From IMG/VR virus record IMGVR_UViG_3300037194_000008, positions 1 to 55,084 of that record: 55,084 nt of DNA; one strand, given 5' to 3'. A program made the position numbers and the translations under genes. This DNA is from a virus. Below the pieces are notes generated by a model. That model worked only from the letters and a program-made list of their open reading frames with translations. It did not search any database and was not told the DNA's origin. Shown here piece by piece: positions 1 through 55,084 of this stretch. The number at the start of each line of letters is the position of its first letter. Position 1 is the stretch's first letter.

Positions 1-55
1 GATGTTCTTGATCGGCGAGTAGCGGAGCTGCTCGTCGAACACCGTGAAGCCGAAG
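1..55. repeat. 55-bp terminal direct repeat (assembly overlap, left copy)
   Basis: Bases 1-55 are identical to 55030-55084. The repeat lies inside the capsid gene, whose frame continues unbroken across the join. This is best explained as the k-mer overlap of a circular assembly and not as a biological repeat. The unique genome length is 55,029 bp. Confidence 0.95.
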
Positions 56-345
56 CTGCGGTGCCGCGACATCGAGTAGGTACGCCACTCGATCGGCGGG
101 ACGCCGTTCTTCCACTCGCCGGTGAACTCGCTGCCCGAGTAGTGGTCAGCGCCGATGCGCCCGATCTCGGCGTCAACGATGTAGTCGTCAACACGGATGT
201 CGGGAACTCGGATGCTGCGGGCGTTCGGGTTCGGCTTGATCTCCGAACCTGTGAACATCCCGGCCACCGGGCTCGTGATGCGAAGGTACGTGGCCAGAGC
301 GACCTGGTAGTCGGTCAGGCTGTCCTTCTGGACTGGTGCGACCAT
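1..345 (-). CDS. Major capsid protein, N-terminal part (gene crosses the circular join)
   Basis: The first 115 codons of a 547-residue protein that continues at 55029 and ends at 53731. The ATG at 345-343 follows a strong AAGGAGGAG ribosome site. The reading frame reaches base 1 at a codon boundary and resumes exactly at 55029 after removing the 55-bp overlap. I assign it as the major capsid protein because it is the gene directly after portal, has a typical size for an HK97-fold coat protein, and no other capsid candidate exists. I cannot see a sequence signature that proves the fold. No scaffold gene lies between portal and capsid; a candidate is at 37102-38172. Confidence 0.72.
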   Translation of the reverse strand, partial: MVAPVQKDSLTDYQVALATYLRITSPVAGMFTGSEIKPNPNARSIRVPDIRVDDYIVDAEIGRIGADHYSGSEFTGEWKNGVPPIEWRTYSMSRHRSFGFTVFDEQLRYSPIKNI

Positions 346-427
346 GTCGCTCCTCCTTGGTTTCGGCCTGTTGCCAGGCGCTGGCGATCACAAACTACTG
401 CGTTCAACACGCCAATAGCGACACGAA

Positions 428-2416
428 TCACGCAGGAACTTCGTCTTCGACAGAAGTCAGCACAGGTTGGGCGTTTGACACACCTAGTTTCTCGAGCAAC
501 GCCTGCTGGCCTTGCACGAGCAGGCTGATCTGCTCCTGCATCTGGCCGATCACCTGGTTGTTGGCTTCGAGTTCCTGCTCGTACTGCTCGGTGACCTGGT
601 TCATCCCTTCCTTGAGCTCAAGGATCTTCGCGTCCGCAGCCTTGGCACCCTCGACGTTGCCGCTCTTCCAGAGCTCACTGATGGCGACAGCGTCAGCTGC
701 GCCGGACAGTTCGAGCTGCTTCTGGATGATGTACTGCATGGCGAGAGCAGCGTTCCCGAGGATCTCCTGGTTCTGCGTGGCGGCCATGGCCGGCAGCGCC
801 TGGCTGAGCGGGACGAACAGCTGGTTCAGGACACGCAGCTGCTTCTCGTCCTCAAGCTCCACCAGTGAGCCGGGGATACACCGGACGTAGTACTCCTGTG
901 CCAGCTCCTTGAAGTCGAAGTTCAGGGTGCCGTCCTTGTCGAAGTCACCCGTGACGAGCTCGTTGCCCTCTTCGTCGACCATCACGGTGTACGGCTGGAG
1001 CCCGGCCTTGAGCAGCTTGATCCTGGCTTCGGCTGTCGGCATGACGCTCTTGATGGCAGCCAGCTCGTGGAAGTACATCGTCAGGGCGTACGAGCAGTAG
1101 TGGCTGAAGAAGCCCTCGACCGCCTTCTGGTAGTTGTTCGTGGTCGTGTCGACCAGCTGGTTCTGGGCCTCGACTCCTTGCGGCGTCGCGCTCATTCCAC
1201 CGTTGCCAGCCTGTGTCGCCATGAGCTGATCGCTCGCGCCGAACAGGCTGATCATGTTGCCCTGGTTCTGCTCGGTGATCGCACCGAACTGCATGAGCGA
1301 CTGGGTGTTGACCTCGAACGGTTCGATCTTCGCGTTCGGGTTCGGGATCTGGGTGTACTTGCCCGGGCTCAGGTTGGGGATGGAATTGACCGTGCCGTAG
1401 CCGATGATGCTCGGGTTGATGTTCCGGTACCAGAGCTTCATCGCGCCGTTGAGCATCAGATCCTGGAAGTCCTGGCGACCGATGAGCAGCTCGACCTGGC
1501 TCTTGCCGTACGGCTGGTTGTCGTCCTTCTCCATGACGAGGAAGAACACCGGGTGGTGCTTCAGCGGGTGCTTGTTCTTCTCGATGCGCAGCAGCATCAT
1601 CGTGTTCGCGTCGAACGTCAGGAAGTTCTCACCGGTCGAGGAGTACCAGGTGATGATCTCGTAGCCCTCGGGGATGGTGTGGTGCTTCGACGACTGCTTG
1701 TCGACGGACTGCATGTCCTTGGATCGGGGCTTCTCCATCTTCAACCGGCGCAGCGCGGCGTGGTCCCAGCCGGGTACCTCGTCGTAGCAGAGCTGCCGGA
1801 CTTCACCCTCGGTCAGGTAGCGACGCACGAAGATGTTCGTGGCCTCTCGGATGTCCTTGGCGCCTGGCTCCGGGAAGACGTCCCGATAGTGGATCGAGTC
1901 GTACTTCATGTACCAGGAGCCGGCGGCGTCCTGCACCAGCGCCGGGATCACACAGGCGAAGCCGAGCGTCAGCGCCGTCTTGGTCGACGCGAAGAGCGAC
2001 TGCTGCATGTCGTTGGAGTACTGGTCCGAGCCGATGATCTTGGAGGTCAGCACGTACTTGCTGAAGATCCCCTTGGGTGTGTCGTCGTCGAAGATGCTGA
2101 TGACCTCGACGTTGGGCGTGTTCTGCACGAGGGAGCGAGCCGTCCGCCGGACCAGGCCGGCCGTCTCTCCTGAGCTGACGTTCGGCAGGTCTGCCTTCGG
2201 GTGGATGACCTCGGCGTCGGCGAGCTTCTCCAGCACGTCGTAGCCCTGCAGGCGCTTGTCGGCTTCGGTCTTGTAGCGTCGCCAAAGACCGTGAAGGGCC
2301 TGCCCGACGGGAGCGATGTTCCGATACTCGAGAGCCCCATTGCGCTCGTCGATCTCGTAGCTCGTGTACCACTGAGTGAACTCGGTGATGGGCTTGTGCC
2401 CCGTGATCATTGCCAT
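428..2416 (-). CDS. Portal protein
   Basis: A 662-residue protein expected to form the dodecameric ring at the capsid vertex through which DNA enters and leaves and on which the short tail is built. Size, position between the giant virion gene and the capsid gene, and the long body with polar segments around residues 90-430 fit podoviral portals. The C-terminal ~90 residues are Gln/Glu-rich and predicted coiled coil, as in portal barrel regions. The ATG at 2416 overlaps the end of the giant gene by 10 bases, so translation is probably coupled. An 82-base gap with the capsid ribosome site follows its stop. Assignment rests on context and general resemblance, not on a catalytic motif. Confidence 0.75.
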   Translation of the reverse strand: MAMITGHKPITEFTQWYTSYEIDERNGALEYRNIAPVGQALHGLWRRYKTEADKRLQGYDVLEKLADAEVIHPKADLPNVSSGETAGLVRRTARSLVQNTPNVEVISIFDDDTPKGIFSKYVLTSKIIGSDQYSNDMQQSLFASTKTALTLGFACVIPALVQDAAGSWYMKYDSIHYRDVFPEPGAKDIREATNIFVRRYLTEGEVRQLCYDEVPGWDHAALRRLKMEKPRSKDMQSVDKQSSKHHTIPEGYEIITWYSSTGENFLTFDANTMMLLRIEKNKHPLKHHPVFFLVMEKDDNQPYGKSQVELLIGRQDFQDLMLNGAMKLWYRNINPSIIGYGTVNSIPNLSPGKYTQIPNPNAKIEPFEVNTQSLMQFGAITEQNQGNMISLFGASDQLMATQAGNGGMSATPQGVEAQNQLVDTTTNNYQKAVEGFFSHYCSYALTMYFHELAAIKSVMPTAEARIKLLKAGLQPYTVMVDEEGNELVTGDFDKDGTLNFDFKELAQEYYVRCIPGSLVELEDEKQLRVLNQLFVPLSQALPAMAATQNQEILGNAALAMQYIIQKQLELSGAADAVAISELWKSGNVEGAKAADAKILELKEGMNQVTEQYEQELEANNQVIGQMQEQISLLVQGQQALLEKLGVSNAQPVLTSVEDEVPA

Positions 2417-5400
2417 TGCTTGAGCCTTCCTCGCTCAGACGAGATTCTTTCACGCCGGATGCTGGCTCGGCGGATAATCGGGTTCGACGTGTTGATGAAT
2501 GGAATGCCGTCAGCAAACGTGGCTCGCTGGAACTGGAACCCATTGAACCTGATCGGGGAGATGTGCGGGCCGTAGCCACCTCGGCCACCTCCACCACCGC
2601 CACCGCTGTAGCCGCCGTAGCCACCACCGCCATAGCCATAGCCGCCACTGGCGAATCGCTCGCCATTGTCGCTGCCGAGGTCGAGCTCACCGATCGCATC
2701 GGCCACTCGTTCGGCAGCTGCGCGGATCTCTTCCTCGGGCAGCGGGAGCTCCCAGTTCTCGCCGCGGCGCTTGATTGCGCGCATGCCCGTGTTGATGCCG
2801 GCCGGGCCGTCGACGACGTTCATGCGCTCGTCGAGCTCGAGTCCGGTGTCGGCCTCCTGGTACGGACGGTTCAGCATCTTGATGCCAAGAGCGCCCATGA
2901 TCCCGTCACGGGTGAAGCCGGTGGCACGAGGCCAACCGTCCGGACCCATCATGTAGGTCGTGTTCAGCTGGGTGTACTCCAGCGTGTCGGAGAACGGGAT
3001 CTCCTTCGACCACACGAAGTCGTACAGGCCCTTCTGCTCCGGATCGTCGAGCGGCCCGAACCACAGCCGCTTCATGCGCGAGTTGGCCATCGACTTGGTC
3101 AGGCCCATCTCGATGCCCTCTTCGACGAGCTGCTTCATCCACTTCTCCTGCAGCGCCTCGCGCATCTCGAAGGTGAGGAAGTAGCCGTTGAGCGCAGCGT
3201 CGTCGAGCTGGATCTCACCCTTGGCCAGGGCAGAGATCGTGGCGCGTGCGCCCTCGTCGGTCGGAACCTCGCGGCCCTTGTCGTTGATGATCGACATGGC
3301 GCCCAGGCCCTGTGACTCCGCGTACTGCTTGGCCGCGGCCTCGACATCACGCAGGTTGTAGCGAACGCCGGCGTCCCGAGCCTGCTGCTTCAGGACGTTG
3401 ACCGCCTCCTCCTCGGTGAGCGAGGGGGCACCGCCGAGTCCGACGAACGAGGCGAGCAAGGTCTCCTCGATCTCAGCATCGGACTTGGGCGTGAGCTCGA
3501 ACTGCCGGATCTTCGGCACCATGTTCTGGCGGAACATGTCGGAGCCGGTGAATCCGCCACCCGACACAGCCGTGAACAGCGAGCCGATCAGGGCCAGGCC
3601 GAAGCGAGTCTCGGTCAGCGACCGCACCTGCGCGTCGGCAGGGTTGCGAGACACGTAGCCAACCTGCGTCTCGCCGTCCTCGCCCGTGAACTCCTTGAGG
3701 TTGTCGGTCGGCACGAGGTTGCCCTCGGCGTCAGTGGCCATCTCGCCACGGATGCCACTCGTCTTCGGCTGCACCCACGGGTTCCGGTCGTACTGGTCGG
3801 TGCCGACGTAGATCATGTTCACCATGGCGTTCTCCATCAGCATCCGGTCGAGGATGCCAACGGCGGTGGTGAGCAGGTGCGCTGAGGCAGCCATGGATTC
3901 GGGCGTGCCCTTCTCCGCCTCGGACACAGCCTGGTTGTGGAGCTCGGCCACGGTGTCACTCCAGGCTTCCCAGAGCTGGGCGTTCACCAGCGGGTGAGAG
4001 CCGATGGCGTCCTTGAAGCCGTGGTAGACCTCCATGAAGTTGCCGGTCTCGTAGAACCGCTCGAACCCGATGACCGGGCTGAGGAAGGTACGCAAGATCC
4101 AGTTCATCTGGCCGACCGCACGAGTGCCGCCTTCACCGTCCGGCACCTTGAAGTAGGAGTCCAGACCGAAGGGCAGCCAGTCGAGGAAGATGGCGTCTCG
4201 GTTGGCGAAGTCGTTCTGCAGCTTGCGCGGGTCGTGGACGAAGCCAGCTCCCTGGAGCTCAGCCGCGCGGCGCCGGTACTTCTCCTCCTCGTCCTCACCT
4301 GACAGGCCGAGTCCGCCGGCGATGAGGCCGAACTGGAACAGCATGGTGTGGGTGATGCCTCCCCGGATGAAGGAGTCCGCCAGGTCGAGGCCCTCGAGGA
4401 CCTCGCTCATGTCGTAGTACTCCTTGTTCTCCGGATCGTAGGGCTCACCGCGCAGCGCCGACTGCATGCGCTTGACGATCTTCTTCTCGCGTCCGTCGAA
4501 GAGCGCAGCCGCGAAGTCGGCCGGCCCCTGCATGCCGGTGATGCTGATCGAATAGTTGGCCCAGAAGTTCTGGAACGCGGCCAACATCTTCATCAGGTTG
4601 CCGGTGGCGTTCCACATCGGGCTGTCGTTCTCCGACAAGGGCTCGATCACACCGCGCACGGCCAGCGACAGGATCGACGGCTTCAGGTTGCGCGTCTGCG
4701 CAATCGAGGCAATCGCCATGTTGTGGGCCTCGCGGTCCTGCTGGTAGATCCACTCCGGGTTCCGCTGCATCTGGGCGATGAGCATGTCGATGGAGTAGAT
4801 GTTCTCACCGATGGGGTCGGCAGCGATCTTGCGCATCACCGTCTCCATGTAGATCCGCGCCAGGTCGCGCGGCATCATGCCCCAGGACGGGTCCTGCAGG
4901 CGGGCGCCCCACTTGGCGTAACGCTCCAGCCACTTCTCGATCTTGCCGATGCCCGGCATCGAGGGGTACTGGTACATCAGCTCCTTGTAGACCATGGCCC
5001 GGAACTCCGACCGCGAGCTGAGCGCGTTGACCAGATCGTTGACCTGCTTCAGCTGCTCAGTCGATTCGTACGTCAACGTGAAGCCGAGCTCGTTGGCGAT
5101 GGCCGCGATGCTCGTGTCTGAGAACCGCTCGGCCAGCTTCATCTGCGCCTGTCCGACACGGCCCGTCGACTCACCGACGGCCACGTTGGCGAACATGTTG
5201 AGCGTGCGCATGACGAACGCCTGGATCGGGGCGGAGATCACGAGCGCGGCGTTGAACATCGCGTTGCCGACTCGGAGGTTGAGCAAGCTGCGGAACAGCG
5301 CGGTGGTCTTGGTGCTGTGCCCGATGAAGGTCTGGCCCGGTGCACGGACGCCGCGCATCTGACGCTGGCCGGGAACCGGTGCGTCGCCCTCAGCTCGCCA

Positions 5401-8400
5401 GTTGGCCAGCTGACGATCCTGCCAGCCCTGTGCGCTGTTCGGATCGTTCTCACCGCGGATCGAGGAGTAGATCCTCGAGCCGATGACGATGTCCTCCAGC
5501 TGAGCCTTCGACGACCCGAACAGGTCGAGCTCGGTGGTCAGCAGGTTGACGTCTGCGCTGATCGAGATGAGCATGCGGTTGGTCTCAGGGTCCATCAGCA
5601 GGTTCTGCTTGAGCAGGTCCGAGGAGACCGGCAGCGCACGCAGGTTGCTCGTGGCTCCCTGGTATCCGTGCATCAGTCCGTCGACGGCCAGCAGGTAGAC
5701 CGGATCGAAACGCGGGTTGCGATCTTCACCCCAGGCCGTGCCGAACGCCGTCTCGATCCAGGCGTCCCAGCTCGCTGCCTTCGGATCAGCCGAGGCGTCG
5801 TTGGACTTCTCGGTGCGAGGAGCCCAGCCGCCGGAGCGGTGCGCGTTCGCCATGTAGATCGCCGACACATGGTTGTTGTCCATGAGCGGGATGCGTCCGC
5901 CGGCGGTCGGGTAGTCGTTGTTCCGAATGTTGATCCGGATCTCCTGCGCGATCTCCACAGCCCGAGCACCGCTGATGATGCCGAGCTCGCCGATCTTGTC
6001 GTCCATGCCCCAGGGCTTGCCCAGCATCATCCGGACCCAGGTGTCGAACATCTGGTTCTGGTTGCCGAACAGGTTGAGCTCACCCATGACCTGGCTCATG
6101 ATCGAGCGGTAGTCACGCTTCTGTTCCTTGGTCCAGCCCTTGCGGTTGAGGCGCTTGAACAGACCGGAGATCTCTTCGCGGGCGTACATCCGGCGAGCCG
6201 ACTCAGCCTGCGTCTCCTGCCGCCACCCGGTCTGGGATGCGTCCTTGGCCGGCAGCCTGGTCAGCATCTCCCAGGCGTTGGCTCCGTCGTCGCTGAACTT
6301 CTCGACGATGGTGCCGCGCTCGAAGCTCTTGGCGAAGGCGCGCGACTTGTCCAGCCGCTTGTGCACGGTGAGGGCGCCGGTGCTCATGGCCGCGGCCAGG
6401 GCGTTGTGCGCCGACACCGCGCCGGCCTCGTTGAAGTCGTAGGCCTGGCCGTCGAGCAGCGGGTTGTCACCCGAGGAGTGGGCCTCACCGAACTGGAGGT
6501 AGACGCGGATCGGGTCCGCGCCGCCCGGCTTGAAGACCTCGACCTGCCAGTTGTTGTGCAGGCGCATGCCCGAGCCATCGGGGTTCTTCTGCAGCTGGGC
6601 GTCGAACCGGCGGATCAGCTCGGTGTGCAGCGGGCCGTCAGCCGGACCGTCAAGCAGGTCAGCGAACAAGCCAGGAACCAAGCGAGTGGTGCCGTCCTCG
6701 TTGAGGGCGTTCGGTCCTGCGAAGCCTGCCGACCGCAGGATGTTCTCCGGGTTGGCTTGCGGCGTCAGGAGGTACGTGATGACAGCCCTGGCAATCTGGG
6801 CGTTGGCCGTGTCCGCCACCTGGAGGTTGCGAGCCCAGGCAGGCTTCGGTCCGCCGGCGGAAGCTTGAGCCGCGGCGAACTGGCCGAGCAGGTCACCGAT
6901 CTCGACGTTGGCCCGAGCGATCGAGCGCGCGGTCGAGTACGGGATGCGGACGTCGTCCTGGCGGGCCAGCTTGTGCAACAGGGTGTTGGTCACCGTGACC
7001 GCACCCGGCCACTCCTTGCTGCCCTTGCTGATGCCTGGGTAGAAGAACTCAACCATGTCGTCCAGGAAGTTGAACTCGAAGAAGGCCAGCGCGTTCCGGT
7101 AGTTGTTGATCCGACCGGAGAACGCCTCCTTGCTGTCAGCCGAGAGCACGTCCGAGATCAGGTCGACCATCGTGCCGTTCGAGAACACGTCCCAGGAGTA
7201 GTCCTGCAGCAGCTCCGGCATCGGCACGACGACGTACTTCATGCCGTTCCATTCGAGCTGGATCTTGTCGCCGTACTCCTGCAGCTCGGTGTGAATCTCC
7301 AGGCGCCGGCCGAAGCCCGCCTCGTTGCGCACGTCGTGGATGACACCGCTGTGGTCGGTCGACAGCGGCTCCGCCTTCGACTGGCCGAGCGCGATGTTCA
7401 TGCCGTTGTTCTCCGACAGGAGGTCAGGCAGGTCAGCGATCCGCGGGGCCTTGAGGCCGTGGCGGTACAGGATGATCCGACCGTCACTGTGCACGAACGG
7501 GATGATGTCGCCGCGCTCGATCACGTCGCCGGTCTCCGGCCGCAGCGAGTTGCGACGAGAGATCTTGGAGTGGAAGTCATTGAGCGACTGCTCGATGGAC
7601 TTGACGCGGGGCAGGTCCGGACCGGCCATCTTCAGCAGCGCGGCCCGAGCTTCAGCATTGGCAGGGTCCAGCATCGACAGCAGGTGCGCGTGGGCTCGAG
7701 CGTGCAGCCCGTCTCGCCGCCCGTCGTCGAGCAGGATGTCGAAGCCGTTGTACATCCGGGACGGCAGGATGTCGGTGACGGCCTTGCGGTCCCGGAGCTT
7801 GACCGAGTTCGCGTTGCGGATCGCAGCGTTCTCGTCGGTGCCGATGGGGTCGATGGCCAGCGCGGTCACGATGTTCTTCACCGGAGAGATGCGCTGCGTC
7901 TCAAGGAACGTCGACTCGTAGGCCCGCTCGTTCTGCGTCAGGCCGGAGGTCTCGCTCGGCACGTAGACATGCTTGCTGCCCTTGAGCGCGATGTAGCCGC
8001 GAGCCAACAGGTAGCGCGCCGACTCCGCCCGGAGATCCGCGGCACCGTTGTTGGACCCGAGGATGATCGTGGCGCCGGAGTCGATGAGGTAGCGCAGCGA
8101 CTTCTCGACCCGCTCCTGCACCGCATCGGGATCGCGCTCCGGCTTCTGGAAGGTGTCGAGCTGGACCAGCGCGACATCGTCCTTGACCACGTTGTCGTAC
8201 TTGGCACGCTTGCCACCGGACAGCGCCTCGACGGTGATCATGCCGCCGGCGAAGTTGCTGGCCGCCTCGTCGACGACCTGCCAACCGCGGCGGTAGTCGT
8301 TGCCTGGCGTGACCGTCTGATGCAGCGCCTGGAGGATGCGCTGGGTGTGGCGCACCGCCTCCATGTTGCGAGGAGCGATGACGCCGGGGATGGCGCCGAA

Positions 8401-11400
8401 GCTGACGTCGAGACGCTCTGCGTCGACTGCCACACCTGCCAGGTCGAGGACCCGGGCGTAGCTCTGACGGAAGTCGTCACGGTGCCGAGCCTCGACACGG
8501 GCCGAGTGCACGCGAGCTCGCTGCTCCTCCAGCACACGGATGCGCTCGTCACGAGCTGACCGCTCCTTGTCGGTCATCGCCGTGCCGATGCCCAGCACCC
8601 GCTGATGGCCGACGTGGCTGAGCGGGGTGTTCTGGATACGACCAGGCTGAGAGAACCAGCCGTCGCCGAACATCCCGAGCATCGTGTCGGTGATGCCGGT
8701 GAAAGCGGGCACGAGGTCCGGGTTGATGAGCAACTCGTCCTGGAAGAACCGCTGCACGCCCTGGTTGCCGGTGTCACCGAGCATCGAGCGCAGCACGTCC
8801 ATGCTCAGCGTCCGGAGCTCGACGTTCTCGACCGGCACGAACTCGCCGTTGCGTTCGACCGACAGCGGGTCGTCCGGATGCTCGAGCTGGAAGGCGATGA
8901 CCTCTTCGGCGGTGAAAGCCACGCGCTCACCGTTGACGGTGCCGACCACGATGTGCTGGAGCTTCAGCATCTTGTAGATCGCGTTGTAGGCCGCCGGGTC
9001 GATGCCGCCGTTGCCCTGGTCCGTGGTCATCCACAGCTCAGTCTTGATGCGCAGCATCTTGGCGAAGTCCCGCTCGGTGATCCACGCCGCATGCGCCTCG
9101 GCCAGCCGCACCGGGTTCGGGTGCTTGAACCGGGACTTGGCCGGCTTGCCCGACTTGCCTGCGTCGAGCAGCGCCTGCGTGCCCTCGGCGACCAGGCCAC
9201 CGTTGTCCATCCAGATGGAGGCGATCAGCGACTCCGCCGTGTCCGGCAGGAGATCGTGGTTCATCCCCTCGAAGTAGACGTTGTGGTACCAACCCTCACC
9301 CTCAGGCTGAGAGTCGGGGTGCAGGAAGTCGAGCTCGATCTGCAGCGACTCGACCGGCACACCCAACCGAGCTGCCCGACGTTCCACTGCAGCTCGCAGT
9401 CGGGACACGGTGATGTAGGCAAGGTCGACGTTGGGACCGGACTCGAGCTCGAAGCCGAGGTTGCCGACATAGAGCGGCACCTCCTCACCGTTGATGCGGA
9501 GCTTGTGGACGAAGCGGTTGTTCAGCTGAGCCACCGGCATTGGCCGCGGCGTGGGCGAGCCGGCCGGCGTGACGATGATGTCGTTGAACTGGCTGGCGTC
9601 TTCCTTGATGTCAGCCCACGACAGGGTGGCCGTGGTTAGCAGCTGATCCAGGCCCTCGGTCTTGAACGTGCGTCGGGTGGCGAACGCCGGGATGGCCCAA
9701 CGCTTCGGTCCGTTGCCGTTGGCAGCGATGCCACCCGGCGCCGCCGAGGAGTCCATGCGCTCCTGAGTGGCAACGAGCTGAGACATCAGGCCTGGCGTCC
9801 AGGACCCGTACTGCTCAGGCCGCAGCAGCGTCGTGTTCAGCACACGCACAGCGTCGTCGAGCACCACCGGCGGAGAAGGCTGCCGAGCCATGCCGTGCAT
9901 CCACACCGCGGCTTCGGCCAGCGGGCTGGTGTCGGACAGCAGGTCCTCGGCGAGGTAGCTGAACGACGTGTCCAGGTACTTGAAGAACTGGTGGCTGCTC
10001 TCGAGCGGGTCACCCTTCGGGAACGGAGGCGTCGAGATGTGGCTGGCCACGCCAATGGCCTTGTCCGCCAACTGCACGCCCATGGCCCCGCGGCTGAGCA
10101 CGTCCCACTGCTCGGGCTTGAGGTCGATCCGGCCAGCCTTGCGCTGCTGCTGGAGCACAGCCCATGCGTCAGCCGCTTCAGGTGCACGGGTCGGGAAGCT
10201 CGTCATCGAGCTGACGTACTCGATGATGTTCGCCCGGGCCGCAGCGTCAACCTGCTCGTCGCCGGTCAGGTGGAACCGCTGCACCAGCTGGAGTGCCTGG
10301 TTGTTGTCGAGCATGCCCTGGATCAGTTCGGCGTTCAGCGCGTACTGCTCGTCGAGCGCCTCGATCCGGCGGTCGAGCTCGTCACCGGAGTAGAGCGAGG
10401 AGTAGCCGTCGATGATCGTGGCCTGCTCTGCAGCCAGCTGCGCGAGCAGACCCTGAATCCACTCCTGCACCACGGCCTTGTCGAGACCCCGGAACTCCGG
10501 CAGCTTGCGGTCGAGGGTGAACCGCTGCATCTGCTCGACCGCGTAGTCCTTGAGCTGGCTGAGCAACCCGGCACTCCGGGTGTCCACGTTGGACTGGACC
10601 TCACCGACCAGCCGCATGATCTTGGCGACCGCACGGTAGGCCTGCGCCGACAGCCGCTTGCTGTCTTCGATGGTGGCCGGGTGATCCAGCGCACTGGTCA
10701 TCGTGATGGCCAGGTCGTTGGCCAGGCGCATGGCTGAGAACGAGCCGCCTGCCTGGTTGGCACGAGCGTCCAGCGCCATCAGGTAGTTCATGTCCCTCGA
10801 CAGCGACATCTCGTCGGCGTCGTCGTACTGGTAGAACCGCTCGTACTCGGTGTTGTCCAGCAGCGTTGACAGGCTCGACTCGAACATGAGCCGCTCTTGC
10901 AGCTTGCCGGCAGCCGTCACGTCCATGGCCTTCGGCGTCATCAGCGCGAGGGCCAGCGGCTTCGACTCCCAGTCGTCGAGCATGTCCAGCATCTCGAGCA
11001 GCGAGGAATCCTGGTTCGGGTCGAAGCCCTCCCACTCGATCGGCCGGCCATAGGCGTCCATGGACTGGCCCGAGGTACGGATCAGGTTCCCGATGTCGGT
11101 GCTGAGCGAGCTCAGGCTGTGGGAGGTCAGCGACTCCTGGAGCTGCTCGAAGTTGGGCAGGAAGCCGAAGGCGTCCATCAGCATCTGCAGTTCGCCGTAC
11201 GCCTCGTACGACGTCGGGGTCTGGCCCTTGTCGGTCGAGTGGGCGTCGAAGCCGGTGACCACACCCCGTGTCAGGGCGAGCATCGCGCGAGGGCTGAAGC
11301 CGCGCGGGATGTTGATGGCCATGCTCATGGCCCGGCGGAACTTCCGCAGGTCCTCCAGGTCCTCCGAGGTCGGCGGGTCGTCCGGGTTGTTGAGCAGGGC

Positions 11401-14400
11401 GCGACGGATGTTGGTGGAGCGCACCGAGTCGGTGGCATCGGACTCAGCCTGGAACTTCATCGAGTCGCGCAGGTACTCCGCCGACTGGCGCAGCATGGCC
11501 AGGCTCTCGCGCAGATCTGCGTCGGCACGGGCCGTGACCCAGCCGCCGGCCACGTCCGCCTCGAAGGCGGAGACGTCGTCGTTGAACGGGACCAGTGGAG
11601 CGCGGTTGCCCTGCTCGCCGATGATCCGGTTGTTGCGCACACCGGGTGCGCTGTTGAGCCAGACGAAGAACTCGTCGAGGTTCTTGATCGAGTCCATCTG
11701 GCGGACCACGAGCTCGAGCGTGCGCTGGCCGGGCTCCTGGCTGAGCTCGAACAGCAGTCTCTGGAAGCGGGACTGCAGTCGGTCGTACACCCGACCCGGG
11801 GTTCCGCCGCCGTCGTCCTCACGGACGTTGACCTGGGTGGCGTTCCACTTGGCCAGCGTCAGGTTCTTCCAGTAGTACATGAGCGCCTCGTCGGCGTTCT
11901 CGATCTCGAACATGTCGTAGAGCCAGTTGCTCACGTAGAGCTGGCCGTCGCGGTACTCGAACAGCGCGTTGGCCGCGGCATCCGGGATCGCCTCAAGCAG
12001 CTGCCGCCCGACCAGCGGGTTGTTCTGCAGCATCTCCTGGGCCAGGTCGGCGTTGGACCGGCGACCGCGCTTGCGGTTGCTGATGGTGCGGAAGCTCTCC
12101 ATCGCCTCACGCAGGAGGGTGAACGCCTCCTTGAAGTCACCCTGTGCACGCTGGCTCGGCTTCACCAGATCACCAGAGAGCGCGTCGGCCGGGTCCTTGG
12201 CGTCGGGGTTGAACACGATGGAGGCGTTGCCGACTGCCAGCAGCGCGTCCATCATCGAGCGGTAGGCCGTCACCTCCTGGCGTCCCACCTCCGACAGGGA
12301 GTACGGCAGGTTGGTCGTCTCCTTGCGATCCAGGTAGGCGGGGTGGTTCGTGTAGAACCGCTTCATCTCTCGCCGGCCCTCGTCGTCCTGGGCGATGTAC
12401 GCCTGCAGCCACTGCTCGGGTGTGACGTGCGGACTCAGGTTGCCCAGGTTCAGGCCGACCGACTCCGCGAACGGAGCGGCCTTGAAGATCTCGATGAACG
12501 CGCGCTCGGCGTTGACGTCTCCGGGAAGCGTCATCGGGATGAGGCGGTTGTGTCGCGCCTGCATCGTCATGTCGTTGGCGAAGACCCGGGCCGCTTCGGT
12601 CCGCTCCGCCTCCAGCGCCCGCTTCAGCAGGAGCTGGGCCAGGCTGATCGTCTGGCCGTCCGTCTGCGGGGTGCCGTCAGCGCCCCACCACACGTCCTTG
12701 ACCTTGACGTTGGCCAGCACGCTCATCGCCGTGGACCCGTCGATCTTGCGACGGATGTCCGGGTCCTTCATCGCGTCCTTGGCCAGTCGCTCCAGCATCG
12801 TCAGTGCACGGGCAGCGATCGAGTCGTTGGCCGTGACCCGCTGCAGCTCGGACTGGGTGACGCCGCGGCTGAGCTCCGCGTAGAACTCGGCCATGTCGTA
12901 CAGGTCGACGAGCTCGGTCCCGTCGGCACTGAGCACGCTGCTGTTGAAGAACGTGTAGTGGATCGACTGGAACTTGCGGAACAGGCTGTTGCCCGGCACG
13001 AAGAGCGCCAGGGTCTGGGCCTCGGTGCTCGCAGCGGTCTTGAGGATCTGGGTACCGCGCGGGGTCTCCTCGCCGGAGACCTCGGTCTCGGTCGGACCGC
13101 CCGCAGCCAGTGGCGTGCGCAGCCGCCAGAAGGAACGCTGGAACTCCTGGAAGTTGTAGCGCACCACCTTGCTGATCCAGAGCCACTCGTTCGTCAGCTG
13201 ATCCCGGCCGAGCCGGTCGATCTGCTCGCCAGCGGTCTTGGCCAGCGCGTTGATCAGCTCGACACGGGCCTCTTCCTTGCCAGCCCGGACGCTCGTCTCG
13301 AACTGCCGGAAGATGGAGTTGAGCTGGGCCGGGCTCATGAACTGGCCGTACCGACCGATCAGGGCCAGCCGGATCTCGCGCAGCGCGCCGGCGGCCTCCA
13401 GCTCCAGCCAGGCGTTGCCGCCGTTCAGGCTGTCGCCGAGCGCCTCGGTCAGCGCCTTGTCGAAGTTGCGGGTGGCGATGTCGATGTTCTGGCCGACACC
13501 ACCGAAGTTGCTCCCGGCCCGGGACGTGGAGAACTGCTGGTCGTTCAGGATCAGCTGGTTCTCGGCCCGCAGCTTGTCACCATCGAAGTCGCCGTTGATG
13601 GACTGCAGGTAGTCCATGTTGACCTTGAGGAAGTTGTCGCTCCGGGTCCGGGTCAGCTCCCAGTCCGCCTGCGGCAGCAGGGAGTGGTAGGAGCCGGCAT
13701 CGAGCTTGGGCTCGCGGCTGTGCAGCAGGGAGACGAACTTGGCCGCGGCCATCTTCGCGTCGGCTGCACGCAGGCCGAGCTCGTTGAGTTGCTGCCCGTC
13801 GAAGTGGAAGCTCCGATCGAACATCTGCTCCAGGGTCACGTTGAACTCAGTCAGCCGCGCCTGGGCATCCTGTGCCGTGGTGGCCGGGTCGTAGATGAAG
13901 GCGACGTGCTCAGCCAGGAAGTCGAGCAGGCCCGGGGTCTGAGTCTCCTCGTTGCCGTTGATGACCAGGTTCACCATCTTGATCTGCGTCAGCAGCTCCT
14001 GGGTGTTGGCCAGCTCGCGTGCCACGTCCAGGTTCGACTGGTCCTGGTCCTGCAACTCAGCCTCGCGCCGGGTGAGGTACTGCTCTTGCAGGCCGATGCC
14101 CTTGGCCCGGTCCTCCAGGAGCTGGAGCACCTTGAGTGCCGAGCCCTCGACAGCCTCGGCACGCCCGACATCCTTCTGGTCGATGATGCCGCTGATCACC
14201 GTGTAGGAGTCGGTGCGCTCGGTGGCCTTGCGCAGTTCCTTCTCCACGATCCCGCGCCGGGCGTCCAGCGCCTTGGCCGCATCCGGCTCACTGGCGATCC
14301 GCTCAGCCGCCTGATCGCTGGCGATCCGCTTCAGCGCACCACGGGTGGTGTCGATGTCGGTCTTGTTCATCGCCGAGCGGCTGCGCTTCTCCGTCTCGGT

Positions 14401-16209
14401 CAGCCCATCCCAATCCGCCTTGGACAGGTGGGTGCCGTACCTGGCGAAGTGCATGATCTGGGCTCGGCTGTAGAGCCGCTCATCCTGAGTCGGTGCACCA
14501 CGGGTGGCGCCGGCGGTCATGCCGACACCACTGGCCGCGCCGAGCAGGAAGGAGTTGGCGACCTCGCTGAAGCTGAGCTCACCGTCCATCGAGATGGGCT
14601 CGAGGAGGGACTGCACCGCTTCCTCGTAACCTTCGCCGAAGCCGTTGAGCACCGCGGCCTTGAGCCGCTTGTCACCGGAGGCCATCCTCATGGCGGCCTG
14701 GTAGAAGTCGTCCGTCGTGACGGCCCGACCCTCCTTCAGCGCGTTGACCCGGGCTGCTCGTGTGGCACTGGCCCAAGCCACCTGCTCACTCGGAGCCAGG
14801 ATGGCCATCGTCTTCTTGGCCTTGCCCTCGACTGCCCGGCCCAGGTCGTCCACCACGAACCGATGGCCCGCAGCTTCGGCGATCTGCTCGCCCTCGTCCA
14901 GCGCAGTCCGGTTGGCCCGGGTGGCACGCGCGATGCCCGACAGCCCGCCGAGCTGCACCGCATCCACGCCGATGTTCAGGATGCCGGCCGCACCGGACAC
15001 GGGATCGAACTTGCCCTCGTCGTCCAGGAACAGGGGATCGTACGTTCCGCTTCTCGGGTTGAACGCCTCGCCGCCATTGGTCAGCAGCTCACCGACGTCA
15101 CCGCCGATGCTCAACCCCATCTCGGTGGCGTAGAGCGCCCGAGCCCGTCCGGACCCGAACTGCAGGACGCCGTCGATGACCGCCGCACCCAGGTTCAGGC
15201 CCTGCCAGAACGCACCGGGCTTGGCAGTGCCGTCCTTGTTGAGCTCGTAGAACTCAGCGGTGTCGTCCCCGATGTCACCTTCCTTGGCGTCGTACGCACC
15301 CTTGGCCAGGTTCTGGAACGGGGACCCAGCCTGCATGGCCAGCTTCCCGGCCTGCCCGATGCCGGTGAACGTCGCGCTGAGCTTGTTGTTCTCTTCGGCG
15401 TTCTGCTTGGTGATCTCGACAGCACGCGCGGCCTTGTTCTCCAGATCGTCCTGGTTCACCAGGAAGCCGACGCCACCGGCCACCGCACCGATGGCCGTAC
15501 CCCACGGCCCGAACCCGGAGCCCATCAGGGCACCCGATCCAGCCGCGGCAACTGTGCCGACTACCTCGGACCAGAGCCCCTCGTCCAGAGAGTCCTGCGT
15601 CTTCTCCACATCCTGCGCGAAGTCCTTCGCCGTCAGGGCCTTGGGGATCTCGACGTTGTTCTCATCGCGCCGGCTGGCCACCGCGTTCTTGATGGCAGTC
15701 TGCCGGTCGCTGTCCTGGAAGAGCCTGCCCTGCTCCTTGCCGTCGAACAGCAGCGGGACCATGCGCAGGTCCGCGGTCTCCCGGTCGTACAGGTCATAGA
15801 CGTTGCCGACCTTGGTGCCGTTGTCGTAGATGTCACCGAACTTGAAGGTGTTGCCGTTGCTACCTTCGTGATCCCAGGTGACGACACCTGTCGCCTTGTC
15901 GCTCTCGAAGTACGTGTTGAGAGTGCCGTCCTTCGCCGCCTTGTTCTGGCCGGCAATGAACCGCTCCATGAAGTCGGTGTCCCAGCCGTTGTTCACGCCC
16001 TCGGAATTCGCACCCGTGAACCATCGTGCCGCCGTCCCGACGTATCCCCCGCCATCGCGGGCGGGCTCGTTGGCCCATCGTCCGAGTGTGCTCTGTGATT
16101 CGGCTGGCTGAGCGGGATCGTATCGACCGCCTGCTTCAGCTACTTGCCGCTGCCCTTCGGGGGCAGATACATCCTTGGCCTGATCGCCCCAACGCTGGAG
16201 AGCTCCCAC
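2407..16209 (-). CDS. Giant 4,600-residue protein, candidate virion-packaged RNA polymerase / polyvalent protein
   Basis: A single uninterrupted 13.8 kb frame, a quarter of the genome and first gene of the leftward arm. It starts at GTG 16209 with AAAGGTG seven bases upstream. Visible parts in order: a Gly/Ala-rich hydrophobic stretch at about 212-252, possibly membrane active; an R832-E-P834 motif followed 40 residues later by NGDFDGDK (872-879), resembling the RxP and metal-binding NADFDGD of RNA polymerase beta-prime; a Rossmann-like glycine motif near 2715-2740 (ILGSNNGAAD); GDK at 2980-2982, K2991 and NGTMVDLI at 3011-3018, resembling GDK...NK...NGTPVDIV of beta; long helical regions from about 3650 as in large polyvalent phage proteins; and a Gly/Tyr-rich tail near 4520-4550. 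Being upstream of portal and capsid suggests it is packaged and injected. The polymerase role is inference from motifs; a calcium-binding DxDGD loop is the main alternative. Confidence 0.55.
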   Translation of the reverse strand: MGALQRWGDQAKDVSAPEGQRQVAEAGGRYDPAQPAESQSTLGRWANEPARDGGGYVGTAARWFTGANSEGVNNGWDTDFMERFIAGQNKAAKDGTLNTYFESDKATGVVTWDHEGSNGNTFKFGDIYDNGTKVGNVYDLYDRETADLRMVPLLFDGKEQGRLFQDSDRQTAIKNAVASRRDENNVEIPKALTAKDFAQDVEKTQDSLDEGLWSEVVGTVAAAGSGALMGSGFGPWGTAIGAVAGGVGFLVNQDDLENKAARAVEITKQNAEENNKLSATFTGIGQAGKLAMQAGSPFQNLAKGAYDAKEGDIGDDTAEFYELNKDGTAKPGAFWQGLNLGAAVIDGVLQFGSGRARALYATEMGLSIGGDVGELLTNGGEAFNPRSGTYDPLFLDDEGKFDPVSGAAGILNIGVDAVQLGGLSGIARATRANRTALDEGEQIAEAAGHRFVVDDLGRAVEGKAKKTMAILAPSEQVAWASATRAARVNALKEGRAVTTDDFYQAAMRMASGDKRLKAAVLNGFGEGYEEAVQSLLEPISMDGELSFSEVANSFLLGAASGVGMTAGATRGAPTQDERLYSRAQIMHFARYGTHLSKADWDGLTETEKRSRSAMNKTDIDTTRGALKRIASDQAAERIASEPDAAKALDARRGIVEKELRKATERTDSYTVISGIIDQKDVGRAEAVEGSALKVLQLLEDRAKGIGLQEQYLTRREAELQDQDQSNLDVARELANTQELLTQIKMVNLVINGNEETQTPGLLDFLAEHVAFIYDPATTAQDAQARLTEFNVTLEQMFDRSFHFDGQQLNELGLRAADAKMAAAKFVSLLHSREPKLDAGSYHSLLPQADWELTRTRSDNFLKVNMDYLQSINGDFDGDKLRAENQLILNDQQFSTSRAGSNFGGVGQNIDIATRNFDKALTEALGDSLNGGNAWLELEAAGALREIRLALIGRYGQFMSPAQLNSIFRQFETSVRAGKEEARVELINALAKTAGEQIDRLGRDQLTNEWLWISKVVRYNFQEFQRSFWRLRTPLAAGGPTETEVSGEETPRGTQILKTAASTEAQTLALFVPGNSLFRKFQSIHYTFFNSSVLSADGTELVDLYDMAEFYAELSRGVTQSELQRVTANDSIAARALTMLERLAKDAMKDPDIRRKIDGSTAMSVLANVKVKDVWWGADGTPQTDGQTISLAQLLLKRALEAERTEAARVFANDMTMQARHNRLIPMTLPGDVNAERAFIEIFKAAPFAESVGLNLGNLSPHVTPEQWLQAYIAQDDEGRREMKRFYTNHPAYLDRKETTNLPYSLSEVGRQEVTAYRSMMDALLAVGNASIVFNPDAKDPADALSGDLVKPSQRAQGDFKEAFTLLREAMESFRTISNRKRGRRSNADLAQEMLQNNPLVGRQLLEAIPDAAANALFEYRDGQLYVSNWLYDMFEIENADEALMYYWKNLTLAKWNATQVNVREDDGGGTPGRVYDRLQSRFQRLLFELSQEPGQRTLELVVRQMDSIKNLDEFFVWLNSAPGVRNNRIIGEQGNRAPLVPFNDDVSAFEADVAGGWVTARADADLRESLAMLRQSAEYLRDSMKFQAESDATDSVRSTNIRRALLNNPDDPPTSEDLEDLRKFRRAMSMAINIPRGFSPRAMLALTRGVVTGFDAHSTDKGQTPTSYEAYGELQMLMDAFGFLPNFEQLQESLTSHSLSSLSTDIGNLIRTSGQSMDAYGRPIEWEGFDPNQDSSLLEMLDMLDDWESKPLALALMTPKAMDVTAAGKLQERLMFESSLSTLLDNTEYERFYQYDDADEMSLSRDMNYLMALDARANQAGGSFSAMRLANDLAITMTSALDHPATIEDSKRLSAQAYRAVAKIMRLVGEVQSNVDTRSAGLLSQLKDYAVEQMQRFTLDRKLPEFRGLDKAVVQEWIQGLLAQLAAEQATIIDGYSSLYSGDELDRRIEALDEQYALNAELIQGMLDNNQALQLVQRFHLTGDEQVDAAARANIIEYVSSMTSFPTRAPEAADAWAVLQQQRKAGRIDLKPEQWDVLSRGAMGVQLADKAIGVASHISTPPFPKGDPLESSHQFFKYLDTSFSYLAEDLLSDTSPLAEAAVWMHGMARQPSPPVVLDDAVRVLNTTLLRPEQYGSWTPGLMSQLVATQERMDSSAAPGGIAANGNGPKRWAIPAFATRRTFKTEGLDQLLTTATLSWADIKEDASQFNDIIVTPAGSPTPRPMPVAQLNNRFVHKLRINGEEVPLYVGNLGFELESGPNVDLAYITVSRLRAAVERRAARLGVPVESLQIELDFLHPDSQPEGEGWYHNVYFEGMNHDLLPDTAESLIASIWMDNGGLVAEGTQALLDAGKSGKPAKSRFKHPNPVRLAEAHAAWITERDFAKMLRIKTELWMTTDQGNGGIDPAAYNAIYKMLKLQHIVVGTVNGERVAFTAEEVIAFQLEHPDDPLSVERNGEFVPVENVELRTLSMDVLRSMLGDTGNQGVQRFFQDELLINPDLVPAFTGITDTMLGMFGDGWFSQPGRIQNTPLSHVGHQRVLGIGTAMTDKERSARDERIRVLEEQRARVHSARVEARHRDDFRQSYARVLDLAGVAVDAERLDVSFGAIPGVIAPRNMEAVRHTQRILQALHQTVTPGNDYRRGWQVVDEAASNFAGGMITVEALSGGKRAKYDNVVKDDVALVQLDTFQKPERDPDAVQERVEKSLRYLIDSGATIILGSNNGAADLRAESARYLLARGYIALKGSKHVYVPSETSGLTQNERAYESTFLETQRISPVKNIVTALAIDPIGTDENAAIRNANSVKLRDRKAVTDILPSRMYNGFDILLDDGRRDGLHARAHAHLLSMLDPANAEARAALLKMAGPDLPRVKSIEQSLNDFHSKISRRNSLRPETGDVIERGDIIPFVHSDGRIILYRHGLKAPRIADLPDLLSENNGMNIALGQSKAEPLSTDHSGVIHDVRNEAGFGRRLEIHTELQEYGDKIQLEWNGMKYVVVPMPELLQDYSWDVFSNGTMVDLISDVLSADSKEAFSGRINNYRNALAFFEFNFLDDMVEFFYPGISKGSKEWPGAVTVTNTLLHKLARQDDVRIPYSTARSIARANVEIGDLLGQFAAAQASAGGPKPAWARNLQVADTANAQIARAVITYLLTPQANPENILRSAGFAGPNALNEDGTTRLVPGLFADLLDGPADGPLHTELIRRFDAQLQKNPDGSGMRLHNNWQVEVFKPGGADPIRVYLQFGEAHSSGDNPLLDGQAYDFNEAGAVSAHNALAAAMSTGALTVHKRLDKSRAFAKSFERGTIVEKFSDDGANAWEMLTRLPAKDASQTGWRQETQAESARRMYAREEISGLFKRLNRKGWTKEQKRDYRSIMSQVMGELNLFGNQNQMFDTWVRMMLGKPWGMDDKIGELGIISGARAVEIAQEIRINIRNNDYPTAGGRIPLMDNNHVSAIYMANAHRSGGWAPRTEKSNDASADPKAASWDAWIETAFGTAWGEDRNPRFDPVYLLAVDGLMHGYQGATSNLRALPVSSDLLKQNLLMDPETNRMLISISADVNLLTTELDLFGSSKAQLEDIVIGSRIYSSIRGENDPNSAQGWQDRQLANWRAEGDAPVPGQRQMRGVRAPGQTFIGHSTKTTALFRSLLNLRVGNAMFNAALVISAPIQAFVMRTLNMFANVAVGESTGRVGQAQMKLAERFSDTSIAAIANELGFTLTYESTEQLKQVNDLVNALSSRSEFRAMVYKELMYQYPSMPGIGKIEKWLERYAKWGARLQDPSWGMMPRDLARIYMETVMRKIAADPIGENIYSIDMLIAQMQRNPEWIYQQDREAHNMAIASIAQTRNLKPSILSLAVRGVIEPLSENDSPMWNATGNLMKMLAAFQNFWANYSISITGMQGPADFAAALFDGREKKIVKRMQSALRGEPYDPENKEYYDMSEVLEGLDLADSFIRGGITHTMLFQFGLIAGGLGLSGEDEEEKYRRRAAELQGAGFVHDPRKLQNDFANRDAIFLDWLPFGLDSYFKVPDGEGGTRAVGQMNWILRTFLSPVIGFERFYETGNFMEVYHGFKDAIGSHPLVNAQLWEAWSDTVAELHNQAVSEAEKGTPESMAASAHLLTTAVGILDRMLMENAMVNMIYVGTDQYDRNPWVQPKTSGIRGEMATDAEGNLVPTDNLKEFTGEDGETQVGYVSRNPADAQVRSLTETRFGLALIGSLFTAVSGGGFTGSDMFRQNMVPKIRQFELTPKSDAEIEETLLASFVGLGGAPSLTEEEAVNVLKQQARDAGVRYNLRDVEAAAKQYAESQGLGAMSIINDKGREVPTDEGARATISALAKGEIQLDDAALNGYFLTFEMREALQEKWMKQLVEEGIEMGLTKSMANSRMKRLWFGPLDDPEQKGLYDFVWSKEIPFSDTLEYTQLNTTYMMGPDGWPRATGFTRDGIMGALGIKMLNRPYQEADTGLELDERMNVVDGPAGINTGMRAIKRRGENWELPLPEEEIRAAAERVADAIGELDLGSDNGERFASGGYGYGGGGYGGYSGGGGGGGRGGYGPHISPIRFNGFQFQRATFADGIPFINTSNPIIRRASIRRERISSERGRLKQWQ

Positions 16210-16300
16210 AGCACGACACCTTTCGTCTTGGCTTGGGCACTCCTTGCATGCCCTGACCTGCTGAAGGAATCATGGCACAGAGTCAGCGAATTCTCACGAG

Positions 16301-16420
16301 CGCGTGGAAACTTTTGCCGCGAGTCGTGTCAGCTGAAAAACTTCCCGGCAGATCGGCTCCGAGCTGAGAACTTTCCCGGAGATCGCTTCGGTTGTGGAAA
16401 GTGCGGAAATCTTTGCGTGA
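16301..16420. repeat. Imperfect 30-bp phased repeats in the giant-gene leader
   Basis: AACTT(T)CCCGG-type cores recur at exactly 30-base spacing: AACTT at 16309, 16339 and 16369, with a weaker GGAAAGTGCGG copy near 16396. The second and third units also share AGCTGA before and AGATCG after the core. They lie 90-200 bases upstream of the giant gene start and about 160 bases from the rightward arm. Phased repeats in a divergent control region suggest binding sites for a regulator or for a polymerase. Confidence 0.5.
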
Positions 16421-16430
16421 GGTTCCAATA

Positions 16431-16584
16431 GATACAACATAAACAAACAACACATTAGATACCCCCTATACATGTATATGTATGGATATTGGTATCTGGA
16501 TGATTACTAAGTTGAATCACCAGAGTTGGTTGTTTCTATTGTGGCAATTTTTGGAATAACTAACTACTAACCTAGGAGTAGTCC
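16431..16584. promoter_or_regulatory. AT-rich divergent control region with a dyad
   Basis: This stretch is markedly AT-rich in a GC-rich genome. It contains the perfect palindrome TATACATGTATA (16467-16478) enclosed by the inverted pair AGATACC (16457-16463) and GGTATCT (16491-16497). A possible sigma-70-like TTGAAT lies at about 16513 with TCTATT 17 bases later, but this is weak. Position between the two arms makes it the likely promoter and operator for the rightward genes; it may also serve as a DNA-unwinding element. Confidence 0.5.
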
Positions 16585-16800
16585 ATGTCAGATCTCGCAA
16601 CCGCAATCGTTGGGCAGATCGTCGACGGTATGAACCCGCAGAACCAGATGGTCACTTCGTTCCTCGGAACCCAGTCACTCACTGCTCAGGCTCAAGCCGT
16701 CAGCACCATCGGTCCCCTTCGCCAGAAGGCTGAAGACGACTCGGCTCCACAGTCCGTCAAGGATGCATACGATCGCATCCTCAACAAGCTCGGCAAGTAA
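16585..16800 (+). CDS. Small early protein, function unknown (71 aa)
   Basis: First rightward gene, 71 residues, ATG after a CTAGGAGTAG ribosome site and directly downstream of the AT-rich control region. It ends next to an intrinsic terminator, so it forms its own short transcript, a layout typical of a highly expressed first early protein. The sequence is Gln/Ser/Ala-rich with a Lys-rich C-terminus and shows no membrane segment, cysteines or domain I recognise. It could be a host-takeover protein or a DNA-binding protein. Confidence 0.75.
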   Translation: MSDLATAIVGQIVDGMNPQNQMVTSFLGTQSLTAQAQAVSTIGPLRQKAEDDSAPQSVKDAYDRILNKLGK

Positions 16801-16805
16801 GAGCA

Positions 16806-16838
16806 AGCCTCACCTTCACAGGTGGGGCTCTCTCTTTT
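16806..16838 (+). terminator. Intrinsic terminator
   Basis: AGCCTCACC (16806-16814) pairs with GGTGGGGCT (16821-16829), one G-U pair, loop of six, followed by CTCTCTTTT. It closes the one-gene transcript at 16585. Confidence 0.8.
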
Positions 16839-16864
16839 ACATCAGCTCTTTTTTCAGTCTCACA

Positions 16865-16963
16865 CATCGTTGACAAGTCGACTCATCAGAACGATGAACA
16901 CTCTCATCTAGTCGCGTGACGTTTGCGCTCAGGCTACTGAGCGGCCGGCCGTCACTAGATGAG
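16865..16963. other. Nested inverted repeats (cruciform-forming)
   Basis: Two dyads follow each other. CATCGTT (16865-16871) pairs with AACGATG (16890-16896). Then CTCATCTAGT...GACG (16903-16921, five-base bulge) pairs with CGTCACTAGATGAG (16950-16963) and encloses a perfect CGCTCAG/CTGAGCG stem (16926-16943) and a GGCCGGCC octamer. No T-run follows, so it is not a plain terminator. An origin, a packaging or end site, or a structured RNA are possible. Confidence 0.55.
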
Positions 16964-17041
16964 TACGGTGTGTGGACTGTTGTTTGAGCTGATGATTGGA
17001 ACTCTCACAATCGTGGCTCTCGCCACTAATTTCGCCGATGC

Positions 17042-17235
17042 AGTCACCCTCAAGGTGACTACACATTCTTCCCATCGTTCCAGTCTTTTTCCCTGGTGTA
17101 GTCATGCAGTCACCCTAAAGTCGGTAACCCCTGTGAACTCACACTCTTTTTACAAGGTGACTGCTGACTACATTCCTAATTTCCCCTGCAATTGCAGAGG
17201 GAAACCGCAGTCACCCAGGGGGTGACTGCATGACT
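17042..17235. repeat. Duplicated non-coding element, copy A
   Basis: The left part is a hairpin AGTCACC-CTCAA-GGTGACT (17042-17060). The main part is bounded by a perfect 16-base inverted repeat, AGTCATGCAGTCACCC (17100-17115) and GGGTGACTGCATGACT (17220-17235), with internal GGTGACTGC and GCAGTCACCC copies making two further stems, and the palindrome CTGCAATTGCAG near 17187. A second copy lies at 39699-39904 in the same orientation, roughly 80% identical by eye over the bounded part. The translatable frame across it looks fortuitous. Candidate roles are replication origin, partition or regulator site, or promoter. Confidence 0.75.
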
Positions 17236-17239
17236 GCAT

Positions 17240-17560
17240 CTAGACACGAGCTCCCACTCGTGCTAGTCGATGCTCCTCGTTGTATATGGAGACAGCTTGA
17301 ACTCTCTGATCAGGGCGACGGCTGATGCCGTCTCTCGTCCGCTGACGACGCGCACATGCTTGTGCGCTCACACTGCTGTGTGCTCCAAAGAAGAAGGCTA
17401 TTTGGAGAAGGGAAAGGGGGAAAGAGAAAGAGAGCAAAGCTCTCAAGGTAAGTAGCTATCTCATCTAGAACTTCAGCAGTTGCAGCGCCTCACACGCTCC
17501 TGCTCACCACCACCGGTTGCGCACCTCTATCGAGTGCTGCGGTCTGCCGGTGGTCAATCT
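17240..17560 (+). other. Serial short perfect hairpins, non-coding
   Basis: No convincing gene here. In order: CACGAG/CTCGTG (17245-17262), GACGGC/GCCGTC with TGAT loop (17317-17332), GCGCACA/TGTGCGC with TGCT loop (17350-17367), CACAC/GTGTG with TGCT loop (17369-17382), GAGAGC/GCTCTC with AAA loop (17430-17444), and ACCACCGG/CCGGTGGT (17509-17554) with an inner GCAC/GTGC. A purine-rich stretch precedes the fifth. The density suggests a structured non-coding RNA or a set of hairpin promoters. Short-frame translations of the region lack good ribosome sites. Confidence 0.55.
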
Positions 17561-17693
17561 TCACAGCTCCCGAGACCAGTGCTGCAGCGAGGTCAACGGC
17601 GTGATCGGTCGCGTGAGTAACCGAGCAGGGCACCGTGTTCGCTGATGACAACACACGGATCGTTGGCCGTCCGAATAAGACGAGCAAATGCTG

Positions 17694-17866
17694 GAGCAGG
17701 GAGGTGCCGGTTACCGCACACTCCCTGCTCTGGCTACCGATCTTCACGATGGGAGGTGATCCGTCATGTCCCGCCGGCCAAAGACCGGCAACCAAACGAC
17801 TCAGTCGTTTCAATCCCAGCCAGGCTAGAAGGCGTTGTATAGACCTTCCTGGCTGGGACTGTGACA
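17694..17866 (+). promoter_or_regulatory. Leader-like region with strong hairpins upstream of the early operon
   Basis: GAGCAGGGAG-GTGC (17694-17707) pairs with GCAC-A-CTCCCTGCTC (17716-17730). A 20-codon frame with an excellent ribosome site follows. Inside and after it lie the near-perfect palindrome AAACGACTCAGTCGTTT and a long stem, CCCAGCCAG...GAAGG against CCTTCCTGGCTGGG (ending about 17861). A translated short peptide overlapping mutually close stems resembles an attenuator or leader-peptide control region; this is inference. Confidence 0.4.
17766..17828 (+). CDS. Possible 20-aa leader peptide
   Basis: ATG 17766 is preceded by GGGAGGTGATCCGTC, among the best ribosome sites in the window, yet the frame closes after 20 codons at TAG 17828. 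The peptide is basic and Gln/Ser/Thr-rich. It ends inside the 5' arm of the long stem at 17814-17861. It may be a regulatory leader peptide; it could also be fortuitous. Confidence 0.3.
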   Translation: MSRRPKTGNQTTQSFQSQPG

Positions 17867-17906
17867 ACTGAATACCGCTCACACACCTACCTAGAAGGGA
17901 ACGCTG

Positions 17907-18008
17907 ATGCGTTACAACGAGCTGTACGACCTGGCACTGGACATCACCGCTGATCCGCGTGACGCACAGCTGCTGTTCGACACGATGGCAACGAACGAGG
18001 ACTGGTGA
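17907..18008 (+). CDS. 33-aa protein, unknown
   Basis: A short gene with AGAAGGGAACGCTG before ATG 17907. The stop at 18006-18008 is one base from the ATG of the next gene. It is acidic, Asp/Leu-rich and probably helical. Coupling to the membrane protein downstream is the main evidence that it is real. Function unknown. Confidence 0.6.
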   Translation: MRYNELYDLALDITADPRDAQLLFDTMATNEDW

Positions 18009-18009
18009 C

Positions 18010-18318
18010 ATGATCACCGTGGCCGAGGCGTGGCACATCTTCATCGGTGGAATGCTGGGTGGCTTCGTGCTCGGAGCTCTGCTCAGCATCGCCGTCTACC
18101 ACGGTGCGCTGGCCAAGGCCGAGCGCGCCTACGACGCAGTCGTTGACAAGTACAACGAGCTCGTCAAGACCATCGCCACACCTGCTGCATTGCTCTTCAA
18201 GTGCAACAGTTGTGACTTCATCACAGCTGAGCGTCGTGTAATCCACGACCATGCTGCAGTTCTCGGCCACCATGGGTGGTCACGAATGAAGCCAACTTCA
18301 ACCATCCAGGGAGGATGA
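18010..18318 (+). CDS. Single-pass membrane protein with CxxC (102 aa)
   Basis: Starts at ATG 18010, directly after the upstream stop. Residues about 10-30 form one clear membrane segment (IFIGGMLGGFVLGALL...), followed by an Ala/Lys/Glu helical stretch and a CNSC pair with later histidines (CNSCDF...HDHAAVLGHHGW), which reads like a small zinc-finger fold in the cytoplasm. I do not recognise the family. The start codon was chosen over an upstream in-frame option because of the tight junction with the previous gene. It belongs to a cassette of short early genes possibly acting on the host envelope. Confidence 0.7.
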   Translation: MITVAEAWHIFIGGMLGGFVLGALLSIAVYHGALAKAERAYDAVVDKYNELVKTIATPAALLFKCNSCDFITAERRVIHDHAAVLGHHGWSRMKPTSTIQGG

Positions 18319-18319
18319 C

Positions 18320-18745
18320 ATGGGTCTTCAGACTCTGCTCAATGATCACACCGCAGCCTGCCGTGAGCTCGGCAAGGTCGAGCTTCACTTCCAGCAGGGC
18401 CATGCCTCGCAGGATGAGCTCGAAGCAGCTCGCGCCGCGGCTCACAAGACGCAGGCCGCCATGATCTTGGCGGTCAACGCCAAGCCCGCACCTCTGCCGG
18501 CCGAAGACCAGCCTGCTGGTCACGAGCACGACTCCTCGTGCGGTCACACCGCCGAGAACACGGTCAGGGTTGGTTACATCCTGATCGAGTCGTTCATCGG
18601 CGAGGACAGCGGCAACGTCCTCCACATGGAGACGCACGATGGGAGTCACAATCCCATCCAGTTCGACCTCGCCATGATGATGATGACCGAGGCAGCTGGC
18701 ATGCTCCTCGTCGAGATGTTTGGTAGCGATGGACCCGAAGTCTGA
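18320..18745 (+). CDS. 141-aa hypothetical early protein
   Basis: ATG 18320 is preceded by CAGGGAGGATGAC and lies one base after the previous stop. The N-terminal ~60 residues look helical (Glu/Ala/Gln-rich), followed by a Pro-rich linker, a His/Cys patch (GHEHDSSCGH, about 67-76) that might bind metal, and a hydrophobic C-terminal region rich in Met. I do not recognise a family. The gene overlaps the start of the next one by 17 bases. Confidence 0.7.
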   Translation: MGLQTLLNDHTAACRELGKVELHFQQGHASQDELEAARAAAHKTQAAMILAVNAKPAPLPAEDQPAGHEHDSSCGHTAENTVRVGYILIESFIGEDSGNVLHMETHDGSHNPIQFDLAMMMMTEAAGMLLVEMFGSDGPEV

Positions 18746-18881
18746 GGTCGCCGTCGTCTCCATCCTCGTCGTGTTCGCAGCGATGTGGTTGCTGCTTCTC
18801 ATCGACTCCGGCCTACGCCGGATCGCAGCGAAGAAGCGACCACGTCACCGATCTTGGCGGTGGTACCACTACCGCTGGTAA
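18729..18881 (+). CDS. 50-aa single-pass membrane protein
   Basis: ATG 18729 overlaps the end of the preceding gene by 17 bases. Residues 7-27 are a strong hydrophobic segment ending in a Leu run, followed by a Lys/Arg-rich tail with Trp/Tyr, which predicts an N-out/C-in single-pass protein. Small early phage membrane proteins of this type often modify host envelope functions, but no function can be assigned. The following GC-rich hairpin marks the end of the cassette. Confidence 0.6.
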   Translation: MDPKSEVAVVSILVVFAAMWLLLLIDSGLRRIAAKKRPRHRSWRWYHYRW

Positions 18882-18884
18882 TAC

Positions 18885-18925
18885 CTGGCCGGCCCCGCTT
18901 GCTCATACCTTGCGGGGCTGGTCAG
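18885..18925 (+). terminator. Intercistronic GC-rich hairpin, no U-tail
   Basis: CTGGCCGGCCCCGC (18885-18898) pairs with GCGGGGCTGGTCAG (18912-18925), fully paired when two G-U pairs are allowed. No T-run follows. The wobble pairs form only in the plus-strand RNA, so it probably acts in that transcript as a weak terminator, processing or stability element. Confidence 0.55.
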
Positions 18926-18952
18926 CTCCAACCTCACACACAAGGAGTTGTC

Positions 18953-19390
18953 ATGGGCACACCTGCCCTCGTGCTGCTGATCATCACCGTGCTGCTCATC
19001 CTGGCTGCACTGTTCAGCATCAAGAAGTCCGACGAAGCGGGCATGCCCGTCGCCGGCGCACTCGCATTCGGTGCACTGTTCACGTTGGTCCTGACCTGCA
19101 TCGCAGGCTGGCTCACCTTCGCTCCCGAGTACCGCCTGTACAAGGCGAACATCGAGAAGCGGATCATCGTGACGCAGGCCATCGCCGAAGCGGACGCCGA
19201 CAAGGAGTACGCCCGCGGCGAGATCGAACGTGCCAAGGGCACAGCCTCGGCCAACAAGATCGTGGCCGGCTCGATCACCGAGCAGTACCTCAGGTACCTC
19301 TTCGTCAACAACCTCAAGCTGACCAAGAACCAGATCGTGTACATCCCGACCGAAGCCGGGTTGCCGATCCTCGAGGCAGGCAAGAGGTAA
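18953..19390 (+). CDS. Membrane protein resembling a shortened band-7/SPFH protein
   Basis: The start at ATG 18953 follows CAAGGAGTTGTC; upstream in-frame codons run through the hairpin and are unlikely. The 145-residue protein has two membrane segments (about 5-22 and 32-55), then a charged Ala/Glu/Lys helix (AEADADKEYARGEIERAKG) typical of the helical part of SPFH/band-7 proteins, and a conserved-looking end (LRYLFVNNLKLTKNQIVYIP). The actual SPFH domain is missing. Band-7-like proteins are common in actinophages and are thought to act at the host membrane; assignment is tentative. Confidence 0.55.
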   Translation: MGTPALVLLIITVLLILAALFSIKKSDEAGMPVAGALAFGALFTLVLTCIAGWLTFAPEYRLYKANIEKRIIVTQAIAEADADKEYARGEIERAKGTASANKIVAGSITEQYLRYLFVNNLKLTKNQIVYIPTEAGLPILEAGKR

Positions 19391-19551
19391 CGACCTCACG
19401 AACTCAGCCATCGTGGAAGCTGGCACCATCGACTCCACATCAGCGGCTTAGAGCCCACTGAGTCGAGCGCAACAGACTGCCACAGGCTGATGCTGTAACC
19501 CACAACTGAATAACAATCGAATACCGAACACTCATCTCTGAAGGGAGAACC

Positions 19552-19800
19552 ATGGCCAAGGACCAGAAGTCCGAGAAGCCCAAGCGCACGGTCGCCACTC
19601 CGGCCGAGCGAGTTGCCAAGCTCGAGGCCGAGCTGGCTGCAGCGCGTGAGCGCGTGCACGCCAAGGACAACAAGCTCATCGCCGTCCTGTCCGAGCGCAT
19701 GGACAAGCGAGCCCTCAAGATCGAGGACCTCGCATCGAAGCAGGCCGAGGATCAGGTGGCGCTCGACGCCGCCCGTGCTCGCGTCGGCGCCGAGTCCTGA
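19552..19800 (+). CDS. 82-aa coiled-coil protein
   Basis: ATG 19552 with GAAGGGAGAACC upstream. Nearly all of the protein after a Lys-rich N-terminus is a predicted helix with heptad-like Leu/Ala/Val spacing and alternating charges, so it likely dimerises as a coiled coil. Its TGA shares bases with the ATG of the nucleotidyltransferase gene, so the two are translationally coupled and may work together. Function unknown. Confidence 0.7.
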   Translation: MAKDQKSEKPKRTVATPAERVAKLEAELAAARERVHAKDNKLIAVLSERMDKRALKIEDLASKQAEDQVALDAARARVGAES

Positions 19801-20585
19801 TGACTGCGTCAGCGATCATCGCTGACGTACTCTCCGACCTCAAGGGAGACCGGCTGTACCTGGCCGGCTCCCTTGTGGCGGAGGAGACGTACGGTCTCAG
19901 CGATGCACACTCCGACGTGGATCTGTTCTGTCCGTCGAACAACCGCATGCTCTACACAATCGCCAAGCTCGAAGCGAAGGGCTACACCTTCGCCGACCGC
20001 TTCGATCGTGTGATCAGCAGGTGGCTGGACTACGACGACATGACCCGCAAGTGGCACACCAATAGCATGAAGATGCTGTCCCCCCATGGTGTTGAAGTCA
20101 ACCTTGTCTTCAAGAAGGTTGACGGCAACGCCACACGTAGCTTGAGCCAGGTGCTGGAGTCGTTCGACTTCGGACTCCTGGCCACGGGCTACGAGGTGGC
20201 CACCGGCGAGAAGCATGATCTGCGTCCGTACCTGTTCCCAGGTATGGATCTCAAGGGTCCGTTGCCCATGCTCCCGAACAAGCGGGACAACTGGCGCAAC
20301 GGATTCGTCAGCCAGTACAACGGGCTGCGTGAAGCCGGTCGATACGCCAAGTACTACGGCTACGGCTACGACATGTCGTTGGTCAAAGAAGATCTGGTCA
20401 CTGGGTACTGGGCAGCCAGCACCTACCTGGCCAGCACCTTCGACGAGGAGAAGAAGACGATGGCTCGGATCTACGAGGTCATCGCCGATCACATCTCCTT
20501 CGACAACATCGACCATCTCATCGAGGCGTACAAGGAGCTCGACTTCAAGGACGATCTCGATCGAATCATGGAGGCACTCGAATGA
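19800..20585 (+). CDS. Nucleotidyltransferase-fold protein
   Basis: A 261-residue protein with the polymerase-beta-type nucleotidyltransferase signature: a helix then AGSLVAEETYG with G23-S24, then D39-V-D41 as the metal-binding DxD, and a later strand with E95-V-N97 (HGVEVNLVF) where a third acidic residue is expected. Such enzymes move a nucleoside monophosphate to a protein, RNA or small molecule. Phage examples are widespread in actinophages, with unknown targets. It starts in an ATGA overlap with the coiled-coil gene and overlaps the next gene by four bases. The target could be a host protein, tRNA or antibiotic-like molecule; nothing here decides. Confidence 0.7.
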   Translation: MTASAIIADVLSDLKGDRLYLAGSLVAEETYGLSDAHSDVDLFCPSNNRMLYTIAKLEAKGYTFADRFDRVISRWLDYDDMTRKWHTNSMKMLSPHGVEVNLVFKKVDGNATRSLSQVLESFDFGLLATGYEVATGEKHDLRPYLFPGMDLKGPLPMLPNKRDNWRNGFVSQYNGLREAGRYAKYYGYGYDMSLVKEDLVTGYWAASTYLASTFDEEKKTMARIYEVIADHISFDNIDHLIEAYKELDFKDDLDRIMEALE

Positions 20586-20719
20586 ACCCGCTTCATGAGG
20601 CACGCCTGGAATACCAGGCTGCTCTGAAGAGAGCGAAGATCCCTGAAGATACCCGGCGTTACCTCAACGACCGGATCGCTCAGAGGTTGAGCTCCCGCCA
20701 GAAGAGGCAAGCCCGATGA
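20582..20719 (+). CDS. 45-aa basic protein, unknown
   Basis: ATG 20582 overlaps the stop of the nucleotidyltransferase gene (ATGA). It is rich in Arg/Lys and predicted helical, and ends in a basic cluster (RQKRQAR). Overlaps with both neighbours make it likely to be translated. It may bind nucleic acid. Confidence 0.6.
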   Translation: MNPLHEARLEYQAALKRAKIPEDTRRYLNDRIAQRLSSRQKRQAR

Positions 20720-20871
20720 GGGAGTTCGCCCTGGTTTACATCGTGGGCGCGCTCATCTTCACAGTCGTCCAGTCCTTGGTGACAGGCAAGCCTGATGTCT
20801 CCGAGTACACCTGGTTCTGGCTGGCTTTCGGCGCAGCCCTCGCACTTGTGCGAGTAGGTGATCGACGATGA
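20716..20871 (+). CDS. 51-aa two-pass membrane protein
   Basis: ATG 20716 and stop 20871 overlap both neighbours by four bases. It has two hydrophobic segments, about residues 4-21 and 32-46, separated by a short polar turn, so it is a small hairpin membrane protein. Function unknown. A holin would be expected in the late arm, so an early role at the host membrane is more likely. Confidence 0.6.
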   Translation: MREFALVYIVGALIFTVVQSLVTGKPDVSEYTWFWLAFGAALALVRVGDRR

Positions 20872-21260
20872 CCCAGTACCACGAGTTCAAGAAACGGGTG
20901 CCGATCTTCGACACCCTGCCGAAGGCACAGCAACTCACGGTCGAGGACATCTACGCCTATTACGACCAGTTTCCGAACAATCCACGGGAGCGCCTGGCTG
21001 CTGACATTCAGCCACTCATCGCTCGGCTCACCGCCGGCGGTGGATGCAAGGTCGCAACCAAGTGGCCTCGGTTCTGGAACACCCGCAAGGGTGCCACTCC
21101 GAAGTACGGGCGATGCCGCATGCTCGTCATCCCTGGCGAGGATGTGTGCGAACTGCATGGTGGGTCGGATGCTGCTGCCTTCAAGAAGGAGCAGGCCCGA
21201 CTCAACCGCATCGCTCGTCTCAAGCGTGAGCTCGCTGAGCTCGAAGCAGAGGAGCCGTGA
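20868..21260 (+). CDS. 130-aa protein with CxnCxxHGG motif
   Basis: ATG 20868 overlaps the upstream stop. Residues about 55-100 contain a cysteine at G-G-G-C, then a C...C..HGG arrangement (CRMLVIPGEDVCELHGG), the short zinc-knuckle pattern seen in many actinophage small proteins. The last 30 residues are a charged helix. The family is widespread in phages without a known function. It probably binds metal and possibly nucleic acid. Confidence 0.65.
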   Translation: MTQYHEFKKRVPIFDTLPKAQQLTVEDIYAYYDQFPNNPRERLAADIQPLIARLTAGGGCKVATKWPRFWNTRKGATPKYGRCRMLVIPGEDVCELHGGSDAAAFKKEQARLNRIARLKRELAELEAEEP

Positions 21261-21451
21261 TGGCAGACGTCAACGAATCCATCCGTGTCACTCGTCCAAG
21301 CACAGGTCACCACATCGTCACGGTCACCGTGCGACAAGGTGTTGCCTCCTCGTCCTACAGCTACAAGACCACACAGTCTGGGCTGAAGGACGGGACGGCA
21401 CTGTGCCGGCGAGAGGCCCTGAAGAACCTGAAGTTGGTGACAGAAGCATGA
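21260..21451 (+). CDS. 63-aa hypothetical protein
   Basis: I chose ATG 21260, which overlaps the upstream TGA; a GTG at 21257 is the alternative. Beta-strand-like sequence with Ser/Thr/Val alternation. It resembles no family I know. Stop overlaps the next start. Confidence 0.6.
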   Translation: MADVNESIRVTRPSTGHHIVTVTVRQGVASSSYSYKTTQSGLKDGTALCRREALKNLKLVTEA

Positions 21452-21633
21452 CCCAGGTCAAGCACGTCAAGTCCGCTGTCCTCGTCGACGATGAGGACAG
21501 CGTGGTCACCGAGATCCCGCTTGGGGTCGACGTGCCCGAGGGCAAGACGCTCAACATCAGCTGGACCTTCCTGCCACTCACGAGTGAGCAGCTCAAGTCC
21601 ATCGCGCAACAGACGGAGGTGGATGATCTGTGA
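21448..21633 (+). CDS. 61-aa hypothetical protein
   Basis: ATG 21448 sits in an ATGA overlap with the previous gene. Predicted beta strands then an acidic C-terminus. Part of a run of four tiny coupled genes (21260-21967) that probably form one functional cassette. Confidence 0.6.
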   Translation: MTQVKHVKSAVLVDDEDSVVTEIPLGVDVPEGKTLNISWTFLPLTSEQLKSIAQQTEVDDL

Positions 21634-21770
21634 TCCTCGACCTCCGCATCGTGCTGTCTCAAGGGCAGGTCGGTCTTCTGATCGACGCACTCGACGAGAT
21701 CATCACGATCACCACCGAGCCAGGCATCGAACTCGATGTCACCCTGGCTGAGGTCAAGGTGATCGAGTGA
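21630..21770 (+). CDS. 46-aa hypothetical protein
   Basis: GTG 21630 overlaps the upstream TGA; the stop at 21770 overlaps the next ATG. Alternating hydrophobic pattern compatible with a small beta-alpha-beta unit. No family recognised. Confidence 0.55.
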   Translation: MILDLRIVLSQGQVGLLIDALDEIITITTEPGIELDVTLAEVKVIE

Positions 21771-21967
21771 TGGAGGAATCGAACACCTGTCCTGATTGCA
21801 AGACAGAGCTCGATGGCGTCCGCTGTCCTGAGTGCGGCTGGCAGAATTTGTCGGCCGTCGAAGATAGGATGGTGGCACGAGCCTCGGTCCCCAACCTGGC
21901 CGCTCTTTACCGGCAAGGCAGGGACCAGGGGAAGATCAAGCCCACACCCAACTACGGCCAACTCTGA
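21770..21967 (+). CDS. 65-aa zinc-ribbon protein
   Basis: Starts in a TGATG overlap. CPDC (about 7-10) and CPEC (about 19-22) make a compact zinc ribbon, followed by a helical C-terminus. Zinc-ribbon microproteins often contact RNA polymerase or nucleic acid. Role unknown. Confidence 0.65.
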   Translation: MEESNTCPDCKTELDGVRCPECGWQNLSAVEDRMVARASVPNLAALYRQGRDQGKIKPTPNYGQL

Positions 21968-21997
21968 CCGTAGGTCCAACACAAGAAGGGAGATGCA

Positions 21998-22417
21998 ATG
22001 CCGAAGAGCAGCGCATCATTCACGCTGACCGATCTGGTCGGTGACCGCACCCTCGTCGAGGGGACGGACGCTCGTGGCAACACGGGCAGCACGGTCGTGT
22101 CGAACAAGGAGTGGCGCGAGATCGCCGGCACCTCCGAGTACAACAAGGCGACCGAGGCATTCGACGCGGCTGTCGACGAGTTCTTCAAGCCGCTGGTCGA
22201 AGCGGCCGAGGCGCTCGAACACTCCGTGGTCGCGCCGCCGTCGGACGCCGCAGCCTACGTCGTCCTCGAAGAGGGCGTCGAGGGTGTCGCAGCCAAGGAC
22301 CCGGTGATCGTCAAGCTGTCGCGCGACAGCGTGATCCTGCGCCTGATCGAGGAAGGCGGCAAGTCCGCTGATCGTCTGGCCTGGATCAACGACGAGCTCG
22401 AAGTCCTGGCGGCCTGA
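21998..22417 (+). CDS. 139-aa hypothetical early protein
   Basis: Own ribosome site (AAGAAGGGAGATGCA) before ATG 21998. Acidic, mostly helical in the middle (about 45-80), with a second mixed region. No motif recognised. It is the last gene before a very stable hairpin, so it may end the first early transcript. Confidence 0.7.
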   Translation: MPKSSASFTLTDLVGDRTLVEGTDARGNTGSTVVSNKEWREIAGTSEYNKATEAFDAAVDEFFKPLVEAAEALEHSVVAPPSDAAAYVVLEEGVEGVAAKDPVIVKLSRDSVILRLIEEGGKSADRLAWINDELEVLAA

Positions 22418-22425
22418 CGCAAGAA

Positions 22426-22461
22426 GAGGCCCGGTCACCTGACTCCAAGTGACCGGGCCTC
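22426..22461 (+). terminator. Strong hairpin between early cassettes
   Basis: GAGGCCCGGTCAC (22426-22438) pairs perfectly with GTGACCGGGCCTC (22449-22461), with outer GACGC/GCGTC complementarity as well. No U-tail. Likely a terminator of weak class or an RNA processing or stability site between 22417 and the ATPase gene at 22516. Confidence 0.6.
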
Positions 22462-22515
22462 TCGCGTCTGGAAGGGAGTCAGACGCCGCCTCACACACAG
22501 GAAGGGTAACACGCC

Positions 22516-23490
22516 GTGCTCGAGAAACTTCTCAAGCTCTACACAATGGCCATGGCTTACGACGTGCGTAGCCCTGTGCCTCACCTGTTCGGACCACCTG
22601 GATGTGGCAAGTCCACCGTGGCAGAAGAGCTCGCCGAGTTGGTCGGCAAGAAGCTGCACATCGTGAACGTCTCCCGGCTCTCGCCGTTGGAGATCGAAGG
22701 TGTGCAGATGCCATACACCGACGAGTTCGACAAGCAGAAGCTGGTGCTCCTGCTCGCCACCCTCTGGAACCAGCTCGAAGAAGGAGACATCATCCTCTGG
22801 GATGAGTTCCTCCGTGGGTTCCCCGAGGTGTACAACGCACTGCTCGACATCTTCACCTCTCGTGAGGTGGCTGGGCACAAGCTGCCCAACGTCTTCATGC
22901 TGGCCGCCAGCAACAGCACCGTGTCATACGACAAGGCGCTCGAAGACAGGCTGCTCCATCTGCCCGTGCCCGATCCTCGCAACAGCAGGATCAGGCAGAA
23001 GCAACTGGGTCAGCTGATCGTCGATGCTCTTGGCCTGATGCCGAACATGGCAGACAGCGCCGAGATGCAGGCGTTGCTCATCGCACACGTCATGCCCATG
23101 TACGACGTGCTCGATGAACTCAAGGGCAAGGGCAACTCGTCCAGCTCGAAGGGTGTCAGCGTTCGCAACATCATCGGCCAGTCGAAGCTTCGAGAGATCA
23201 AGCTTCGTGAGCTGAAGGAACTGCTGGTTGCCAACAACAACCTCGCCGTTGAGAAGTTCAAGGCACAGTATGTGTTCTTGCCCAACGGCAGAGATGTGCC
23301 CGAGGAGTACGAAGCTCAGGCCATCAAGCTTGCAGCCGAGGCGGACCAGCTCCGCGCCGACGGCAAGTTGTCCGAGATCCATGAACTCAACTTGGATCTC
23401 AACCTCCAGCTCATCGAGTTGGAGGCCGTTCGCAAGGAGAAGGGAGACGATGAGGATGACGATGTCTTCGTCGAGCCTGACCCATTCTGA
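22516..23490 (+). CDS. MoxR-type AAA+ ATPase
   Basis: A 324-residue ATPase starting at GTG 22516 (GGAAGGGTAAC upstream). The Walker A GPPGCGKST is at 26-34, Walker B IILWDE ends at D96-E97, a sensor-1 Asn lies at about 133 (LAASNST), and an Arg in the EDR triad follows. The region after about 200 is charged and helical and ends in an acidic tail. MoxR ATPases act as chaperone-like remodellers together with a von Willebrand factor A protein, and here the VWA gene follows with a 41-base overlap. In a phage, this pair could remodel a host complex or assist replication or virion assembly; the target is unknown. Confidence 0.85.
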   Translation: MLEKLLKLYTMAMAYDVRSPVPHLFGPPGCGKSTVAEELAELVGKKLHIVNVSRLSPLEIEGVQMPYTDEFDKQKLVLLLATLWNQLEEGDIILWDEFLRGFPEVYNALLDIFTSREVAGHKLPNVFMLAASNSTVSYDKALEDRLLHLPVPDPRNSRIRQKQLGQLIVDALGLMPNMADSAEMQALLIAHVMPMYDVLDELKGKGNSSSSKGVSVRNIIGQSKLREIKLRELKELLVANNNLAVEKFKAQYVFLPNGRDVPEEYEAQAIKLAAEADQLRADGKLSEIHELNLDLNLQLIELEAVRKEKGDDEDDDVFVEPDPF

Positions 23491-24424
23491 CCTGCGTTCC
23501 TCGCTGGATCTCATCGAGATCAAGCCGGGCGTGCGGTTCAGCAAGAAGGTCCTTCAGGATCTTCTGCCAGATGCGGAGACCGCACTGTTCTTCGGCAAGG
23601 TGTACGAGCTGGACTACTCCCAGCTCAGCAACCTGCTGGCTTCGGTGCTTCGATCCAACCTGGTCGACGTGTTGTTCCATGGCTCACACAGCACGGAGCT
23701 TCAGCACTACATCGTGGATGACCTGGATCTTCCGACCCACGTCAATCCCGGTGACATCTCCTTCGGTGACAAGGTCGAACCCAAGGGTGAGATCCTGCCG
23801 CAGATGTGGGAGCAGCTCGAAGTGGAAGTCGCTCAGTCCATCAAGGACGTGGCGGCCAAGCTCGAGAGCGTGGTCGGACTCCTGCCTGGCAAGCAGGGCA
23901 AGATGATCTTCTCGACGATGTTCAAGATGAACAAGCGTCGGCCGACCATAGGGGACTACCGGGCCAAGATCCATCACGATCCGGTGAAGGAGAACCTCCT
24001 GATCCTGGACGTGAGCGGGTCCATGTCCGAGCCCACGATCCGCGCCCTCATTGAGGACGTCGTGGCCCTGTCATACAAGGCCAACGCTCACATGGCCATC
24101 GTCTCGAACCGTGCGTTCCATTGGATCCCCGGTTCGTACTCAGTCGATGACGTGTTGCGTGAAGCCGAGTTCGGCGGCACGCAGTACGAGCAGCTGGTTC
24201 CGCTCCTCGAGCGGGACTGGGGCACGGTCATCACCATCGCAGATTACGACTCGTCGCAGTCTGCGAAGGATGCCATCGCGCGCAAGTGCGGCGGCTCCGT
24301 CGACACCGTGCTGGACATCAGCCTGGTCAACCAGCCCTCATTCCTTGCGGAGTGCGTGGGTCAGTTGGCCAGCGAGGTCCGGCCTCTGCTCATCGCTGGC
24401 GGCTACGGCGTCATGCGGTACTGA
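23450..24424 (+). CDS. VWA-domain protein, partner of the MoxR ATPase
   Basis: I place the start at ATG 23450, after GGAGAAGGGAGACG and inside the end of the ATPase gene, giving 324 residues. The C-terminal half is a von Willebrand factor A domain with the metal-ion-dependent adhesion site D187-V-S189-G-S191 in a strand ending LLILDVSGSM. The N-terminal ~180 residues are helical with no clear family, as is usual for MoxR-associated VWA proteins. By analogy with MoxR-VWA (RavA-ViaA, NorQ-NorD) systems, the ATPase acts on substrates bound through this adaptor. Confidence 0.85.
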   Translation: MRMTMSSSSLTHSDLRSSLDLIEIKPGVRFSKKVLQDLLPDAETALFFGKVYELDYSQLSNLLASVLRSNLVDVLFHGSHSTELQHYIVDDLDLPTHVNPGDISFGDKVEPKGEILPQMWEQLEVEVAQSIKDVAAKLESVVGLLPGKQGKMIFSTMFKMNKRRPTIGDYRAKIHHDPVKENLLILDVSGSMSEPTIRALIEDVVALSYKANAHMAIVSNRAFHWIPGSYSVDDVLREAEFGGTQYEQLVPLLERDWGTVITIADYDSSQSAKDAIARKCGGSVDTVLDISLVNQPSFLAECVGQLASEVRPLLIAGGYGVMRY

Positions 24425-24427
24425 GAC

Positions 24428-24473
24428 GTGGTGGTGCCGGTGTCCTGTGGGGAAGCAGGCCCGGCACCATCAC
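24428..24473 (+). terminator. Intercistronic hairpin followed by an A/T tract
   Basis: GTGGTGGTGCCGG (24428-24440) pairs with CCGGCACCATCAC (24461-24473), one G-U pair, with a secondary CCTG/CAGG stem in the loop. Twenty-two bases later is the palindrome GGAAAAAATTTTCC (24496-24509). The gap to the next gene also holds its ribosome site (GAGGAGG). Confidence 0.6.
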
Positions 24474-24554
24474 CCCCAATCCAATTGGTGAACCAGGAAA
24501 AAATTTTCCGCACTCACCAGTACCTCACAACCATCGAGATGAAGAGGAGGAAGC

Positions 24555-25226
24555 ATGGCTTCCAACCCGAAGAACGTGACCATCTACGGACGCTTGTCGT
24601 TCCCGGTGTTCACGGCGAAAGAGGCGTACGACAAGAGCCAAGGCTCCCAGTACCCGGCCAAGGAGATCTCCGAGGCGAAGCCCAACTTCATGCTGCTCGT
24701 CGAGCAGCCGCAGTTGGACAAGCTGCAGGCGCACATCCTCAACGAGTTCTTCCCGTACTGCCTTCAGCAGTCGAAGGACGGCGAGAAGAGCGACGTGCTG
24801 TCGGCGACGGAGATCAAGGACCTGACCAAGCAGGTCAAGGGTCCCGACTACGACGGTGTGTACAACACGCCGTTGAAGAACGTGCACGAGAAGTCAGCTG
24901 CGCTGGCTCCCGAGTGCGTCGCCGCGGTCAAGGTGCTCGGCACTGCCGGCACGGACATCGAGCTCAAAGCCATCGTCAATGGCGAGGACGAGCTCGTGGT
25001 TCCCGACCCGGATCTCCTGTCGTGGCCGGTCATCAAGCCGATCAGCGCAACGGTGCACTCGATGTACCCCGGCGCACTGGTCGCGGTGACCCTCAACCTG
25101 TACGCCTACCACAACGGCAAGTTGCCCGGCTTCAGCGCCGGCGCCAACGTCGCTGTGTTCAAGGCGAACGCAGATCGGTTCGGCGGTGGCGTTGCCATCG
25201 ACGAGTCGGAGATCTTCCTGGACTAG
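24555..25226 (+). CDS. Single-stranded DNA-binding protein (DUF2815-like)
   Basis: A 223-residue protein with AAGAGGAGGAAGC upstream. It has OB-fold-like strands, an N-terminal NVTIYGRLSFPVF segment, and near the C-terminus YPGALVAVTLNLYAYHN...GF...NADRFGGG, close to the pattern of the DUF2815 family of phage ssDNA-binding proteins. Gene order supports this: DUF2815-like protein, DUF2800/Cas4-like nuclease, then DNA polymerase A is a recurring phage replication arrangement. It should coat single strands at the replication fork. Assignment is by family resemblance and context. Confidence 0.65.
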   Translation: MASNPKNVTIYGRLSFPVFTAKEAYDKSQGSQYPAKEISEAKPNFMLLVEQPQLDKLQAHILNEFFPYCLQQSKDGEKSDVLSATEIKDLTKQVKGPDYDGVYNTPLKNVHEKSAALAPECVAAVKVLGTAGTDIELKAIVNGEDELVVPDPDLLSWPVIKPISATVHSMYPGALVAVTLNLYAYHNGKLPGFSAGANVAVFKANADRFGGGVAIDESEIFLD

Positions 25227-25236
25227 GCCAGGTAGG

Positions 25237-25304
25237 GCGAGTGGGCAAGGTGCCGGCGCGGGCTGCAACACCCGCCGAGTCAGGTTCGAATCCTGACCAC
25301 TCAC
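25237..25304 (+). tRNA. Atypical tRNA-like sequence, possibly tRNA-Cys (GCA)
   Basis: The T-arm is canonical: TCAGG-TTCGAAT-CCTGA (25280-25296). The anticodon stem GCGGG/CCCGC (25258-25262, 25271-25275) is perfect but its loop CTGCAACA has eight bases. The D-arm is reduced to GGCA-AGG-TGCC (25244-25254). The acceptor GCGAGTG (25237-25243) pairs with CACTCAC (25298-25304) with one mismatch. There is no encoded CCA. It fills the only non-coding gap between the ssDNA-binding and nuclease genes. It may be a degenerate tRNA, a tRNA mimic or a noncanonical functional tRNA. Confidence 0.45.
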
Positions 25305-25345
25305 GCAGCAGGGCAACAAGGCCCGACGCACAGAAGGGAGAGCGC

Positions 25346-26062
25346 ATGAAACCGGAACGGTTCAGCGCCAGCGTGGCAGGTAAGCACATGGCTTGCCACG
25401 CATCAGCCAACCTCGAGTTGGCGATACCTGGTTGGACGCCGCCGCCGGCCAAGTCCACCAAGGCAGCAGACGACGGCACCGATGTGCACTCCATCTTCGA
25501 ACAGATCTGGGAGTACAGCGCCTCGGACATCAAGCACATGGCCTCAGTCCTGGACTACGTGGCCCAGCTTCGATCGACTCGCCGCTTCAAGGTGATGGTC
25601 GAGCAGACCATCGAAGCAACGTGGTTGAAGAACCCAACCAAGACCACGCCGGACCTCGTGCTCTACACACAGGACGAGATCCATGTGCTCGACACCAAGT
25701 GGGGGAAGATCCCCGTCGAGGTAGTCGAGAACACGCAGCTCTTGTTCGGTGCGGTGACCGTCGGTCCACTGGCACCAAAGGCCAAGGGCGTGACGGGTCA
25801 CATCCTCCAGCCGAAGGCCGGGATCATGGACAGCTGGTACATGTCAGCTGATCGCCTGGCCCTGTTCATGGAGGACGCTCTCGCAGCAGAGGCAGCCATT
25901 GCCGCAGGGTCCACGCAGTTCGGACCATCGGACTACTGCACGTTCTGTCCTGCCAACCCGCACACTCGTGGTGCCAAGGGTGGCAGGCCGTGCTGTCCCG
26001 TGATGATGGAGCTCCTCTATCCAGGACGCGGTCTCGATGAGCAAGCGATTCTTGACCTCTGA
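25346..26062 (+). CDS. Cas4/RecB-type exonuclease with iron-sulfur cysteines (DUF2800-like)
   Basis: The start at ATG 25346 follows AGAAGGGAG and gives 238 residues. A PD-(D/E)xK core is visible: a strand with T-P-D (NPTKTTPDLVLY) followed by HVLDTKWG, that is D-x-K. Cysteine C17 near the N-terminus and C198, C201 and C216/C217 near the C-terminus match the one-plus-three cysteine layout of 4Fe-4S nucleases such as Cas4 and AddB. It should resect DNA ends during replication or recombination. The stop lies 26 bases inside the polymerase gene, so the two are coupled. Confidence 0.75.
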   Translation: MKPERFSASVAGKHMACHASANLELAIPGWTPPPAKSTKAADDGTDVHSIFEQIWEYSASDIKHMASVLDYVAQLRSTRRFKVMVEQTIEATWLKNPTKTTPDLVLYTQDEIHVLDTKWGKIPVEVVENTQLLFGAVTVGPLAPKAKGVTGHILQPKAGIMDSWYMSADRLALFMEDALAAEAAIAAGSTQFGPSDYCTFCPANPHTRGAKGGRPCCPVMMELLYPGRGLDEQAILDL

Positions 26063-28295
26063 GGATGGGCAGCGGTTGAAGGACTGGATCTATGACCCAG
26101 CCCGAGACCAGTACCAGAACCAGAACACCGGAGCAGTCATCACCTCACAGCAGATGATGAAGGCAGACATGGAGTTCCTCATGAACGATCAGTACAAGCC
26201 GCACATCGGTCTCGACTTCGAGACCTACGGATCGGTGGATCTCCCGAAGCACGGGCTCTACCGATACGTCGATGACGAGTACTTCCGTCCCCTGGTTGCG
26301 TGTCTCTACACACAGGAGCCGGGCCAGTTCCGAGAGACGGAGCTGGACTTCGTCAACAACCCGGTCACCGCAGAGAACGAACTGCGGTACGCCATCAAGG
26401 GCAAGATCATCATCGCTCACAACGTCCCGTTCGAGGCAGCAGTGCTGGCACGCATGGGCATTGAGCACCCGATCGAGGACTTCATTGACTCGGCGGTGGT
26501 GGCCCGAGCAGCCGGTGCCGGCAGCAAGCTGGAAGCAGCTGCGCCCCAACTCCTGGGCACCGACAAGATGGCTGAGGGTTGGCCACTCATCAAGCTGTTC
26601 TCCATGCCTGGCAAGTACCAGGAGAAGAACGGTTGCATGGACTTCGATCCTGCCATCGTGGCTGATCATCCAGATGAGTGGTTGCAGTTCATCAAGTACT
26701 GCACCCTCGATGCGAAGCTCAGCTTCGGCATCGTGTTCGAGTACCTCAAGCTGTTGTCTCCAGCCGAGCTGCAGTTCCACACCCTGACCCTGCGCATGAA
26801 TGGCACGGGTTGGAATGTGGATCTCGACTTGGTCAAGGAGATGCAGCGCCGGTACCTCGAGAACCTGGAGTACCTGGAGCAGGACTTCCGCGAGCGCACT
26901 GGTGCCAAGGACCTCAACCTCAACAGCCACCCACAACTGGTGGCGTGGTGCAAGGACCGAGGCATCATGGCCAAGAGCTTCGACGAGAAGAACTGCACCA
27001 AGTTGCGAAACCGAATCGTCGAGCGACTGCAGCAAGGCAACCTCAAGAAGGCACAGCGTGAAGCCTACGAAGAGGTAGTCATGATGCTGACCTGCAAGAA
27101 GGAGCTCGGTGGTTCCAGCTTGAAGAAGCTGCAGACCATCCTCGACACCGTCGCCAACGACGGCCGGCTCCGTGATCAGTACCTCCACTGTGGTGCAGGG
27201 CAAACGCTCCGCACCACTGGTCGGTCAGTCCAGATGCAGAACCTCAAGCGTCTCGGTGCTGAGCCCGACGAAGTGGAAGAGCTGTTCAACGATCAGTACT
27301 TCTGGAACAACGAGAAGCTGGCTCGCAATCTGAGGCAGGTCTTCTGTGCTGAAGATCCGAACGGTGTTCTCATCGTCGGTGACTTCAGCTCCGTCGAAGC
27401 ACGAGGCCTGGCTTGGATGGCGGGTGAGGAGTGGAAACTCTCAGCCTTCCGGAACAACCAGGACCTGTACAAGGTGGCGGCAGCCAGGCAGTACAGCATT
27501 GCCATCGACGCTGTGACCAAGGAGCAGCGTCAGTTCGGCAAGGTCGGTGAGCTCAGCTGCGGTTACCAGGCAGGGCCTGGTGCAGTGAAGGACTTCGCCG
27601 AGAACATGGGCGTGATCCTGTCCGAAGCTGAGGCGGCCAAGGTCGTGTCGGATTGGCGTGATGCCAACCCGAACATCGTCAAGTTCTGGTACCGACTGGA
27701 CGGCATGCTTCGCAATTGTGTGGAGTTCCACACTGCCAGCGAGCTGCATCTTCCAGACGGTTTCAAGATCGTGATCAAGCCGATGGCCACACCTGCATCA
27801 CTGCAGAAGCTGGCGCCGGACTCGGCAGTCTCCGTCTCGGTTGAGGTAGTGCACGATGTGCACGGCCTCTTCCTGCGTCGGGTGTTCCTGGGCTGCCACT
27901 TCATCGGCAAGAGCATCAGGTACTACAAGCCGAGCGAGCGGAAGACCGGAGATCTCTGGCGTCCTCAAGGCACTGACCCGAAGACGGGCAAGCCGCGGGA
28001 CTACACGATCTACGGTGGCAAGCTGGCCGGCATCCTGACGCAGTCGTTCTGCCGTGAGCTGTTCTTCCGTGTGGCCCTGAACGTACAGCGGTGGTGTGAC
28101 AGCACCATCAACGTGCGCATGATCGGCCAGTTCCACGACGAGCTGGTGCTCGAGTTCAGCACACCGGAGAGCGGTCACGCTGTTGGCCGGCGCGAAGCGG
28201 AAGTCTCGCTGAGGAAGATGATGTCGGACGCTGGCATCGTCACGTCGTTCCCATTGGCAGCCGATGTCCACTCGGACTATCGGTACATCAAGTGA
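26037..28295 (+). CDS. Family A DNA polymerase with 3'-5' exonuclease
   Basis: A 752-residue replicative polymerase. The proofreading domain has HIGLDFETYG with D60 and E62, a later HNVPFEAAVL (Exo II) and the YCTLDAKLS segment (Exo III, D). The polymerase domain shows motif A (VGDFSSVEARGLAW, about 441-455), motif B (KVGELSCGYQAG, about 503-515) and motif C (QFHDELVLEF, about 698-707). No 5'-3' exonuclease domain is present, as in phage enzymes. It starts at ATG 26037 inside the nuclease gene without its own clear ribosome site. It is the likely replicase of this phage, acting with the helicases and primase downstream. Confidence 0.92.
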   Translation: MSKRFLTSEDGQRLKDWIYDPARDQYQNQNTGAVITSQQMMKADMEFLMNDQYKPHIGLDFETYGSVDLPKHGLYRYVDDEYFRPLVACLYTQEPGQFRETELDFVNNPVTAENELRYAIKGKIIIAHNVPFEAAVLARMGIEHPIEDFIDSAVVARAAGAGSKLEAAAPQLLGTDKMAEGWPLIKLFSMPGKYQEKNGCMDFDPAIVADHPDEWLQFIKYCTLDAKLSFGIVFEYLKLLSPAELQFHTLTLRMNGTGWNVDLDLVKEMQRRYLENLEYLEQDFRERTGAKDLNLNSHPQLVAWCKDRGIMAKSFDEKNCTKLRNRIVERLQQGNLKKAQREAYEEVVMMLTCKKELGGSSLKKLQTILDTVANDGRLRDQYLHCGAGQTLRTTGRSVQMQNLKRLGAEPDEVEELFNDQYFWNNEKLARNLRQVFCAEDPNGVLIVGDFSSVEARGLAWMAGEEWKLSAFRNNQDLYKVAAARQYSIAIDAVTKEQRQFGKVGELSCGYQAGPGAVKDFAENMGVILSEAEAAKVVSDWRDANPNIVKFWYRLDGMLRNCVEFHTASELHLPDGFKIVIKPMATPASLQKLAPDSAVSVSVEVVHDVHGLFLRRVFLGCHFIGKSIRYYKPSERKTGDLWRPQGTDPKTGKPRDYTIYGGKLAGILTQSFCRELFFRVALNVQRWCDSTINVRMIGQFHDELVLEFSTPESGHAVGRREAEVSLRKMMSDAGIVTSFPLAADVHSDYRYIK

Positions 28296-28298
28296 GGA

Positions 28299-28332
28299 AG
28301 CTGGGGGTCAGCTCATGACCTGGCCCCCAGCT
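28299..28332 (+). terminator. Intercistronic hairpin after DNA polymerase
   Basis: AGCTGGGGGTCAG (28299-28311) pairs with CTGGCCCCCAGCT (28320-28332), one G-U pair, no U-tail. It starts four bases after the polymerase stop and is followed by AGGAGG of the next gene. Confidence 0.6.
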
Positions 28333-28349
28333 CTGATCCAGGAGGTTAC

Positions 28350-28808
28350 ATGATTCTCGTGACAGGGGTAGACCCTGGCCTGGTCGACACAGGCATCGTG
28401 CACTTCTCGTTCTATCCCGAGAGCAAGGAGATCAAGGTCGCTCCGACCACTGACCTCCGTGAGCTCGTGGATCGGAACCAGAAGCGCAAGTACTTCATCG
28501 AGGGCTACCGTCCTCGCGCTCACATGAGCACCGACAAAGACATGGTCGAGCTCGTGGCTCACATCAGACAGATGTGCAAGGGCACGGTCCTCGACAACAC
28601 CGGCGTCAAGAAGATCGTCGGCCAGCCGTTGATGGAACTGTTGGGAGTGTGGCTGTTCAAGCAGACCACGCACCACCAGGACCTGAGGTCGGCCGCGCGC
28701 ATCGCCATCCTGGGCATGCTCAAGGACGAGGAGATGAACGAGCTCATCGCTGACATCGTGAGGGATCACCTGGAAGGGAAGCCCTGGCATGTCGTGGTAC
28801 TCGACTGA
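28350..28808 (+). CDS. RuvC-like Holliday junction resolvase
   Basis: A 152-residue RNase H-fold protein with AGGAGGTTAC before ATG 28350. The first strand carries GVDPGLVDTG with D8, E51 lies in YFIEGYRPRAHMS, and D111 in HHQDLRSAARIA, matching the D...E...D order of RuvC-type resolvases. It should cut branched DNA made by replication or recombination before packaging. It is in the replication operon and overlaps the WhiB-like gene by 20 bases. Confidence 0.8.
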   Translation: MILVTGVDPGLVDTGIVHFSFYPESKEIKVAPTTDLRELVDRNQKRKYFIEGYRPRAHMSTDKDMVELVAHIRQMCKGTVLDNTGVKKIVGQPLMELLGVWLFKQTTHHQDLRSAARIAILGMLKDEEMNELIADIVRDHLEGKPWHVVVLD

Positions 28809-28986
28809 CGTCAACCAACAACCATGCGCTCTCACGTTGAGAGCCACCAAGGAAGATTGCGCTCGGTGTCTGTTCACCGATCGCTGCCTGGCAGACACGC
28901 TCGAGCTCGAAGAGCTGATGGGCGAGCCGCGGTCAGGTATCTTCGGAGGACTCACACAATCGGAGCGGGCTCAGCTTGCTTCGTAG
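28789..28986 (+). CDS. WhiB-family transcriptional regulator
   Basis: A 65-residue protein with four cysteines, C13, C24, C27 and C33 (C-x10-C-x2-C-x5-C), followed by the WhiB turn GIFGGLTQSER, which corresponds to G(V/I)WGG. WhiB proteins bind a 4Fe-4S cluster and contact the host primary sigma factor; phage versions such as TM4 WhiBTM4 repress the host whiB2 promoter. The spacing before the second cysteine is shorter than in most host WhiB proteins. Starts at ATG 28789 inside the resolvase gene with GGAAGGGAA upstream. It is the clearest marker of an actinobacterial host. Confidence 0.85.
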   Translation: MSWYSTDVNQQPCALTLRATKEDCARCLFTDRCLADTLELEELMGEPRSGIFGGLTQSERAQLAS

Positions 28987-28998
28987 AAGGGAAGACTC

Positions 28999-29529
28999 AT
29001 GACCTCCGTATCTGAAGGAGATCAGCTGCCGCACGATGACGCGCCGGCAGCTCGGTGGGTGCACAAGGATGGCTCACTCTGTCCCAGCTGGGAAGAGTGC
29101 GACACCTACGAGCACACCACTCTCGATGGCAACGAGACGATCCAACGGATCAAGGCCCGGCCCTTCGACCACGAGGGCCAGGGCAACATCGACCAGGTCA
29201 TCGCTGAAGCTGAAGCTCAGCGTGACGGCGTGGTCGGTGAGCTCATCGACGGACGGGTCGACGTGTACGGTGACCCGGCTGCCGTGTTCCCTCGCCACGC
29301 TCAGGCTTGGTCTGCGATCCTCGGCTTCGAGGTACAGCCCTGGCAGGTGGCGCTGTGCATGATGCAGTACAAGCTGATCCGCACAGCGATCACGCCCGAC
29401 TACTCGGACAACTCCGACGACATCGACGGGTACAAGGACATCTTCAACACCCTCATCGGTGACGAGATGATCCATGCTCGGGACACCAAGTCGTACGTCG
29501 AGCAGGGTGGCAAAGGCCGGCGCACATGA
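28999..29529 (+). CDS. Phage protein, DUF6378-like (176 aa)
   Basis: AGAAGGGAAGACTC precedes ATG 28999. The C-terminal half has the pattern VYGDP...F..HAQAWSAILG..V...QVALCMMQYKLIR...D..DDIDGYKDIF, which fits the phage family I know as DUF6378: a small helical domain with conserved Lys/Arg and Asp residues, reminiscent of nucleotide-pyrophosphatase-like (MazG-type) helices. The N-terminal ~70 residues are specific to this protein and have two cysteines. Enzymatic activity is unproven. It overlaps the next gene by four bases. Confidence 0.65.
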   Translation: MTSVSEGDQLPHDDAPAARWVHKDGSLCPSWEECDTYEHTTLDGNETIQRIKARPFDHEGQGNIDQVIAEAEAQRDGVVGELIDGRVDVYGDPAAVFPRHAQAWSAILGFEVQPWQVALCMMQYKLIRTAITPDYSDNSDDIDGYKDIFNTLIGDEMIHARDTKSYVEQGGKGRRT

Positions 29530-29621
29530 GCACCGGTGACAAGGTCATCGTCGCCGGCATCGCCAGCTATCTCCTGGGCCTGGCCTCAGGGATCAGCTGG
29601 TCGTGGTGGTGGGCGCGGTGA
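29526..29621 (+). CDS. 31-aa membrane peptide
   Basis: ATG 29526 and stop 29621 overlap both neighbours by four bases. One hydrophobic segment (about 6-22) ends in a Trp-rich tail. Too small to classify; the double overlap supports translation. Confidence 0.5.
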   Translation: MSTGDKVIVAGIASYLLGLASGISWSWWWAR

Positions 29622-29857
29622 TCAACGCGACCAACGCAGTCTGCGTGCTCTGCAAGATCCCGCTGATTCCCGACGAGCCATACATCATGGTCTACAAGTC
29701 GGCAGCTGAGGACACTCGGCTGGCTCACGCTGATCAGCGTGAAGGGTTCATGCACCTGAGGCATCTGCTTCGGTTGTTCGAACCCGGCGGGATCATGATC
29801 ATGCCGCAACCACAGCAGGCGCCACCGCCCTTGCCTGACATCAGGGTGGTGTGGTGA
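29618..29857 (+). CDS. 79-aa protein with CxxC
   Basis: GTG 29618 overlaps the upstream TGA. CVLC near residue 8 and a HLRH pair further on suggest a small zinc site. Pro-rich C-terminus. The stop shares a base with the helicase start. No family recognised. Confidence 0.6.
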   Translation: MINATNAVCVLCKIPLIPDEPYIMVYKSAAEDTRLAHADQREGFMHLRHLLRLFEPGGIMIMPQPQQAPPPLPDIRVVW

Positions 29858-31047
29858 TGAACATCTCGGAGATCGAGGAGCGCCTCGGTGCACCTCTGTT
29901 CGACAGCCAGATCGCTTGCGTACTGGAGATCAAGGAGCAGGGCGAGTACAAAGCCCAGGTCCCGAGGATGTGCATCTACTATCCGACGGGCGAGGGCAAG
30001 ACGATCGCATCGCTGGCCAGTCTGGCAGCGGAGGGTTACACCCAAGCAGTCGTCATCGCACCACCCTCGACCCACACCCAGTGGTTCGAGCAAGGTCTCA
30101 AGCTCGGCATCCACCTGCACACGATCAGCCATGCGAAGTTCCGACGCAAAGACTGCAAGCTGAGCAGGACGGTGCCGATCATCGTCGATGAGTTCCACAT
30201 GCTCGGTGGTCACACCGGCGCAGGGTGGACCAAGATGGACACGCTGGCTCTGCATCTCCAGGCACCGCTGATCATCATGTCGGCAACGCCGAACTACAAC
30301 GACGCGGAGCGGGTGTACTGCATTCAGCATGTCCTCGATCCGTTGAGCTGCAGAGGTGGCTACATCCAGTTCCTCTACCAGCACTGCGTCACCCAGCAAG
30401 ATCCGTTCAGCATGACACCCAAGGTGCTCGGCTTCCATCACTTCGCTGATGCGTCCGAGTATCTGGCTGCTCTGCCTGGCGTGGTGTATCTCCCGGATGA
30501 ATTGGTCTACGAGATCGAAGACCACTTCACCGAGAAAAAAATTCCGGATGCTCTAAAGACCTACGGGTACAACGAGCGCCGGCATCGCGTGGTGGCCAGC
30601 ACCATGGAACGTCGTCATACGATCATCGACTTGTCGCTGATCGCAGAAGACGGACTGCTCAACTCGGACATTCACTCGTGGCTTGAGGACACAATCTTCA
30701 AGGCGCAAGGTCCCGTACTCATCTACGCCACGCACTCGACTGTTGCCATGGCAACAGCTCGCACGTTGATGGCTGATGTCCGGCTCGATGTCGTGACCGG
30801 CAAGATGAGTAAGAAGGCGAAGCGAACCGTCATCGACGAGTTCATCGCGGGTGAGTTCCCGGTCCTGATTGGCACAGCAACCCTGGGCACAGGAACGGAC
30901 GGCATCGACAAGATCTGCGACACGCTCATCATCCTCGACGACACCGAGGATGATGCTGCTCGTCGACAACTGGTCGGCCGCATCATGCCTCGAGGAACCG
31001 ACAAGGACTCGAGCATGAAGCAAGTGCACCGATTGGTACTTCAGTGA
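29857..31047 (+). CDS. SF2 DNA/RNA helicase (DEAD/DEAH-type)
   Basis: A 396-residue helicase starting at ATG 29857 in a TGATG overlap; two upstream in-frame GTGs are less likely. Motif I is PTGEGKT (43-49), motif II DEFH (111-114), motif III SATP (about 143-146), and motif VI RRQLVGRIMPRG near residue 375. The layout is that of phage UvsW- or RecG-like branch-migration and unwinding helicases. Oddity: codons at 30535-30541 form AAA AAA A, a seven-A run in a gene that otherwise uses AAG for lysine almost without exception. Likely acts in replication and recombination with the resolvase. Confidence 0.85.
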   Translation: MNISEIEERLGAPLFDSQIACVLEIKEQGEYKAQVPRMCIYYPTGEGKTIASLASLAAEGYTQAVVIAPPSTHTQWFEQGLKLGIHLHTISHAKFRRKDCKLSRTVPIIVDEFHMLGGHTGAGWTKMDTLALHLQAPLIIMSATPNYNDAERVYCIQHVLDPLSCRGGYIQFLYQHCVTQQDPFSMTPKVLGFHHFADASEYLAALPGVVYLPDELVYEIEDHFTEKKIPDALKTYGYNERRHRVVASTMERRHTIIDLSLIAEDGLLNSDIHSWLEDTIFKAQGPVLIYATHSTVAMATARTLMADVRLDVVTGKMSKKAKRTVIDEFIAGEFPVLIGTATLGTGTDGIDKICDTLIILDDTEDDAARRQLVGRIMPRGTDKDSSMKQVHRLVLQ

Positions 31048-31097
31048 ACTGGGGGCGGGACAGGCATCAACGCCTGGCACTGAAGAAGGAGGACTCT

Positions 31098-31223
31098 GTG
31101 TCCAATGAAGACGAGGAACGTGTCGCGCAACTCAAGGATCAGCTGCTCAATCAGAACCTGACTGATGCAGAGATCGCGCGGATCGAACGCAAGATCGAGT
31201 TCCTTGAGAATCGGACAACGTGA
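31098..31223 (+). CDS. 41-aa acidic coiled-coil protein
   Basis: GTG 31098 follows an excellent GAAGGAGGACTCT. An in-frame GTG at 31044, overlapping the helicase stop, would give 59 residues and cannot be excluded. Entire protein is a charged helix with Leu/Ile heptads. Function unknown. Confidence 0.6.
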   Translation: MSNEDEERVAQLKDQLLNQNLTDAEIARIERKIEFLENRTT

Positions 31224-31229
31224 TCAACC

Positions 31230-31266
31230 GCTGAGCCGGGGTGGCTAACTGTCACCCCGGCTCAGC
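31230..31266 (+). terminator. Perfect 14-bp intercistronic hairpin
   Basis: GCTGAGCCGGGGTG (31230-31243) pairs perfectly with CACCCCGGCTCAGC (31253-31266), loop of nine, no U-tail, then AAGAAGGGAGG of the SF3 helicase gene. Same type as the other early intercistronic hairpins. Confidence 0.65.
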
Positions 31267-31287
31267 ACACCAAAGAAGGGAGGCTCC

Positions 31288-32685
31288 ATGCTGGAGCTCA
31301 AGACCAAGCAGGCATTGGCAAAGGAGGCTCACTCCTTGGCCGGCAGTTGCAGCCTGGTCCGGTATCACAACCAGACCTACATGCCGGTGGACTTCGAGTC
31401 CATGGAGTACGACCCTCCGCCGGAGCCCGATCGCACCATCTGGGTACCAATGACCCAGGACAAGCTGCGGCGTGTGGCAGCGAAGCAGTACGACACCTTG
31501 TTCGGTAACGATGCTGAGCTCCGCAACTTCGAGTTCATGGTTGCTCAGAACTCCGATCACAAGGATCGACAGATCTCACACCTGTTGATCAAGACCGCCG
31601 ACGGACTCAAGCTGCTGTCCGACTCGGGTGAGCTGAAGGATGTCGATGGCCAGTTCGTTCCGAACGCCATCGTTCCTAAGCTCAACACCAAGAAGAAGGA
31701 CAAGGACCGTGTGCTCAAGGTGATCCAGGAGTGGGTCGGCTCCAAAGAGGAAGCCGAGTCATTGCTGTACCACCTGGCCACAGCACTTGCTCCTGGCTGG
31801 TCAGCCGTGAAGTACATCATCCTTCTGGGTGAGGGACGCAACGGCAAGAGCGTGTTGCTCAAGATGTTGATGGCTTTGTTCGGAAGAGAGAACGTCTCGT
31901 CCGTCACTCGCCAGCACATCAGTGAGCGCAGCCCGGTAGTCACAGATCTCAATGGCAAGCTGCTGAACATCGTCTTCGATGGTCAGTCCACGTACCTCAA
32001 GGACTCCGGTGACGAGAAGTCACTGGTGGCCGGCGAGACCGTGGCAGTGAAGAAGCTGTACGAGTCGACACCAGTCCTGGTGCAGACGACAGCACTCTTC
32101 ATCGAGGGCCTCAACCGGGAACCGAAGAGCCACGACAAGAGCTCAGCGTTGCAGAAGCGGATCGTCCGCTTCCTGTTCCCCAACACCTACGAGCTCGACC
32201 ACAAGTTCGAGCGCGAGATGTTGAGCGAGGATTCTCTCGGCGCCTTCCTGTCGATTCTCATCGACCACTACGTCAAGGAAGACGAGGCAGCTGCGAAGCT
32301 GGCACCAACGAAGCAGGCGCTCGAGCTACAGCTGGAGCACATGTTCGTCAACTCGGTCGGACTGCAGTTCCTGAAGTACGTCGAAGAGACGGACGTCGAA
32401 GGTGCTGTCGGTTTGCTGGAGATCGCCATGCCCGACCTGGTGCAACGGTTCCAGTCGTGGCGCGTGAGGGAGAACGACCTCAGTACATGGGCAGAGCCCG
32501 ACGTGCTGGCGCTGTTCAACTCACTGGTCAACACAGAGCGCAGGACGAAGGGCCGTGTCGGTGGTACACCGCGCAAGGTCCGAGTGCTGACCTCATTCAA
32601 GCCCGAAGCCCGGGCATTCCTCGACAGCCTCATGGAAGGAGCTGACGATGAGCAAGCCCTCGAAGCTGCCCTGGTGGCAGACTGA
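31288..32685 (+). CDS. SF3 (D5-like) replicative helicase
   Basis: A 465-residue protein with Walker A GEGRNGKS at 181-188 (ILLGEGRNGKSVLL), typical of the D5/SF3 helicases of phage primase-helicases, and a Walker B-like IVFDGQ segment about 50 residues later. The region before the ATPase (about 60-170) corresponds to the D5_N domain. The primase is not fused but is the next gene, overlapping by 38 bases. Together they replace a DnaB-DnaG pair in unwinding and priming. Confidence 0.8.
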   Translation: MLELKTKQALAKEAHSLAGSCSLVRYHNQTYMPVDFESMEYDPPPEPDRTIWVPMTQDKLRRVAAKQYDTLFGNDAELRNFEFMVAQNSDHKDRQISHLLIKTADGLKLLSDSGELKDVDGQFVPNAIVPKLNTKKKDKDRVLKVIQEWVGSKEEAESLLYHLATALAPGWSAVKYIILLGEGRNGKSVLLKMLMALFGRENVSSVTRQHISERSPVVTDLNGKLLNIVFDGQSTYLKDSGDEKSLVAGETVAVKKLYESTPVLVQTTALFIEGLNREPKSHDKSSALQKRIVRFLFPNTYELDHKFEREMLSEDSLGAFLSILIDHYVKEDEAAAKLAPTKQALELQLEHMFVNSVGLQFLKYVEETDVEGAVGLLEIAMPDLVQRFQSWRVRENDLSTWAEPDVLALFNSLVNTERRTKGRVGGTPRKVRVLTSFKPEARAFLDSLMEGADDEQALEAALVAD

Positions 32686-33502
32686 CGAGTACGTCTCGGA
32701 CGAGCCGGTGCCGGAAGCATTCCGTCGCCACGCTGGTCCGGAAGGTGTGGCCTTGGTCCGGGCCTGGCCGAGCGGTATCACCGACTCAGGCTGGGGTCTC
32801 ATCCCCGGCAAGGATGGTGGCACCTTCCCCGGCAAGTACAAGGACGGAGCGTTCAACGAGCGCCGCGTCGTGTACGGATTCAACCACGACCGCTGGGCCT
32901 TCGCCTTCGTGATGCGTTCGGTGTCAATGATCTGCATCGACATCGACGGCAAGAACGGTGGACTCGAGCACGCCAAGCGGCTCGGCATCCTCCCGGTCAC
33001 GTTGGCCGAGACCAGCAAGAGTGGCGATGGGTACCACCTGTTCTACACGGTGGACGAGGAGTGGACTGAGACAGGCTTCGGCTTGCTCAGCGATCGAATC
33101 GGCATCGAGCAGGGAGTGGACATCCGGGCAACCGGCTGCGTCTACCACTACCCGTCGCAACGGTGGAACGGGCGTCAGCCTGTGCCACTGCCGGAGCATC
33201 TCTACGAGCAGCTCCGTCACCGCGAACAGAAGATCGCGGCGAGCCAAGCGAGGATTCAGAAGGTCCTCGACTCCGACGATGAGATGGAGATTCTCATGAT
33301 GCACGACGAACTGATCGCCGAACTCAACAAGCCGATCCCGCAGGGCAAGCGCAACAACTCGCTGTTCGCCATCGGGTCACAGATGAAGGAGGCTCGGATC
33401 GAGAACTGGGAAACGCTGGTCACTCAGCGTGGCCTGGACCTCGGTCTCGACGCCGATGAGCTCGACAAGCTCATCAACAACATCGCGCGCTACGCGGCGT
33501 GA
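32648..33502 (+). CDS. Primase-polymerase (PrimPol)
   Basis: A 284-residue archaeo-eukaryotic-type primase. D98-x-D100 in MICIDIDGKNGG, the S-x-H motif at G-D-G-Y-H130, and GVDIRATG with D158 give the full prim-pol catalytic set. After about residue 200 a helical region resembles the small C-terminal domain that links such primases to SF3 helicases. Start ATG 32648 lies in the end of the helicase gene with GAAGGAGCTGACG upstream. It should make RNA or DNA primers for the family A polymerase. It is followed by a strong terminator and ends the replication operon. Confidence 0.85.
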   Translation: MSKPSKLPWWQTDEYVSDEPVPEAFRRHAGPEGVALVRAWPSGITDSGWGLIPGKDGGTFPGKYKDGAFNERRVVYGFNHDRWAFAFVMRSVSMICIDIDGKNGGLEHAKRLGILPVTLAETSKSGDGYHLFYTVDEEWTETGFGLLSDRIGIEQGVDIRATGCVYHYPSQRWNGRQPVPLPEHLYEQLRHREQKIAASQARIQKVLDSDDEMEILMMHDELIAELNKPIPQGKRNNSLFAIGSQMKEARIENWETLVTQRGLDLGLDADELDKLINNIARYAA

Positions 33503-33504
33503 GC

Positions 33505-33549
33505 AGAGGCCGGCACCCCTACTCCAGGGTGTCGGCCTCTCTCTTTTTT
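33505..33549 (+). terminator. Strong intrinsic terminator
   Basis: AGAGGCCGGCACCC (33505-33518) pairs with GGGTGTCGGCCTCT (33527-33540), one G-U pair, then CTCTTTTTT. It ends the replication operon at the primase. Confidence 0.92.
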
Positions 33550-33575
33550 GCAGGGGAGAAGGGTAGGCTCCAGGC

Positions 33576-34133
33576 ATGGTTTCACACACACCTGGCGCCA
33601 AGAGGCGTATGGAGGAGAGGTTGAAGGGGCACCTCGACCGCAACCCCGAGGCGGCGTTGCGGTCGACACCTCGGCTCGCTCGCAACGACCGGACCACCCG
33701 TGCCAAGAAGGTGGTGGTGTTGCTGCCTGAACGTCGTGAGGATTATCTGATCCGCGAGGACGAGGCCCTCGTCTACTGGGAGCGCGAGGTCCGGCGTTAT
33801 GTCGACAAGGTCGTAGACCCTGTCCACGGGGACAGAATCGCCGCTCCCATGGTCTATGCCTGGAGCATGGGCCAAGAGATCGGCGCCGCGCCTGCGGAGG
33901 GCGGAGAGGGCGATTTGGCCCGCCTCAGGGGCAGCGGCGGCGTGGTCAACCCGGAGCTGCGCCGGATCAACAAGATCCTGCGCCATTACTTCGGTGCGCC
34001 GTACCGCTCGTTCATCCAGGGCCGGCAGTACCCGAACACCTATCGGGTGCACAAGGGCTACTACATCAAGTACCAGCCGCCGATGACGCTGACGCTGTAC
34101 GCCGAGTACCTGCTGAAGGTGCTCGTGCCTTAG
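33576..34133 (+). CDS. 185-aa basic protein, unknown
   Basis: Last rightward gene, ATG 33576 downstream of the strong terminator, with GGGGAGAAGGG some way upstream, so it probably has its own promoter or depends on readthrough. The N-terminal ~50 residues are Arg-rich and could bind nucleic acid; the C-terminus is Tyr-rich (YRSFIQGRQYPNTYRVHKGY). No family recognised. Its TAG (34131-34133) overlaps the TAA of the converging leftward gene. Confidence 0.65.
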   Translation: MVSHTPGAKRRMEERLKGHLDRNPEAALRSTPRLARNDRTTRAKKVVVLLPERREDYLIREDEALVYWEREVRRYVDKVVDPVHGDRIAAPMVYAWSMGQEIGAAPAEGGEGDLARLRGSGGVVNPELRRINKILRHYFGAPYRSFIQGRQYPNTYRVHKGYYIKYQPPMTLTLYAEYLLKVLVP

Positions 34134-34234
34134 CGGGCTCCACCCACGAGCATGAGGATCAGCTCGACGGTGAACCAGAGAGCGCCGGCGATGTAGAACC
34201 AAGCGGACAGGAAACCTACTGCGTTGGGATTCAT
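34130..34234 (-). CDS. 34-aa single-pass membrane peptide
   Basis: ATG at 34234 after AAGAGT, ending in TAA at 34130-34132, which overlaps the stop of the convergent gene. Residues about 5-29 form one hydrophobic segment. It is the last gene of the leftward arm. Too short to classify. Confidence 0.5.
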   Translation of the reverse strand: MNPNAVGFLSAWFYIAGALWFTVELILMLVGGAR

Positions 34235-34239
34235 ACTCT

Positions 34240-34554
34240 TCACAGTCGCATGCTTTCCGGCTCACGGTCAAGCTGCTCCTGATCGGAGATCGACCCTCCC
34301 TCGATGCGCTGGAAGACCAGGTTGATCGACGACAGGTCCTTGGCCATGATCGCCTGGAGGATCAGATCCGCGGCTGTGTGGTCCAGCACGTCCTTGCTGT
34401 CCTTCCAGATGGCTTGCACCTGACCGAACCGCTGGTTCCACAGCCACATGATCCTGGTGTCCAGGCTGGCCTGGTGGCTCTTGGGGATGCTGCTGCGGTA
34501 CGCCCTTCGCACCGGCACAGGCAGCGGCGCTGCGGTCGTGGCGAGCTCAGTCAT
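34240..34554 (-). CDS. Possible terminase small subunit (104 aa)
   Basis: Part of the gene group next to the large terminase. The C-terminal half has the sequence ADLILQAIMAKDLSSINLVFQRIEGG, close to the pattern seen in phage small-terminase-like or DUF5681-like proteins, where a short repeat of helices with a final Arg-x-x-Gly-Gly precedes the end. The N-terminus is Arg/Pro-rich and could bind DNA. Starts at ATG 34554, overlapping the preceding gene by eight bases, with GAGGAGGAAG upstream. Position downstream and not upstream of the large subunit is unusual; the assignment is tentative. Confidence 0.4.
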   Translation of the reverse strand: MTELATTAAPLPVPVRRAYRSSIPKSHQASLDTRIMWLWNQRFGQVQAIWKDSKDVLDHTAADLILQAIMAKDLSSINLVFQRIEGGSISDQEQLDREPESMRL

Positions 34555-34870
34555 TGACTTCCTCCTCAGAAAAATTTTCAGCCGGTGCGATCTGCTTCTC
34601 TGTGAGGTCGATGAACTCGAGCTCTACCGATTCACGGGTGGCCGGGTGGGAGCCGGCACGGCGCCGGCCGACCAGTCGATTGAAGATCATGGTGCGCGCC
34701 TTGTTCGCTCGACTCAGTGAACCACGGACGTCGGGGTCGGCACTGTTGGCGATCTCGAACAGCGTGCGGGCGATGAGCTCATGCGTGGGTACCTGCGTGA
34801 GCTCAGTCGTCTGCATCGTTGGGTAGTCGGCAGCACGCTGCAGCGCCTGCTTGATGGTGACGTGCCTCAT
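34547..34870 (-). CDS. 107-aa hypothetical protein
   Basis: The start at ATG 34870 overlaps the previous stop (ATGA) and has GGAGG nine bases upstream; in-frame upstream codons run through the preceding gene and were rejected. Mostly helical, basic in the middle, acidic at the end. The last residues are encoded by an unusual A/T tract (34570-34578). No family recognised. Confidence 0.65.
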   Translation of the reverse strand: MRHVTIKQALQRAADYPTMQTTELTQVPTHELIARTLFEIANSADPDVRGSLSRANKARTMIFNRLVGRRRAGSHPATRESVELEFIDLTEKQIAPAENFSEEEVND

Positions 34871-34983
34871 CCCTTGTGACCTCCGCACTGCTCCTCGAAC
34901 TCCAGCAGGCCCTCGGAGCTCACCCAGGTATGCGCATCGTGCGGCTGGGTCTGGCCGCACCACTGGTTCTCGATGTCCGTCAT
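34867..34983 (-). CDS. 38-aa Cys/His microprotein
   Basis: ATG 34983 and stop 34867 overlap both neighbours. WCGQ...H...H at the front and CGGHKG at the end give a C-H/C-H set that could bind one zinc ion. Similar tiny proteins are common near actinophage terminases. Function unknown. Confidence 0.55.
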   Translation of the reverse strand: MTDIENQWCGQTQPHDAHTWVSSEGLLEFEEQCGGHKG

Positions 34984-35150
34984 CTTCGTCCCCTACTCGT
35001 GAGGTGCCATGCTCCGCACTTGGGGCAGCGGTAGCACCTGCATTCTCGTCTCTTCCTGTTGCCGCGGTTGGCTTTCAGTACTGCGTCGACGATAGCCATC
35101 CGTGCGCCGATCTCGTCGAACTTGACCTTCTGACACTTCTCATCGCTCAC
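34980..35150 (-). CDS. 56-aa zinc-ribbon protein
   Basis: GTG 35150 overlaps the terminase stop. After a helical N-terminus it has C-x-C and CPKCGAWHLT, matching small actinophage proteins with a YxCPxCGxWHLTS ending. It probably binds zinc and nucleic acid. Confidence 0.65.
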   Translation of the reverse strand: MSDEKCQKVKFDEIGARMAIVDAVLKANRGNRKRRECRCYRCPKCGAWHLTSRGRR

Positions 35151-36673
35151 CGCCAGACTCCCGTCCAATCCTCGGTGTAGTTGACCGCCTCCTGCGGAGC
35201 ACCCGATGGGTTGTCGTACAGCTGGCGCCCGAAGAAGTCGAGCTCCTTGGTGGCCTGGACCGCATAGCGGTAGGCGTCCATCATGTGCGAGTACTTGTCG
35301 TGCAGCGGCTTGCTGGTCCATTCCTGGAGCTTGGTGTTGAACTCGTACTTGTAGTTCTCCAGGCACTCCAGGAACCACTGGCAGTTGCCAGGATCGACGG
35401 CGCTGCCCGGGATCAGGAGGCCCGACTCGAGCTCGATGTCCGCCTCTGGGTTGGCGTGGATGATCGTGTTGTACAGATTCATCCGACCCTGCTGGATGTC
35501 CGTGATCAGATCGAAGTCTCCCTGCCGAGAGCCGGGGATCTTCCAGACCTTGTTGCTCTTGGCCAGCACGGCGACGTTGGGGAACTTCTTCCTCATCATG
35601 TCGGCCGGCGTGGTGTTGACCGCCTTCTCGTGGTGGTCGCCATCCCAGGGCAGGATCATCAGGGCCACCCGGTTGAACCAGTGCTTCTCGCGCAGCAGGT
35701 CCACGTACTCGGGCAGCGCACGCCCGTGGCCCTCGCCGCAGTCGTAGATGAACATGCGGTTGTTGAACCACTGGAAGGCGATCCAGGCTGTGGCGTCCGA
35801 GTGGATGCCGGAGGCGCCGATGTCGAACACCACGTAGACCGGGTAGTCGGGGTGGAGGTTGAAGATGTGCGCGCGCTTGTCCGCGAGCAGCTGCATGTAC
35901 GCCTCGCCGTAGACAGCCGCGGCGTCCATCTCCTCGAACGAGCAGTGGTACTCCTGCTCGAACATGCGGTCGTTGCCGAACCGCTTCAGGTACGTGTGGC
36001 GCAGGCGCTCGAGCTCAGCCTCGGTGAGCACCGGCGGCAGGCCGTGCTCCTTCATCATGGCGTTGATGTCGTCGATGGTCCGGATGATGACCTGGGCCTC
36101 GGGGTTGTGCTTGACCGACTCCATCAGCTGCCACAGCGGGTTCTTCCGCCGGCCACGCGGAGTGCTCACGGCCATCAGCCGCTTCTTCTCAGCTCGGTTC
36201 TCGAGGATGGGGAGCAGACGCGGGATCGGGTCTTCCTTGGAGAACAGCGCGAGCTCGGTGATCGTGTAGTCCTGGAAGGACGTGCCGACACCGGACTTGT
36301 CCTGGCCGCTCTGGAAGTAGCCCTGGAGCTTGAGCCGGCTCTTGTTCGAGAAGCGGCCCTCCATGACGGTGGCTTTCCAGTCGACGAGCTCGGGCGGCAC
36401 GTTGTCCTGCAGGCCCTGGATGTACTGCTGGGTCACCGGGTCGATGTAGGTCTTGTCCCAGAGGATGTCCCGGATCATCGGGTTGTTCAGGCTGATGTAG
36501 ACGCCTGTGGTCTTGGGCGTGCGGAGGCGGGCCTCGCACTGCTCCATGGATGCTGCGACGTCCTTGCCCGTCTGGCGTGGCAGGACGGCAATGCCGTACC
36601 TCTTCGAGCGCCACATCTGGTGGAGCTCGGCTTGGTAGGGCCGTGGCCGATAGTAAACCGGGAAGACGGCCAC
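35147..36673 (-). CDS. Terminase large subunit
   Basis: A 508-residue packaging motor. GTG 36673 follows AAGGAGGTAGGACC. The ATPase has the adenine-binding/Walker A segment LPRQTGKD (31-38, K37) and a Walker B-like ITELALF with its Glu near residue 137. The C-terminal RNase H-like nuclease shows an Asp in VVFDIGASG and a later Asp in SHMMDAYRYA. Length fits. It cuts concatemeric DNA and pumps it into the prohead through the portal. It lies far from portal on the linear map because the late arm continues around the circle. Confidence 0.9.
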   Translation of the reverse strand: MAVFPVYYRPRPYQAELHQMWRSKRYGIAVLPRQTGKDVAASMEQCEARLRTPKTTGVYISLNNPMIRDILWDKTYIDPVTQQYIQGLQDNVPPELVDWKATVMEGRFSNKSRLKLQGYFQSGQDKSGVGTSFQDYTITELALFSKEDPIPRLLPILENRAEKKRLMAVSTPRGRRKNPLWQLMESVKHNPEAQVIIRTIDDINAMMKEHGLPPVLTEAELERLRHTYLKRFGNDRMFEQEYHCSFEEMDAAAVYGEAYMQLLADKRAHIFNLHPDYPVYVVFDIGASGIHSDATAWIAFQWFNNRMFIYDCGEGHGRALPEYVDLLREKHWFNRVALMILPWDGDHHEKAVNTTPADMMRKKFPNVAVLAKSNKVWKIPGSRQGDFDLITDIQQGRMNLYNTIIHANPEADIELESGLLIPGSAVDPGNCQWFLECLENYKYEFNTKLQEWTSKPLHDKYSHMMDAYRYAVQATKELDFFGRQLYDNPSGAPQEAVNYTEDWTGVWR

Positions 36674-36688
36674 GGTCCTACCTCCTTG

Positions 36689-36793
36689 TTACTCGGGTTC
36701 GCCGTCCGTCTTGTCGTCCGCGCCATTGAGCTCGCGGAAGAGACGGGCAACCTTGGTCAGATACGCCTGACCCTCTTCGCTGATCTCAGCCAT
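36689..36793 (-). CDS. 34-aa acidic protein, unknown
   Basis: ATG 36793 is preceded by AGGAGGAACC. Acidic helix, no cysteines. Lies 15 bases before the terminase start. Supported only by ribosome site and position. Confidence 0.5.
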   Translation of the reverse strand: MAEISEEGQAYLTKVARLFRELNGADDKTDGEPE

Positions 36794-36801
36794 GGTTCCT
36801 C

Positions 36802-37029
36802 CTACTTGAGTGTTCCCATGAATCCTAGCGACAGTCGACGCTGAAGACCGTGAATCATGGCCAACTGCGCTTCCTCAGGGATGCTGGCGCTGAGCTCGTG
36901 GGCCTGCACCAGGAGATCGCGCATGGCCACCAGCTCGGCCCGAGTCTCGACGAGCTCGGTGCGGAGCTTGATGACATCGCGCTTCGCCTGGCGCTCCTCC
37001 TTGGAGGCCTGGGACATTGGCTTGCTCAT
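36802..37029 (-). CDS. 75-aa coiled-coil protein
   Basis: The start at ATG 37029 follows AAGGTGAAGCG and overlaps the upstream stop by four bases. A continuous charged helix with heptad Leu/Val/Met positions (about 15-50). Could be a small terminase-associated or scaffolding factor; unknown. Confidence 0.6.
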   Translation of the reverse strand: MSKPMSQASKEERQAKRDVIKLRTELVETRAELVAMRDLLVQAHELSASIPEEAQLAMIHGLQRRLSLGFMGTLK

Positions 37030-37100
37030 CGCTTCACCTTGATGTCCTGGCACCCGCAGGTGGACTGGTTGCACTTGCACGCACACGTTGCTGGGCACAT
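37026..37100 (-). CDS. 24-aa six-cysteine microprotein
   Basis: ATG 37100 is one base after the stop of the gene at 37102, and its own stop overlaps the next ATG, so it is tightly coupled on both sides. Six cysteines at positions 2, 6, 8, 10, 15 and 17 in 24 residues (CPATCACKC...CGC) suggest a metallothionein-like metal cluster or a disulfide knot. Very unusual for a late-arm gene. Confidence 0.55.
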   Translation of the reverse strand: MCPATCACKCNQSTCGCQDIKVKR

Positions 37101-37101
37101 G

Positions 37102-38172
37102 TCAGATCCTGATGTTCTCGTAGCCCTTGCCGATGGTGCCGAACAGGGTGGAGTAGTCCTCCTCCTGTGAGGCGGCACCGGCCTTGGAGACGACGCCGGC
37201 CTGCGGCGGGTCCTCCTTCGGCTTCGGCTCTGTCGTCTTGTCGTCGTCCGGCTTCGGCTCGTCGGCCTTGGGCGCGGGCTTGGCTGCCCGGTCCGCTGCC
37301 ACCTGCGCACGGATGTTGTTGACCAGGCCCTGGACTGGGATCGACCAGCCGTGGAGCTTGCCTTCGACCCGCATCTCGTACGGCTGTGCCATCTTGACGA
37401 AGGCATCGGCCAGCTCCTTGTCGAAGGTGGCTGAGCCGGGCACGAGATCCGGGTTGTTTTGGAACAGCTCGAGGCTGGCATGCGCCGTCTCGAACAGCGC
37501 CGAGTTCTCTTCGATCGCCTTGGTCGCACGAGACGAGACCTCTTCGACGAGGAGCTGCTTCGTGGCGTCCTGCCATTCCTTGGCGTCCGCGGAGTCCTTG
37601 AGCCGCTCCATCCCCTTGCCCGTGGTGCTGGGTACCTCGACACCGACGAGCATCCGGGGGTGGAGCTCGATGGCCTCGAAGTGCTTGGGGAATTCCTTGC
37701 GGACCTCGTCGAGTGCGTCGTCCTTGAAGGACTTGGTCACCTTCTCCTCGAAGGCCGTGCTCAGTTCCCCGAGCTCGGTCTTCAGCTGGGTAGCGTCCTT
37801 CGTCCAGTTCTCAGGTCGGTCTCCACCGGCACCCGCATCTCCAGCCGCCTGTGATCCGACTGATTCTCCGGTGTCACCGGCAGCCCCCTCAGCCGGTACC
37901 TCCGGCTTTCCGTCCTCTCCTGCAGCCGGTGCTCCAGCATCTGCTGGCTTTGGCTCAGTTCCTTCAGGAGCAGCAGCTGCCGATCCTGTTGCACCAGCAT
38001 CAGCTGCAGCCGCAGCTCCTCCCTCGGCAGCCTTCTCGTCACCCTCTTCAGCGACCAGCGTGTCCATGAGAGCAGCAAACGCTGCGTCACCCTGAGGCGG
38101 AAGAACGATGGCGTCCTTGTCGTCGTCCGCTGCCGGAGGCGCGTCAGTTGCAGCCGGAGCGTCCCCACTCAC
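37102..38172 (-). CDS. Acidic Ala/Pro-rich protein, candidate scaffolding protein
   Basis: A 356-residue protein from GTG 38172 in a GTGA overlap. The first ~120 residues are Ala/Gly/Asp/Glu-rich and disordered, the middle (about 120-290) is helical, and the end is Lys/Pro/Glu-rich. Acidic, low-complexity helical proteins with disordered ends are typical of scaffolding or internal assembly proteins, and no other scaffold candidate is evident. It is far from the capsid gene on the map, which weakens the case. Confidence 0.4.
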   Translation of the reverse strand: MSGDAPAATDAPPAADDDKDAIVLPPQGDAAFAALMDTLVAEEGDEKAAEGGAAAAADAGATGSAAAAPEGTEPKPADAGAPAAGEDGKPEVPAEGAAGDTGESVGSQAAGDAGAGGDRPENWTKDATQLKTELGELSTAFEEKVTKSFKDDALDEVRKEFPKHFEAIELHPRMLVGVEVPSTTGKGMERLKDSADAKEWQDATKQLLVEEVSSRATKAIEENSALFETAHASLELFQNNPDLVPGSATFDKELADAFVKMAQPYEMRVEGKLHGWSIPVQGLVNNIRAQVAADRAAKPAPKADEPKPDDDKTTEPKPKEDPPQAGVVSKAGAASQEEDYSTLFGTIGKGYENIRI

Positions 38173-38831
38173 CGGTCACCCCTGAATTCCTGGAGCGCCT
38201 CCTGGAGCTCGAGCTGATCGTCCTCGGTGAAGACGAACCCGATCTGGTCGAGGAAGTTCACCAGGCCGGTCTGGCTGAAGAACATCTTGTGGACCTCGGA
38301 GATCGCCGCGAGTTCGATGTGGGCATGCTTGTGGGTGCAGTCCCAGTCGAGCTCCCACTGCAGAATCGCCTGCTGCCAGAGCAACAGGAGGTTCTTGTAG
38401 ACGTCGGCGTTTTGCTCCCGGTCGGCCTCGGCATCGAGGTGCGACAGCGGGTCGTTGTCCGGCGTGCGAGCGGCTTCGATCTCCGCCTCGAGGATCGCGC
38501 TGAGCTCAGCGATCTTGCCGAAGTACCGATCCCGGTAGACCTCCATCTCCTGGACCGAGATGGCCGGCCAGGTCGACGTGACCCGGGAAGCCCACTGCGG
38601 CTGGACGCGCTTGATGGCCTCGTCCTTGGCCGGAGCGATCACTTCGCGCCACACCTGCAGAAGCGTGTGGTAGGTCGGAGGCTCGGCGAGCAGCTTGGCC
38701 AGATCGTTCTGGTCCTGCTCGGTGAACTCGGTGCTCTCCTCGACCAGCCTCAGCGGAGCCGCTGTTGCTTCGGCGGTGGGGGCAGCGACAGTCGCGTTGC
38801 CCTCGTCGTCGGTGATGATGTCATCGGACAT
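38169..38831 (-). CDS. 220-aa late protein, unknown
   Basis: The start at ATG 38831 follows GAGGGGAATCCCAA and overlaps the previous gene by 11 bases. An acidic Ala-rich N-terminus is followed by a helical, Trp-rich core (LLLLWQQAILQWELDWDCTHKHAH about 145-170). A virion or assembly role is likely from its place between the nozzle and terminase genes. No family recognised. Confidence 0.65.
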   Translation of the reverse strand: MSDDIITDDEGNATVAAPTAEATAAPLRLVEESTEFTEQDQNDLAKLLAEPPTYHTLLQVWREVIAPAKDEAIKRVQPQWASRVTSTWPAISVQEMEVYRDRYFGKIAELSAILEAEIEAARTPDNDPLSHLDAEADREQNADVYKNLLLLWQQAILQWELDWDCTHKHAHIELAAISEVHKMFFSQTGLVNFLDQIGFVFTEDDQLELQEALQEFRGDR

Positions 38832-39579
38832 TTGGGATTCCCCTCGCTGCGAGCATGCGCTCGCGATCTTCATCTTCGATCGCCTGGATGACGGATCGGA
38901 TGTCGTAGCACAGCACGTTCTCGACGTACTTGCGCTTGACCTGCCACGGCACCCGCTCGGGTCCACCGTAGAAGTTGTTGACCTCGAAGAAGTCGAAGCC
39001 CTCGGACCCGTTGTAGCAGACCACCTTGAAGGGGAACCGCGGGTCCTTGTAGATGCCGACCTGGTAGGACGGCAGTGTGATGCGGACTTCCGAAGGCCGG
39101 CTCTCTGAGCCAGCCACTTCGAACTCCTCGACGTAGTCGCCGTTCTGGGTCGTGACCTTCTTCACGCCCGGGTCGTTGTAGCGCAGCACGCGCCGGCCAC
39201 GAGGCTTGGCGAAGCTCGGCTTCGTCACTTCCTCCTGGTACCAGATGCGGCCGGTCTCCGGGTCTGTCCGGATCGGCTCGTCATCGGCGAGCGTGTTGAG
39301 TCGCTGACCCGCCACCTCGTTGGGATCTCGAGGTGCGACGGGCGGTGGCCGGCGCGTCGGACCCTTGTCGACCGGAGGGACCGAAGAGGACGCCTGAGAC
39401 GATGTGGGTCGCGGCGCCCTCTCCGGAGCCGGAGGTGTGGGTGCGGCTACTGGCTGTTCAGGCTGCTTGAAGCGGCGGTCATACTCACGCTGCAGGTCTT
39501 CGCCCTTGAGGTTGACGTACGGGGCATCGAACTCGAACCCGTCTTCCTTGAGCGCCTGGTAGAGCTCGTGCTTCTTCAT
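38821..39579 (-). CDS. 252-aa late protein, unknown
   Basis: I place the start at ATG 39579 (CTAAGGACCAGC upstream). The open frame extends 55 codons further but would run into the repeat element and lacks a ribosome site. The first ~35 residues look like a small helical domain (KKHELYQALKEDGFEF), then a Pro-rich linker, then a beta-rich C-terminal domain. First gene after the duplicated non-coding element. Function unknown. Confidence 0.65.
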   Translation of the reverse strand: MKKHELYQALKEDGFEFDAPYVNLKGEDLQREYDRRFKQPEQPVAAPTPPAPERAPRPTSSQASSSVPPVDKGPTRRPPPVAPRDPNEVAGQRLNTLADDEPIRTDPETGRIWYQEEVTKPSFAKPRGRRVLRYNDPGVKKVTTQNGDYVEEFEVAGSESRPSEVRITLPSYQVGIYKDPRFPFKVVCYNGSEGFDFFEVNNFYGGPERVPWQVKRKYVENVLCYDIRSVIQAIEDEDRERMLAARGIPNVR

Positions 39580-39698
39580 GCTGGTCCTTAGGTGAGTCAG
39601 AACTTCGTTCTGCTGCAATGTAGCACCAACTGAAAGCTTTGACATCAGATGCCGGCACATGGGGCGTGTCGGTTGAGCGGCGCGGTTCGGGGGCATGT

Positions 39699-39904
39699 AG
39701 TCACCCCCGAGGGTGACTGCGCTCTGGCCCTGGAACCGCAGCAAAAAATTCAGCTGTAGTCATGCAGTCACCCCAAAGCCGGTAACCCCTGTCACTACTC
39801 ATCTATTTTTGAGGGTGACTGCTGACTACATCAACGATTTTCCCTGGAATGGCAGGGCAAAACCGCAGTCACCCCCGCCCTGACTGCAGGGTGACTGCAT
39901 GACT
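39699..39904. repeat. Duplicated non-coding element, copy B
   Basis: Same layout as copy A: hairpin AGTCACCC-CCGA-GGGTGACT (39699-39718), then a part bounded by AGTCATGCAGTCACCC (39758-39773) and GGGTGACTGCATGACT (39889-39904) with internal GGGTGACTGC and GCAGTCACCC. CGGTAACCCCTGT and GTGACTGCTGACTACA are shared word for word with copy A. It occupies the 347-bp gap between the nozzle gene and the gene at 39579, the only large gap in the leftward arm, and also contains an AAAAAATT tract (39743-39750). Confidence 0.75.
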
Positions 39905-39926
39905 GCGCGCAATTCGCGCGTAATTC

Positions 39927-42900
39927 CTACGGCCGCCGCGGGTCGTTGGTCGGGATCGGCACGCCGTTGTCGGTCGTGCGCATGTTCCAGTTCTCACTGG
40001 CCCTGCCGTACTCGAACGTCTCGACCGAACCGTTCTCGAAGCCCGTGTTGACGCTGACCGGCGTGTAGCGGTACTGCAGCAGGTTGACCTGACCCTCGCT
40101 GTGCAGCACCGTCTCGTCGTCCTCGTCGAGCACCGAGCCTGCGTAGGTGTACCACTGCTGCATCTGCCGGCGGACGAGCAGCTGATCCTCGAGATCGAAC
40201 GGCAGATTGTGCAGCAGGTCCGGATCGTTGAAGTCCCGGGTCAGCTTGTTCTTGTCGATGGCCTTGCCGTTGATGTCCCAGCCTCGGATGCCCCAGCGCA
40301 TGGTGCCGCGGAAGTTCCCGAGGCTCATGCCCACCTGCTGCAGGTTGCACCAAGCGTCGTGAGCTCGGTTCGCTCCCTGGGTGTTGGTCTCGAAGTACCA
40401 CGGGATGTAGCGGCTCTTGATCTTGTCGTCGTCATCCCGGTCGACGTACTCGTCATCGCTGGCTTCCGGGTCCAGGTAGAACAGGCCCTGCTCGGTGATG
40501 ACGCTCATGTAGACCTGGCCGTTGAACTCGATCTTGCGCAAGCTGACGGCCGGGATCAGGAAGCGGGACCAGGTGCCGCCCTCGCTGCCGGCGTCATGCA
40601 CCCAGATCTCGTTGCCGTTGCAACCCTCCGGCACCTGCTCCCCGTCCGGGTTGTTCACGACGTAGTAGATCCGCTTGTCCAGCTGCGAGCTGACGATCTT
40701 GCCCTTCTGCTGCAGCTGCACCCACTTGTTCTCGATCTGGTCGGTGATCGACTTGTGGTTGATGTTGTAGTTCGTCGCCGTGCTCTTCATGAGCTGGTCG
40801 TCGAGCGGGTGGTACAGCGCGTTGTTGAAGACCTCGACACCGTACGGGCTCACCGTGCCAGGTGTGGCCGTGGTCTCCTCGAAGCCCATGATCGGCGTTG
40901 CGTCCGACTGGCTGGTCACCTCTGCCGGCGCCATGTAGAAGCCGGTGCTGTGCCCATCTGTACCGACGCACAGGATCGTCAAGGTGTCCACAGACTGTGG
41001 GTTCTGCCAGAGCTTGACGACCGCCGGGATGTAGAGGTTGCCGAAGGTGAGCGTCTTGTAGCCGCCGCCTCGGCTGGCGGTGAAGTTGGTGTAGTCGCCC
41101 TGGAAGTTGGACGACCACCGGATCACCGCGGCAGCGAGCGGGTCCTTCACGATGATCATGCGATCGGCAGCGACCAGGCCCTGGCCACCGTGGCTCGGGT
41201 TCGAGTAGTTGTACCGGGTAGTCAGCGCCGGCAGGGGCGCCACATCCTCGGGCGTGATGAGCTCAGGGGTGATCCGAGCCCAGCCGCTGGTGTCGTACAG
41301 CGAGCTCGAGGAGAGCTCCTTGTGCGCCACCTTGATGGCCGTCGCCGGCACGGCAGCCTGGTCCGACCAGGTGAACACGTACAGGTTCCAGCCGGTGGCC
41401 TCGGCAGCGATGGCCGCATCGAACACAGCCTCGGGCATGTAGGCCACGAGCTGGTCGGCGCAGGCGTTCGGGTCAGACGTCGCACCGCCGGCGGGCGTCA
41501 GCCAGAGCCACTCCTCCCACGTCCGCTGCACCCGCACCACGGTGGCCTGCGAGGGCGCGCTCTCACCGACCTGGTTCTCGAAGGTGTAGAAGAAGCCGAA
41601 GCTGACGTCGTTGAGGTTGGGCGTGCCGTCCGAGATCAGCGTGGCATCGCCAGGCGTGGCCGCGGTGGGCGGCAGCGTCTGAGTGCCGGCGTACGTGCGG
41701 TGCTCCGACGTGCTGTTGTTCTGGTCACCAGACCAGATGTAGACCTCGGTGGTGGTGTCATCGCCGTCACCGTCGAAGTAGTCCGGCAGAGCGCCGACTC
41801 CGTAAGCGGCAATGCCCTCGTCGAGGAACACCGACTCGCCACGGTCGAGGCTGTAGACAATCGGGATGGCGATGGCCCGGGTCGCGCCGGCCGGCGCCGC
41901 CGCCGAGTGGGAGACACGGACCCAGGCATCTTCGGTCAGGGCAGTGGCTGCACCAGCTGCGCTCTGCGAGATGAAGGTGCCCGCTGCGTCGTACCAGTTG
42001 ATGACGACTCGAGCGGTCGAGCCAGCCTGGTTGGCATAGAACTCGAACGCCGCATAGACCGTGGCCAGCGCAGTGACCGAGATCTTCGGCGACTGGTAGA
42101 TGTAGGCGTCCACCGGCGGGTGGTAGTACGACTCACTCTTCTCCGCCGTCCCGGCCCAGAAGTAGTTGGCTCCAGAGTCCCCGGAGAAGAACGTCTTCGA
42201 CTCGGTCGACTTGCAGAAGATGATGTTGCGGAAGAGGATCGCCTGGCCACCCACGCCCTGAGCTGTGGCCTTGCCACCGAGCAGCACCTTGGCGTACGTG
42301 GCGCCAGCAGGGCTGGTGAAGACCGATGAGGTCTTGACGCCTGTGCCGACCGCGAAGTCCTGGGCGAAGGACTTGTTCGCCATGTACTTGCCGGTCGAGT
42401 CGTAGAACAGGACCTGCAGGCGCGGTGCCATCTTCGTGTAGCCGGTGACGTTGAAGGACACCTGGTACTTGGTGCTGGGCTTGATCACCGCCGACTTGTT
42501 GGCGTACGCCATGCCGATGCTGCCGACGGGAGCGTTGGGCGCGTTGACTTCGATCGTGTCGCCGGAGACCTCGCGCTTCCACCCTGCTGAGTTGGTGACA
42601 ATGCCCCAGTCGCCCAGCACCGGCGTGCCTCCAGTGGGCAGTGGCCGCGGCTGCAGGTTGGTCCGGGTCGGCGTGCCCTCGAGCTTCATCGAGGTCGTGC
42701 CGCTCTTGAAGGTGGTGGACTCCAGCGCATGGGCCGAGAGGCTGCCGTCTGTCCACGCGCCGGCATTGGTCATGGCCGGATCGGTGATCCGGTTGAAGAC
42801 GGTGCTGAGCAGGCTGCCCGTGATCCACGTCGAGTTGGGGTGCACGACGGTGAGCTTGTCCGTGGCGTCCCAGTTCGGGCGTTCGATCGAGATGATCTTC

Positions 42901-43469
42901 CTGGCCACCTTGGGCAGGCCGACCTCGAACAGGCGCATGGACTCGCCGGCGTTCGACAGCGCGAAGATCTTGTTGTCGATCTGCAGGTACTTGACGTAGG
43001 TGGTCTTCTGCTCACCGTTGTCGTCAGCCGGGAAGTTCAGCGTCGCCTCGGTCTGAGGAATGTCGAAGCCGATCTCCGGGTCGGTCAGGGCATAGACCAG
43101 GGAGCCCTCACTCTTGGGGACCAGCACTCGGAAGCCGACGCTGTTGTCATCCTCGAGCACGGCGAACAGGTAGGCCTTGTCGCCGTTGTCCAGATAGAAC
43201 GCCTCGTGCGTGCCGACCGGAGTCTCCACGATGCCGACACCTTCGGCGAACGGATCGTCGACCGGCAGCGTCTCGTAGCTCAGGTACCTCAACCCGGGCC
43301 GGATGCGTGCCGAGCCGTCCTTGTTGATCAGGACGTTCTCCATGCGACGCAGCGACGTCGGGTCGGACAGGCCAGGAGGGTACGCCGTGGACCATCCGGT
43401 GAACTCGCGCAGGTAAGCGCGGCTCAGCGGACGGTCAATGGGTGCCGGGATCTTGGCCTTGGGAGGCAT
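39927..43469 (-). CDS. Tail nozzle (tubular protein B-like) with inserted carbohydrate-binding-like modules
   Basis: A 1,180-residue structural protein directly after the adaptor gene, the gp11-gp12 order of short-tailed phages. The N-terminal ~200 residues and the C-terminal ~500 are compatible with the beta-propeller nozzle fold (short strands, GLVAADRMIIV, YYVVN, GLFYLDPE repeats). Between about 220 and 590 are two modules ending in FFSGDSG...WAGTAEKSES (about 427-448) and YFDGDGD...IWSGDQNNSTS (about 562-587), the YFDGD...WxGTxxxSxS signature seen in many actinophage tail proteins and thought to be carbohydrate binding. It is larger than T7 gp12 (about 790). It forms the tail tip and may contact the cell surface. 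Confidence 0.7.
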   Translation of the reverse strand: MPPKAKIPAPIDRPLSRAYLREFTGWSTAYPPGLSDPTSLRRMENVLINKDGSARIRPGLRYLSYETLPVDDPFAEGVGIVETPVGTHEAFYLDNGDKAYLFAVLEDDNSVGFRVLVPKSEGSLVYALTDPEIGFDIPQTEATLNFPADDNGEQKTTYVKYLQIDNKIFALSNAGESMRLFEVGLPKVARKIISIERPNWDATDKLTVVHPNSTWITGSLLSTVFNRITDPAMTNAGAWTDGSLSAHALESTTFKSGTTSMKLEGTPTRTNLQPRPLPTGGTPVLGDWGIVTNSAGWKREVSGDTIEVNAPNAPVGSIGMAYANKSAVIKPSTKYQVSFNVTGYTKMAPRLQVLFYDSTGKYMANKSFAQDFAVGTGVKTSSVFTSPAGATYAKVLLGGKATAQGVGGQAILFRNIIFCKSTESKTFFSGDSGANYFWAGTAEKSESYYHPPVDAYIYQSPKISVTALATVYAAFEFYANQAGSTARVVINWYDAAGTFISQSAAGAATALTEDAWVRVSHSAAAPAGATRAIAIPIVYSLDRGESVFLDEGIAAYGVGALPDYFDGDGDDTTTEVYIWSGDQNNSTSEHRTYAGTQTLPPTAATPGDATLISDGTPNLNDVSFGFFYTFENQVGESAPSQATVVRVQRTWEEWLWLTPAGGATSDPNACADQLVAYMPEAVFDAAIAAEATGWNLYVFTWSDQAAVPATAIKVAHKELSSSSLYDTSGWARITPELITPEDVAPLPALTTRYNYSNPSHGGQGLVAADRMIIVKDPLAAAVIRWSSNFQGDYTNFTASRGGGYKTLTFGNLYIPAVVKLWQNPQSVDTLTILCVGTDGHSTGFYMAPAEVTSQSDATPIMGFEETTATPGTVSPYGVEVFNNALYHPLDDQLMKSTATNYNINHKSITDQIENKWVQLQQKGKIVSSQLDKRIYYVVNNPDGEQVPEGCNGNEIWVHDAGSEGGTWSRFLIPAVSLRKIEFNGQVYMSVITEQGLFYLDPEASDDEYVDRDDDDKIKSRYIPWYFETNTQGANRAHDAWCNLQQVGMSLGNFRGTMRWGIRGWDINGKAIDKNKLTRDFNDPDLLHNLPFDLEDQLLVRRQMQQWYTYAGSVLDEDDETVLHSEGQVNLLQYRYTPVSVNTGFENGSVETFEYGRASENWNMRTTDNGVPIPTNDPRRP

Positions 43470-43471
43470 GG

Positions 43472-44263
43472 CTACCGCCGTTCGTCAGAGTGGGGGTGCC
43501 AGTGCGGAGTGAGGTCGTTGTCGTAGATCCCGCTCTGGACCGGGACGAAGAACTCGTTGAGGAACGGCGAGTCGGTCATGCGCTCGTCCCTCTCTGAGAT
43601 CTGGTAGAAGAGGTCCTTGAACTGGGCCTCCAGCGTCTGGACTCGCGGCTGCATCACCGGATCGGTCTGAGCGTAGTAGTACGCCGCCCGCAGCGTGATC
43701 AGGTCCGGGTAGGCGAAGTCAACGAGCTGGCCGCGGATCGCGTCCGATACCTCGACGAGGTCCTCTTCCTCGTTCTCGGGCTGCTGTGGCAGGCGGAACA
43801 TCTTCGGCTCTCGCATGACGGGAACCTGGATGTCGTACCCAGCCTCTGCCAACCGGAGCGGGCGAGAGAACGTGAGGATGTTGCGGGTGTACGACACCCA
43901 CAGGCCGCCGCGCTTGGGGTACTTGTGGATGGCGTCGCGCGGCAGGTAGTAGGCCCACCGGACGGTGTCGCCATCGGAATTGACCAGGCGGACCGCGTCG
44001 TCGTTGATGACCCTCGGCCGGACGCTGGACGTGAGCATGACCTCGCGCAGGCCCTCGGACGACTGGCCGACCGTCTCGAAGTCGGAGTAGTACGACCACT
44101 CCTTCTCGAGCGCGTTGGCCCGCAGCGCGCGATTCAGCTGGCGCGTGATCGACTGGTATCGGTCGAGCTCAGGTGCGTACTCGAGATCCAGGCCGGTGAG
44201 CAGACCGAGAACCTCGGCCACCGCATCGTCCAGGGTCATCCTGGTTTCCGGGTTGGTGCTCAT
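43472..44263 (-). CDS. Head-tail adaptor (tail tubular protein A-like)
   Basis: A 263-residue protein one codon upstream of the nozzle gene and in ATGA overlap with the preceding gene. N-terminal helices (TLDDAVAEVLGLLTGLDL...SITRQLNRALRANALEKEW) and a middle region with PRVINDDAVRLVNSDG fit the gp11-type adaptor of short-tailed phages, where helices dock on the portal ring. Length is slightly above T7 gp11 (196). Assignment from gene order and pattern. Confidence 0.65.
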   Translation of the reverse strand: MSTNPETRMTLDDAVAEVLGLLTGLDLEYAPELDRYQSITRQLNRALRANALEKEWSYYSDFETVGQSSEGLREVMLTSSVRPRVINDDAVRLVNSDGDTVRWAYYLPRDAIHKYPKRGGLWVSYTRNILTFSRPLRLAEAGYDIQVPVMREPKMFRLPQQPENEEEDLVEVSDAIRGQLVDFAYPDLITLRAAYYYAQTDPVMQPRVQTLEAQFKDLFYQISERDERMTDSPFLNEFFVPVQSGIYDNDLTPHWHPHSDERR

Positions 44264-45240
44264 GTCTCGTCCTCATCCCACTTGCGGAGCGTCGCGCCCT
44301 CTGGCCGGCGCATCGGCTGGATGTCCGTGCTGGCGTTGGAGAACCTGCTGGTGTTGGTCCGGGTCTTGCGCTCGCCCTGACCCTTCCAGTTGCGCAGGCC
44401 CTCGGACACACCGGGGTTCTTGTACGTGACGCCGGCCCAGTTCGCGGACTGCAGGAAGTACCGGTCACCGGCCTTGATGTAGTCCTCCTGCCGGTCCTCG
44501 TACTTGTCCTTCTCGACCTGCTCGTTGGCCAGGCCGTAGAGCTCAGCCTGCTGGGCCGAGATGTTGCCCATCTGGGTGTACGCCTCGGCCATGCGGTTGG
44601 CATAGTCCGTGTAGGCCGCATCCCGGTCGGAGTTCGCCTTGATCACGGCGTTGATCCGAGCGGTGCGGGTGTCCACGTTCAGGTCGGTCTGCGACTGGTT
44701 GATCGTCCGGAGCGTGTCGAACAGCGAGCGGTTCACTTCGTTCTGATTGGCGTTCCAGTTGCGGGTCGCCATCAGTCCGGCCTTGAGCACGTCGCTCTCG
44801 CCGGCGCCATTCATGAACGCCTGCTGCAGCGCAGCCGTCCGCTCCCGGCCACGGTTGGTCTTGTTCATGAAGGACTGGTCGCCAGCCTCCTTGGAGTTGT
44901 CCTCAGCCGCAGCTGAGAGCGACGCCGTGCGCTCCTTGTAGCCGGTGACGAGATCGGCATCGGTCTGCTGGAGGTTGAGCTTGATGTTGGCGAACCGCTG
45001 CGTGAGCGCCTGCTTGAACTTGGTGTTGATCGCCAGGGCTTGTGCAGTCAGCTGCCCCTGGAGGCTCTTCGCCTGGTTCTCGTACCGCTCAGCTGCCTTC
45101 TTGGCCAGCTTCTTGGCTTCGGCCGCGGGATCGTACGACGAACCACCGCCGCCTCCACCGCCGCCGCCTCCACCGCCGCCCCCGGAGCCGCCGTCGTCGT
45201 CATCGCCGTCATCGCCGTCGTTGTTGTGTCGAGAGACCAT
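44260..45240 (-). CDS. Internal-virion-like helical protein with polyglycine tract
   Basis: The start at ATG 45240 follows GAAGGGAGAGTGAC, one base after the upstream stop. Residues about 10-35 are Asp-rich followed by a run of about 14 glycines, then a long Ala/Gln/Asn-rich helical body. This resembles small internal virion proteins of podoviruses (gp14/gp15-like) in composition and position between structural genes. The Gly run is encoded by GGC/GGT triplets and could vary by slippage. Confidence 0.5.
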   Translation of the reverse strand: MVSRHNNDGDDGDDDDGGSGGGGGGGGGGGGGGSSYDPAAEAKKLAKKAAERYENQAKSLQGQLTAQALAINTKFKQALTQRFANIKLNLQQTDADLVTGYKERTASLSAAAEDNSKEAGDQSFMNKTNRGRERTAALQQAFMNGAGESDVLKAGLMATRNWNANQNEVNRSLFDTLRTINQSQTDLNVDTRTARINAVIKANSDRDAAYTDYANRMAEAYTQMGNISAQQAELYGLANEQVEKDKYEDRQEDYIKAGDRYFLQSANWAGVTYKNPGVSEGLRNWKGQGERKTRTNTSRFSNASTDIQPMRRPEGATLRKWDEDET

Positions 45241-45241
45241 G

Positions 45242-46564
45242 TCACTCTCCCTTCTTTCCTTCGATCCCGAAGAGCTTGCGGAACTCATCCGGGGTCTTCC
45301 ACGTCACGTCGGCGTTCGGGCTGAGCTCGATGTCCATGCGTTCGGTGGACTGCAACACAGCCTCGGCGTACTGCTTGATCTTGGAGTAGTCTGCCGGATC
45401 GTTCTTGAGGATGGCCAGCATCTGGTCGGCATTGGCCGCCTCGCCACCGGTCATCAGGAGGAACTCGTCCTCGGTGGCGTCGGGCCGCGCCAGCAGATCC
45501 ACGATCTGCCGCACCTGCGCATCCTCGTTGCTCTGACCCATGCCAGCCGTGTCCAGTCCTTCGGCCCGGGCCAGCATGTTCACGCGATCCACGTTCGGAA
45601 TGAGGCTCTCGCCGACCGGCGTGCCTGGCGAAGGAGCGATGGACGACTCCGGGCTGATCAACTGCTGCAGCCTGCTGCGGTCAGCCAGCGGGGTGTACTC
45701 CCGTCCTGGCTGCACCAGTGGCAGCTCCTCGTCGTCGACCGTCGACTTGTCGATGTTGAGGAAGGCGTCCAGGTCCTGACCCTTCAGGTCCAGCTTCAGG
45801 TTCTGCAACGCACGCACGGTGTTGGGGGCGTAGCTTTCGGAGCCGCCCTTCTTCCCGAACAGCCGCTGCACCTCAGCCAGGTACTTCTTGCGCTGAGCCG
45901 GCTCGACGTCGGAGACCTGGAGGCTGGCCTTGAGGTCCTTCTCCAGGGGATTGAGGATCGCCGTGTTGAACTCGATGGCTCGCTTCTGCCGAGCAGGGAG
46001 AGCTGCGAACTCCTCGTCCGACATCTCCTCGACCTTCTCGTTGAAGCTGGTGAGGTCATCGGTCTCGATGTCTGAGCCGGGGCGGATACCCAGGAGGTCC
46101 TGCTCCCGCCGGCGCTGTGCAGCTTCCATGTCAGCTGCCGTGTCCTTGGCGACCTTGTCCTGCTGAACGAGCTGCTCGACGAACTGCGACTTCATTGGGT
46201 CTTTGCCGAACCCGGCGATCTTCTTCTCGAGCCGCTTCTTGGCACCGGGCAGGTTCTCCTTGAACCGAGCCTCGCGCTCCTCCTCGACCACCCGCTGGTT
46301 CTCAGCGATGTCAGCCTTCTGCTGATCGAGGAGCCGCTGCTTGTCCTGCTCGTCCTTCCGCCGGTCAGCCTCCGCCTTGCGCTGAGCGTCACGACGTGCG
46401 GTCATCGGATCGAAGTTGCGCGAGCTGGAACGCCGGCGGCTGCCTTCGCTCCGCTCTCGATCACGGTCGCTGGAGTAGCCCTGTCGACGGTTGTCGATGG
46501 AGCGGTCGATGTCGTCGACTACGCGGTCGAGAGCATCCTTGATGTTGTCCAGGAAGTTGGCCAT
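45242..46564 (-). CDS. Internal-virion-like coiled-coil protein
   Basis: A 440-residue protein rich in Arg/Glu/Lys/Gln. Residues about 30-170 are a nearly continuous charged coiled coil, followed by a globular helical region (about 180-430). Such proteins in podoviruses are ejected with DNA or form the core. Start ATG 46564. Next gene is one base downstream. Assignment is by composition and place. Confidence 0.5.
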   Translation of the reverse strand: MANFLDNIKDALDRVVDDIDRSIDNRRQGYSSDRDRERSEGSRRRSSSRNFDPMTARRDAQRKAEADRRKDEQDKQRLLDQQKADIAENQRVVEEEREARFKENLPGAKKRLEKKIAGFGKDPMKSQFVEQLVQQDKVAKDTAADMEAAQRRREQDLLGIRPGSDIETDDLTSFNEKVEEMSDEEFAALPARQKRAIEFNTAILNPLEKDLKASLQVSDVEPAQRKKYLAEVQRLFGKKGGSESYAPNTVRALQNLKLDLKGQDLDAFLNIDKSTVDDEELPLVQPGREYTPLADRSRLQQLISPESSIAPSPGTPVGESLIPNVDRVNMLARAEGLDTAGMGQSNEDAQVRQIVDLLARPDATEDEFLLMTGGEAANADQMLAILKNDPADYSKIKQYAEAVLQSTERMDIELSPNADVTWKTPDEFRKLFGIEGKKGE

Positions 46565-46566
46565 GA

Positions 46567-46863
46567 TCAGCTCCAGAGCTCGATCTTGGGTGCGTCTTCC
46601 ACGTTGACCACAGGGTCCTCGATACAGCGGACCAGCGGTTCGACGTCGGTGAGCAGAGTGGCTCCGGTGTCCAGGGGATCGAGGCCCACAGCCACAGCAT
46701 CGAAGTCAGGCCCAGCCACCAGCCATGCCCAGTTCTCGCCCTGTGGCGTGCCGGCAACGTACGTCTCGCCGCCATCGAACGAGGCTTCCCAGGTGCCGAC
46801 CATCTCGGGCAGCACCTCGATCTCGAGGACGTAGTAATCGCGCTCGGTGCGGTGTAGTTGCAT
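46567..46863 (-). CDS. 98-aa minor structural protein
   Basis: Starts in an ATGA overlap with the preceding gene. Beta-rich with a WEASFDGGETYVAG segment, the common form of small actinophage tail-associated proteins. Function unknown; structural by context. Confidence 0.6.
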   Translation of the reverse strand: MQLHRTERDYYVLEIEVLPEMVGTWEASFDGGETYVAGTPQGENWAWLVAGPDFDAVAVGLDPLDTGATLLTDVEPLVRCIEDPVVNVEDAPKIELWS

Positions 46864-48317
46864 CAGATCTCCTTGACCGAAATGGTACGGGGTACGAGCC
46901 TGATCGTGGTGGTTCTCCGAACCTCTCGCGCGGTGGCTCGGTGCGAGTACGGGACATAGTTGATTCGCGGCGTGTTGGCCCAGGCGGCGGCCAGCGCCGG
47001 CGACAGCAACAGGTCGGCCGACGCCGAGACGACCGGCGTCAGTCCGGAAGCCGTGGCCATGGCCCGCGGAGTCACGACTCGGGCGGTGGCTGCTACCTCC
47101 GGAGCAATGGCCAGGGCGGTGGCCTGAGCCACAGCAGCAGCGATCGAAGCGGTGGCAGAGACCGCCGGCGTCGGGTTCAGTCCGAACGCCGTGGCGGTCG
47201 GTGCGATGACCAAGCCGTTGAGCTCGAAGGTGTAGCCCGCTTCGAGTGCCTCAGCGGTGGCGGTCGCTGTGACCGCATCCACGTTGGCATCGGCGGAGAT
47301 CTCCGGCGCCCAAGCCTGGGCTACCGCCACACCCTGCGGATCGAGAACCTGGGAGTCGGCTACCACGGTGGCGAAGTAGGCCGCGGCTGTAGCCAGGGCG
47401 GTGGGTGCTGCCACCGTCCAGTCGCTGCGGTAGGTCGGCACAGGGGCCAGGGCGGTCGCCTGAGCCGCAGGTGGGAACAAGACTGCACCCCAGCTGAGAT
47501 CGGCGCTCAGAGCCTGTGCAAAGGCCGTGGCGACCGGAACTCCGGTGACGCCGTTCGAGGCCACAGGCGTAGGCACAGGGCTCAGCGCAGAAGCAGCTGC
47601 GGCCGGGGGTAGCGGGTTGGCGCTCCAGGCCAGGTCAGGCACCTTGGCTTCGGCAGAGGCCGAGGCCGCCGGCACGCCCGTCACGGTGGCATTGACCGGA
47701 GTCGGGTTGAGCGTGAACGCCACACCGGCGATGTTGTTGTTGCTGGTGTTCGTCGGGTCCCAAGTCTGGGTTCCGATGGCACCGTTCGGCACAGTCGCGT
47801 GGCCGGCGGCGTAGTTGTACGTCAGCGCGCCACCCAGCTGGCCATCGGCATCTTCAGAGATGCCACTCGGCGGCGTCCAGGTGTTCGCCGCGTTGTTCAT
47901 TTTCTCGACCATCTCGAACAGATACGCCGCGGTGGCGTTCAAGCTCGGGATGTCGACATTGCCTGGATTGGCACCCAGTGCAAGCTGAGAGAACTCTGCG
48001 ATTGGATCGCTGGTATCGACGCCGCCGAAGGCAGCAAGGATCACCGTGGCCATCGCAATTCCGGGAGTGTCCCAGAGATAGGTTGACGGCTCGCTTGCGC
48101 CAGCCACCAGGTAGGACAGACGCTGGTCAGCGCCGATCACACCTGGAACATCCACCCAATCCACAGAGGGGTTGGCAGGAGCGTTGCCCGCCCCGTTGGT
48201 GGTGAGAATCCACGCAACAAGGACGTCGCCCTGGACGGTACCCGCAGGCTTTGCAGGCTGCGGGTTACCGCCCAGGTTTCCCGATCCCGTGGTGACACCA
48301 CGGAGGACGACTGCCAT
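46863..48317 (-). CDS. Ala-rich tail-associated protein (484 aa)
   Basis: The first ~205 residues form a beta-sandwich-like domain (PAGTVQGDVLVAWILTTNG...SYLVAGASEPSTYLWD) that recurs in phage tail and fibre proteins. The rest (about 205-440) is a degenerate Ala/Thr/Ser/Val repeat with periodic Pro, possibly an elongated stalk. The C-terminus is basic. I regard it as a tail appendage or spike component. The repeat is a likely recombination hotspot between related phages. Confidence 0.55.
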   Translation of the reverse strand: MAVVLRGVTTGSGNLGGNPQPAKPAGTVQGDVLVAWILTTNGAGNAPANPSVDWVDVPGVIGADQRLSYLVAGASEPSTYLWDTPGIAMATVILAAFGGVDTSDPIAEFSQLALGANPGNVDIPSLNATAAYLFEMVEKMNNAANTWTPPSGISEDADGQLGGALTYNYAAGHATVPNGAIGTQTWDPTNTSNNNIAGVAFTLNPTPVNATVTGVPAASASAEAKVPDLAWSANPLPPAAAASALSPVPTPVASNGVTGVPVATAFAQALSADLSWGAVLFPPAAQATALAPVPTYRSDWTVAAPTALATAAAYFATVVADSQVLDPQGVAVAQAWAPEISADANVDAVTATATAEALEAGYTFELNGLVIAPTATAFGLNPTPAVSATASIAAAVAQATALAIAPEVAATARVVTPRAMATASGLTPVVSASADLLLSPALAAAWANTPRINYVPYSHRATAREVRRTTTIRLVPRTISVKEI

Positions 48318-48329
48318 GACAGCCGCCGA

Positions 48330-48770
48330 TCAGGACACAGTGATCGTTGCGATGCCCGAAGCGTTGAACGTGATCGAGAACGTGCCGTTCGTCGTCGAGA
48401 CGTCTGCACCGAAGTCGATGAAGACGAGCAGAGGACGGGTGGCGTCGGTGCCCGGGGTGGCGTCGTAGATGACCGCGTAGCGTGCGGTGATCGTTGACGA
48501 GGCCCACGACGGGTCCGTGGCGTCGAGCTTGATCGTGTTCGTGCCGGCGTCATACGTCGCTGCGAACGAAGCAAGCGTCGCACCGCCCGCCGTGTAGCCG
48601 GTGCCCGAGACCTCGTCGGCGACAACGTCGCTGAAGTAGTCGTGGGCATCCTGATCGGGCGTGTGCGTGTTGTCGAGGAGGGCGATCTTGAACGTGTCAG
48701 CGTCCGCCTCGATCTCCTTGTTGAGCATGGCGAGGAAGGCCTTGCCATACCACTTGGCTGTTACGGCCAT
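48330..48770 (-). CDS. Actinophage minor tail-type protein (146 aa)
   Basis: The start MAVTAKWYGKAFLAMLNKEI and the motif NTHTPDQDAHDYFSDVVADEVSGTGYTAGG match a common actinophage structural family found beside fibre genes. AAAGGAACACCCC precedes ATG 48770. Beta-rich, about 146 residues. Exact role unknown, structural by family. Confidence 0.75.
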   Translation of the reverse strand: MAVTAKWYGKAFLAMLNKEIEADADTFKIALLDNTHTPDQDAHDYFSDVVADEVSGTGYTAGGATLASFAATYDAGTNTIKLDATDPSWASSTITARYAVIYDATPGTDATRPLLVFIDFGADVSTTNGTFSITFNASGIATITVS

Positions 48771-48817
48771 GGGGTGTTCCTTTCATCTGCGAGGGCAAGT
48801 GCCTTCATGGGGTGATC

Positions 48818-49726
48818 CTACCGACGCTCGATCTCGAGTCCGGTGTAAACGACCTCGGCGTGGCCGGAGCCGTTCGACTTGTTCGCCTGGCTGTAGCAGC
48901 CAAACTTCCAGTAGGCATCGTCGACGACCTTCTTGATGGTGTCGATCTTCTTGCCGTTGATCATGGCGTTGATGCCCATCGGACTGAACGACAGCTCGTA
49001 GTCGATCAAGCTGCCCTTCTTGTAGTTGGTGATGAGCGGGTGCTTGATCGAGCCCTTGTCCTTGCCCTTGGACTCCGAGATGAACAACTCAGAGCCGTAG
49101 CACTGCGCCATGATGATGTCGTCCAGGTCATCGTGAGCCTGGCCGAACACGAGGCTCGGCTTGCCGCCAGGCAGCTCGGTGATGCGGAGCTGGCCGCGCA
49201 TGATGAACAGCCCGGTCTCCGAATCCCACGCAGCCTTCGATCCGTCAGGCTCCAGCTCTCGGCACTCCGACCGCGAGTACGTCGTGTGCGGCGTGGTGGC
49301 GTTGAGCTTGCCGTCGATGTCCACCAGGAACACGACACCATCGCCTTCGGCGTTGGCAAAGAAGCACTCGATGTCCTCGTAGCCGGCCACCAACTTGTCC
49401 GGCATGATCTCCTTGCCATCAGGCCGGGTCAGCTTCCACCGGCTGAAGTCGAGGATGTCGGAGGGCACTTCGCCCCGCGGCTGTGGAGGCCGAGGCGGAT
49501 CAGACTTGAGCTGGCGCATCTGTGTCGGACCGAGGTAGCCGTCAGCTGCCTGGCCGGGCTCAGTGCCTTTGTAGCCACGCGCCAGCTGCCAATCCTGCAC
49601 TCGCTTCCAGAAGCTCTTGCCGTACGCCGGCGGGTGACCCCACAGCGTGAGTCGCCCGTCCAGGTAGACCAGCGCCTCCTGTGAAGCGTTGGGTCCGAAG
49701 TCCTCGTAGGTCCATCCGTTGCTCAT
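48818..49726 (-). CDS. PL7-type polysaccharide lyase with N-terminal binding domain
   Basis: 302 residues, coupled to the lysin gene by an ATGA overlap. Residues about 18-75 resemble a peptidoglycan-binding-like domain (FWKRVQDWQLARGYKG...GYLGP). The C-terminal ~210 residues carry the three motifs of polysaccharide lyase family 7: R152-S-E-C-R156, Q196-A-H198 and Y272-W-K-F-G-C-Y-S-Q280. The Gln, His, Arg and Tyr catalytic residues are all present. It should cleave a uronate-containing glycan, such as capsule, exopolysaccharide or a wall teichuronic acid. Neighbours suggest a lysis or depolymerase role. Confidence 0.8.
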   Translation of the reverse strand: MSNGWTYEDFGPNASQEALVYLDGRLTLWGHPPAYGKSFWKRVQDWQLARGYKGTEPGQAADGYLGPTQMRQLKSDPPRPPQPRGEVPSDILDFSRWKLTRPDGKEIMPDKLVAGYEDIECFFANAEGDGVVFLVDIDGKLNATTPHTTYSRSECRELEPDGSKAAWDSETGLFIMRGQLRITELPGGKPSLVFGQAHDDLDDIIMAQCYGSELFISESKGKDKGSIKHPLITNYKKGSLIDYELSFSPMGINAMINGKKIDTIKKVVDDAYWKFGCYSQANKSNGSGHAEVVYTGLEIERR

Positions 49727-50847
49727 GCTGCGATCACCACCGTTGCCTCGATCCGTCGATGGTCACTCTCGAGCGAGTTCGTCGAGACGTCAACCTCGCC
49801 ACCCGAGATGCGGCCCTTGCGTGTGCGAATGTCACACAGGTCCTGCCGCTTCGGGATGAACTCTCGCGTGCTCTCGTTGGTGATCGACGCCTGCTCCTTG
49901 AAGCCGATGTATCCCGCGGCGCGGATCTCCTTCTTCGGCGAGTAGCTGTCGTCAGGCGCGTTGAAGTCCCCGGCGATGACGGTCTTGTACTGGGTCTTGG
50001 CTTCGAGGCGCACGACCCACCGACCGTATGCAGCCTTGGCCGACGAACCCTCTGCCTTGATCGGAGCATGGCAGTTGAGGAACGAGATGCGGATACCCGT
50101 GGCGATGTCCTCGAGCTCGATCTCCTGTGCCCAGCGGTTGGCGATGCCGGAGTAGTGGTCCCAGTGGTTGAGCAGCCGGAACACGCTCTTGTCGAAGAAG
50201 AACTCCAGGCCTGCACGACCCGGCACGCGGGTGCAGTTCGGCAGAACCGCAGCAACGGTTGCGATCGGTGCCGAGTCGAAGAGCTCCTGGAACATGTAGA
50301 CCTTGGCCTCGCCCTTGATCTCACGCTGGACCTCAGCCGCTCGGTCCTTCCACGGTGTGTACCAGCGGGGACGAGCGATGTTCCAGACGCAGACCGGGAT
50401 CGAGAGCGGCTTCGGGATGGGAGCCGAGGAGGCGGTGGCGCCGTAGACGATCTTCGGGTTGAGGATGTCTCGGCTGTTGTAGCCGCCGCCAGCCTTGCGA
50501 ACCTCCAGGTGCAGGTGCGAGCCTGCCTTGCCGCGCGGCCGGACGTTGCCGGTGTAGCCGGACTCGGCGATGTGCTGGCCCATGACCACGCGCTGGCCGG
50601 GCTTGACCAGCCAGCTCGTCAGGTGGCACAGGTACACGTCGAGCGGCTGTCCGTCGACGGAGACGCGCAGCAGCACGTAGTTGCCGTAGGCGTTGTCCCA
50701 GGCACACCGGATGACGTAGCCGGCCAGGGGCGCGACGACGTTGGTTCCAGCTGGGCAGGGGTAATCGACGCCGGGGTGGTAGCCGAGGCCCCAGTTCCCC
50801 TCGACTCCGTAGCCGGTCTGGATGGTGTAGCCATGAACGGGATGCAT
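49723..50847 (-). CDS. Lysin: M23 peptidase fused to an EEP (DNase I-like) domain
   Basis: 374 residues from ATG 50847, chosen because it overlaps the stop of the holin candidate (TAATG). The N-terminal domain is an M23 zinc endopeptidase with H24-P-G-V-D28, H75, and S-H111-L-H113, complete for metal binding, which cuts peptide cross-links. The C-terminal domain (about 150-374) is an endonuclease/exonuclease/phosphatase fold: N156 in CVWNIA, E188 in FQELFD, NCHAPI, AGDFNAP and a final S-D-H. All catalytic positions of the family appear present. M23 with EEP is a fusion I do not know from lysins; the EEP part could cut nucleic acid or a phospholipid head group. Confidence 0.8.
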   Translation of the reverse strand: MHPVHGYTIQTGYGVEGNWGLGYHPGVDYPCPAGTNVVAPLAGYVIRCAWDNAYGNYVLLRVSVDGQPLDVYLCHLTSWLVKPGQRVVMGQHIAESGYTGNVRPRGKAGSHLHLEVRKAGGGYNSRDILNPKIVYGATASSAPIPKPLSIPVCVWNIARPRWYTPWKDRAAEVQREIKGEAKVYMFQELFDSAPIATVAAVLPNCTRVPGRAGLEFFFDKSVFRLLNHWDHYSGIANRWAQEIELEDIATGIRISFLNCHAPIKAEGSSAKAAYGRWVVRLEAKTQYKTVIAGDFNAPDDSYSPKKEIRAAGYIGFKEQASITNESTREFIPKRQDLCDIRTRKGRISGGEVDVSTNSLESDHRRIEATVVIAA

Positions 50848-51020
50848 TACTTGCCCCGGTACCTGTGGATGCTGGTGTTGGCCGTCGCCAAGCCGGAGCT
50901 GGCGAACAGCAGCACAATCGGCACCCACTCCTGGAAGGAGTCGGGCTGCACGATCAGCACAAACAGCAGCGTGATCAGAAGGAAGGCTCGATAGAGCAAT
51001 CCGCGGGTTGCTTCACTCAT
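50847..51020 (-). CDS. Holin candidate (57 aa)
   Basis: ATG 51020 overlaps the stop of the upstream gene (TGATG), and its TAA overlaps the lysin start. Two membrane segments, about residues 8-24 and 32-48, with a short acidic/Trp turn and a basic C-terminus, fit a small two-pass holin. Direct coupling to the lysin is the strongest argument. Two other membrane proteins upstream are alternative holins. Confidence 0.6.
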   Translation of the reverse strand: MSEATRGLLYRAFLLITLLFVLIVQPDSFQEWVPIVLLFASSGLATANTSIHRYRGK

Positions 51021-51595
51021 CAGTCGTTTCCTCTTCCTTGTCCGCCGGCGTTGTCGCCGTGAGACTTTCCGTCAGATCTTCCACGGTCTCCGTCGCTGTC
51101 TCCACTACGTCCGTTGTCAGATCCTCGATCTCCTCTGTCACTGTCGGAGTTTCCTCGGGCGTCGGGGCCGGAGTTGTTGGTTCCTCCTCCGGATCGTTTA
51201 CGCTCCTGGTTCTGCTGGACCTCACGACGGATTCGAATCTCGCGCTCTTCCGAAGTCTCAAGGCGCACGTTCTCAGGGAGAATGTACTCGTCCGGGACTC
51301 GGTAGCCCTGAGCTCGTAGCCACGCCACGAAGTCCCGGTTGATCTTCACGCTGGTGTCGTACTTGGCCTGCAGGTCTGAGAGCTGGGTCAAGATGACCCT
51401 GCGCTCGGCTCGCGCTTCCTTGCGCTCGACAGCAGCGATGTCTTCCTTGTGGGCCAGCAGGTCCAAGGCTTCGTCGCGCTGCCGGGTGGTGGTGTCCACC
51501 AGGTAGTAGACGGTCATCGCCATGATCATCAAGGTGAATACCAGGATGAACTTCCAGTCGATGAACCGGATGATTCGCATTGCTCGTTCACGCAT
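51020..51595 (-). CDS. Membrane-anchored coiled-coil protein of the lysis group (191 aa)
   Basis: I chose ATG 51595 (GAGGTGACCCAC upstream); ATG 51580 is possible. Residues about 12-35 are a membrane anchor, followed by a long charged coiled coil (about 40-150) and a Gly/Ser/Asp/Arg-rich disordered tail. The topology is that of a spanin-like or lysis-regulating protein. The tail region is open in more than one frame because of its simple composition. Confidence 0.6.
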   Translation of the reverse strand: MRERAMRIIRFIDWKFILVFTLMIMAMTVYYLVDTTTRQRDEALDLLAHKEDIAAVERKEARAERRVILTQLSDLQAKYDTSVKINRDFVAWLRAQGYRVPDEYILPENVRLETSEEREIRIRREVQQNQERKRSGGGTNNSGPDARGNSDSDRGDRGSDNGRSGDSDGDRGRSDGKSHGDNAGGQGRGND

Positions 51596-51600
51596 GTGGG

Positions 51601-51891
51601 TCACCTCTGCCAGAGATAGCCAGCGAGCGGGGCGATGATCGCCGCGCTGATGAGTGCACGTACGACCCACGAGACAACTCCCTCAAGCTTCTCGATGGAC
51701 CGATCTTGTCGTGCATCGTTGAACGCCTCGGCACGCTGGTTCGCTTCGTAGAGCCGCAGCGAGACGTACTTGTCTGAGACGTGATCCTTGAATGCTTGGA
51801 GTTCCCGGTCGAGGTCCTTGACCGTGGCCACCAGTCCGTCATGATCGCGTCGTGTCGGGGGAGTGTCGGGCATTGGTTCATCGTCCCTCAT
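51601..51891 (-). CDS. C-terminally anchored membrane protein (96 aa), holin-like
   Basis: ATG 51891 overlaps the fibre gene stop. A charged coiled coil is followed by one membrane segment near the end (WVVRALISAAIIAPLAGYL, about 74-93). This layout matches a class of actinophage putative holins or antiholins (DUF2746-like). It heads the lysis group. Confidence 0.6.
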   Translation of the reverse strand: MRDDEPMPDTPPTRRDHDGLVATVKDLDRELQAFKDHVSDKYVSLRLYEANQRAEAFNDARQDRSIEKLEGVVSWVVRALISAAIIAPLAGYLWQR

Positions 51892-53402
51892 ACCTTGATG
51901 ATGTAGTTGAGCGTCAGGTAGGGCTGAAGGTTGTTGTGGGCCTGACCGGAGCCCTTGGCTCCCGACGACCCGCTGTACGCCGGAATGGTCACGTTGTGCG
52001 CGTGAGCTCCGTCGCTGTCAGTCGAGACCGATGCAGAACCATCCGTGGTGGCCGCGGCCCAAGAGGGATTCTGATGGTTGTTGTGGTCGTGGTCGTTGGC
52101 CTCGGCCTTGAACGTCGTGAAGGCGTGGTTGTGGGCCGGCTCGGTATCCGTAACCGCACCCGAGTGGGTGTGGTTGATGGTGTGCGTGTGGCTCGGCAGC
52201 TCGCCCTCGACCAGGGTGTGGGTCTTGGCACCGCCGGCTTCACCCAGCGCATCGAACTCGGTCTGCGCCCCGTCTCGTCCGACAGGGACTCGGCCCTTGA
52301 GGTTCGGCAGGTTGAACGTGGTGAAGCCGTCACCGATGCCGTACTGCGTGCCGTACACGGCGAACAGGTCGGCGTAGGTGGTGCGCGAGACCGCGCTGCC
52401 GTCTGCCATCAGGAAGCCCGCCGGCGCTGAGCTGCCGCCGTACGGCAGGATCACGCCTGCCGGGAAGGCAGCGGTGGAGAGGAACTCAATCGCTCCCTGA
52501 ACGGTGGTCTCGGGGACTGCCGGAGTCGAAGCGAACGACACAGCCGACGCAGCGTGAGCAGCTGTGGCGTCGGCGATGTGCGCGTCGATCGCAGCCTGCA
52601 CAGCTGAGTCGCCGGCGTTCATCGCTGAGACTCGTGCGATGGCTGAGGAGATGCGGCCGTCCGGCACGGTGCCACTGGTCAGGTTGCTCGCATTCCTGGC
52701 CAGCACAGCCTCGGCCGCCAGGGCGACGTTCGTCGCATAGGAGCCGGTGATCGAGTCGATCTGGTTCTGCAGGACTCCGTCCGCGGCGATGCGCGCGGCG
52801 ACTTCGATGCCGAGATCGTCTGCACCCTCGCCACGGGGAATCCACAGATTGAGCTTCTGCCGCGGCCAGACACCCGTGATGGTGGCCGACGCCTCTTCGG
52901 TCGATGCCACCGTGGTGACGTCACCGATGGTGAGCTCACCAGCATCGAGCGCAGCGATCTCCACCGTGACGCGGTTGTTCTGCTGCATCGTCAGCGTGAT
53001 CGACTGGCTGACCGCCGTGTTGAACACGTTCGACTTGAATGGGCTGACGTTCTCGAGGACGTGGACGTAGCCCTTGAGCACGGCGGCGCTGTAGCCATCG
53101 GCAGTCACGAGCGACACCATGTACGGGTAGTCACCCTCCGGCAGGTCGAGCTCGGCTGCCTGGAGGTTCAGCTGGGCCTGGCCCTCGGCCTCGTCGAGGA
53201 CCTCCAGCTGCTTGTTGATCAGGATGTTGCCACCCCGGTAGGACTCCTGACCCACCGTGAAGGTGATGGTGCAGTCCTCAAGATCGACAGGTCGGGCAGT
53301 CGGGTGATTGCCGCGGACCTTGAAGTAGAACGGGAGCGCGAAGCTCTTACGGGCTTCCAGCGAGATCTGCTGCTGTGCGGCCAGTACGTTGCCGAGCTGC
53401 AT
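51888..53402 (-). CDS. Receptor-binding/tail fibre protein with collar domain
   Basis: 504 residues, with GGAAGGTAGAGCGAC before ATG 53402. Residues about 10-120 look like the BppU-type beta domain (FYFKVRG...ITFTVGQE...LNLQAAELDLPEGDYPYMVSLVTADG). The middle is Ala-rich and trimeric-stalk-like. About 316-375 is the phage tail collar domain (LPYGGSSAPAGFLMADGSAVSR...FNLPNLKGRVPVG). It is followed by a His-rich region (PSHTHTINHTHSG...HDHNNHQN), the metal-binding trimer seen in gp12-type fibres. It probably recognises the host surface glycan. Confidence 0.8.
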   Translation of the reverse strand: MQLGNVLAAQQQISLEARKSFALPFYFKVRGNHPTARPVDLEDCTITFTVGQESYRGGNILINKQLEVLDEAEGQAQLNLQAAELDLPEGDYPYMVSLVTADGYSAAVLKGYVHVLENVSPFKSNVFNTAVSQSITLTMQQNNRVTVEIAALDAGELTIGDVTTVASTEEASATITGVWPRQKLNLWIPRGEGADDLGIEVAARIAADGVLQNQIDSITGSYATNVALAAEAVLARNASNLTSGTVPDGRISSAIARVSAMNAGDSAVQAAIDAHIADATAAHAASAVSFASTPAVPETTVQGAIEFLSTAAFPAGVILPYGGSSAPAGFLMADGSAVSRTTYADLFAVYGTQYGIGDGFTTFNLPNLKGRVPVGRDGAQTEFDALGEAGGAKTHTLVEGELPSHTHTINHTHSGAVTDTEPAHNHAFTTFKAEANDHDHNNHQNPSWAAATTDGSASVSTDSDGAHAHNVTIPAYSGSSGAKGSGQAHNNLQPYLTLNYIIKV

Positions 53403-53430
53403 GTCGCTCTACCTTCCTACTCGTGAGAAA

Positions 53431-53458
53431 CGCCGGGCCAGGACTACCTGACCCGGCG
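53431..53458 (-). terminator. Hairpin before the fibre gene
   Basis: In the leftward transcript CGCCGGGTCAGG pairs with CCTGGCCCGGCG with a U-G pair that only the minus-strand RNA can form, loop TAGT, followed by TTT. A terminator or attenuator between the 63-aa gene and the fibre gene. Confidence 0.6.
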
Positions 53459-53472
53459 CTCTCGTGATGTCC

Positions 53473-53664
53473 TCAGTACTTCTCGTCCGGCTTGGGCGGA
53501 GCACCCTCACCTGCGGGCGGACCGCCCTCCGGCTTGGGCTCGCCCTCGGGCATTGGCTTCTTCTCGCCTTCGCCCTTTGCGTCTCCGGCTGCACCCTCGA
53601 GTGCATCGACCGCGACACCGGCAAGCTCCTGGATCTGCTTGAGCAGTTCGATGAGCTGTTCCAC
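53473..53664 (-). CDS. 63-aa acidic Pro/Lys-rich protein
   Basis: GTG 53664 follows GAGGAGGTCATC. An N-terminal helix (EQLIELLKQIQELAGVAVDAL) is followed by a Glu/Lys/Pro/Gly disordered tail. It is the gene directly after the capsid gene, flanked by hairpins. It could be a capsid decoration or cement protein; unproven. Confidence 0.65.
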   Translation of the reverse strand: MEQLIELLKQIQELAGVAVDALEGAAGDAKGEGEKKPMPEGEPKPEGGPPAGEGAPPKPDEKY

Positions 53665-53694
53665 GATGACCTCCTCAGGTCTGGTTGGCCAGGA

Positions 53695-53721
53695 GGCGGG
53701 GCTGCTTGTGACAGCCCCGCC
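53695..53721 (-). terminator. Hairpin after the capsid gene
   Basis: GGCGGGGCTG pairs perfectly with CAGCCCCGCC (10 bp, loop of seven), eight or so bases after the capsid stop. No U-run follows. Likely a partial terminator or 3'-end stabiliser for the abundant capsid mRNA. Confidence 0.6.
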
Positions 53722-53730
53722 TTACCTGAC

Positions 53731-55084
53731 TCAGTACCGGCGGGTGACGGTCGCCGTTCCGTCGACCACGGTCTCGCCGATGTCCGTTCCGGCATCTGCC
53801 AGACCGGCCGGCGGGCTCGCTGCCGAGGTGCCGGCAGTGGTGACTTCCCATGCCCGGCCTTCGGCCTCGTAGTAGTCGCCCTCGGCGTATGCCGTGCTGT
53901 CGTCGCGCGCAGTGAGCGAGTCGACGAACGCGGCACCCAGGTCCTCGCTGGCGTCCTGCAGAGCCGCGACCTCTTCCGCGTCCAGCGGGTTGTCCGCTGC
54001 GAGGATCGGGTTGCGGTGCGCGACGTCGCCGGTCTCCTGGACATCCAGCGTTGCGTCCAGGTTGGCCGCATCGGTGCTGGTGTAGTCCGGGTGGAACCAG
54101 CCCGGGCGGGACTTGAGGGTGTCGGCGCCGCTGAGCGGGTAGACATCCGGAGCCACGCTGAGCTGGGCACGAGCGGCTGCGACGCGAGCGGCGACGTAGG
54201 TGAAGCTGTCGCCGACCACTTCGAGGTTGCTCACGACCGTCGGGAGGAAGAGCGGGACGACGCCCTCGGACAGCTGGTCGATGACCCAGCAGTCGTAGGA
54301 GAAGTCCTGCACGTACTCCGTGCCCTTGAAGCGGGTGCCGCCGTCCTGCTGGCGACGCTCGCTGAAGTGCTCGTACGTCTGGACCGCGTTGGAGTACGCG
54401 GCCAGGGCGACGACCTGGCGGAGGGTCCGGCCGACGGTGGTCGAGTCAGCAACCGGGTCAACGACCAGGTTGGTGTCCGTGTACACCTTGGGCAGGAACT
54501 CCGGGTGGATCTTGACGAGCTTCCAGGAACCCTTGAGGGTGCCGAGGTAGCCCGCCGCGTTCGCACCGGAGATGTCTCCGTCGCGGGTCAGCTTGAAGGC
54601 CGACTCGGTTCCGGCTCCAGCGTCGATGAGCGCGTTGATGAACACGAGCTCGAGGGCGCTGGTGATGAGCAGGAACCGCTCGTTGTTGCCGAAGTTGCTG
54701 TCGAACCAGTTGTCCGAGAACAACAGCGACAGCGCGTCCAGCGTTGCCAGCGGATCAGCGTCATTGAGGTACATGCCGGTGATCGTGGCGAACGAGGGCT
54801 GGATCTGGTTGTCGTAGTCCTCGCCGGGCTCCGCGATCCACTTGTAGTCCGCCGCGTTGCCGGTGCAGGCAATGCGATGGGCGTCCGTGGTGACGGGGCC
54901 GGGCGTGTCCGCCGACGTCCGAGGGACCAGCTTGCCGGTCATGTGACCCGACACGGCTGCCAGGAGGCAGTACTTGTCGTGGTCACGGAGCACCGTGGTC
55001 TGCATCTTGCGACCGGTGTACTCCTGGACGATGTTCTTGATCGGCGAGTAGCGGAGCTGCTCGTCGAACACCGTGAAGCCGAAG
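53731..55084 (-). CDS. Major capsid protein, C-terminal part
   Basis: Continues the gene that starts at 345; the last codons of 1-55 are repeated here by the assembly overlap. The body has mixed alpha/beta sequence. The last 57 residues (491-547: DDSTAYAEGDYYEAEGRAWE..TTAGTSAASPP...VVDGTATV) match the short W..G..Y..G pattern of carbohydrate-binding-like modules often appended to phage virion proteins, which would make it an exposed decoration on the capsid surface. Hairpins flank the small gene that follows. Confidence 0.72.
   Translation of the reverse strand, partial: FGFTVFDEQLRYSPIKNIVQEYTGRKMQTTVLRDHDKYCLLAAVSGHMTGKLVPRTSADTPGPVTTDAHRIACTGNAADYKWIAEPGEDYDNQIQPSFATITGMYLNDADPLATLDALSLLFSDNWFDSNFGNNERFLLITSALELVFINALIDAGAGTESAFKLTRDGDISGANAAGYLGTLKGSWKLVKIHPEFLPKVYTDTNLVVDPVADSTTVGRTLRQVVALAAYSNAVQTYEHFSERRQQDGGTRFKGTEYVQDFSYDCWVIDQLSEGVVPLFLPTVVSNLEVVGDSFTYVAARVAAARAQLSVAPDVYPLSGADTLKSRPGWFHPDYTSTDAANLDATLDVQETGDVAHRNPILAADNPLDAEEVAALQDASEDLGAAFVDSLTARDDSTAYAEGDYYEAEGRAWEVTTAGTSAASPPAGLADAGTDIGETVVDGTATVTRRY
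55030..55084. repeat. 55-bp terminal direct repeat (assembly overlap, right copy)
   Basis: Identical to bases 1-55; see the left copy. One copy should be removed to obtain the circular genome. Confidence 0.95.

Follow-up and report, generated by a model that had tools for sequence, protein, structure and literature searches.

The window analysed here is a 55,084-base stretch of viral DNA in which one open reading frame, at 2407-16209 on the minus strand and starting with GTG, encodes a giant virion protein of 4600 residues (about 507 kDa), proposed below to be a virion RNA polymerase (RNAP) and ejection protein. Its end is overlapped by the portal protein gene (428-2416, minus strand; Pfam SU10_portal, E=6e-4, and synteny with annotated portal genes). 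Homologues of the giant protein include Burro gp27, Akoni gp31 and Araxxi gp27. The gene was described by Jacobs-Sera et al. as being among the largest viral genes and of unclear role (PMC7302621); later genome announcements again list it as of 'unknown function' (PMC8281081, PMC13069448), and records of related phages annotate it as hypothetical or as 'tape measure'. A band of ~250 kDa in Burro virions has been assigned to gp27 (PMC7302621), for which the calculated mass is 488 kDa.

A tblastn search with the motif region discussed below returned 33 phage records, every one of them from a Microbacterium phage (Burrovirus, clusters EK1/EK2) or from Arthrobacter phage MissAmericana. The relatives, viruses of soil actinobacteria, are podoviruses whose tails measure about 10-14 nm (PMC8281081, PMC13069448); they share a common gene order: the giant gene, portal, capsid and tail genes lie on one strand and the replication genes run divergently on the other. 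A profile of the C-terminal part of the giant protein matched 38 loci. About 20 uncultured IMG/VR contigs (L019 and within L068-L099), many of them roughly 40-56 kb, carry very divergent giant genes. The giant gene family is suggested to be large and to extend past the named genera. (Scans for further relatives with the single protein returned the query alone, and no plasmid relatives were found.) Pfam searches with ten proteins of the window identified a family A DNA polymerase and no other polymerase or sigma factor. Adjoining the DNA polymerase gene, a 544-residue protein (24428-26062) matches DUF2800 (E=4e-23); proteins in the same position in relatives are annotated as Cas4-family or RecB-like exonucleases.

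In the intergenic gap between the divergent gene blocks lies an AT-rich, conserved, single-copy DNA element (16385-16502, core 16431-16474, plus strand) with the sequence AACTTT..GGAA.ATATAC..AAACAAACAACACAT..ATACCCCCTATA.ATATATATG. One strong copy is found, at constant position, in every related genome for which the region is available, even the very divergent contig L019, and the element is strongly conserved while the proteins are only 20-35% identical. It is a candidate viral promoter, though an origin or some other regulatory function is just as plausible. A non-coding gap at 17038-17250 contains repeated and inverted GCAGTCACCC...GGGTGACTGC sequences that are reminiscent of hairpin sites.

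A Pfam search with the whole giant protein gave no match, and PF00623 had no match in the window. Near the N-terminus, a Gly/Ala-rich segment (residues 200-275; 15385-15612, minus strand) is a possible membrane or ejection segment; residues 221-266 weakly match a PHROG internal virion protein (E=0.013). Hydropathy identifies three candidate transmembrane stretches in the Burro protein and none above threshold in the protein of the window. At residues about 500-565 (14515-14712) a conserved helix, N[GA][FM]GE[GA].EE..Q...EP, is followed by a Gly-rich GxxMGxGMG, invariant across homologues that include the N-terminal part. The C-terminal part at residues 3985-4440 (2890-4257, minus strand), with YDPRDIxNDFRN and QLNTTYVMGPDGxPWATG, is the best conserved of the whole giant protein and matches no recognised family. 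The C-terminus itself (window 2410-2620) is a low-complexity Gly/Tyr-rich tail (GGYGYGGGGYGGYSGGGGGGG) with an Arg-rich end.

The segment that points to a function is a β′-type catalytic region (the DPBB-A part; residues 790-910; 13480-13842, minus strand), defined by its resemblance to the largest subunits of RNAPs in profile searches and HHalign. An earlier note on this DNA had picked out NGDFDGDK at residues 872-879 and an R-x-P at 832-834, and both are read in the 4,600-residue open reading frame, the second with the letters REP. Conservation of D874, D876 and D878 in homologues had been set beforehand as a test of that proposal: these aspartates of the DFDGD (residues 874-878; 13576-13590, minus strand; D874 codon 13588-13590), which are assigned as metal-binding, never vary in 31 of 31 sequences. 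R832-x-P834 (13708-13716, minus strand; R832 codon 13714-13716), also invariant, belongs to an RxP...S element that aligns with RNPT..GS of the PhiKZ and AR9 β′ subunits; the codon of its serine, S840, is 13690-13692. The '..SYHSLL' segment to which the same note had drawn attention matches a conserved GS[FY]xxLxPQ of the homologues, and the N872 of its 'NxDFDGD' is not conserved. The arginine and the first aspartate lie 42 residues apart; the corresponding distance is 35 in E. coli rpoC, 38 in P23-45 gp96 and 39 in an AR9-like β′.

The 31 homologues in the alignment of this stretch are about 18-41% identical to the protein of the window, and its invariant columns number nine only: R832, P834, S840, D874, D876, G877, D878, R897 and G899. 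DxDGD is retained in every homologue that covers it, among seven phage proteins and then among the IMG/VR homologues. Its second residue varies freely (F, Y, W, N or H), as would be expected if the metal ligands alone matter, and it is followed by K, T or R in most homologues. Composition alone leads one to expect 0.13 DxDGD in a protein of this size, and the motif by itself therefore proves nothing; what raises it above chance is its conservation and its context in the alignment.

The context is that of RNAP. A PDB search with the 31-sequence profile gave 11 matches, of which nine are largest subunits of RNAPs, matched over the catalytic site, among them PhiKZ gp55 (the best, E=4.3e-4), AR9 β′ (0.013), three Pol I largest subunits, a cyanobacterial γ and vaccinia rpo147; the remaining two are short effectors with DFDGDQ. 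When the 31 members were compared singly with 38,880 PHROGs, 18 of them matched phrog_2987 (best E 1.6e-6) and 17 matched phrog_2986 (best E 1.1e-3), both named 'RNA polymerase beta subunit'; any other PHROG family was matched by one or two members. HHalign against a jumbo-phage β′ profile gives a probability of 95.6 and P=1.3e-8 across RxP...S...DxDGD, and with DxDGD masked the register is unchanged at P=2e-4. The observed score is 57.7, whereas 200 shuffles of the columns other than DxDGD scored no higher than 28.6. (One outlier of 147 in an earlier shuffle run was not seen again when 200 shuffles were parsed with more care, and is treated as a parsing error.) A weaker likeness to PhiKZ and AR9 β′ reaches upstream to a conserved Asn. 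Because a motif alignment extended into its helical flanks had matched designed helical repeats, shorter and deeper alignments were used.

These comparisons bear directly on the possibility that DxDGD is a chance occurrence or a calcium-binding, EF-hand- or dockerin-like mimic in a protein that is not a polymerase. The expectation of 0.13 for the bare motif and the presence in the PDB list of short effectors with the same letters speak for chance or mimicry. Against it, the likeness spans RxP, S and the intervening stretch and is significant with DxDGD masked, Pfam finds no EF-hand or dockerin, and DxDGD occurs once in the protein of the window instead of being repeated. Moreover, the residue after the third aspartate is almost never the Gly of the EF-hand DxDxDG loop (the divergent homologue L083 being the exception). 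With R-x-P and S conserved as a unit with the motif, the calcium-loop possibility that the earlier note had kept in view is rejected, and we regard mimicry or chance as very improbable. The β′-like catalytic centre that was first proposed is thus, by statistically supported sequence similarity to RNAP largest subunits, homologous to RNAP and not a mimic. Structure prediction is uninformative on this point: an AlphaFold model of residues 330-1400, built on a shallow alignment of 16 sequences, is mostly helical and of low confidence (mean pLDDT 62, pTM 0.35, 35-60 around the motif); it displays no double-psi barrel, and Foldseek gives no match; the model neither supports nor refutes such a fold. 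No bridge helix or trigger loop, for which sequence offers no reliable signature, was identified.

A two-barrel polymerase also requires a β-type barrel, which normally contributes two lysines (GDK...K in β). No β-type candidate appeared upstream of the DxDGD motif, where it is placed in the described single-chain enzymes. The candidate (DPBB-B) is instead found about 2,100 residues downstream, at residues 2890-3035 (7105-7542, minus strand), where the whole-protein alignment contains G[D/N/A]K......GMK. The lysine pair of this sequence, K2982 and K2991 (GDKIQLEWNGMK; 7237-7266, minus strand), candidate equivalents of the β GDK...K, and a third lysine, K3027 (7129-7131, minus strand), are the sole invariant residues of a 311-residue stretch in the 31 homologues. 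The spacing from K2982 to K2991 is 9 for 27 of the sequences, while three others have 8 and a single one has 7; it is 8 in E. coli β. An AlphaFold model of one homologue (L062) has an overall pLDDT of 82, with 90-97 over much of model residues 40-170 and lower values, about 62-74, in the lysine stretch, where short strands begin at each of the two lysines. In a Foldseek comparison of this model with 350,542 PDB chains, Streptomyces RNAP β ranks first (E 0.15) and RNAP β or Rpb2 chains account for 20 of the 50 top matches, each of them weak and none of any kind below 1e-3 (chains were identified by the description of each entry and the usual lettering of its chains). No RNAP β or Rpb2 is among the Foldseek matches listed for the low-confidence model of residues 330-1400. 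Residues about 2890-3035 are a good candidate for, and most likely form, the β-type half, the fold being suggested by the model.

The principal competing interpretation is that the giant protein holds the β′ half alone: residues 2890-3035 would be an unrelated β domain, and the β-type barrel would lie elsewhere, in an unrecognised stretch or in another phage protein. Sequence-library searches with residues 2890-3035 do not recognise RNAP β, and HHalign to E. coli rpoB aligns GDK with GDK at P=0.09. (A second HHalign pairing, of rpoB 770-980 with residues about 2785-3026 at P=7e-4, was discarded because it puts the lysines out of register.) Barrel order also favors a lone β′ half, since single-chain enzymes such as P23-45 gp96 have the β barrel ahead of the β′ barrel (PMC10770324). 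What argues against a lone β′ half is that invariance in the candidate region is limited to lysines with a β-like spacing, that the Foldseek matches are enriched for β/Rpb2, and that tiled HHalign searches over the whole giant protein yielded no other β-type barrel candidate. We consider a lone β′ half less likely than not, though a serious contender.

A further alternative is that the protein descends from a virion RNAP and now serves as an ejection or structural protein only, its polymerase inactive. Its large size, the mostly helical predicted regions, the Gly/Ala-rich N-terminal segment and the weak internal-virion-protein match would all suit such a protein. Inactivity would not be expected to preserve the catalytic Asp, R and lysines, which are among the few residues kept over very large divergence; this counts against an inactive polymerase, and we hold it to be unlikely.

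Among characterized enzymes, the significant alignment of the R-x-P...S...DxDGD region is with PhiKZ gp55 and AR9 β′ (PHROG 2986/2987). Each of these is a polypeptide of its own within a multisubunit enzyme, whereas here the motif lies inside one 4,600-residue polypeptide, and outside about 90 residues the likeness is undetectable. P23-45 gp96 (PMC10770324) is likewise a giant virion protein, its DFDGD lying near residue 780-880 and preceding a long tail-like region, and the logic of an injected virion RNAP is common to gp96 and the reading proposed for the giant protein. However, gp96 serves a long-tailed phage as its tape measure and has its barrels in the order B-A within about 800 residues, whereas the giant protein belongs to a short-tailed phage and its candidate order is A-B, about 2,100 residues apart; a gp96-type fusion to a long-tail tape measure does not apply to relatives that are short-tailed podoviruses (PMC8281081, PMC13069448). 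The two proteins have no overall sequence similarity, HHalign giving P=0.04 overall and a local match at the motif only. A resemblance between gp96 'SPSE' and a conserved 'APSE' at about residue 473 was dropped, since the gp96 stretch appears inside a connector reported as disordered (613-679). YonO and the crAss-like gp66 of phi14:2 (likened here by description only) are single-chain two-barrel RNAPs with DxDGD; YonO and the EK-cluster homologues have the form DNDGDK in common, and tiled HHalign detects no likeness of YonO to the giant protein outside the motif. The earlier note had named crAss-like phages only as carriers of packaged multisubunit-type RNAPs; P23-45 gp96 is a case outside them (PMC10770324).

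N4 gp50 of the Schitoviridae (PMC12633501) is also a giant ejected podovirus virion protein that combines membrane or ejection parts with a polymerase. Comparable size, podovirus morphology and virion location might suggest that the giant protein is likewise an N4 gp50-like, T7-type virion RNAP. The T7-type fold of gp50 has unrelated catalytic motifs, similarity to N4 vRNAP or its motifs is reported absent in the giant family (PMC7302621), and every polymerase matched in the present searches is of the two-barrel kind, with no search supporting the T7 type; the probability of a T7-type enzyme is negligible.

We return to the reading that we favor, with a probability of roughly three in four: the giant protein is a packaged, DNA-dependent RNAP of the cellular, two-barrel type, of predicted activity, fused to ejection or structural regions and ejected with the DNA. 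A virion-borne RNAP in an actinophage had been anticipated from the motif; homology to RNAP and the virion association of the Burro homologue (PMC7302621) support this, and polymerase activity is a prediction. Residues about 790-910, homologous in sequence, would constitute the β′-type half of the active site, with R832xP834 and S840 positioning substrate and D874, D876 and D878 binding the catalytic Mg2+; the invariant K2982 and K2991 would most likely be the substrate- or RNA-contacting lysines of the β-type half. The protein would be packaged in the capsid, as its virion-associated and probably proteolytically processed Burro homologue indicates (PMC7302621). If P23-45 gp96 and N4 gp50 are a guide (PMC10770324, PMC12633501), it would belong to the ejection apparatus and accompany the DNA out through the short tail. 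On the same model it would, after refolding within or next to the membrane, transcribe the first viral genes ahead of any need for the host polymerase, perhaps from the conserved AT-rich element in the gap that separates the divergent gene blocks. The ~250 kDa form of the 488 kDa Burro product would fit a mid-protein cleavage, which could leave one barrel in each product.

Taken together, and more tentatively, at somewhat less than even odds, the protein may represent a new class of virion RNAP in which the order is reversed, the β′-type barrel preceding the β-type barrel by about 2,100 residues within a single polypeptide. Mid-protein processing could then generate two one-barrel chains, in effect a phage re-invention of separate β′ and β subunits, packaged in actinobacterial podoviruses.

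The analysis provides a testable function for one of the largest actinobacteriophage proteins, 'unknown' or 'tape measure' in the records and papers examined, and on the reading favored here it adds short-tailed phages that infect Gram-positive actinobacteria to the carriers of packaged cellular-type RNAPs. Should the order of the barrels indeed be reversed, the halves of the universal active site of transcription could be joined either way round, which would bear on the origin of the two-barrel polymerases.
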